60,000 nucleotides of DNA from Bolinopsis microptera (Eukaryota; Ctenophora; Tentaculata; Lobata; Bolinopsidae): NCBI RefSeq assembly GCF_026151205.1, contig NC_087083.1:12896944-12956943 (forward strand), written 5' to 3'. The notes under the pieces are model-generated. The model worked only from the letters and a program-made list of their open reading frames with translations. It searched no databases and was not told the DNA's origin. Positions 1 through 60,000 of this stretch are shown piece by piece; within the stretch, counting starts at the first letter, position 1, and every line of letters starts with the position of its first letter. The position numbers and the translations under genes are program-made.

Positions 1-1336
1 CAGAGAAATGTTTGCAGATGTGTGGCCGAAAATCAGGATATCAAAGACTTACAGATTTTATCGTGCCATTTCATCTTTATACTATTCATGAGCAGCATTA
101 TTCATGGTGCCAATTTATTGCATTGAATGTATTTGTACAGGTGTTTTTTATATGTTTCCATTTTTCAAAAAGAATTCCGTGTTTTTATGATATAATTAAT
201 AATAAACGCACATAAGATCGCCTCAACTTAAAAAGTAGATCCAATTGTAGACATAGTAGCAACAAAGAGTAAGCTAGACGATATAAGAGTAAACTAGGCT
301 ATACAAGAGTACTAGCTAGGCTTTACCTGGGGACCCCAGGCTATTATGTTCACAAACAATAGAGATTCGGCGGAATGACAGTCTGAGCGCCGCCCAGTAA
401 GCTAGGCTATACAATCTTTGGATTTCAATGCCCTCCGTAAATCAGGATTTTGATCCATTGGAATTGGATGGAAAGTAAGACTGGAAGGTAAATATTATTG
501 TTTCTACTGTTGATAAAAAATGGGACACTTTTCTTCTCATTTCATCAAAAAATAAATTCAAAACATAACACATAGTACACGTGTACAACAATCATTTTTA
601 CATTATAACTCTCAAATTACTAGAACCCGCTAGAACTTTCATAGTGTTTTAAACTTTTCAACAAAACCAGAACAAATTCTTACTATACATAATTCATTAA
701 AGTACAGCAACTCCAAAATAGCGAGCAGAAATTCTAACATTTTTTCAAAAATGTCGTAAAAATGTGACTGTGTTTTTAGCAGAACATTCATTTATAATCA
801 CAATAAACTCATATAATAAGCCTATAAAATATAACTTTATAATGTTTACTGTTTGGTTGTGTCATGCAAGTACAAAGAATGAACAACTATCATCTTAGAA
901 TGACCACTTAATGGAGCGTTAATAAAATGTAAGTCAGATCTATCAAAAATGCTCCACATCTTGCAAACGTCTGAGGTGCTAAGTACTGTGAGGTTGTGAA
1001 TACACTGCGACCCCTTTTGATCGCGCGCGGCGGCCGGCCGGATTTAGGTGTGCGGATACAGCCAATATCTTATATCAGTATCAACGAAATTAATACAGCA
1101 TTTTTGTTAATGCTGTGGTCCGTGTTGTTATTTAAAGTTGACATTAACTATTCACTGATCTCCGGGACCAACAACGCAATCATCACCCGTTTCAACAGGT
1201 GTGATCAACCTAAATAATAATAATAATCAGCACGAGTCGTGACCCAGCACCAGTAATAGTGTACATTACATAACCACTGGAGTGACCATCACAGATCACT
1301 CAATCAAAATAGAAAATCTCAGAATTCTCTCTGTGT
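1..1336. other. Intergenic region left of the VTI1A-like gene
   Basis: No convincing gene was found. The short open frames here (longest about 70 codons) have no recognisable motifs and no codon bias I can see. The stretch holds one ultra-short MITE (323-400), several copies of a TAGGCTATAC-like word around 230-410, and AT-rich unique sequence. It also contains whatever 3' untranslated region the VTI1A-like gene has, since that gene ends at 1337 on the minus strand. Confidence 0.5.
323..400. mobile_element. Ultra-short hAT-like MITE, copy 1
   Basis: This 78-bp element starts TTACCTGGGGACCCCAGG and ends GCGCCGCCCAGTAA. Its ends are imperfect inverted repeats. It is flanked by an 8-bp direct repeat, GCTAGGCT (315-322 and 401-408), consistent with a hAT-type target-site duplication. 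Related copies lie at 47646-47729, 48982-49062 and about 59483-59579. The target-site repeat is seen directly; the superfamily is inferred from its length. Confidence 0.7.
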
Positions 1337-4300
1337 TTATTTAAACATGCCGTATAAAGCAAGCACGATGATCACTACGATAATTAATCCGATAACAAAC
1401 ATCATGGCTTTGTTCTGTATCACTCGTCGGTACATGTTGTTCAGGAGGCGGGAACTTTGTGTTAGTGTACTGTCTACGTTATTCAACCTGAGTAAGTTGC
1501 TTTTAATTAATTAATTAATTAAAGTTGTTATTTTATTGATTGTTTTGTCAATTAACTAGTTAATGATCTATCGATTAGTTAGCTATGTGTATTATTTCTA
1601 GCAGATGGTTTATGGAAATCTAAAGCTTAAAGTTAATCTACGCTTAATCCCGGAAAGGGCCAAAATAAATATCGTGGATATTAAATAAATAAATTAATAT
1701 ATTGTATTAGTAACCTGTTTCTAGCGTTATTTATCTTCTCCCTATCTTGAGCGAGGTTGTTCAGCACGTTTTGTCCGATCTCTTCCGTCTCCATGGCCAT
1801 ACGATAACTGCAATAAGAAGATGTTAACTGAGATTTAACAATACTCATTAAATAAAATTATCTGGACTCATTGGACCGATAATTTACAGTTTATACAGTA
1901 CATATCTGGTAAATCCAAATTGCAAGTGTTCACTCCTTCATTTTTTATATGACATTTTGTTAATTCGGTGTTTTCAACGCTAAATTGTTTAGAACATATA
2001 TCCCCTCTGGGCCCTCTCCAAAGTTATAAGATTACTAAAATTACTAAAGTTACTAAATTAACCAACGTAACTAAGTTACTAAATACTAACCCATCCTCGA
2101 GACGTTTAGATGATCTCTCCAGTTTCTCCGAGTTGTTTGTCATCGTGTTTTTGTGTTCATTTCCGAGCAGCTCATTCCTCTGCTCAGACTCGTCAGTGTA
2201 TGAGAGCTGAAATAAACAGGTACATTTAATTAATTACCTAATCACCTGATTAAATGTTTAACTTTCCTGGATCTTTTGCTCAAAGTTCAGAATTAACATT
2301 GCGCTACCGGATAGCTTTGTTTCTCAATAGTTTAAAGAAGTGTCCAAGCAAACATTTATACTGGGCTGCTCAAGAGAAAGCCCACAGGAAGGGTTGGTGG
2401 AAGAGACGCCAGCTATAAGTGTAGCAGAGCTTAAACTCACGAATATCATGCAATCCACACGTACACACACCACAATTACACACGGTAGACACGGTAGACA
2501 CTATATAGACACACGTGTGTAACATACCTCACCACCACCGACATCCCGGTATGTCATCTGACGGGACTTACAGTCAATATCATGTTATTTTACAGTCAAT
2601 ATTTCAATGTTCTTTAGATTTTAATATGTATGCTACTGAATTTAAGAACGTTTGGTTTGCTTCCACGTTTGGTTGAGTTGCAAGGCTCCGACCAATTAAT
2701 GTGAAGCCACGCACCCAAACCTTGAACCAAACCTGCACGTAAGTCTAACATTGTTATGATATTTTAGGTGAGTTTCTCTTTCTTATTCAAAATAGTAGTT
2801 GTGTTAGACGTCCTGACTGATGTCTGAAAGTATTATTACAGTAAATACAAGATTATTGGAACGGAAACGACGAGATCTTTTCTTCGAATAATTTTAACCA
2901 CACAAAATAGTACACTTAGAGCCACTCTTCAAGAATGTGAGTGTAGGAGTAGCAGCATACCTTATCAAATACAATTTTGAGTAGAATTGTTTGTCGGCCT
3001 CAGTTACCATGGTGTCTTCGGACCCCACTTTTTCGAGAATGAAGAAGAGAAGGCAGAGACGATAAGGACAGCAAATTACATTGCTATGTTGCGTGGAAAA
3101 GTTATCCCAGTACTTAAAAGGAAACAAATACTTGATTCCTGTATATTCCAACAAGACGGGGCCCCTCCACACTGTTCACACGAAAGTTTGGCTTGGCTGA
3201 AGGAGCATTTTGGGGAAAGACTGATATCGAGGAAAGCTGAGTTCAGCTGGCCTCCCTACAGCCCTGACCTGAATCCGGCCGATTTCTTTTTGTGGGGCTA
3301 TCTGAAAGAACGTGTCTATTCAGACCCAGTCCCACAAACAGTAGATGAGCTAAAAAACAATATCAGAAGGGAGGCTAAAAAGTTAAAAATTGACATGGTA
3401 AAACGTGCAATAGACAATATGCTTCCGAGGGTTCAAAACCTTCTATGCAGAAAGGGGGCTTGGTTCGAAAAATTGTTAAAATATTAGATTTATTTTTGTT
3501 ATGTATTTTGAAATGTAATAATTTGTCTACAAAACAAAAATTAGACCGTTTGTCTCATTTTTTAGATTTTGAGAGCCATTCAAAATTTGGACACGAGTCT
3601 TGCAACACCCTGTAATACCCACGGCGCATTTTAAAGTTTTCTTTTCTTTTCGTATCGCATCCCTTTGCAAGGATCAAATAACTCCTGTAATAAATACATC
3701 AGGGCTATGGCTGCGTTCAAATCTCTTTTAGATACTAGATAGCTTGTATCATTTTGTACTTCGTGACTTCGAAGTCGGGGTCACATTCTTATTATAGGGC
3801 TAAAATCACAACTTATGTATATTGTACACTAGCAGTTCACGTGAAATTGATTACGTTATTTAGATTAAGTGGCTCAGTGGCTTAGTTGGTTAATCTGCTT
3901 GTCTACTGGCCCTGACGCTGCGAGATCGAATCCCAGTTGGGCCAAGATTTCAAAATTGATGGGCAGCCGTCACTCACCAAACCATGGTGTGAATGGTAGT
4001 GGCTCTCATTAGAGCTGCGAAAATAACACGAGTGCATATGCCTGGGATTGCGTCCCGACTATGCTGCAGGGAAATCTGTACCGAAAGGACCGTGGCCGCA
4101 CCGCAAAAGAAAAGGAGATCGGCCCCTCGATCCTAGCTTGCTAGGTTCGCCATTGTTGTTATTTAAATTAAGCATGTAAATTAAGATGATCATAATATTT
4201 AGCTGAAAAGCCCGGGATTTGGACCTTTTTATGCTAACAGAATTTACAGCTAAATATAGTACATTAATAGCTAAATAGTTCGTTAGGCTTCAACTTCTGG

Positions 4301-5873
4301 AATCGTTCATTTTTTTGTTGAAAATACCGAAATTGAATGTCTGCTTACATAATTATTGTATGTATATGTTAAGTTGCTGGCATGTAAGAGCGATCCCTAA
4401 AAAGGAAAGGGTCGGGGGGAAATAACTAAGAAAAGGCGTCCTACGGATGCCACAAAAAGGCCCTGAATCAGTCATAGATCAACAATGAGGCAGTAAGACC
4501 CTTCAGTCCGTGAAAAATGCATGCCAATAAGATCATGCAACGTGGAATTTGGAATTTCAATAAAAATATCTGCTTAAAATCACGATTCCTCACGTCTTCC
4601 TCAACATTAGCACTTAAAAACAGTTCACTTCGTCGCAACACCTGTTTAGGACACTATTGATACTATCCTCTGGGAAGCAGTGCACGGTTCTAGTTGATAG
4701 CTGGTAGCCCAGTAGAGAACTTAGACCGTGTAAATTCAAGAACATAAGTATTTGCATCTTTTCTTAAGTAACCACGTGACACGGTGACACCCCCGCCAGT
4801 AACTACACGTCGACATTAGGGACAACTATAGATGTAGATTCTGGTTGGGAGGAGAGGCAATCAGGGATTCTGTGTTTTGATTGGTTAATAGTGGAAGCTG
4901 ATTGGTTAATTGCTGCCACGTGTCAAAAGAGTATGCCTCCCCACCAGAATCTACGTCTATAAAGCTGATTGATTTCACCGAAGTGTGACCACATGTTTAA
5001 AGGAGTGTCCCCTTCCCTCTTCCCTAACCCAACTCTCATCGTCGTGCTATTAGCTGTGGGAGTTGTAACCGTATGGCATGTGCCATTGTGTCACAAACTT
5101 GCTGAAATATGTGGCCACTCCATGGTTACAATCTAAAGGAATGTCATGCCTGTCAAACACTCATGGTGTTCAAAAATGAGAAATATTTACAATCACACAC
5201 GAACACGGTTAGACATACCCTAGCTTTTCTCAGATTCTTGACGTGGGTTTCGTAGTCCCGTTTGTAGTTCACTACGTTCATCGTGATCTAGGATGAATAG
5301 TGAGCCGTGAGGTTGAGAGTAGCAGGTTTTAGTCTGCTGCAAAGTATGAAGGGATTGGAAAAACAATGTTATGGTGCCATCATTATCATAATATTTCGTT
5401 TCGCGAAACAAACGCCTCGCAAAACATCGTGCTCCACTATTATATAATAACGAAATATATGAAAAACCTGTCTGCGCTGATCTCCGGTTGCAGCGTGACT
5501 CTCAACCTCTATTTGGTCTATTAAATCTTTAGCTTCCTCCAGCAATCCCTCAACCTCCCCAACCTGTAGTGATGATGTAGTTGGTTGTCAAACTATTAAT
5601 TCTGTCACGTGGCAGAAAAGTGATGTTGTGGTAAAAGTCAAGTTTATTTTAGGGTATGTCAATGTTGTGTTTAAAAGCGTTAAAATGTGAAGGATTTTCG
5701 TGTTGTAAGGCTGTATAGTGTATATTATCTGAACACATGAAATAAATGAAAGATACACAACTGACCATGTCATGTTTGTCTTTGCCAAATAAACTGGGTA
5801 TTCGTCCTATTTTAGCCGTGATGTCAGCTGACAGTTCACTATAGTCCGCCTCGAATTGGGTAGCGTTGGACAT
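1337..5873 (-). CDS. VTI1A: VTI1A-like Qb-SNARE (six coding exons)
   Basis: The encoded protein is a v-SNARE of the Vti1 family, which acts in Golgi and endosome membrane fusion. Exons on the minus strand are 5873-5766, 5563-5468, 5287-5219, 2206-2091, 1807-1715 and 1487-1337; the phases join cleanly to give 210 aa, close to the usual Vti1a length of about 217. The start MSNATQFEADYSELSADI matches the family N-terminus. The middle holds the SNARE heptad region (RMAMETEEIGQ, LAQDREKINNARN, SSRLLNNMYRRVIQNK), and a single hydrophobic anchor (VIGLIIVVIIVLALYGMF) ends the protein, as expected of a tail-anchored SNARE. All introns are GT-AG. Intron 3 (about 3 kb) contains a mariner transposase fragment, a SINE and a MITE. 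The gene lies head-to-tail about 0.7 kb downstream of the GTPBP1-like gene. VTI1A fits better than VTI1B because of the IIQNR-like segment before the anchor. Confidence 0.9.
2987..3612 (+). mobile_element. 5'-truncated mariner-type transposase fragment (C-terminal DDE part)
   Basis: An open frame of 166 codons ends at 3487 and matches the C-terminal half of IS630/Tc1/mariner transposases. The second catalytic aspartate is in QQDGAPPH (residue 57) and the third is in SPDLNPADFFLWG (residue 99). That leaves 41 residues between them, a DD41D spacing like the rosa group. The first catalytic Asp and the DNA-binding half are missing. After the stop the sequence runs to GCAACACCCTGTA near 3604-3616, which looks like the 3' inverted-repeat end at a TA target. 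I found no matching 5' end, so this is a dead fragment in intron 3 of the VTI1A-like gene. Confidence 0.75.
3868..4163 (+). repeat. tRNA-derived SINE-like repeat
   Basis: A tRNA-like head contains an A-box-like stretch (TGGCTTAGTTGGTTAATC) and a B-box-like stretch (GATCGAATCCC, one mismatch from the GGTTCGANNCC consensus). A tRNA-unrelated body of about 200 bp follows and ends in TTGTTGTTATTT. There is no clear cloverleaf, so it is not a functional tRNA. The element lies in intron 3 of the VTI1A-like gene. The short tandem tail is typical of SINEs mobilised by a LINE, but I saw no second copy in this window. Confidence 0.55.
4827..4961. mobile_element. MITE with inverted-repeat ends
   Basis: The left end reads TAGATGTAGATTCTGGTTGG and the right end is its imperfect reverse complement, CCACCAGAATCTACGTCTA, giving inverted repeats of about 25-29 bp around a core of about 80 bp. 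TA dinucleotides flank both ends, consistent with a Tc1/mariner-type MITE. It lies in intron 3 of the VTI1A-like gene. Confidence 0.6.
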
Positions 5874-6571
5874 ACTTCCGTTATCTTCTTTACATTCGAC
5901 CTAGCTAAAAGATAATACCATTAATAGCGAACGATAGGAGATAAACAGTTCGTTTGTAGCATGAAATATCGTTAGAGTAAGCCACATTCCCGATTAAGTA
6001 CCTAACATTGTCGAATATAATTATAGACTGCCAGTGTTTTGAAATTGAGCGTTGGAATTCAGCAAAATAATAAAGCACATCAATTCCCGGTACGCTTACA
6101 ATGACTTGCTACCAATCCATTAGGTCACGGCGCGTGCCGTTAAAATTATTAAGTAGACCTTGGTTTGTGGGTTACGTAAGCAAAGTTCAGACGTTCCAAT
6201 CTGGAGTTATCCTCAAGAAAAGACAATAAAGCACTGATCAATAAGGTCGTTTCATGTTTACATTATAGCTGTCGAAAAGCGTAAATCACAAGGTTGTCTC
6301 TGTCAAATTCTAACATCCCGAAAGTTTATAAAGTGTAACTAGGATTTAAAACACATATTATATAATTCTCGAAACCAGTTTATGTACAATGGGTGTATAT
6401 TATTGGGGTCACCATACGTAAATTCCAAAAAGCAAAACCAGCTAATAAATCTTCACGGCATTTTTACCTAGAGTCAAATTGAGATTAACTTAAGACCCAA
6501 TTAATCCAACAGTTAACTCATAACTCATAACAAGATAGCCATTTCCCTTGAAACGGAGTATCACACAAACT
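5874..6571. other. Spacer between the GTPBP1-like and VTI1A-like genes
   Basis: This 0.7-kb AT-rich spacer should contain the 3' untranslated region of GTPBP1 and the promoter and 5' untranslated region of VTI1A, both transcribed leftward. No TATA box, repeat or further coding sequence stands out. Confidence 0.5.
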
Positions 6572-24587
<18,016 letters not shown>

Positions 24588-24656
24588 GCTGTATGAGATT
24601 TTGATGAGGTTACTTACAAACTCATTAATGTTTGTCTTTGACATCAGAGTCATCAA

Positions 24657-26860
24657 TTGAAATCATTAATAGCTGAAATTGATTCTAGAGATTTACGCTT
24701 AAAGGATGAGGGGACCTTAGAAAAAGTTTTTTTCTCGTGCAAATCCTTTTATTACATTAATCGTAAAAACCACTTTAGTGAAATCCGCAAAGTTGTATTT
24801 CATTCGCGCGCCGAGATATCCAGCCAAAACAATTTGAACCTGTGACGTCAATTATGTGAGTTGCTCTGATCCGCGCATATAGAAATACAGGTAAAATGAG
24901 CGTGCGGGCCGACTAAATTACTAATTAAGAATACATTAACAATTTACGATACTAACGAGCCTATAACCAATGGAGAGGAGACTTTTTATGACCGGTTGAA
25001 AAAAGAATTATCACCCTACGATAACCATGAGCCGAGATATACCTGAAATAAGATTGAAGTCACACAGAAAGGCATGTAAATTATGTATATTTATAGCTCC
25101 CAACGTAACACCTAGCAACTCCCTGTATTGTATCACAGTTGATATATCAACATGTCGTATCAACACAACACGGTCCTAATAAAATGGATCGGGTAGGTAT
25201 GAAATGCATGTCTTCATTCCAGTTGGACAAGCAGCAAGCAGCAAGCTTTTAAGTTCTAACTCACTATGTGACACTACTTATAACGTATGCAAGATTTGCA
25301 ACTATTACACCAAACAATATTATACCAAGCATAGCAGACGAACACATCCACATTCGTTACGCTTTACACTCAAGTCACAGCAAACTAAAACGGTAAATTA
25401 TAAATGAGTGTACAACTAAAGGCCGGTACACGCTCAGTGTCAAACCGCACTTGCGCACTCAGATAGGACTAGAGGCGCCAAGGGCCAGCTAGTAAAATTT
25501 CTTCTACTACATCATACATTAATAAAACAAAAGTTAATAAAACAAAAGTTAAATTTATTACCAATTATTCAATCAATACATATCATAAATTCTAATATTG
25601 GAAACACAATGCAAAATGGATGTCTTAAACTATAATTTTGTTGTGACTAATAATCTATTGACTTTCAAAGTTGAATTTTAGTTAAGTATGAAATGCCACC
25701 ACATCATAGTTAGGGTAAAATGTTATTTTTAAATTTTAAAATTGAGAAGATTGCTCTATGGCTTACAATTTAAAATTCTAGCAAAAGATATCTTATTTTT
25801 AAATAGTTGGTTACAGTTTATGACAGTACTGGCATGACTAGTTTAATTGTGGCTGGTAAAAGGACCCAGTTGCCTGTAAGGGCTTTACCGAACCCCTGGG
25901 GACCACAATGTGATAAGATCAGGCCAGATGTTTCTATGTAGAGCAATTTATTTATTTCGGAGCTATGGTTATATGATATTGCTGGTGGTCATGTTTAAAG
26001 GTCAGTTTATCCTTGTGTGTTAATTATCCATCCAGATGCTTGGTGATGTGCGTAAATCATGCCCTTCTACGATATATAATGTTTAACCATAAATTTGTTT
26101 TTACCACAGAAACTGTGGCACTAATGTCAATTAACAATATTTACATTCATTGATATTTAAAGCGTGTTTTTCCCCAGCACTACTACACAACAAAAACCTG
26201 TCGGCCCACCGAGGAAACACGGTCGCAGAACAAAGAGCCCAATTGTGCTCTTCTATTCTGTGATCGTGTGTATCTACTATAAACTAGCTAAATGTACTAA
26301 GAAAATTTAATGGAATCATTACAGTCGTTTGATAAGTTCACGTGTCAAAGTAATGTTCATGGTGATCAAATTTTTGGATCCCCGGTGGGCAAACACTCGT
26401 CCCAAAGGTTAAGGCATACCTGTCGATGTTTCACCATACGAAGTAAGGCGATTTGAACATTATATACTCAGCTTACAACTCAACCCATGGGACGAGACGT
26501 CGTGAGCCTCAAAATTCTCCAAAATATATAGCACATACCTAGTTAGCAAACACTAAACACAACATACATAGGATACCAAATAATGTATAATGCCATTACT
26601 ACATTCGCGTTCGAAAGAAAATATATCTGCTATCTAATTTAAAAAATTGAAGAATAAACTTGAAGAAAGGAGAAGGAGAGAGGGGTTTGGGAGAGGCAGA
26701 GTAGGAAAACAACAGGATCCTGTGCCGCAGGATTTTAAAATTTGTTGTATGATGATTCGTTTTGTTTCGTCTCTTAGATTAATATAGGTCTGATACCCTT
26801 GTCATGGTTCTTTGCAATAACACCGTGGTTTACTCATATGATTAAGTTTACTTAATTAAC
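24657..26860. other. Upstream flank of GTPBP1 and 3' flank of LINE element B
   Basis: No convincing gene was found. The first part should contain the GTPBP1 promoter (transcribed leftward from about 24.6-24.7 kb or beyond). A repeat at about 24697-24870, containing GATGAGGGGACCTTAGAA and TGTGACGTCAATTATGTG, matches in inverted orientation a sequence at about 41130-41302. The right part (from about 25.8 kb) may be the 3' untranslated region of LINE element B, but I could not locate its terminus. Confidence 0.4.
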
Positions 26861-27748
26861 CTATTTCAATGATAATTCATTTGCATCAAAGTTGTAACTG
26901 CACCATAGTTGTCTGTCATATTTAGATTGTAGTTCTAACAAAGCTTTCTTAACATTATTCTTGAATATACTGATAGGAGTGGAGAAGTCTATTTCACTCG
27001 TTGACTTACGGCAGTGATTCCAAATACTGGTTGATTGGTAGATGAATAGTGAGGATGGAGTGGGTGGGATGAAGTAGTTGTCTCGTCTTGGTGACCTGTT
27101 GAATAAAGAGAACATTGAGACTGGTGATTGGAACTTATTAATTTTAAACATTTCCAGTAAACAGTGCAACTTATGAAGATTGTGGACAGTCAGGAAGTTA
27201 TACTCGTTACAGATTGGTTTACTGTGTTCTAGTTCAAAGAAATCTTTGCCTAACATCTGCTTGATAACTTTACCGGTCTTATCCCTAGTGATAGGCCTTA
27301 CTCTGGCACATGTTTTGAACTTATTGAAGTACGCATCATTATCACCAAAGAGAATTCTTATGCATTTCTTTTGTGTTTTAAATATGGCTTCTAGTTTATT
27401 ATTTGATACACCTCCCCAAACAGATATTCCATAACATAGGTGTGATTCAAAAAGGGTGTGGTACAGGTCCTTATATAGTTTTTTAGGTACACAGCGTCTA
27501 ATTCCACATAGTCTACCAATCTCACATTTCAATTTACGATTTAACGCTCTTAAGTGAGCATCCCAGTTCAGTTTTTGGTCAATAATGACTCCAAGAAACT
27601 TAGTTTCCTCTACCTTTTTAATTATTATATTATTCAGTGTCAGTTCTAATTCATTGGTGTTTGAATCTGGTTCATTTCTACAGTTCGGTTTAAAGTGGAT
27701 ATAACAACATTTCTTTGTGTTGATATGCAGCAAGTTACTCTTCATATA
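26861..27748 (-). pseudogene. LINE element B, C-terminal end of ORF2
   Basis: This is the C-terminal part of a CR1-type ORF2, about 295 residues. It begins in the reverse transcriptase thumb region (YMKSNLLHINTKK) and includes KFLGVIIDQKLNW and HTLFESHLCYGISVWGG. It continues exactly where the fragment ending near 35229 stops (Val-His-Gln-Tyr). The two parts of B were separated by insertion of element A. The frame is open to its natural stop. No promoter or start of its own is expected. Confidence 0.85.
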
Positions 27749-28684
27749 GTAAAACAAATTTTTTTTAGTAAAACAAATTTTATTTTATACCCACAATCAA
27801 TTCATATTTAGTTCAAATATTTAAAGTCAAAATAACCATTTCACATAAGTGGTTATATTATAATAAAATAATTTGTGATAAATTAATAAATTAATTTACA
27901 CTCAAAAATGAACAAAATATACACAATTTTTACCTAGTGCAACACTGGTTCACCGCGCGGCTGATCGAAAAAGTTTGATTTGATTTACTAACTACAGTGT
28001 ACAGCGTACATGAAAAAATTACTTACTGAATCTTTTAATATTAGACACATTTTAATTCAGATGTTGTTCAATTAGTTAGCCACAAAAATGTTCAAATTAT
28101 GTAGGAGGGTAAAGGACACAATTGCTAGTAGTGCTTCTTTGTGCCCGTTGACTACAATGAACATTTTGCGGAGTTTCTCCAGACGGCTTTTATCGGAGTG
28201 CGTGTTATTTACTTGGTTATGCACAAGCCAGGCCAACATTTTGTTTTTGTGTCAGCCGTGCTACCAGGTTGCAGTGTATCATAAACACTAAACAATTATA
28301 CACTATACAAATTTGCTAATACAATATCATGCAGAGTCCGATCTAGCTGCAAACGTCAGACACCACAGTTCAGCCGCCAAGTACCGTTTGAGTGAACACC
28401 GAAACACGAGGTTTAGGTGTCATTTTGTAAATCACTTTATGGATGGATAATTCAGTAATTGTTGAAGAAAATTACAGTCACTGCCACCTATAGCGTTATG
28501 TCATGGGTCTGATTAACGGCCAAGAATAAACGTACGTGCGCGCTTAAGAAACCCGCGCAAATGTTGAGGTAGGGAGTAGCTGCGGCGCGCTTTTAACATA
28601 TATTACGTATAGCGCCGTACGGAAACGGCAATATTTAAGTAATTAAGTATTTGTTTACATAAATTCCACGTTTTTATCAATAAT

Positions 28685-31600
28685 CTAGCATGGTCCAAAA
28701 CTGTTAAAGTTGTCATTATGCCACTCATTATCGAACCTGCTTTGGGCATCTAGAAGAGATCGGTTTAGCCTTGATTTGATTGAGTTACAGGATGTGTTCA
28801 CAAAGTCAGGTTTATTCTGTGGATTGGAGTCCTTGAATTGATTCCAAAGCCAAGAAGATTTATAAATAAAGTTATGGCTTGGCTTTGGTGGTATTAGACG
28901 GTCATCCCTCAGTTCAGACATGTTAAGTAAAGAGTAGAGAGATATGGGTACCCTATATTTCACTATTTTAAAAAGTTCAGTTATAGTACGAAGTTTGTAA
29001 AGATTATGAACAGTAAGGAGTTTATGACTGTTAAATAATGGTTTGGTTGATTCCTTGGAATAGAATTCAGCTCCTAGTTTTTGACAACATAAGGGTCTAA
29101 CAAGTTTATTATGAACTACCGATTTAGAGCGGACACACTTTGCACATGGTTTAATACGTGGATTAACAGAGTTATTAACATTAGACTCATATTTACCCAG
29201 TATTTTACATTGAATAGGTCTAGAACGAGCACATGTTTTGAATTTGTTTTGGTATGAGTTTGCATCTCCAAAAATTATTCTAATACATCTCTTCTGTGTT
29301 AAGAACACAGGGTTGATAACTTGGTTAGAGACACCACCCCATACTGAGATGGCGAACGTAAGGTGTGATTCAAATAGTGTGTGGTATATCTGCTTGTGCA
29401 GTTTTATAGGTAGACAGTTTTTTATGCGGTAAATACGTCCACAAGCACTTCTTAGTTTCTTATTTAGTGATTCGATGTGAGGTTTCCAGTTCAGTTTATC
29501 ATCAATCAGCACACCTAGAAACTTAGTTGTTTTAACACGTATTATTATGGAGCCGTCTATGGAGAGATTTAAATCATCGGGTGTACTGCATGTAGACGAT
29601 TCATTTACACGTTTGTTTGGGGAGAAATACATATAACAGCTCTTCTTAGCGTTAATATGTAGTAGATTACATTTCATGTATCTAGAAATAGACGAAAGAA
29701 TATCGTTAGCTACATTATAAACGTCTTTTTTCGAGTCTGCAGAAACGAATAGGTTAGTGTCGTCAGCAAATAAGATAAACTTGCCTTTATTAGATACGTT
29801 GCATAGGTCATTTATATACAGGAGGAATAGTAAGGGACCAAGAACAGAGCCTTGGGGAACTCCCCACTCAACAGGAAGTTTATCGGAGTTTTCATTTAAG
29901 ACGTGAACATATTGGCTCCGGTTTGACAGGTAACTTTTTATCAAATTCAGTGCGTTGCCCCTAATTCCGTAATTATTTAATTTGAATAAAAGCTTCTCGT
30001 GAGATATCGTGTCGAAAGCCTTACTTAAATCAATGAAAATGCCAAGAACGTGTTTCCTGTCTTTTAAGTGTGATTCGATATGGCTAACAGATAAGTTCAG
30101 TGCGTGGCTTGTTGAGTGACCCTTTCTAAATCCAAATTGGTTCTCATAAATGATTCTTTTAGCAATTAGGAAGCTGTACATACGTTTATAAATAAGTTTC
30201 TCTAAAATTTTTCCAAATACTGGTAAGGTTGATATTGGCCTATAGTTTTCAAATAGTTCCTGATTATCTTTTTTATAGATGGGACTTATCTTTCCTAATT
30301 TAAGTTCATCTGGGAATATCCCCTGTTGCATGCAATGGTTAAAGTGCTTGGCTAAAAAGGGAGATATTATTCTAGCAGACTTTTTTATAACGTGAATTGG
30401 AATGTCACTAGATTTACCATTTGTGAACTCATTAATAATATCTATAATTTCATACTGTGTACAATCACTTAGATATATACTTGACTCACAGGTTTTAGGT
30501 AAGAAGTTTGAGAATGAGGGAATTGCATCCAGGGTTATATAATCTTCAGAATAATTTTCATTTAGTTTGGATGCAATCGACTGAAAATATTTATTGAATT
30601 CATTAGCAATCATCCTACGATTTATTATTTTTTGATCGTTAAGGATAAAACATGGCTTTATTTCACGCCTGGATTTTCCACGAATAGTGTTTATGATTTC
30701 CCACGTTTTCTTACTATCACCAGAGCAGTCAGTTAATTTACCTGCATAATGATTCTTCTTGACACGGTCAATAAGTACCTTGAGATGCTTCCTGTAATCC
30801 TTATATTCAAGGTATCTTTTTGCTATATTCATACAAGTGAGGCAATTACACTCCTCGCGTTTAATATTATTATTATTAGTTAGCAATAAACATTTTTTCT
30901 TCTGAGACTTTTTCCACAAATCATAGAGCGAGTCTTTCGTTCGAATTGAGGTAACAATACCACTAGTAATCCATGGGTTGTTCAAAGCGTTACGTTTAGA
31001 TAATTTCGGTTTGTCAAGTTTGAATGCCTCGTCTAGGTGCTTCTGAAAAGTAGTGCAGAAACTACTGAAGTTTTCAGGAGGATTGGTATGTAGTTCATTA
31101 TCAATTGATGTGAGAAAGGCGTCTACATTTGAGGTGCTATAGTCGTAATATTGTGCGTGTTTAAGTTTAGGTTCATCAGCTACAAAATTAAGACAACTAT
31201 TGATTTGAAAGATGGCATGGTGGTGAGAAACATTGAGTTGCAACGTTCCTGTAAACAACGTGCTTTCGATTTCATTAGTGAAAATATTATCAATACAGGA
31301 TGGTTTACATCCAGGCTTTTCGTGTGTTTGGATAGATATCGTTGGTGAGTACCCTAATCCGAGCATTATGTTTTCTAATTCTTGTGTGCATCTTCTATTG
31401 CCGTTATGGAGGTTAATATTAAAATCACCCATTACATGTACATTTAACTTTGGGAGTTTACCCATAATTACTTGTAGCTCAGCGAGAAACTCGTCAATGT
31501 CTCCACTAGGGGGTCTATAGATTACTCCTACGTTTATAGTTTTAGATTCTTGATGAATAGTCACAAAGAGGCTTTCTAAATTACTGGTGACGTTTGATAC

Positions 31601-32185
31601 ATCTACATTAACGACTGCATTAAAAGCATTGTGAACATAAACTGCAACGCCCGTTCCTTTCGATTTGTTATGCATTGTAGTCTGGTAGAAACTATTGAAT
31701 CCATTAATAGGGTAAACGGAACTCTCTTCTGGGCTAATATTGGTTTCGGCAAGGCCTATGATAGGGAAATTGTGTTTGAGGCACTCTAATTCAGATATGA
31801 GATGGTCGAAGTTGCTTTTATTGCCGTCGATATTCAGGAAGAAAGAGCCACCATTTTTATGAAGATCGGCACTAAGTTCGTTATTAAATTTGTTGGTGGA
31901 GTAAGGCTTACAATATTCTAGAACTTGTGACATTTTCAGAATCAAGGGGTCGTTGTTATTGTTATCCGACTTACTAATCATATCTTTAAACGGGTTGTAC
32001 TGTTTAAGGATTAGCGCTTTGCACTGACTACAAAAGTAATTTGAGTTGATCACGGTTGCTTCAGAGTTTTTGAAACATTTTTCATGTATAATGCAATTAC
32101 ATTTAAAACATTCAACAAATTTTTGACCTAAACATAAGCTCTTAAGGCAGTGACTGCATTTTTCCTTATTTGAGAAAGTTACCAT
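28685..32185 (-). CDS. LINE A ORF2: zinc finger, AP endonuclease and reverse transcriptase
   Basis: The 1166-aa replication protein of a CR1/L2-group LINE. Residues about 10-55 form a Cys/His zinc finger (CSHC...CFKC...HEKC...FCSQC). Residues about 115-328 are an APE-type endonuclease with LAETN (E147), MGDFNIN (D254) and SHHHAIF (H322). The reverse transcriptase (about 625-890) has FIDLSKAFD (D719), GVPQGSVLGP and the catalytic FADDTN (806-811). There is no RNase H domain, as is usual for this clade. The start ATG lies within the last codons of ORF1: the overlap ATGGTAA (32185-32179) holds the ORF2 start and the ORF1 stop. The frame has no defect. Confidence 0.93.
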   Translation of the reverse strand: MVTFSNKEKCSHCLKSLCLGQKFVECFKCNCIIHEKCFKNSEATVINSNYFCSQCKALILKQYNPFKDMISKSDNNNNDPLILKMSQVLEYCKPYSTNKFNNELSADLHKNGGSFFLNIDGNKSNFDHLISELECLKHNFPIIGLAETNISPEESSVYPINGFNSFYQTTMHNKSKGTGVAVYVHNAFNAVVNVDVSNVTSNLESLFVTIHQESKTINVGVIYRPPSGDIDEFLAELQVIMGKLPKLNVHVMGDFNINLHNGNRRCTQELENIMLGLGYSPTISIQTHEKPGCKPSCIDNIFTNEIESTLFTGTLQLNVSHHHAIFQINSCLNFVADEPKLKHAQYYDYSTSNVDAFLTSIDNELHTNPPENFSSFCTTFQKHLDEAFKLDKPKLSKRNALNNPWITSGIVTSIRTKDSLYDLWKKSQKKKCLLLTNNNNIKREECNCLTCMNIAKRYLEYKDYRKHLKVLIDRVKKNHYAGKLTDCSGDSKKTWEIINTIRGKSRREIKPCFILNDQKIINRRMIANEFNKYFQSIASKLNENYSEDYITLDAIPSFSNFLPKTCESSIYLSDCTQYEIIDIINEFTNGKSSDIPIHVIKKSARIISPFLAKHFNHCMQQGIFPDELKLGKISPIYKKDNQELFENYRPISTLPVFGKILEKLIYKRMYSFLIAKRIIYENQFGFRKGHSTSHALNLSVSHIESHLKDRKHVLGIFIDLSKAFDTISHEKLLFKLNNYGIRGNALNLIKSYLSNRSQYVHVLNENSDKLPVEWGVPQGSVLGPLLFLLYINDLCNVSNKGKFILFADDTNLFVSADSKKDVYNVANDILSSISRYMKCNLLHINAKKSCYMYFSPNKRVNESSTCSTPDDLNLSIDGSIIIRVKTTKFLGVLIDDKLNWKPHIESLNKKLRSACGRIYRIKNCLPIKLHKQIYHTLFESHLTFAISVWGGVSNQVINPVFLTQKRCIRIIFGDANSYQNKFKTCARSRPIQCKILGKYESNVNNSVNPRIKPCAKCVRSKSVVHNKLVRPLCCQKLGAEFYSKESTKPLFNSHKLLTVHNLYKLRTITELFKIVKYRVPISLYSLLNMSELRDDRLIPPKPSHNFIYKSSWLWNQFKDSNPQNKPDFVNTSCNSIKSRLNRSLLDAQSRFDNEWHNDNFNSFGPC

Positions 32186-34176
32186 ACCTGGTAACTGTAC
32201 CCGCCTCCTCCTCTGGCAACTGAACTGAAGGGTCTCCCGTCAACTCTGCTAGTCGGTCCTCTTCGTTTATCAACTCCTCGGTGGAGCCTGGAAAATATGG
32301 TTTGTTTAATTAGGCCAGCAAGGACCCTAGCACCTAGTTCGTTAAGGTGAAGCGTGTCAGGCCTGTTTTGTCGATCAACTGTCTTGGACAATTGATGGAC
32401 CAACATGCCATAATGATCAGCAAAGCCATTAAAACCTTGCACACTCTGAACACCAGAACTCATAGATGTAAGACCGTTCGTCAGCAGTTCATTAAACAAG
32501 TTAACTTTTCTATTCAAATCAGCAATTTTAGTAGGAAGCAGCGGGCAAACATAAACAAAACATTTAGGGTTCAGCAGCTTAATTTCTTTTATTTTTGTTA
32601 ACAGCGAACTACATACACTTCTGACGTTACTTTGAGGTTGCTTTATATCATTTATCCCGCACATGATAACAACATTGCTGTAGGATTGACAGCTGTAAGG
32701 GTCAATGTTGTTGATTATAGGCGCCCATTCTTTAAGGCCAGGCATGAGTTCACCAAATGTATTACGTTTATTAGTCCCAAACTTGAGCATTCCTGTATTT
32801 GAATCTCCTATCAAGATTGTAGAGTTTTTGTTCTTCCAGTTAACTGATCTGAACGTGAGGCTATATCTGATGTCCTGGGTGACGTTACCTTCTGGAATTG
32901 AATGAGTGAAAAAGTCTTGTGATTTTCTTGTCATATGATAGAGTGATCGGTGGGTGGATGTTAGGTCAGACTTGACACCAGACTTTTTGTCAAGGAACTG
33001 GATGGAGCATTCTTGGCCGAGGGACAGTGTGAAAATGGATGATTCGACATCTATAGTGGGCTCGTCGTCTGAGTGGCTGGGAAGTGAACTATTAGGGCCT
33101 TCGTACCTATTTATGAGACATGAATTGATGACAGGAGGTGAAGGATGCCTCTCAGGATGTGACTTGAAGGTGGGGTGCTGTTCGTAGAATAATTCCTTTT
33201 GTAGGACATTGATTTTCTCCAGTATCGGCTGAAGCACCAGGGGGATTGGGGTTGTATCGGCACCAGATTTGGAACCTGTATACGTGTAAGGAGCTCCGAA
33301 TGCAACAGTTGAGCGGCCTGATTCAGACACAAATGACAATGACTCTAGTGATGTGGTGATATTTGAGGCTGTATCTTCATTGATGAATTCTAGTTTGAGG
33401 TCGGTGAAGCTTTTCTGATTGTGCTCTATGGTAGTTGTGGGTTCAGGGACAACTGTGGGTGGGTGGGTGAGTGGGTGGGTGGGTGGTGTGACACGACTAG
33501 GATGGACCCAGGGCTGAGAGCTTGATGGTGCTTGGGTGATTTGAGGGCTGCTTGAGGAGGCAGTTGATTTCTTAAGGTCATCCATACTAGACTGAAGCTC
33601 AGTGATCTGATTTTTCATAGTTTTAAGTTTCTCATCAACCTGACCTTCTTGGAGGGTCCGATGTTGAATATGTAGCTCAATGTCTCCTAGCTTGAGTATT
33701 CTCTCAGAAATGGTCTTGGTGGTAGCTCCGAGATCGTTTGTGTTGGATATCAGCGAAGTTAGTTTCTCCTCCATTTTCATGACAGTTTCTTCAAGATCAA
33801 TGTTTTTATTCCTCAGATTAGACATATTGAGAAGTAAAGTCTCGATCTGTTGGTTGTTACGGATGGTCACGCCAGGGGCACTGAAACAAAGCGGACAGAG
33901 CCAATCCTCTATCTGTGTAACAAACTGTTCGGAAATACCTTTTAGATTACAACAATTGCTGTGCCAGGTTTGAGGGCAAGAGGTACAATCAATAATCCAT
34001 GAGGTTTTATCACTAGTTCCACAGGGACATTTATCATACCTGATGTCCGGTTTCGAGGTTTCTCCTGATTTGGTGGCTTTCTTCGGGGCCTTTTTGGCTG
34101 GGTCCTTTGCTATATCCTTTGCTGTACGGTTGGGGGTTGCTGCGGTCTTGGTGTTGGTGTCTTTCTTTAATACCAT
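32179..34176 (-). CDS. LINE A ORF1: PHD finger, AlkB-like oxygenase and SGNH esterase
   Basis: An in-frame ATG at 34197 would add seven residues; numbering here uses that longer form (672 aa). Residues 56-105 are a PHD finger with ligands C57, C59, C71, C74, H79, C82, C101 and C104. A predicted coiled coil spans about 115-210, then a Pro/Thr/Ser linker. Residues about 270-450 match the AlkB family of Fe(II)/2-oxoglutarate oxygenases: LINRYEG, LPSHSDDEP (H375, D377), H432 in FFTHSIP, and RYSLTFR (R444, R450). Residues about 460-635 are an SGNH hydrolase: GDSNT (S466), CGIND (N516), DTLH (D614, H617). PHD and esterase domains are established in CR1 ORF1 proteins; an AlkB domain between them is not something I know to be described. 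Its substrate is unknown. Confidence 0.88.
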   Translation of the reverse strand: MVLKKDTNTKTAATPNRTAKDIAKDPAKKAPKKATKSGETSKPDIRYDKCPCGTSDKTSWIIDCTSCPQTWHSNCCNLKGISEQFVTQIEDWLCPLCFSAPGVTIRNNQQIETLLLNMSNLRNKNIDLEETVMKMEEKLTSLISNTNDLGATTKTISERILKLGDIELHIQHRTLQEGQVDEKLKTMKNQITELQSSMDDLKKSTASSSSPQITQAPSSSQPWVHPSRVTPPTHPLTHPPTVVPEPTTTIEHNQKSFTDLKLEFINEDTASNITTSLESLSFVSESGRSTVAFGAPYTYTGSKSGADTTPIPLVLQPILEKINVLQKELFYEQHPTFKSHPERHPSPPVINSCLINRYEGPNSSLPSHSDDEPTIDVESSIFTLSLGQECSIQFLDKKSGVKSDLTSTHRSLYHMTRKSQDFFTHSIPEGNVTQDIRYSLTFRSVNWKNKNSTILIGDSNTGMLKFGTNKRNTFGELMPGLKEWAPIINNIDPYSCQSYSNVVIMCGINDIKQPQSNVRSVCSSLLTKIKEIKLLNPKCFVYVCPLLPTKIADLNRKVNLFNELLTNGLTSMSSGVQSVQGFNGFADHYGMLVHQLSKTVDRQNRPDTLHLNELGARVLAGLIKQTIFSRLHRGVDKRRGPTSRVDGRPFSSVARGGGGYSYQVW

Positions 34177-34404
34177 ATTCACGGAAAACAAGATCATGGG
34201 GGTGTGCCAGGTGCCTCCGAGGTGCCACTTTCATCGAGTCAGCTTCGCCTGAAATATATAGATCATGGGTGGTGGTCTGGTGGTAATGAGTTGAAGCCAG
34301 GGAATTGATGTTGAGAGACACTTGAAAATTTCATTGATTTGCATGTTGAAACTGAAAGGTAATTTAATGAAATAATTAATTAAATAATAAGACATATGGT
34401 GACA

Positions 34405-34540
34405 TGATAGGGGGGGTGGGTGGGGGTGGTAGATGGATCTATTCATGCTTTGTTTGGGGAGGGTGGGTGGGGGTGGTGGATGGATCTATTCATGTTCTGT
34501 TTTGGGAGGGTGGGTGGGGGTGGTGGAGGGTTCCTTTTGG
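34405..34540. repeat. Tandem G-rich repeat in the 5' region of LINE A
   Basis: Three copies of a unit of about 55-60 bp, each containing GGGTGGGTGGGGGTGGT and, in the first two, GATGGATCTATTCATG, lie about 230-360 bp upstream of ORF1. Together with flanking unique sequence to 35213 they make the long 5' region of element A. Tandem promoter repeats occur in some LINE 5' regions, but promoter function is not shown here. Confidence 0.75.
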
Positions 34541-35228
34541 ATTATTTATTATGTTCGGGGAGGGATGCAGATGAACTACAGGCTTCAGAGTGAAGACAGT
34601 AGAGATAAATGGGGGTTCCTTTGAACAGGAAACATTGTGGCAGGCATGTCTGTTTGACAAACCTGCCACAAAAGGCTAGGAGTCAAGGTACAATAAACTT
34701 GAATAGTTCAATAAGTAAGTCAATTTAGAGAATAATTCATATTCATACTAAATTCAAGTAAATAAATATATAAAAAATCTAATCAATCCTAAAGAATAAC
34801 TCATACTCAAATTAATCAATATCATTATCATTATCATTATATAGACACTCTCCAATATCATAACAATAGTGAAAGAACTTTCCGATAAATCAATATCAAG
34901 TAGATCATACTCTCCAAAACTACAGAATATACAAATAATTCAAGGATGTGTCCAACCAGAAGCCGGCAGTCCATGTGTTACATAGACTTTAAGGGATGGG
35001 GTAAGGGAGGGGATTTGGATGATCTGATGATTTATGAGGTTGTGTTCCATGATCTACTCATCTTCGGTTAGAGCTTCATCTCCGACAGTGGCACCTCTTC
35101 ACACACCCTGCAACACCCCCACAGATCTTTGATCTTTAGCAACACATGGACATTGGGCTCCTGGCCTCACTTGACATCCTCAAATTATTTGTTATATAGT
35201 AGTGTTGAAAGTATTAAAACTGAAGTAT

Positions 35229-36112
35229 TATACTGATGAACAAGTTTAAGAATTTTGTTAGCTTTGCAGTAAAGTGTTTTTATACATTTATCTACAACAA
35301 ATATGTTGGTGTCATCGGCAAAAAGTATAAACTTGCCTAGGTCTGATACTCTATATATTTCATTGATGTAGATAATGAAAAGCAAGGGACCTAATACTGA
35401 CCCCTGAGGCACACCAAATATAACAGACAGTTTTTCGGATTCTTCTCCAAGTACTGAAACATATTGCTGTCTATTAGAGAGATAACTGGCTATTAATTTA
35501 TTTGCAGTCCCTCGAATTCCATAATCATTCAGTTTTTTAAGCAGTTTATCATGACAGATTGTATCAAAAGCTTTACTTAAATCAATGAAGATGCCTAGTA
35601 CATGATTTTTATCTCTTAGTGATTTTTCAATGTAGTCGACAGAGAAGTTAAGTGCATGGCTTGTCGAATGATTTTTTCTGAAGCCATATTGATTTTCATA
35701 TAATAATCCTTGTGACTGAAAGAAACTGTAAAGCCTGGAGAATATGATTTTCTCAAGTATTTTACCAAATATCGCTAAGGTTGAGATAGGCCTGTAATTT
35801 TCAAGAAGCTCAGCATTTTCTTTCTTATATATTGGACTTATTTTACCTACTTTTAGGTCGTCTGGAAAAACTCCCTGTTGCATACATTCGTTATACAAAA
35901 CCGATAGTAGTGGGCTAATTATGCCTGATACTGCCTTTACTATATGTACTGGTATATCACTAGCCTTGCCATTCTGAAGTTCCGATATGATCTTAGCCAC
36001 CTCTTCAGGCGAGCAGTCATGTAGATATATATTAGCTGTATTCGATTTAGGTAAGAGGTCACAGAAACTTGGAAGCTGATTTATTTGTATCTCTCCTAGT
36101 TCTGTGTAGGCT
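35229..36112 (-). pseudogene. LINE element B, reverse transcriptase part of ORF2
   Basis: A continuation of ORF2 of element B after removal of the nested fragment at 36113-36975. It starts at AYTELGEIQINQLP and has ENYRPIST, FRKNHSTSHALN, FIDLSKAFDTICHDKLL, GVPQGSVLGPLL and the catalytic FADDTN. It ends abruptly at KLVHQY, where element A inserted; the remaining codons up to a stop at 35185 belong to element A. Its partner C-terminal piece lies at 26861-27748. Confidence 0.88.
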
Positions 36113-36975
36113 TTTTTTTTTTTTTTTTTTTTAAGAGAGGCTGGGCCTGGTTGGCCCACGAGAGGATAGCATATGAATGCTTTGCCTACCTCTGGGGTAT
36201 GGCAGTCCTGTGGGAGGATGCCAGTGGAATCAAGATGTGTAATGAAGGATGATGGTAAGTGTTGTGGGGTGTGTCATAGATAAACGCTTAAGTGGTGGTT
36301 GAGTGTGGAAGAGAGAGGCGAAATAAGACGGCGTTAAAGTAGTCGCTATGTTACACCTGTCTGGTCCAACTCCTCTGGCACCACTAAGCGTTTAGTGTGG
36401 TTTGTAAAGTTGACAATGGTGGAGATGTGTTGGTTGTCGAATATGTCATTGACAGAGAGGTAGTAGTCCCGGAAATATTGACCTCTTATTTGGGCAATAG
36501 CCGGGCACTGTCCGAGAAAGTGTGAGACAGTCTCCTCTTCGTCGCCGCATTTAGGACAAGCACTTGTGTCTGATTTGCGAATGGTGTGTAGGTGTTTGTT
36601 GAGGCCACAATGTCCCGTGATGAGGTGCACTGCAGTTCTATAATTTTGTCTGTTGTTACTGAGTGTAGTGTTGAGATTTTTGATGATGTTGATGTTTTTA
36701 TGTCCAAGTGTCAGTTTAGTGTGTCTGGGACCATCAGTAATCCATGATTCTTGATTAAGTTTTGTGACTTTGTCGTTGATCAGGCGTTTGATGTAAGATT
36801 GTGGAATTGGGCAATTCAAAGTGGATTCACTGGTTGTACCATTTTTGGCCAGCTCGTCTGCTTTTTCATTACCCCACAATCCAATGTGTGCAGCTATCCA
36901 TCTGATCTCTAAGGTGTTAGTGGATCCGAGTGTATTGAGGGTGTCGTAACAGTCTCTAGTAGTCCTACTCCTCGT
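36113..36975 (-). mobile_element. 5'-truncated RNase H-bearing LINE fragment nested in element B
   Basis: The insert has a poly-A tail (20 T on the plus strand, 36113-36132) and an exact 10-bp target duplication TGTGTAGGCT (36103-36112 and 36976-36985). Its coding part (to a stop at 36346, about 210 residues) matches the end of an I/R1-group LINE ORF2: RNase H motif WIAAHIGLWGNEKADELA followed by a zinc knuckle-like CPKCGDEEETVSHFLGQCP. The rest of the source element is absent. The host frame happens to stay open into the insert, giving a spurious fusion with the element B endonuclease. Confidence 0.9.
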
Positions 36976-36985
36976 TGTGTAGGCT

Positions 36986-38601
36986 GCATTAAGGTTAGAT
37001 GCTAGGGATACAAAATACTTATTGAATTCATTCGCTATTACTCTGCGATTAGTTATCTTTTCATTGTCTATGGTAAATATAGGTCTGATATCACGTTTCT
37101 GTTTGCCACGAATTTTATTTATAAGTTCCCAGGTTTTCTTGGAGTTTCCCTGAGTTTCAAGAAACTTGTCAGAATAATATTCAGATACAGCCTTTTTACG
37201 AACCTTTTTTAGAGCCTTTCTATATTCTTTGTAGTCATCATAACGGTTTCTTTTATTACAGCAGATAGAACACAGGCATGTGCCCCCTTTTGTGTCAGTT
37301 TCGCCTTGTTTACACTTAACTTTCCTGACTTTCGCCCAGGCATCATACAGTCCATGGCAGTGGTTTACTGAGGCTATAATCCCGCCAGTAATCCAGGGGT
37401 TGTTCTGGATAGTGCGTTTAGTGGTTTTGGGTATAGCTAGTTTGCAGGTTTCGTCAATGCTGTTTTTAAAGATATCATGAAAGTTGGTAAAATCTATAAT
37501 TGGTTCATTGTCTAGTTTATTACCCAAGACTTCAGCAAATTTATCAGTGTTTGACTTACAATAGTCATAATATTGAGTGTGCTTATGAATATTTTTGGTC
37601 TTGCTAATTTTCCAGTCAGATATATTAAATATAGGGAGGTGGTGAGATATGTGATCAGTTATGACTCCAGAGGCAGTAACAGAGTCTAGGTCATTTGTAA
37701 TAATGTTGTCGATGCACGAGGCATTACATCCAGGCTTTTCATGAGTTGCTAATGATATCAATGGGAAGAAGCCTCTACTGAATAGGACGTCTTCATACTG
37801 TGCAATAATGTTACTGTGTTTACCATGGAGATTAATGTTAAAATCACCTGCAATGTGTGTATGTTTTGGTGCTTTATCAAGGATTGACGACAATTCTCGG
37901 AGAGCTTGCTCAGCATTGCCACTTGGAGGGCGGTATATTACTCCTATAGAAGTAGAATTTCCTATACTTCCTATGGTTACAAAGAGGGTTTCTAGATTTT
38001 CTGTTACTTGTGACAGGTTGTTATTTTTAACAGCATTAAAGGAGTTAAGGACATATAGAGCTACTCCTGAGCCTTTTACTTTCGAGTCAAAGGTATCTTG
38101 ATAAAAGCTCTCATAGCCTGTGAGTTCGTACAAGTTTTTCAATTCAGGGCCTACATTTGTTTCAGCAAGACCAATTACAGAGAATTTGTTAGTAAATCTA
38201 GCTATTTCAATTGCCAGCGAGTCAAAGTTTGATTTGTTGCCATCAAGATTTTGAAATATTAGTGAGTTTTGCACTTGTAATTCGTGAGCAAAGGTGTGGT
38301 TTATGCCTTTTACAGAATATGAATCACAGCTTTCAAGTACCTCAGAGATTTTACGTGTAACATCATCTGCATCAGTGTTATCATCATTGTCATCATTCAG
38401 AAGCTTGAATGGGTTATAACGGATTACTGCTAGGTGGAGACAATTATTGCAGTACAAGTCAACTTTTTGATTTTGTTTGTCACTGGTGTTATAGCATCTA
38501 GAGTGAATGGGACAGTTACAGTTGTAGCATTCAAATATAGATTGACCTAAGTAGATACTTTTTAAACAGTGGGCACAGACCTCTTTTTTAAGAACATTCA
38601 T
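36986..38601 (-). pseudogene. LINE element B, zinc finger and endonuclease part of ORF2
   Basis: The N-terminal part of ORF2. It has a zinc finger (CAHC...CYNC...HSRC...YCNNC), an APE endonuclease with LAETN, AGDFNIN, GVIYRPPSG and ISHHLPIF, and the linker up to ANEFNKYF. The start overlaps the ORF1 stop in ATGA (38601-38598). The frame is broken only by the nested RNase H fragment and by element A; otherwise I see no stop in any of its pieces, so B was probably intact before those insertions. Confidence 0.88.
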
Positions 38602-40727
38602 GATGGAGGCTGATAGCCTTCAACATGAGGCTGTCCTCCGGCGGCATGAGAATAAAGTGTTGAACCAACCTTACCGTCCCTCCTCCCCCTCTTCCTCCTA
38701 TCAGTCCCTCCATGCATCCTAACAAGGACAGTATTACGGATTAAAGTAGCAAGTTTGGCCACTCCCTTCCAATTAAGGTGCAGGTAATCCGTCCGGCCAT
38801 ATTTGTCAAACTCCCTGGACAAGGTTAGGCTAAGTAAGCCAGTGTTGTTATCCAGAAAGTCGTCAAAGCCATCAACGAACTGGACACCAAAGTTTTTGGG
38901 AAGTAGCTCACGACGAATAAGCTCTATAAAGTATAGAACTTTCCTATTTAAGTCAGTATTTCGAGTTGGTAAAAGTGGACAAAGAAATACTTGAGCAGTT
39001 GGATTGGCCTCTTGGATTTGCTCAATCTTGAATTCTAGAAGACTAAATATAGCAAAAATTTCACGTTGAGATTTAACAGATGGTCTTCTAACATCATTAA
39101 TACCACACATAATAACAACGTTCTTGTATCCACATGCAAGATATGGATTAATGTCATCTATTGTCGGAGTCCAAACATTCCGACCAGGCAGCCATTTACC
39201 AAAGCTCCTCTTGTGATCGTCTCCAAATTTCATACCTGATCCGTTTGAATCAGAGAAGATACAAGTACTAGCACGATTCTTTCCGTCTATTGATCTGAAA
39301 GTAAAACTATATCGTACTGCACCAGTGACTGACCCCTTCTGGATAGAGTGCTTGTAGTGAGCCTGACTCCTTCTGGTCATCCTGTAAACTGACCTGGGGG
39401 TACACTTGTGTGTGTGAACTGATTTGTTCATTTCAGTGAAGAGGACTTCGCATTCACCTCCAATGGAAAGAGTCAATATGCTAGATTCTGGATGTATCAC
39501 TGGTTCGTTGTCAGAATGTTCTGGCAGGTAACCCTCGCCTTCTTCGTAGCGGTTGATCAACACGCTATTCATCACAGGATTTTCTTCTGTACAGAACTTC
39601 TCATTAATTTTCAGGACGAGCGCAGCCAGTTTCTCCGGTATTTCTGCATTTTTCTTGTTCTCATCCCTGGATCCACTGTATTTGTATTTCTCTCCAAAAG
39701 AACACACTGAGTGCCCATTCTCCTGGCTGAAATGAAGAGATTCGCAGTACTGGAGAAGATCTGATTCAGCATCAGTGTCTATGAATTCTTCCACTGTGTC
39801 TGCCACAGGTTTTTCTTCATTTTTAAAGATGGTCTTTGATAGGAGGTGCTTATCATTTAATGCAGAGCCAGATGATGGCTTTTCGTGAGGAATTGTAGTC
39901 TGTTGGGTAGACAGTTGGTCAAGAGACTGCTTGATTTCCTTCAGTTCATGAGAAATGTGCGGTTCCTTCCTATGTTCATCAAGCTGGTCAATGATATCAT
40001 GTATCAGTTTCTCAGTGTCAAGCTTGGGAGCAGTAGATTAGACAAGACCTTTGGTGGAAAGATCTGTGATTTGTTTCTGAAGGTCCTTAATAGCCGTTTT
40101 GACACCATTCACATCTTCACTTAGTTCTCCTTTACAGTGGTCTTCTATGCTTTTGACCCGGTTTTGATGGTCTTTTAAACCATGTTCATTGGTTAGCAGG
40201 TGTTGCAAGTGAAGGTCGAGGTTTTGGATCACCTGGATTGATTCTTTCATTTTATCAACATCAATTGTTGATAGTGATTTTGTCAAGGTTTCTATGTCTT
40301 TGAGGTTCTGACAGGCAGAGTGTACCTCATAATCACTATTGGACTGTTGTAAACTCAGGGTGTTCCGACATTTGTAGCAGAAGTTGTCGTGTGAGTTGGT
40401 TGGTACGGGTGCTACGTAGCAAAATGGACATAACCACTGTTCCAGCTTCAATATTGACGGCTTCGTGATACCCTTTAGTCCCAGACAATCTGCATGCCAG
40501 TTCTGTTTGCATCCTGTGCATACTAGCTTGAAGCTTCCAGTATTCGACTGGCTACATGGGCATCTATCAACATTATGATGCTCTTTTTTAGTGTTTTGCC
40601 CTGTTCCTGTCACAGAGCCACGTCTATTTCCGGTAGATGGTGTTTTTATACCTGTACCTGACATCGCACAGCCAAGCAACAAACAGCTAATAAAGACAGC
40701 ACAGCAAACAAACAACGAATTACTCAC
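38598..40727 (-). pseudogene. LINE element B ORF1 with one premature stop
   Basis: The same architecture as element A ORF1 in one continuous frame with a single in-frame TAA (40040-40038) about 230 codons from the start. Before it lies a PHD finger (CPCSQ...CTGC...HADC...CPFC) and a predicted coiled coil. After it lies an AlkB-like domain with LINRYEEGEGYLPEHSDNEP, HKHSIQ-like histidine context and RYSFTFR, then an SGNH domain (FSDSNG in place of GDSNT, CGIND, DYLHLN). The changed nucleophile block (Phe-Ser-Asp-Ser) may affect esterase activity. Segment 39806-38598 forms its own open frame after the stop. The 5' start of the element is near 40803. Confidence 0.85.
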
Positions 40728-40768
40728 GGCTCCCCTTTGGGGGTACTAGTACATGCTATTCCTGAACT

Positions 40769-41792
40769 CAAATTATTTGTTATATAGCAGCGCTGAAAGT
40801 ATTTAAAAAAAATTCAATCGATTTTTAGATTGTGTCCATATCGGGTTTCAAACAAGTCAAAACAAAATAGCAGTTTGTGGTTTAGCTAGCGAATGCTACT
40901 TATCTTAGCTATTTATAAATAGAAATACCTACTACAACTAGAAGAAAGCCTTTCTGAGTTACATTTAACTATTAATAATAATGAGAATTATTCGTAACTT
41001 CAAACTTAGACTAATTCAGTGCAACCAAAGATACCGCTCTCGCAAACGCCAAAGGTAACACGACGTAATTAAAACAGAACAGAACAAAATGTTGACACGA
41101 GCGAAGGGTGTGCGCGCACGTTGGTCTTAACACATAAGTGATGTCACAGCCCAAAATTGCTATCAGCCAATAGGAGCGCGGCGTGATATTGCACGAATTA
41201 TCGATTTCACAGTCCGGCGTATTTTTTGATTCTACACACTTTCACAGGACTTAAACGCGAATATTTGGAAGTAAATTCTAAGGTCCCCTCATCATTTAAG
41301 AAATTTTGAGGAAGTCTCTAAAATTTTGCATATTTTAAACTTGAAACTAGTAAGAAAATTGACAGTAAATTTTGCATTATATGATAAATCAGTTTTTAAT
41401 CATTGGTACTCAAACAAAACTTGAGTGGCAAATAATATAATAACTCAAAAACTTAAATAATTAAAAAAATTAAAAAAATTGTATATATTACAACTAAAAT
41501 AAATTCTCTAAAACATACAGTTCGAGGCAATATGTCTCATATCAGTTCAGTCAAGTCTTTTGTAACTAAATGTTTCTGAACAGTAAACTGAATAATATCC
41601 TAGGTATAATGTCATAAAATATAATAAAATTGTACCTAAAATTGTAGCTGAACACAATTAGCTAGTATAGTAGCTGAACACAATATAATAAAATTGTACC
41701 TAAAATTGTAGCTGAACACAATTAAAACCTATTGAATAATTTAATGGAGTATGCAGTGAAGGACTGACAAGTCCGGTAATCAGGAATCAGAA
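40769..41792. other. 5' end of LINE B and flanking AT-rich spacer
   Basis: The segment 40769-40803 (CAAATTATTTGTTATATAGC...) matches the putative 5' ends of elements A (35178-35213) and C (59351-59386). Beyond it lies non-coding AT-rich sequence with a 51-bp direct duplication at about 41630-41725 (AAAATTGTACCTAAAATTGT...). At 41130-41302 is a repeat inverted relative to one at 24697-24870. No gene seen. Confidence 0.55.
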
Positions 41793-43339
41793 TTATTGAA
41801 TAAGATTGTAGTACTGCTTCTGTGTCCACTGCCAGAAAGTATCCACTCCCTTTAAGTGACCAGTCCGATGTAGCACTACCAATACCACAACTCCAACCAC
41901 AACTAAAGCAATGATAGTTACAAAAACCCAGACACCTGTACCTAGTCCTTTCCTCTTTTCCACTACTTCCCCACTGTTACCATAACATATCTGTTTTAAC
42001 TGGGGTCTTTCCAGACACTCCCTGTCCCTATCCTCAGTTAGAGTTTGCTCACACAGACTCCTATTAAACCTAACTCCAGCCGTCCTATTCAGATTAGGAA
42101 CCTCCAATGTCAGTGACTGTTCCTCCCACAAGGTTGGGTTTCTAGTGTACCATGCTGTGACATTGAGTTGGATCGTTGTGTTGGAGAGAAATTTCAGTGT
42201 GTACGTTAGAGATGTATCCTTTACTACGTGATGTAGTTCTAGGTACATAGAGATGATAGAGTCATCTGAGAAACGTACAGGGTGGCCCATAAGTGACTAC
42301 CCACACGCAACCTCTTAATAACTCACGTAATTCGTCTCCAAATTGCACCAAAATTTCAGAGATTATAGATATGGGTCAAACTTAAATTTCCTGAAAGTTT
42401 CGTAAGCCACGCCCAATTACAGTGGGCGTGGCGTGACACTCCCTCTTTTTCACTATTGTCTTCATAAAATGAGAACGCTTTAAGCTAAGAACTCAAAATG
42501 TTTTGCACACATTTGGCTTGATAATTGAAAACTTTTCCAAAAGTTTCAAGTTCATTGGTTAAAATATGGCTGAGTTATGACCATTTTAAAATCCATCGGA
42601 TATGTGATCCGAGCACTCAGTCAGTGATATTTGCACTCAATTAGTGATCTCGTCACCCAATCTGATCAAGAGTAAGGCGTTAGCGTGTATTAATGAGGTT
42701 CATTAGGCTTTGATTGGATACCGAACATTTTTTTAGAACATTTGAATATAATTTGAAACATTACAGAAATGTTGTACAAATCGCTCAAACACACACACTC
42801 GGTTTTAATTCGGTAAAATTCCATTCGAAAATTAAATGATTCTCAAAATGTAGGTGTCTAATGAAAATATGATACTGTGTGACAAAGTTAAGTATGTCGT
42901 AGTGAAATAGAGTTAACTGTCGATAAATTCATGTGAGGTACTATCGAAGTTCAAAATGTTGTGATGGGTGACATGATAATGACTGATAAGAAAAAGTTTT
43001 CATGTCAACTGTGCCAAATCCATAACTGTGTGATGACACTGTCAAAGTGTCTACCACTAGGTACTTGGACGAACAAGTGTACCCGAGGTGTTCTGAGTCG
43101 CTAGTCGCTAGGGCAAAAAAGTGAAATGCACAGTAAGCAAGTTAAAAAACGGAAAATTAAAATGCCGTTTGGGCCAAATGCAGTGAGCCAGTAAGGTACG
43201 ATTGTAGGAGCAAGTGGCTCTGAATACTAAAACTGATGAGGCTGATGCTGAAAATGAAGACTGAAAGAGGGGGAAGCAAAGGGGAAGGACAGGATGCAGG
43301 GGGACAAGAAAAAAAGAAACAAGAGTGGAGACAAACCAC

Positions 43340-44035
43340 CTGCTGAGATCAGTTATCTTGTCACTCAGTTCTTTCACCCCTTGCTGGGTTGTCGGGATAG
43401 CGTCAGCAGCATTGTGCAAGTTCGAGATTCTGTTCACTATATCTGGCTCCTCGAACGACTGGGCGAAGTTGAGTAAACTGTTGTCTGAGACCTTGTATCG
43501 GAATGGAGCGTCATCATAACGGAGGGTGGGATCTCCAGGTGTTTGAGTGTTCATCACCGAATGCTGCTTCCGCAAGCTGAGAAGAACTGGGTTGTGGTCC
43601 GAGTACAAGGTGTGCTCACCGACTGTCAGACTTCTCACTCTATGAAGGAAGTTGGAAGATGCTATGAAATAGTCCACTACGCTGTTGCCATTCCACTTGA
43701 AGCAGGTGTACTTTCCAGTGGAGTCCCCAATGGTACGTCCATTCAGGATGAGTAGGTTTTCTGATCTGCAAAGGTCAAGAAGTTGCTTCTTATGACTATT
43801 AGTGCACTTGTCTTCACTCCATCTGCTCTTTGATATTGGTGCAGAATCAGGAACTATCATGGCCTGGGAAGTTCGGCCTGTTTCTGGGAATAGCTCGAAT
43901 TCTTCAGCTCTGTCGTACAACAGCAGCTTGGTTGACGAGCCTATTCTGGCGTTGAGATCACCAACAAGAAGAAGTTCATCCTCGGGGGTCTCGCGGAGAT
44001 TGCTAATGACTTTGCTAGAAAGGAAAACACAAATT
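43340..44035 (-). mobile_element. Endonuclease fragment of a LINE inside the mariner-type element
   Basis: In transcript sense the frame reads ELLLVGDLNARIG near 43985-43940, then YTCFKWNGNSVVDYFIAS and YSDHNPVLLSL. These are the GDxNARIG, D-x-F and SDHNPV signatures of APE-type LINE endonucleases (exonuclease-endonuclease-phosphatase fold). The reading continues to about 43340, then becomes meaningless. Sequence is unlike the CR1 elements in this window. No poly-A tail or target duplication was found, so I cannot tell whether it was inserted or was acquired during transposition. Confidence 0.7.
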
Positions 44036-44046
44036 TTTAGGATAAA

Positions 44047-44523
44047 TCAATAAATGAAATCAACCTCAAAGTAGGGATCCACATTCTGCTTCGACAGGAA
44101 TGTGTTGGCGAAATCTATCCTCGATTGGAAATCACGGTCCAAAAGTTTGTGTTTCTTTGTGATTCGGTAGGCCCGGTTAGAAAGGTCTTGCTTTAGGATT
44201 CGCTGAAGGGATGTTCTGCTGATGTCTAAGGCAGGAGCTCGTTTCCGGGTGCCAATCTTAGGTGTGTCCATCACGTCACCAACAACCATCGTGATGTTTT
44301 CTACAGTCCTCGAAGTTCGTCTTCTGCCGACTCTTCGCCGATCGTGTGCAGAAAACGTAAACTTGATCTTGTGATGAATGTCAAAGCAGCTTTTCCGGCA
44401 AGGGGGTGGTCGGTTGAATTTCATCTGAAATTGTCGTTTAATCTGAGGGTAGAACACCCCATTTTCTTTCTTCAGGTAGACGAACAATCGTTGTTCTGCA
44501 GTAAAGGGAGGATAGTGAACCAT
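44047..44523 (-). pseudogene. Transposase N-terminal (DNA-binding) part
   Basis: About 158 residues from MVHYPPFTAEQRLFVYLKKE. The first helix-turn-helix is followed by basic RRVGRRRTSRTVENI and a second helix-turn-helix ALDISRTSLQRILKQDL, then FQSRIDFANTFLSKQNVDPY. This is the layout of Tc1/mariner transposases just before the first catalytic Asp. The frame ends in FEVDFIY and a stop, where the foreign endonuclease fragment begins. The catalytic DDE/D region is absent. Confidence 0.8.
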
Positions 44524-45916
44524 TTTCGATGATTCAATGGATGGTTCATTCCTTTTTATTGATTGTAAGGAACCTGTGACTAGCAGGGCTAACAAGCCCT
44601 GAAATGCTGACACCACCATAAATTCGTGTGATAGCGTTTTAGGTGCTGTCAGCTGTATAGGCCGGCCCATAAGCAGGCTGCAACCAATCAAGCGGTGCAT
44701 GTGAGCCAAACAGGCCATTAACCAAGTGACGAGATCACTGACTGAGTGCTCGGATCACGTATCCGATGAGTTTTGAAATGGTCATAACTTAGCCATATTT
44801 TAACCAATGAACTTGAAACTTTGGGAAAAGTTTTCAATTATCAAGCCAAATGTGTGCAAAAAAGTTTGAGTTCTTAGCTTAAAGCGTTCTCATTTTATGA
44901 AGACAATAGTGAAAAAGAGGGAGTGTCACGCCACGCCCACTGTAATTGGGCGTGGCTTACGAAACTTTCAGGAAATCTAAGTTTGACCCATATCTATAAT
45001 CTCTGAAATTTTGGTGCAATTTGGAGACGAATTACGTGAGTTATTAAGAGGTTGCGTGTGGGTAGTCACTTATGGGCCACCCTGTATTTTATCTCGTTGC
45101 TTTGATTCAGATTCTCTACCTGTTCCGTTAATCAGTGTGAGCTTCAAATCTGGGATTTAAAAAAACTTTTAAAAATTTTTATTTAAAAAAATGGATCTTA
45201 TTAATGTAATATCATATGGATACAATAAATTTATACTGTTATTTTTCCAATAAACTTTAAAACGTAATTTTTTTCTCTTGTCTTTTCTCAAAAATTGTCT
45301 TTTCTCAATTAGTCATTATTTGAAAGAAACTTTTAAATCAATACTCTACCACAATTATTTATACCTTCAGCTCCATCTATCTTGATCTTCACCCAATTCC
45401 ATAAATTAAGCAGATGTGGAGCCCCATGGCTGACGCCCAATTCCAAATTTTCAAAGCAGTCTGAAACTTCACTGTATCTACTCAGGGGTAATTCGTACTT
45501 GAACTGCAAGACATCACCTTGTTCAGGATCAATACTCATATTGACTGGTAGGGTTTGGTTCCTAAGATCTTCACATTTGAGAGGTGGAGCATTGGTGTCA
45601 GGCACGCGCACCCACTCAGCTGAACCACGCGAGTATCTGAACAAATTTAATAATTGTGAGTTTAGCACCATAAAAATAGTGTTAAATAAAGTAATTGAAT
45701 TTTGGTCTGTAAATGAGCAACCAGATATGGAAAAGGGATCACACAGAATTTGGAAGTTTTTATCTCACACTTATTTTACTTTGGACATTCCAACAGCCAC
45801 ATTGTTACCCAAGTGTAACAAGCCAATTACAGGAAGCTGTAGGATTCAATTATACATAAGGCAAGTGACGGTTAAGGTAGTCAAGAAAACAACAATCCGA
45901 TTTCTCGAGTATTCGA

Positions 45917-46065
45917 CTGAGTAGACCGGGGGGCTGCATAGATCACTCAGGATTCATAGCTGAACGCCGATGACGCTCACCCCACGGCCAGCCAGACAGT
46001 GGGATTCGAACTTGCATCACAATTGCAAAGCTAGTGCTCTAACCAACTGTGCTACCTGGCCGTTA
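45917..46065 (-). repeat. tRNA-related SINE-like sequence
   Basis: On the minus strand, near 46062-45993, the sequence GCACAGTTGGTTAGAGCAC resembles a tRNA D arm/A box and AAGTTCGAATCCC is a perfect B box. The flanking CCAGG and CTGTCTGGC could pair as an acceptor stem. No good anticodon stem forms, so it is more likely a SINE head or a pseudo-tRNA. It lies in the first intron of the membrane glycoprotein gene. Confidence 0.5.
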
Positions 46066-47645
46066 AGCATGCATCAATATTAAAATTTCTCGTTTTCCTG
46101 ATTATTTGAAAAAGACTTACTGAGCAGAAGGTGTATGAAGCAAAGCTAAAACTGACATTACCTTTGCTATCAGGTACAGGTATTCCATGTTCCAAGGATA
46201 GCTAAGAAAGTTGTTTGATTATAAGATTCAACCATACAACGATACAAGGATCCAAATATAATAATTAATTTTTACTGAATACACAATTTAGTGATCTAAC
46301 AATATAAGATAATTTAATACAATTTCAGTGATTTTCAAGTACATTATTTTTAAAAAGAAAGAAAAAAGGGGGGACCCCCAACCCATGTAGCTGAGACACC
46401 TCACAGCAAGTAGACCAAAGTGGCTCTTGCTTGTGAAAGGTGTATCAACTACCCGCTGAGGCGGTGGATTGGGAGTGCCCCCTGGGATCATTTCGTCCGT
46501 AAAATTTTACACAATTTAAAAGCTACAATAAATTATCTATAACATTTACATAAACAAACTTAAGAGACCTCAAAGCTCGTCTTCTGAGGAGTGAGATTGA
46601 AGGATACGTCATCCAGTCCAAGGTGCTGGGCTTTTTGTCTTCCTCTGATTCCCCTGAGTGCTATGAGTGTGCTTCGTAGCAGATCAAACCTGAATCGTGT
46701 TCTGATGTGATTTTTGACCTGGCTCTTAGCTTCTTTATTGTGGTCAGCTATCCTTTCAGAAATACGATCTACAAACACTGTGCAGAGTGGGCCCATACCT
46801 CCAGTACATTATAATGTATCATAATAAGGAATAATTTAGAAATTTAATGCTTAAAAATCGAATTTGTAGGGCTCAATTTGAATACGTTATCCTATAGCAT
46901 TATGCACTGGCCAGTATTTGAGTGGAACTCAGTTAGAGATAAGCATAAATTGCTTTTTGAGAAGTAAATTAGGTCAAAGTAAAGTATAGTAAAAATGTAT
47001 TTGGCTAAATCAGTGGTGTTTTAGGAATAGTAGAAAGGTTTGTCCCTATCTGAAGAGTAGAGCAAACTGAGGCGGCTATTGAGGGCGTCCAGGCGTCCGT
47101 GGACGCCTTTAAATTATTATTTGGTGGCTGGTGCTTAAAATAGAAATAATAATTAGTAATAGTGTTAGGAAATAACAAAAGGTCTTCGTTTACTATTATA
47201 CGTTTTAATGTAAGCGCACGCATGATCTTCGTGAAATTTTGTGTTGTAGGGAGTCCAATCCTACCTCTGGACTACTCAGCCGCGCAGTTTTAACACATAG
47301 TTAATTGTAAACGTTACAAAGCACATCGTGCGCATCCCACTACAGGTAATCTATTATGATTTGCCTCGATTTGGGGGTCCAGGACCCTTTGAACTATTGA
47401 CTTTTGTGATACTGCGCGGCTGAGATCGTACACGTGTGGTGTCCTGTTTCACCCATGTTATAAGTTTTTGTTTTTGTTTGCTGTCGCCTGTAAAGTGTTA
47501 CACATTACATTTACAAGGCCCTGTGTGTAATGTAATCGGTAGTTTGGAGGGCTCAGCTTGAGCCGGCTCCCAAGCCCCCTCCCCCCAGTCCATCGATTGG
47601 ACCCCCAACAAAACTGCCAGCCAGCTCCCACGAGCCGCCTCTGAG

Positions 47646-47729
47646 TTACCTGAGGACCCCAGGCTATTATGTTCATTAACATATAGAATATAGATTTGGC
47701 GGAATGACAGGCTGAGCGCGGCCCAGTAA
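47646..47729. mobile_element. Ultra-short hAT-like MITE, copy 2
   Basis: An 84-bp element, TTACCTGAGGACCCCAGG to GCGCGGCCCAGTAA, with an exact 8-bp target duplication CCTCTGAG (47638-47645 and 47730-47737). Same family as 323-400. Confidence 0.8.
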
Positions 47730-48981
47730 CCTCTGAGAGCAAACAATCTACTAGGACATTCATGGTTATGAACATAATCGCAATTTTTGAAGTTGGGTCA
47801 GTCCCCTATCGGAAAAACTTCCATAATCCTTATTTTCTAGAAATTTGCAAATTAGCATAACGGTATTTTCTCAAAAAAATATAGAAAAAATAAACTCTAA
47901 TCAAGTAATTATATAGCTATAAGGTTAGATACCCTTGAAAATTAATAATCATGCAAAAAGTTATCGCAATTTTGCAGGTTTAAAAAACTAATAAGTGGCG
48001 TCCACATTTTACTTTCACTTTAGCAATTTTGTTTGATGCTTTATGTTTAGAATGGAGGGACATTAATCATTTAGGTAATATAAATTTTATATTAAGTAAA
48101 ACAACATTTTAAAAATAAAACAAAATTTAAATTTTATTAGTGCGTGGAACAAATTTGCCATAATAACGTTAACGGGTGATACTCGTAAAATATTTGTTCC
48201 GTATATCTATCCAGGACCGTCGACGAGTCCAACTCGGCGCGCGTCTTGGTATGTTGTAAACCTACAACCATAACGTAACAATGAATAATAATATCATAAT
48301 AAATATGATTTAACTTCCGATAATAAACTTGTCAAAACCGGTACAACCCAAAATGGTCTATTATCAAAACAAAAAGAACTAATTGCAAATTCATAATCAT
48401 GGTCCTTTAACTTGGACTTGACCATTGTTAATGGTCTGGCCCGGCGCGCGCTACTCCGTAGCACTTGCCATTGGGCCATTACATAACATTTCGAGAAGAA
48501 AGCGGCGCGCGCTACTTCGAAGAAATTTAGACGAGTATACTCGTAACATCCGTCAAACTTGGACGCGCATACCTACAACATTTGACCATTGTTAATGATG
48601 TGGCCCGGCGCGCATAATTCTACGTCATATTAAAAACTCTACACAATCTTAAAATTTACCAATTAAATAATATCAACATGATAGTCAATACAACCAAAAA
48701 TATTTTGAGCGCAAATATGTAAAGAAAATTTATTTGGAGGACTTCGCGCCGCGCAAACTAGCATTCTTGCTTCCGATCCCATCGTCGATCTTTGCTTTGC
48801 TTAGCAGTGCAACGATCTTGATGAGTTTACATCGTCGATCAAAATATTTATTTGCAATTCTTTTACTGCTGACTGGAAGTTATTGTTTAATTTCATAACC
48901 GCATTCGTTTGCTCCCGGTAAATTGACGATGTCAACTTTTCCAGATCGTTGCTCTGCGAATTAACAAAGCAACGATTTACG

Positions 48982-49062
48982 TTACTTGGCGGCGCTCAGC
49001 CTGTCATTCCGCCGAATCTTTATATATGTTTATGAACATAATAGCCTGGGGTCCTCAGGTAA
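48982..49062. mobile_element. Ultra-short hAT-like MITE, copy 3
   Basis: An 81-bp element in the opposite orientation, TTACTTGGCGGCGCTCAG to GGGGTCCTCAGGTAA, flanked by CGATTTACG on both sides (48973-48981 and 49063-49071). Same family as 323-400. Confidence 0.78.
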
Positions 49063-49179
49063 CGATTTACGATCATCTGAATGCGAAGTAAGAATGATAG
49101 TTAGTGCGGCACGTCAAAGCGGCGAAGTCTTCAATTCCAAGCTCAAGCTCCCGGGTTAAATTCTTTAAATAATGATTAA

Positions 49180-51183
49180 TCACTCTACACTCGACTGTCT
49201 GCTGACTTTTTCAACCTGTTCTCTAGCTCGTGCTTTTATGTACTCATCATGCTCAGAAGTAAGTTTGAAGATTCTAAGTGCAGTGCTATAAGGTATGTTT
49301 TTATGGTATGTGTACGATGGCAAGAGGTGGGAACTAGGAAGGCATGGTCATCACATGGCTTACTGTAAGGTTTGGTATGCAGTTGGCCTGCTTTCATGTA
49401 TATGAAATTGTTTAAAATTTCAGTGCCCTCTAATGAAGCCTTCAACGTGAATTTTATGCCTGGCATTCTAGAATTGATCCATAAGTGGAATTCCTCGAGC
49501 ATTTCCTGTCCATGAGTCCTAGGGACATACACATCATCGTGGTATCTGGCCCATACTCCATAGGAGAGGGGGGTGGCTCCAAGTTCCTTCTATAACATCT
49601 CTGTCTATCTTGTCGATGGCTGTATCCACATAAGCACAAGCCTTCTTTGGTCTCATTGCAGTTCCTTTTTTTGCTTGTATATGACACCTTCAAACTCTGT
49701 TAGGTTGTTGTCTAGAGTTGTCTCTAAGGCATCTATTATACAATCTGTAGAGAGTATTGGGTCCTCTTTCTTGTCTTAATGGAGCCTACTTTGTTCCGAT
49801 CCCACCTCCTTTTGGATACTCGGGAACATAGCTTATATGTCAAAGGATGCATGAATAACTGTCTTCTTAGTATATGATTATTATCCTGGATGGCATATTT
49901 TAGATCAACCTTAGTAAGCTCGTACGCTGTAAGTGCAGAGAGATTCTTGATTGCTGATGCGCATCCTGTGCTAATCATACGGCAAGGGTAGTTCTTCTCT
50001 GGCTTGTGTGCTTACTTTTTTTTACTTTAAAAATTGTATTTTACTTTTTAGGGTTGACATAGTTGTACCCGGGCTTACAAAAGTCATCAGGTGTAACCCA
50101 TTGGTAGACCTTTTCTGTTAAACCAGGCTCTTCATGATACTTTGCTATCCAATCTGATATTGCTAGCTTTGTAGCGTGCTCGGCTTCTTCTTTCTGAACA
50201 GTATCAAAGGTGCTGCATCTAGGTGTTCTTTAACCCTCTTGATGTAGTCTTCTCGGTCTAAAAAGAAGTATTGTGAACCTTAGTCAGCTGGTCTGATGAC
50301 AATATCTTTCCACTTTGCCATATCTGATAAGGCTTTTCTGGATTCTACTGGGGTATTGTCAGGAAGCTTAGATCTGGTAGAACTGTTTGTTCGTAACAGG
50401 TCTTTTGTTACTCTCTCTATGTAAAGCTCTAAACAGTGGTTATTGCATACTTTTAAAGGCTTGGTCTCATCCGACTTAATGAGGGTTTTTTCCATACTTT
50501 TTATCGCTGCAATGGTCGGAGGTGTCGCTTTTGGCTGGGGTTGTGTGTGCCAAAACATGCTCATCTAAGCTTGTAGGCGAACTGAAGAATGTTCAGTCTG
50601 AACTTGGAATAATCTGGTAATGCAGGTGTTGGTGCAAAAGATTTCCCTAGATAGAAGAGGAAGAGTTGGTGTGGTGTTACCTCTTGGATCTTGGTCAATA
50701 GGTTGATGACTGCGTGGCTCAGTTTGTTGGGATCTATTGTCTCAATAGATGGAACTTGTCCGTGTAGCTGAGCATGCTTGCTCGTCCTGTTTCTTCTTCT
50801 ATTTGTGTGTGCCCTGTTCATCTTCTTTCTGCGATTGAAACGCCTTTTTTCTGCATGGGATTGTGGAAAGGGTGGTGTTTGGGAGCAACTTGTGTAACTG
50901 CAGTTGACAACATGCTGATCTCTATGCAGCTTGGATGCTTTTGATAAATTGGCTCTATCCTGTTCTCTGGTTAGTTGGATGTTCAGTAATCTTCTGTAAG
51001 ATTGAAGTGAGCAGTGCTTTTCCAACTTAGCAAGATTGGAATGATAAATAGAACTTTGTTTACCAGTCCAATTGTGGTGTAGTAGAGTATGAGGAGGTCT
51101 AGGATTCTTGAACCAGTAAAGTACATGAGATTTTGGATGGAATCCTGGAGTGTGATGTCATGTATAGGGGAAACTGACTTCAT
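49180..51183 (-). pseudogene. Decayed Penelope-like retroelement
   Basis: Overlapping fragments in several frames on the minus strand together match a Penelope-like reverse transcriptase. They are SKFRLNILQFAYKLR (near 50600-50565), DMAKWKDIVIRPAD (near 50280), DREDYIKRVKEHLDAAP, a segment with PDDFCKPGYNYVN, RMISTGCASAIKNLSAL (near 49980-49930), the catalytic-site equivalent WARYHDDVYVPR (near 49545-49505), and a thumb region with NFIYMKAGQLHTKPYSKP. At least three frameshifts or stops separate the pieces, so it is dead. I saw no GIY-YIG endonuclease downstream; it may be truncated there. Confidence 0.75.
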
Positions 51184-51480
51184 CTGGTCTGCAATATATA
51201 TTTATAACTCTAAAACTCTGGTCACAAGAGCAACTGCCTAAACGTGCAGAAGTGAAAACAAATACATAAAATACTAGCAATCCTTTAAATTCGCAATAAA
51301 TAAATTCGTTCAATGTCATAAAATTCTTAAAACCACATATACGGCCCAGTAAATAATTTAATTGGTCTATAATAGACTACTGTATAAAATTCTCAATATA
51401 AACTTTTTAACAATAATAAATTAATTAAAAACACAACAACCTTTGGTGTGTAAGAATGATTGGTTCTTTTGCGATAGTCA

Positions 51481-52715
51481 AAACGCGACAACTAGCGCTG
51501 GATGGCGACAACTAGCGCTATCCAGCGCTAGTTGTCGCCATCCAGCGCTAGTTGTCGCTATCCAGCGCTGGATAACGCTGGCCAGCGCTAAATATATTTG
51601 TTCGATAATTGTCGCTATCCAGCGCTAGTTGTCGCCATCCAGCGCTAGTTGTCGCCATCCAGCGCTGGTTGTCGCTATCCAGCGCTAGTTGTCGCTGGCT
51701 ATGCGACACTGTCGCACGCGATAATTTGCGATGGCCAGCGCAACTGGCCATCGCAGAAAACAGTTCGATAACTAGCGCGCTGGCCAGCGCTGGCTAGCGC
51801 TGGATAGCGACAACTGGCGCTGGATGGCGACAACTAGCGCTGGCCAGCGCTAGTTGTCGCTATCCAGCGCTAGCCAGCGCTGGCCAGCGCTAACCAGCGC
51901 ACAGATCAATTTTTGATAAATTTTCGATAAATTTTCGATAATTGTCGCGACAAATAGCGCTGGATAGCGACAACTAGCGCTGGCCAGCGCTGGCCAGCGC
52001 TAAGCGATAGCCAGCGCAAGATTTTTGCGATATTACTCGTCAGCTAGCGCTGGCCAGCGCTAGCCATCGCTAGCCAGCGCTAGCCAGCGCTGGCCATCGC
52101 TGGCCAGCGCAATGTATAAAAATCATATACTTGCGATATTACTCGTCAGTCAGCGCTAACCAGCGCTAACCAGCGCTAGCCAGCGCTAGCCAGCGCTGGC
52201 CATCGATAGCCAGCGCAAAATGTTTGCGATATTACTCGTCAGCTAGCGCTGGCCAGCGCAATGTATCAAAATCATATAATTGCGATATTACTCGGCAGCC
52301 AGCGCTAACCAGTGCTGGCCAGTGCTATCCAGCGCTAGCCAGCGCTGGCCAGTGCTGGCCAGTGCAATGTATCAAAATCATATAATTGCGATATTACTCG
52401 TCAGCCAGCGCTGGCCATCGATAGCCAGTGCAAAATGTTTGCGATATTATTATTACTCGTCAGCTAGCGCTGGCCAGCGCTGGCCATCACTGGCCAGCGC
52501 AATGCATCAAAATCATATACTTGCAATATTACTCGTCAACCAGCGCTAGGTAGTGCAAGTTATATAAAAATCAAATATTTGCGATATTAATCGATGGCTA
52601 GCGCTGGTTAGTGCTGCCCAGTGCAATATACCAAAATCAAATATTAGCGATATTATTTATCGTCAGCTGACGCTGACTGACCAACGCAATATATTTGCGA
52701 TATTTCTTGTCAGCT
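51481..52715. repeat. Palindrome-rich AGCGCT/GGCC array
   Basis: About 1.2 kb is built from short, mostly self-complementary words: AGCGCT, CCAGCGCTGG, GGCCAGCGC, and CAACTAGCGCTGG with its complement. The left third alternates GTTGTCGC and its complement. The right two thirds are punctuated by TTGCGATATTACTCGTCAGC at about 52024, 52132, 52225, 52280, 52386, 52438 and more degenerate copies to 52700, spaced 50-110 bp. Open frames across it are just translated repeats. It abuts the 5' side of the Penelope-like element. No known satellite family comes to mind. Confidence 0.85.
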
Positions 52716-53379
52716 TAACGGGTGATACTCGTAAAATTGGAAATATTTTTTCAAATCCAAGTCCAACTCGGTGCGCATTTATATATAAAGGAACGGTTCA
52801 AGAAAACAACAATTTCAAGAAAACAACAATTTTATTTAGTATCAATTAAAGCACACAAAAATATATTTCATATATATATAACTAGCACGAACTTTAGATC
52901 AGATATCTTAGGGGACTTGGAGTAGCAAGAGATTGACTAGAAGGTATATAACTTTTACAAAGATACGTCGAGAAGAATCCAGGGTGATACAGGATCGGAG
53001 AGTGCAGACCAAAAGTTTACGCACCCACCTTTGCCTCCTGAGTTCTTGGTTGGATAGAAATTTATGCAAACTTGGTCGTTTATACTCCAAGTCCCTATCT
53101 TAAAAGAAGTAGTATTAACTATGTCTAGAGTTAGCTTCGTTCAATAATAACAATATCAATATAATCAATATCAATATCAGATAAACCTACCGAATAAATT
53201 ATTAAATATCAATTAATTCATTCCGATAAAAATTTTTATAAATTTAGATGTTTAACTTATCTAAAAACATTACAACAAATGGTTAAAAAGCGCCCAAAAT
53301 CGATTTGAAAGATTTTCTGTCTATAGTACAATCATGATAGTAATAGTAAGTGTGTGCCGCTGGCTGCAATTAGATTTGA
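52716..53379. other. Spacer and probable 3' region of LINE element C
   Basis: The left part begins with a repeat shared with 48169-48241 and has a short duplication of TTCAAGAAAACAACAATTT (near 52797-52833). The part just left of 53380 is likely the 3' untranslated region of element C. Its terminus is not obvious; no other coding sequence is seen. Confidence 0.4.
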
Positions 53380-56300
53380 TTACTGCAATTTGAAATTGTT
53401 TGGAGTCCAAGTATCTTTTAAGTCAGCTGCCTGTGCTTGTATTAATAGTGCTTTGGTTCTCAGTTTTATCAAGCTAATGGACGTTTCTAAGCAATTGCTT
53501 GAAGTTAAAATTTTTCTATGAACAGCGTTCCAAAGCTTGGCTGCATTAAACAAAAAAGTGTTTGATTTATTTAGGAGAATAACCATTAGACTCGTTGCAC
53601 GGTTTGAAATGTTGATAGCCTCATAAAGGGAGTATGGGCAGTGGTACTTGATAATCTTAGAGAATTCTAAAATACAGTGATATTTGTACAAGTTTTGAGC
53701 CGTAAGAATTTTTAATCTATTAAAAATGGGTTTTGTATGCTCCTTTTCAAAGTGTTTATGGTCTAGTTTTTGCATACCGTATGGTCTAGTACGTGCACAT
53801 GTTGATTGTTTATCTAAATATGAGTCAAGGTCGCCAAAAAGGATCCTTATACAGTGCTTCTGTGTGATGAAAAGACTATCATTGGACCGTTCTTTGAGGA
53901 CAACACCCCAAACACTTATACCATAACTGAGATGTGATTCAAAAAGAGCATTATATATTTTCAAATATAGTTCAGAAGGTATCGAGTGCCGAATTCTGCA
54001 GATTGCACCAGTCATAGATCTCAGTTTTTTACGGATGTAGTGCATGTGGGCAATCCAGTTTAGCTTTCTATCTATAACAACACCTAAGAATTTGGTATCC
54101 TTGACTTTAGTAATAACCTTACCATTGATGAATATTGATCTAGATTCATCTAGCAGGATAGCAAATGGTCTGGTCCGTGCACAGGTGTCATCATATTCAG
54201 AGGCAGGTTTAAAATGTATGTAGCAGCATTTGGACATGTTGATATGAAGTAGATTACATTTCATGTAAATCGAGACATGTTTAAGTACTAAGTTGGCTTT
54301 TTTGTATGTTGCTTCTCTAGATGGTCCTGATATGAAGATATTAGTGTCATCAGCATAAAGTACAAATTTCACCTCACTGTCTGAAAAGCAGTTTACTATA
54401 TCGTTCATATACAATAGGAAGAGTAACGGCCCTAGAATTGACCCTTGCGGTACTCCAAATTTCACGTCCATTGTTTCTGATGGTACATCGTTATACATAA
54501 CATACTGCTTTCTGTTAGTCAAATAGCTTTTTAGTAAGGTAAGTGCTGTGCCCCTAATACCGTAGGAATTTAATTTGCATAAAAGAATATCGTGATCAAG
54601 GGTGTCGAAGGCTTTGCTCAAGTCAATGAATATCCCTAGGACATGTTTATTGCTTGCCAGAGACTTAGTAACGGAGTCTATAGATTTGTGTAGAGCATGG
54701 GTGGTAGAATGGCCTTTTCTAAATCCAAACTGTGAGTCTGTTAGTACACCTTTAGATGTGAAGAAATTATAGAGGCGTTTATAAATGACCTTCTCGAAGA
54801 TCTTTCCAAATAAAGGTAATATTGATACAGGCCGATAATTTTCAATGCATTCTTTATTGTCTTTCTTGTAAATAGGAATAACTTTACCAGTTTTAAAAAT
54901 ACTTGGGAATGTACCACTTTGTATACATGTGTTGTAAAGCCTAGCCAAGGTACCAGCAATGAGCTTGGCCGGTTTTTTTACAACAACTATAGGTATGTCA
55001 CTCGCCTTACCATTTTGAAAGTCTCGGATCACCTCTATAATTTCTTCTTCATTAGTTTCTTCCAGGTATATGGAGTCAGATACCGAATTAGACATAAACT
55101 GAGCAAATGATTCTACTGGTTCCAGAGAAATACTATTGTTTGACAGTACATTTTTATTGAGATTACTTGCAAGAGATGTAAAATATTCACAGAATTTGTT
55201 AGCAATTATTCGTCTGCAAGTAACACTCTGGCCATCTATGACAAAATCGTCCTTACATCTAGACAAATTTTTGCCACGGAGTTCATTTATAATTTCCCAA
55301 GTCTTTTTTGAGTTCATGCTGTACTTCTCGAATTTTTGAGTATAGCACATGGCCTTTGCCATCTTTATTGAGCTCTTGAGAAACTTGTCGAATTCCTTGT
55401 AGTAGATGTGCTTGTTTGGATCCCCATCAGGTAGTTTTAATGTACAAGTCTTCTTCCATTCGAAATACAACCTAGCTTTCTTGTCGATGGAGTTAATGAG
55501 GCCCTGGGTGATCCAAGGGTTGGTTATGCTGTTACGTTTAGTGGTTCTAGGAGTTAGAAGTTTGCAAGACAAATCTATCTTTTCTTGAAATAACTGCACG
55601 AAAGAGTCAAATGTGTTACAGCTGTGGTGGAACCTATCTATATCGTTTTCTATTTCAAGACAGAGCTTCTCTAAGTTAGCATTACTATAGTCGTAGTGTA
55701 TAGTAATTTTGTCTGATGAATCAGGTGTTGGCACAGAGTCAGGGGAAAGTTCAATAAGAGTGAATATAGGGTGATGGTGGGAGATCTTGTCAGATATCAC
55801 ACCAGAAATAAGGGATTGATCTACGACATTGGTATGGATATTGTCAATACAGGTCCTGGAACAGCCAGGCATTTGGTGAGTTGGTACTGATATGGTTGGT
55901 ATGAAGCCGTTGTTGAATATTATTTCTTGGAATTTGTCCTCTGATGGAGATGGGTCGTTCAAAATGTTAACATTGAAATCACCAAGAATATATACTTTTT
56001 TGCCATTCAGTTTTGAGAGAATACATTCATACGCTTTGTTGAACATCTCAAGTGATGCGTTTGGGGGACGGTATATAACCCCTACGACAGTTGGATCTTG
56101 CAAGCTAGTGATAGATACAAACAGTGATTCTATGTGTTCATTACAGAGAGATAAGTCAGTGATTTTGTTAAAGTTAAGGGAATCGTGTAGGTAAAGACAC
56201 ACTCCTGACCCTTTACCCTTGAACTGGTTTTTCTCTTGGCAAAAGTAGCGTGATTGGTAACAGGAGGAGTATCCGTTAAGCTGATACAGAGTTCCATTTT

Positions 56301-56784
56301 CGGGATTAGTGTTTGTTTCTGCAAGGCCGATAACAGAGAATTTGTGGTCGATACAAGACAATTCAACTGCAAAGTTGTCGAAGTTTGATGCATTTCCATC
56401 AATATTTAGAAATAATTTGGACAAATATTTAGCTGAATTTTTAGGTAGGATGGTGGCATTCAACTCTGTTATTGAGAATGTTTTGCAATTTTCAAGAATC
56501 TTTGAGCTATTGTAGATAGATTCAATATAATTAACTGGCTCATCATCAATGAGGCCATTGTTTGCAAAGTGGGGAGCTTGGTAGAAAGGGTTATACCGAA
56601 CGATATCATTGGCATCAGTGCATATTTTGCAGTATGTTGCATCTCGAAATTTGACTATGTTATCATCAGTTTTGCATTTTTTGTGCATTATCTTGTCACA
56701 CATCTGACAAGTTATGAATGGATGTCCAGCACGCACAGGTCTATTGCAGCAGCAGCAAATTTCGCATATTAGTTTGGCTATCAT
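53380..56784 (-). CDS. LINE C ORF2: zinc finger, AP endonuclease and reverse transcriptase
   Basis: A 1134-aa protein, full length and open. It has an N-terminal zinc finger (CEICCCCNRP...CQMC...HKKC...YCKIC), an APE endonuclease with LAETNTNPE, LGDFNVN and ISHHHPIF, and a reverse transcriptase with ENYRPVSILP, FIDLSKAFDTLDHDILL, GVPQGSILGPLLF and the catalytic YADDTN. The C-terminus resembles those of elements A and B (KFLGVVIDRKLNW, FESHLSYGISVWG) but is clearly diverged, so C belongs to a separate subfamily. The start overlaps the ORF1 stop in ATGA (56784-56781). Confidence 0.93.
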   Translation of the reverse strand: MIAKLICEICCCCNRPVRAGHPFITCQMCDKIMHKKCKTDDNIVKFRDATYCKICTDANDIVRYNPFYQAPHFANNGLIDDEPVNYIESIYNSSKILENCKTFSITELNATILPKNSAKYLSKLFLNIDGNASNFDNFAVELSCIDHKFSVIGLAETNTNPENGTLYQLNGYSSCYQSRYFCQEKNQFKGKGSGVCLYLHDSLNFNKITDLSLCNEHIESLFVSITSLQDPTVVGVIYRPPNASLEMFNKAYECILSKLNGKKVYILGDFNVNILNDPSPSEDKFQEIIFNNGFIPTISVPTHQMPGCSRTCIDNIHTNVVDQSLISGVISDKISHHHPIFTLIELSPDSVPTPDSSDKITIHYDYSNANLEKLCLEIENDIDRFHHSCNTFDSFVQLFQEKIDLSCKLLTPRTTKRNSITNPWITQGLINSIDKKARLYFEWKKTCTLKLPDGDPNKHIYYKEFDKFLKSSIKMAKAMCYTQKFEKYSMNSKKTWEIINELRGKNLSRCKDDFVIDGQSVTCRRIIANKFCEYFTSLASNLNKNVLSNNSISLEPVESFAQFMSNSVSDSIYLEETNEEEIIEVIRDFQNGKASDIPIVVVKKPAKLIAGTLARLYNTCIQSGTFPSIFKTGKVIPIYKKDNKECIENYRPVSILPLFGKIFEKVIYKRLYNFFTSKGVLTDSQFGFRKGHSTTHALHKSIDSVTKSLASNKHVLGIFIDLSKAFDTLDHDILLCKLNSYGIRGTALTLLKSYLTNRKQYVMYNDVPSETMDVKFGVPQGSILGPLLFLLYMNDIVNCFSDSEVKFVLYADDTNIFISGPSREATYKKANLVLKHVSIYMKCNLLHINMSKCCYIHFKPASEYDDTCARTRPFAILLDESRSIFINGKVITKVKDTKFLGVVIDRKLNWIAHMHYIRKKLRSMTGAICRIRHSIPSELYLKIYNALFESHLSYGISVWGVVLKERSNDSLFITQKHCIRILFGDLDSYLDKQSTCARTRPYGMQKLDHKHFEKEHTKPIFNRLKILTAQNLYKYHCILEFSKIIKYHCPYSLYEAINISNRATSLMVILLNKSNTFLFNAAKLWNAVHRKILTSSNCLETSISLIKLRTKALLIQAQAADLKDTWTPNNFKLQ

Positions 56785-58907
56785 GACATAACTACGGATC
56801 TACGAGAACGTGGGGAAAATCTTTTTTGGGCCTTGGTAACATCACTGAACAACCTCCCATCAACGGGGCTGCCTAGGATCTTATGTGCAATTGCCCGGGA
56901 GAGTTTAAAGATACCGCTTGACCCCAGGTGGATTGGGTCATCCGGCTTCTTGTATCTACAAAACTGCTTGTCCAGTAGACCCTCCTCATCAACAAAACTA
57001 TCAAAATCTAAAGTGCCTATTCTAGTATTAGTATTACAGTACCCAAATAATAAACTATTAAACTCCATGGCTCTGTCATTCAGCCAGGAGGACCTAGTTG
57101 GAAGGATGGGTGAGACAATAACTTTAGAATATGGACACATATCACAAATATTCTTGAGCTTCTTCGTCAGCTCATTAGCCCAATGTTTAACATCACCCCC
57201 TCCCCTCTTGATATTATTTATACCACAGTGTACTACAACGTTCTTGTATCCAACACAAAGAACAGGGTCTAACTGATCTATTGTGAAACATTCGATTCTT
57301 TTCCCAGGCAGCTTGTGTCCAAATGTTCCTTTTCCAGCCCCAAATTTGAGGAACCGGGTGTTTGAATCACCGACAATCAAGGTCGCATTGATGCTCCTGC
57401 TTACGTAGCGGAAGGTAATACTGTATCTTAAGTCCCTCTTTTCTGTGCTTTTATCAATTCGGTGGTCCCAAAGAAACTGGGACTGTTTGCTCATGACATA
57501 GAGACTACGTCCCTCTATTGTCTCTACGACCTCTCCTTCAAGCTGATCCTTTTTTGTGAATTTTACAGAGCAATCACCACCTAAGGATACTGTAAATATG
57601 GAACTATCATGGACCAGTGATTGCTCGTTATCAGAGTGCTTAGGAAGAAAGCTGTTCCCATCAGTGTACCGATTTATCAAGCACTGATTGATTGTTGAAC
57701 TAGGACATTCTTCCTTTATCTTGGAGACAAGCTTATTAAGAACCTCAGGAAATTCTGTTGATGTCGGTTTTTCAGCTTTAGCCCCTGGGTACTGATAAGG
57801 TTCGCCAAAGCTCACAACCCCATGTCCATTTTCGGAGTTACTATCAAAGGCTTCCTTCTGTTGGTCTAAGAAAACTGAAAGCTCAGAGTTCAATTTTTCA
57901 TCTACAAATTCTGGGACATACAACAGAATGTGCTTGGACTTAGGGTCGTCTACACTTGCATGCTTCTGTGCATCTAGGAGAAGCTGTTCTTGGTCCATTT
58001 CACATGGTGCGGGTGACCCTATATTAAAAGGAGGCATGGGCAGATCAGGGGTGGAAACATTTGATGACCTACTGTTTTTAAAACAGTTTATGTCAAGTTT
58101 GAGCTCAGCAAGCTTGCTGTTGATGGAGTCGAGAGTTCTGAGATGGCTATCGTTGTCTTTAAGGTTCTTGATGGACTTCTGAATGGCTTCTAGAGAATCT
58201 TGTAGAGAGCTACCATCCGAGGTAGTGTGACCCATTGGCATGCTCAAGCTGCAGGGAGCTGACAAGTAGGAAGAGGACTTGACTTCGTTTTCACATCTCT
58301 GTCCACTTACTACAGCACAAACACTTTCAGCAAGACCTAGCAGGGATAGGAGACCTTCTGCTAAAGTTAGTTTGTTCAGGGATGAACAACTCTTGATCAT
58401 GGCTGGTGTAATGATCGCAAACTTGTTTACTTCAAGTTTCAGGATACTGCAAATGTTAATCTTGATTAAGTCTACCTCTGAGCGTAGGTTCTGTGCGTGG
58501 GTTAACAGATAGGTGTCGAGGGGAGCAGATCTATTTGAGAAGAAACTAAGGAGACTGCTGACATTTTTGTCTTCTTCTGAGTCCTGATTTTCTGAATGAA
58601 TTAGTTTATCGACATCTCTAAGCATTTCGTCAATATTGTCAATGACTGAAGCTGAGGAAGTGGTGGGTGTATCCTGATCGGGAACCGTAGTGGATGAAGT
58701 CTGGTCTGCAACAGGTTGAGGTTTCTCACACTTTTCTTGAGTGTCAGTGGGGGTTTCCATCATGGTGAAGAGGCAATGGGGGTACCAGGCAGACCAGGGG
58801 GCACCTTCACGTCCAACTAGCACACTCACTGAAAAGAAAGAAGAGCAGAAAGCAGTTTGAAATGTTCTGTTGTGGAAAACAATGAAAGTGTAAACTGGAT
58901 TAGTCAA
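56781..58907 (-). CDS. LINE C ORF1: AlkB-like oxygenase and SGNH esterase without PHD finger
   Basis: 708 aa from the first ATG; an internal start at 58763 (MMETPTDTQEK) is more likely. Unlike A and B there is no PHD finger: the first 300 residues are acidic and helical with no zinc ligands. Residues about 325-502 are AlkB-like: LINRYTDG, LPKHSDNE (H424, D426), WDHRID (H482), RYSITFR (R494, R500). Residues about 510-675 are SGNH-like: VGDSNT (S515), CGINN (N564), DDPIH (D657, H660). Full retention of catalytic residues in a diverged subfamily argues that both enzyme domains are under selection. Confidence 0.88.
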   Translation of the reverse strand: MTNPVYTFIVFHNRTFQTAFCSSFFSVSVLVGREGAPWSAWYPHCLFTMMETPTDTQEKCEKPQPVADQTSSTTVPDQDTPTTSSASVIDNIDEMLRDVDKLIHSENQDSEEDKNVSSLLSFFSNRSAPLDTYLLTHAQNLRSEVDLIKINICSILKLEVNKFAIITPAMIKSCSSLNKLTLAEGLLSLLGLAESVCAVVSGQRCENEVKSSSYLSAPCSLSMPMGHTTSDGSSLQDSLEAIQKSIKNLKDNDSHLRTLDSINSKLAELKLDINCFKNSRSSNVSTPDLPMPPFNIGSPAPCEMDQEQLLLDAQKHASVDDPKSKHILLYVPEFVDEKLNSELSVFLDQQKEAFDSNSENGHGVVSFGEPYQYPGAKAEKPTSTEFPEVLNKLVSKIKEECPSSTINQCLINRYTDGNSFLPKHSDNEQSLVHDSSIFTVSLGGDCSVKFTKKDQLEGEVVETIEGRSLYVMSKQSQFLWDHRIDKSTEKRDLRYSITFRYVSRSINATLIVGDSNTRFLKFGAGKGTFGHKLPGKRIECFTIDQLDPVLCVGYKNVVVHCGINNIKRGGGDVKHWANELTKKLKNICDMCPYSKVIVSPILPTRSSWLNDRAMEFNSLLFGYCNTNTRIGTLDFDSFVDEEGLLDKQFCRYKKPDDPIHLGSSGIFKLSRAIAHKILGSPVDGRLFSDVTKAQKRFSPRSRRSVVMS

Positions 58908-59389
58908 AATGATTCAAAAGATTGGAAAATTGAACAGACTGACGGACTACGACACATGGGACAAGAGAGTGAGTGAGTATGAAAAATATGAGGTGGTTGG
59001 ACTGGCAAGCCCTATCATTTAATCAGAATACATTACATATAATCCATAAGCCATATATATGTCAGCCTGTTCTTGGAGCGCAGCCCCAAAAGTTATCAGA
59101 AGTGAAGTTCAAGTTTTAAGTTTAAAATTCTTTCAACACTATCTACACATTAATCAGGGTTGTCCAATTGTCCAATTGTGGATTGTGGTGTGAATGGAGT
59201 TATACATTGCCAAACAGAAACATTATTCACTACAACTACTTAACTTCTTAACAGGTTAAGAGTGCCAGTCTTCTGTTTCAGCACCCCCTGGACCATCATA
59301 GTACCCCCGATGCAGTTGACTTTAGCAAGCCATGGACATATTGGACATCCTCAAATTATTTGTTATATAGTAGTGTTGAAAGTATTATT

Positions 59390-59460
59390 AGCCAACGCTA
59401 GCAGACGATTGTAGATGTAGGTTATAAACCTACATCTACAATCGTCTGCTAGCGTTGGCT
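59390..59460. repeat. Perfect 71-bp palindrome (34-bp arms, 3-nt loop)
   Basis: The sequence starts AGCCAACGCTAGCAGACGAT and reads the same on both strands apart from a central ATA. It lies four bases beyond the presumed 5' end of LINE C and about 20 bp from an ultra-short MITE. No mismatch in 34 bp implies a very recent origin or an assembly fold-back. Confidence 0.92.
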
Positions 59461-59482
59461 TACTAGCTGGGCGGAGCTCAAC

Positions 59483-59579
59483 TTACTGGGCGGCGCTCAG
59501 CCTGTCATTCCGCGGGATCTCTATTATATGTTTATCTCTATTCTATGTTTATTAACATAGTAGCCTGCGGTCCCCAGTA
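59483..59579. mobile_element. Ultra-short hAT-like MITE, copy 4 (degenerate)
   Basis: TTACTGGGCGGCGCTCAG at the left and CTGCGGTCCCCAGTAT at the right match the family at 323-400. This copy has an extra stretch of about 15 bp in the middle (TATCTCTATTCTATG) and a damaged right end; I could not find its target duplication. Confidence 0.65.
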
Positions 59580-60000
59580 TGACTATGTGGCTCAGTATGC
59601 AGTATGCAATACACCGCTATATTAGCAGACTTTACTCAACGCGCTAAATTCTATTACATATATATTATGCGCGGCGCTCTTTTCGATCGTGAATCCTAGT
59701 AAGGTCAGGAAACCTTACTGGATGCACAAAATGATCATAGTGCAAATAAAGTTCGGCTAACTGCTAACTAAGCAACAGTTTCTTTGCACTATCAACTATG
59801 GCACCCCTGTGTCGAGCTTGCGACCGTCGACTATCTTTTTGAAAATGAAACAAATGCAATAAGTGCGTCGCGTAATTACACGTAATAATAATACAAACCT
59901 GAAACAACAGTAAAAAACCAATGTGATATATAAAATTGGTTTGTATCACTGATCACGTCATGACCCCTTTTGTCGTTTCACCAAGTGTTGTGGCGAAAGC
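59580..60000. other. Right-hand intergenic stretch
   Basis: No gene or repeat identified. A 61-codon frame at 59949-59764 on the minus strand has a hydrophobic stretch but no recognisable motif and could equally be chance. Confidence 0.4.

Follow-up and report, generated by a model that had tools for sequence, protein, structure and literature searches.

Known members of the AlkB family demethylate RNA and DNA. ALKBH3, ALKBH2 and E. coli AlkB (PF13532) share with the domain studied here the double-stranded beta-helix, predicted in our case, and the H-x-D...H and R-x5-R motifs, and H-x-D-x-E is common to host ALKBH2/3 and the transposon domains; unlike these enzymes, the transposon domain sits within ORF1 of a mobile element. 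A retroelement with a captured AlkB-family domain has likewise been described in Phalaenopsis orchids, where a Ty3/gypsy element encodes a domain resembling ALKBH5 that demethylates m6A in vitro. By its description this is a plant LTR element with an additional ORF (PMC9289625), whereas the comb-jelly elements are non-LTR retrotransposons and Helitrons, lie closest to ALKBH2/3 and carry AlkB and SGNH on a single protein. CR1/L2 LINEs, as outlined in PMC4120745 and PMC3905857, likewise encode an ORF1 with a PHD-like finger, a coiled coil and an SGNH esterase and an ORF2 with endonuclease and reverse transcriptase, to which the elements here add AlkB between coiled coil and esterase; the words "alkb" and "oxygenase" are absent from PMC4120745. 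Similarly, known Helitron Rep-helicase proteins share the HUH motif, Walker A, Helitron_like_N and PIF1 with the proteins found here, in which, by contrast, SGNH and AlkB precede Rep in the same frame. In bdelloid rotifers, too, a single accessory enzyme occurs across unrelated retroelement types of one host, but those accessory ORFs encode a GDSL esterase and a DEDDy exonuclease (PMC5408684, from which "oxygenase" and "helitron" are absent). Among the open-licence PMC papers listed, no title or abstract opening describes an AlkB domain in a LINE or Helitron, and a passing mention in a full text (PMC11294593, for instance) is possible.

The window, meaning the whole stretch analysed, comprises 60,000 nt of Bolinopsis microptera (GCF_026151205.1, NC_087083.1:12,896,944-12,956,943, forward-strand numbering) and holds three LINEs, A, B and C (Table 1). 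Element A is inserted into ORF2 of element B, whose reverse transcriptase match ends at 35230 and restarts at 27748; when the flanks of B are rejoined across the insertion with a single TATA, the reading frame continues. We call these elements CR1-type on the basis of their architecture, and in both A and C an ORF1 is accompanied by an ORF2 with reverse transcriptase and a sub-threshold endonuclease. Specifically, ORF2 of A exceeds the RVT_1 cut-off (131.4 bits) and falls slightly under those of two endonuclease families (24.4 and 24.2 bits against 27.4 and 24.5). The two ORFs overlap at ATGGTAA in A and at ATGA in C, while ORF1 of B is split over two frames in this copy, with the PHD part at 40041-40745 and the AlkB part extending to 40037, and the RNase H-like stretch that ends the frame of its 5' ORF2 part probably comes from another element. 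Recent mobility is seen among these elements, and the family of A is young, with several intact copies.

Table 1. Features of elements A, B and C in the window (positions of the window; all on the minus strand)
Feature	Position	Strand	Basis
A, whole LINE, ~7.48 kb	27749..35228	-	flanked by TATA target-site duplications
A ORF1, 672 aa: PHD-like finger, coiled coil, AlkB, SGNH	32179..34197	-	ORF list, profiles, model
A PHD-like zinc finger, residues 56-112	33862..34032	-	Pfam sub-threshold, family profile
A presumed coiled coil, residues 115-211	33565..33855	-	predicted helices 115-166, 171-211
A AlkB 2OG-Fe(II) oxygenase domain, residues 262-456; H375, D377, H432, R444, R450	32830..33414	-	profile, conservation, structure
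A SGNH esterase domain, residues 457-645; S466, N516, D614, H617	32263..32829	-	Pfam sub-threshold; conserved residues; model
A ORF2, 1166 aa: N-terminal Cys/His finger, endonuclease, reverse transcriptase	28685..32185	-	profiles
B AlkB domain in ORF1 (ORF 38598-39806); H97, D99, H153, R165, R171	39282..39794	-	PF13532 57.2 bits
B SGNH domain	38682..39275	-	Pfam 29 bits (< 32.9); family SGNH profile 276.6 bits
B PHD and N-terminal part of ORF1	40041..40745	-	family PHD-region profile 88.5 bits
B ORF2 5' part: finger, endonuclease	36346..38601	-	ORF list, profiles
B ORF2 reverse transcriptase part, up to A insertion	35185..36159	-	RT match
B ORF2 remainder past A insertion	26861..27757	-	RT match
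C AlkB domain in ORF1 (ORF 56781-58907); H424, D426, H482, R494, R500	57399..57920	-	PF13532 65.6 bits
C SGNH domain	56868..57392	-	Pfam 18.7 bits (< 32.9); family SGNH profile 168.2 bits
C ORF2: endonuclease, RT	53380..56784	-	RVT_1 126.7 bits; endonuclease 15.9 bits, sub-threshold

The presence of an AlkB domain in ORF1 of these LINEs is close to certain, with A, B and C scoring 50.8, 57.2 and 65.6 bits against a PF13532 gathering score of 31.2 bits. The initial annotation had proposed an AlkB signature (N-x-Y, H-x-D, a distal H and R-x5-R) in the three elements, directly before the SGNH esterase and with the same ligands across subfamilies, and every residue it named was confirmed, the signature of A reading N363-R-Y365, H375-S-D377, H432, R444 and R450 with the esterase following immediately. 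Across 123 proteins (A, B and C together with the 120 listed out of 226 homologues), H375, D377, H432, N363, E379 and R450 are each kept in 123/123 and R444 in 122, while the Y365 position holds Y in 108, F in 14 and L in one; the H-x-D...H ligands, whose loss in most members the annotation had named as a refutation, are thus intact throughout this set. The double-stranded beta-helix, its other check, is present in the predicted structure, the nearest structures are nucleic-acid repair enzymes, and ALKBH2/3 rank above ALKBH5 and FTO by both structure and sequence. Purifying selection was observed in the families that allow its measurement (C-family, Helitron and L21-type copies), where omega is clearly below 1; a dN/dS comparison among A, B and C was discarded because dS was saturated. 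These low omega values support catalytic competence, and the earlier view of a working dioxygenase can be carried forward as a prediction: the domain is very probably an active oxygenase.

The PHD and esterase assignments need some qualification. Conserved residues and family profiles bear out SGNH in A, B and C and a PHD-like finger in A and B, but all of these matches lie under the Pfam cut-offs (in A, 18.9 bits against 24 for PHD and 20 against 32.9 for SGNH); C has no PHD by either Pfam or family profile, and B's AlkB ORF has no Pfam PHD match. The Cys/His residues of the finger are almost invariant in the family, and its profile matches solved PHD fingers with a best E of 8e-4. Among the same 123 proteins, the SGNH residues S466 and N516 are each kept in 123/123 and H617 in 120/120 plus three gaps.

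AlkB in this genome extends beyond CR1-type LINEs, which the initial annotation did not remark on: it occurs in CR1-type, L25-type and L21-type elements and in Helitrons, a single genome holding it in several unrelated kinds of element. SGNH accompanies it, in either order, in CR1-type, L25-type and Helitron proteins, and among L21-type elements the family SGNH profile gave a weak match in L031:845-1447 (9.9 bits, E 0.019) and none in L019, L020 or L021. Helitron termini are TC...CTRR with a hairpin; our assignment rests on Rep HUH and PIF1 helicase on one protein, found in L030 and P0127. L030, which continues the L011 frame, combines the HUH motif GSPHLHM, Walker A, Helitron_like_N and PIF1 in a single frame; the L011 open frame (3388 residues) places SGNH and AlkB upstream of Rep, and P0127 is a single protein with five domains, including Rep and PIF1.

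In the trees the CR1, Helitron and L25-type domains do not group with host ALKBH3, being separated from host ALKBH2/3 by a 98/95 (98/98) branch, with long branches; the split of these three from L21-type plus cellular rows has 98/95 in a tree whose bootstrap had not settled. Long branches meet in both AlkB trees. The 22 CR1 rows form one side with 99/99, falling to 88/81 in the second tree, and are joined by L017 and L024 (94/77 and 97/93). Without E. coli AlkB, the L21-type domains fall closest to ALKBH2 with weak support (88/58). The branch with the 44 element rows on one side has support of 54/17, and the transposon AlkB domains may stem from one capture or from several. In A, B, C, L027, L017, L024, L011, L014 and L025 the first lid hairpin is 11-13 residues shorter than in host ALKBH2, the duplex-acting enzyme. 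A search with A's AlkB domain alone returned five proteins, all close (45-62% identity), which are probably fragments of such elements; viral contigs scanned with the AlkB alignment gave 28 pattern matches, none confirmed.

We infer an enzymatic activity, a substrate, a timing and a benefit to the element as follows. The AlkB domain would act as a catalytically competent Fe(II)/2-oxoglutarate oxygenase, joined to the SGNH esterase on a multidomain ORF1 protein, and by analogy with ALKBH3 and AlkB may clear the nucleic-acid single strands of its own element of base-pairing-blocking N-methyl groups (m1A, m3C). ORF1p would carry it to LINE RNA and to nascent cDNA, keeping reverse transcription from stalling; its Helitron target would be the single-stranded DNA intermediate. 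We regard this template-cleaning explanation as a whole as somewhat favoured; that single-stranded m1A/m3C is the main target is a tentative part of it, our confidence in which a recount of the lid lowered from evenly balanced to slightly below that. Alternatively, the host may tag transposon RNA or DNA with a methyl mark such as m6A or 6mA, which the element may erase to escape silencing or decay. The orchid domain with in vitro m6A demethylase activity, as described in PMC9289625, offers a parallel, and the occurrence of AlkB across several unrelated kinds of element within a single genome resembles a shared response to a shared pressure, but the ranking of ALKBH2/3 over ALKBH5 and FTO and the low CpG methylation given for Mnemiopsis (6.8%; PMC12221973) speak against it, leaving such counter-defence credible yet unlikely.

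It is less probable still that AlkB acts on protein or lipid, or with SGNH on a shared substrate such as a membrane lipid or modified nucleoside, rather than on methylated bases. The recurrent pairing of the two domains in both orders would fit, as would the phospholipid binding described for a zebrafish L2 esterase (PMC3905857) and the statement that ALKBH enzymes also act on proteins (PMC12494543); however, the nearest structures are repair enzymes, LINE esterase ORF1s without AlkB are known, as outlined in PMC4120745, and L010 and L014 differ widely in SGNH (dN 0.66) but retain AlkB (dN 0.13), so the two domains need not share a substrate. ORF1 proteins often bind nucleic acid, which would suit a catalytically dead fold retained for RNA or ssDNA binding, but a binding-only domain would not need the iron ligands, R450 and R444 that are conserved here, and we consider this very improbable. 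A fortuitous resemblance, or a host gene placed wrongly in the assembly, has a negligible likelihood given three elements above the PF13532 cut-off, numerous copies on different chromosomes and homologues on further contigs.

Overall, these findings suggest that AlkB-bearing elements clear methyl groups from the templates they are copied from, or reverse host-made marks. They extend the enzymes known from LINE ORF1 proteins by an oxygenase and, within the literature searched (open-licence PMC titles and abstract openings), describe the first Helitrons with one. The element types concerned share little except single-stranded intermediates. It thereby becomes testable whether methylated bases restrict transposition, either as lesions at which reverse transcriptase stops or as marks set by the host, and the young family of A with its several intact copies makes direct study possible. 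A broader and doubtful proposition is that AlkB-SGNH is a transferable accessory module of comb-jelly LINE lineages and Helitrons, their own eraser kept against blocking or marking methyl groups that hosts or copying leave on transposon single strands, which would imply a germ-line methylation defence against RNA and ssDNA intermediates. Since comb jellies diverged close to the root of the animal tree, such a defence, if true, would inform how old the epitranscriptomic control of transposons is.

The AlkB family profile (PF13532, cut-off 31.2 bits) recognizes ORF1 of all three CR1-type LINEs of the window, A (50.8 bits, 3e-13), B (57.2 bits, 3.5e-15) and C (65.6 bits, 9.3e-18). The residues that the initial annotation had named for A and C match the translated ORFs exactly, and its claim that the ligands are the same across subfamilies was borne out by 123 proteins (A, B, C and 120 homologues listed of 226), in which H375, D377, H432, N363, E379 and R450 (A numbering) never vary and R444 is present in 122; this set was picked by similarity, which favours conserved rows, but loss of a single ligand would still be detected. 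The 12 species-named proteins among these 120 homologues all come from comb jellies (11 from Mnemiopsis leidyi and one from Bolinopsis microptera); hosts of other groups may occur among the rest of the 226. Four public M. leidyi gene models (P0053, P0059, P0107, P0108) join AlkB to reverse transcriptase (RT) or endonuclease domains, and such elements are therefore annotated as host genes.

ORF1 and ORF2 share ATGGTAA in A; the overlap in both B and C is ATGA. Because the RT match of B ends at 35230 and starts again at 27748, TATA stands on either side of A, and the flanks joined with one TATA give an in-frame RT, A is taken to be a complete LINE, about 7.48 kb long (27749-35228), inserted in B. 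The ORF2 frame of B enters an RNase H- and zf-RVT-like stretch, both matches below cut-off, which is probably another LINE joined there. Elsewhere, the window holds two direct copies (94% identical) whose ORFs of 744 and 761 aa combine a NERD nuclease-related domain with a helicase part weakly similar to Schlafen group 3, a tandem array, revealed by self-comparison, that repeats about every 56 bases, and 353-base inverted repeats (97% identical) on either side of an ORF with an endonuclease match below cut-off.

Coordinates of LINE reading frames and other features in the window
Feature	Position	Strand
A ORF1	32179-34197	minus
A ORF2	28685-32185	minus
B ORF1, AlkB part	38598-39806	minus
B ORF2	36346-38601 and on	minus
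C ORF1	56781-58907	minus
C ORF2	53380-56784	minus
Direct copies	9256-12203 and 13775-16698	
Tandem array	20653-22361	
Inverted repeats	42276-42628 and 44734-45086	
ORF between inverted repeats	43108-43920	

A search of the genome (G000, 264.65 Mb in 232 contigs; the window is G000:C12:12896944-12956943) with the AlkB-SGNH DNA of A gave 34 matches, 10 of which cover the whole query at 99-100% identity. Eight of these 10 full-length copies, the window included, retain an ORF1 of 683 residues from stop to stop that is at least 99.7% identical; of the others, L041 has gaps and one frame of 1152 residues, and the frame of L042 (636 residues) lacks the HSDDE motif. Two copies at 88-89% identity (L043, L044) have no long ORF. 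The C family is larger than the A family, with at least 40 matches (40 of 49 candidates scored), and 10 of 12 fetched copies are open, L051 and L056 being broken. Since comparison among A, B and C is saturated in dS, constraint is read within the C family, where omega against C is 0.12-0.13 at dS 0.94-1.02 (L045, L046, L054) and 0.08-0.12 at dS 1.5-2.0 (L047-L050); closer pairs give 0.05 (L052) and 0.22 (L055), L053 differs by one change only, and L047 against L049 gives 0.19. From these sequences we infer that the AlkB of these LINEs is functional, or was so in the very recent past.

A genome search with PF13532 returned at least 151 matches (150 of 587 candidates scored), and those listed all exceed the cut-off and have no internal stop except the last; this scoring favours intact copies. 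Loci L002-L032 were inspected, and include host ALKBH2 (L002, 3.9e-60), host ALKBH3 (L003, 2.5e-39) and an ALKBH3-like gene (L004, 1.6e-27). Among these loci, AlkB occurs in four kinds of element, namely CR1-type, L25-type and L21-type LINEs and Helitrons. The CR1-type comprises A, B, C and L017 (RT 54-66% identical to that of A), with L027 and L024 assigned from ORF1 alone. The L25-type encodes a 646-residue AlkB...SGNH protein followed by an endonuclease ORF (L025), and its RT (36% identity to the A RT) was read in L031, a copy with an interrupted ORF2; 13 of 37 genome matches to its AlkB DNA are at 99-100%, so this lineage is young. L005, L007, L008 and L009 also belong to this third AlkB LINE lineage. 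In the L21-type (L019, L021), AlkB stands near the N-terminus of ORF1 with endonuclease and RT after it, the RT shares only 28-30% identity with the A RT, and the AlkB DNA has 22 genome matches; L020, L023 and L026 are further loci of this second lineage.

In the Helitrons, SGNH, AlkB, DUF6570 and Helitron_like_N share one frame at L010, and on contig C10 a frame of 3388 residues is open (G000:C10:16874382-16884548). Its first part (L011) carries AlkB and SGNH, the latter by an in-house profile only (13 bits, E 0.0017), and the rest, in the same frame (L030), DUF6570, Helitron_like_N and PIF1 with the HUH motif GSPHLHM and Walker A GAGGVGKS. Three proteins from other contigs (P0126-P0128) align to 98, 54 and 53% of the query at 58-60% identity and are recorded with this five-domain Pfam set, which was confirmed for P0127. 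DUF6570 is also present in L015, whereas L012-L014, L016, L018, L022 and L028 were assigned from the SGNH-AlkB part. Helitron AlkB DNA has 17 genome matches, 12 of them longer than 500 bases. Between L010 and L014, the latter placed by its SGNH-AlkB part with Rep not seen in L014 itself, dN is 0.13 for AlkB and 0.66 for SGNH; the SGNH partner thus seems to have been exchanged between these two related Helitron-like proteins.

Constraint was also observed outside the CR1-type. In three L21-type pairs, omega is 0.044-0.055 for AlkB, 0.027-0.058 for RT and 0.19-0.21 for the remainder of ORF1, and the similar ranges indicate that AlkB is held about as tightly as RT. Ten Helitron pairs give 0.12-0.27 for AlkB, 0.40-0.64 for the SGNH-to-AlkB stretch and, in the seven unsaturated pairs, 0.17-0.36 for SGNH; a wider pair set spans 0.05 to 0.29 except for L011/L012 (0.58, from 3 changes). 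L25-type pairs differ by 0-5 changes only, with omega up to 0.79, which is too little variation to gauge constraint.

A tree of 48 domains, 44 of them distinct, whose bootstrap was not settled, places each type on one side of a branch, with 22 CR1 (99/99), 10 Helitron (100/99), 5 L25-type (99/92) and 5 L21-type domains (100/99); L017 and L024 join CR1 at 94/77. A branch with 98/95 support has CR1, Helitron and L25-type on one side and L21-type, host ALKBH2/3 and E. coli AlkB on the other; without E. coli AlkB and near-copies the same split has 98/98, and CR1 support falls to 88/81. This fits one capture common to CR1, Helitron and L25-type elements and perhaps a second by the L21-type, while a single origin is not rejected by the tree, whose deeper order is unsure owing to long branches.

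For CR1/L2 ORF1, both PHD fingers and SGNH esterases were already published, as the initial annotation had stated (PMC4120745, PMC3905857). No description of AlkB in a LINE or Helitron was found in the titles and abstract openings of the best-matching open-licence PMC papers. The surprising part is the spread of AlkB over LINEs and Helitrons; a mobile element with a captured AlkB is already known, an orchid Ty3/gypsy element having an AlkB-family domain with m6A activity in vitro (PMC9289625), and in rotifers accessory enzymes are common to retroelements of one host (PMC5408684).

The H-x-D-x-E motif is present in all aligned element AlkB domains and equally in host ALKBH2/3. The first lid hairpin of ALKBH2 inserts into duplex DNA, whereas AlkB and ALKBH3 favour single-stranded substrates and can use RNA as well; m1A and m3C prevent Watson-Crick pairing (PMC8508711). 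Counted on the alignment from the strand before this hairpin to the conserved F/Y-G, the stretch has 23 residues in host ALKBH2, 10 in A and B, 11 in L017 and L025, and 12 in C, L024, L011 and L014; counter to a simple reading, host ALKBH3 has 20, the L21-type 17 and the ALKBH3-like L004 11. Lid length and fold ranking modestly favour m1A/m3C-type lesions in single-stranded nucleic acid. AlkB is used at the bench so that reverse transcriptases can read tRNA. Since LINE mobility depends on copying the element RNA over its full length, and Helitron mobility involves a single-stranded DNA stage, an element-carried eraser is plausible. With this putative activity and substrate, the element-borne AlkB would erase blocking methyl groups from LINE RNA or Helitron single-stranded DNA.
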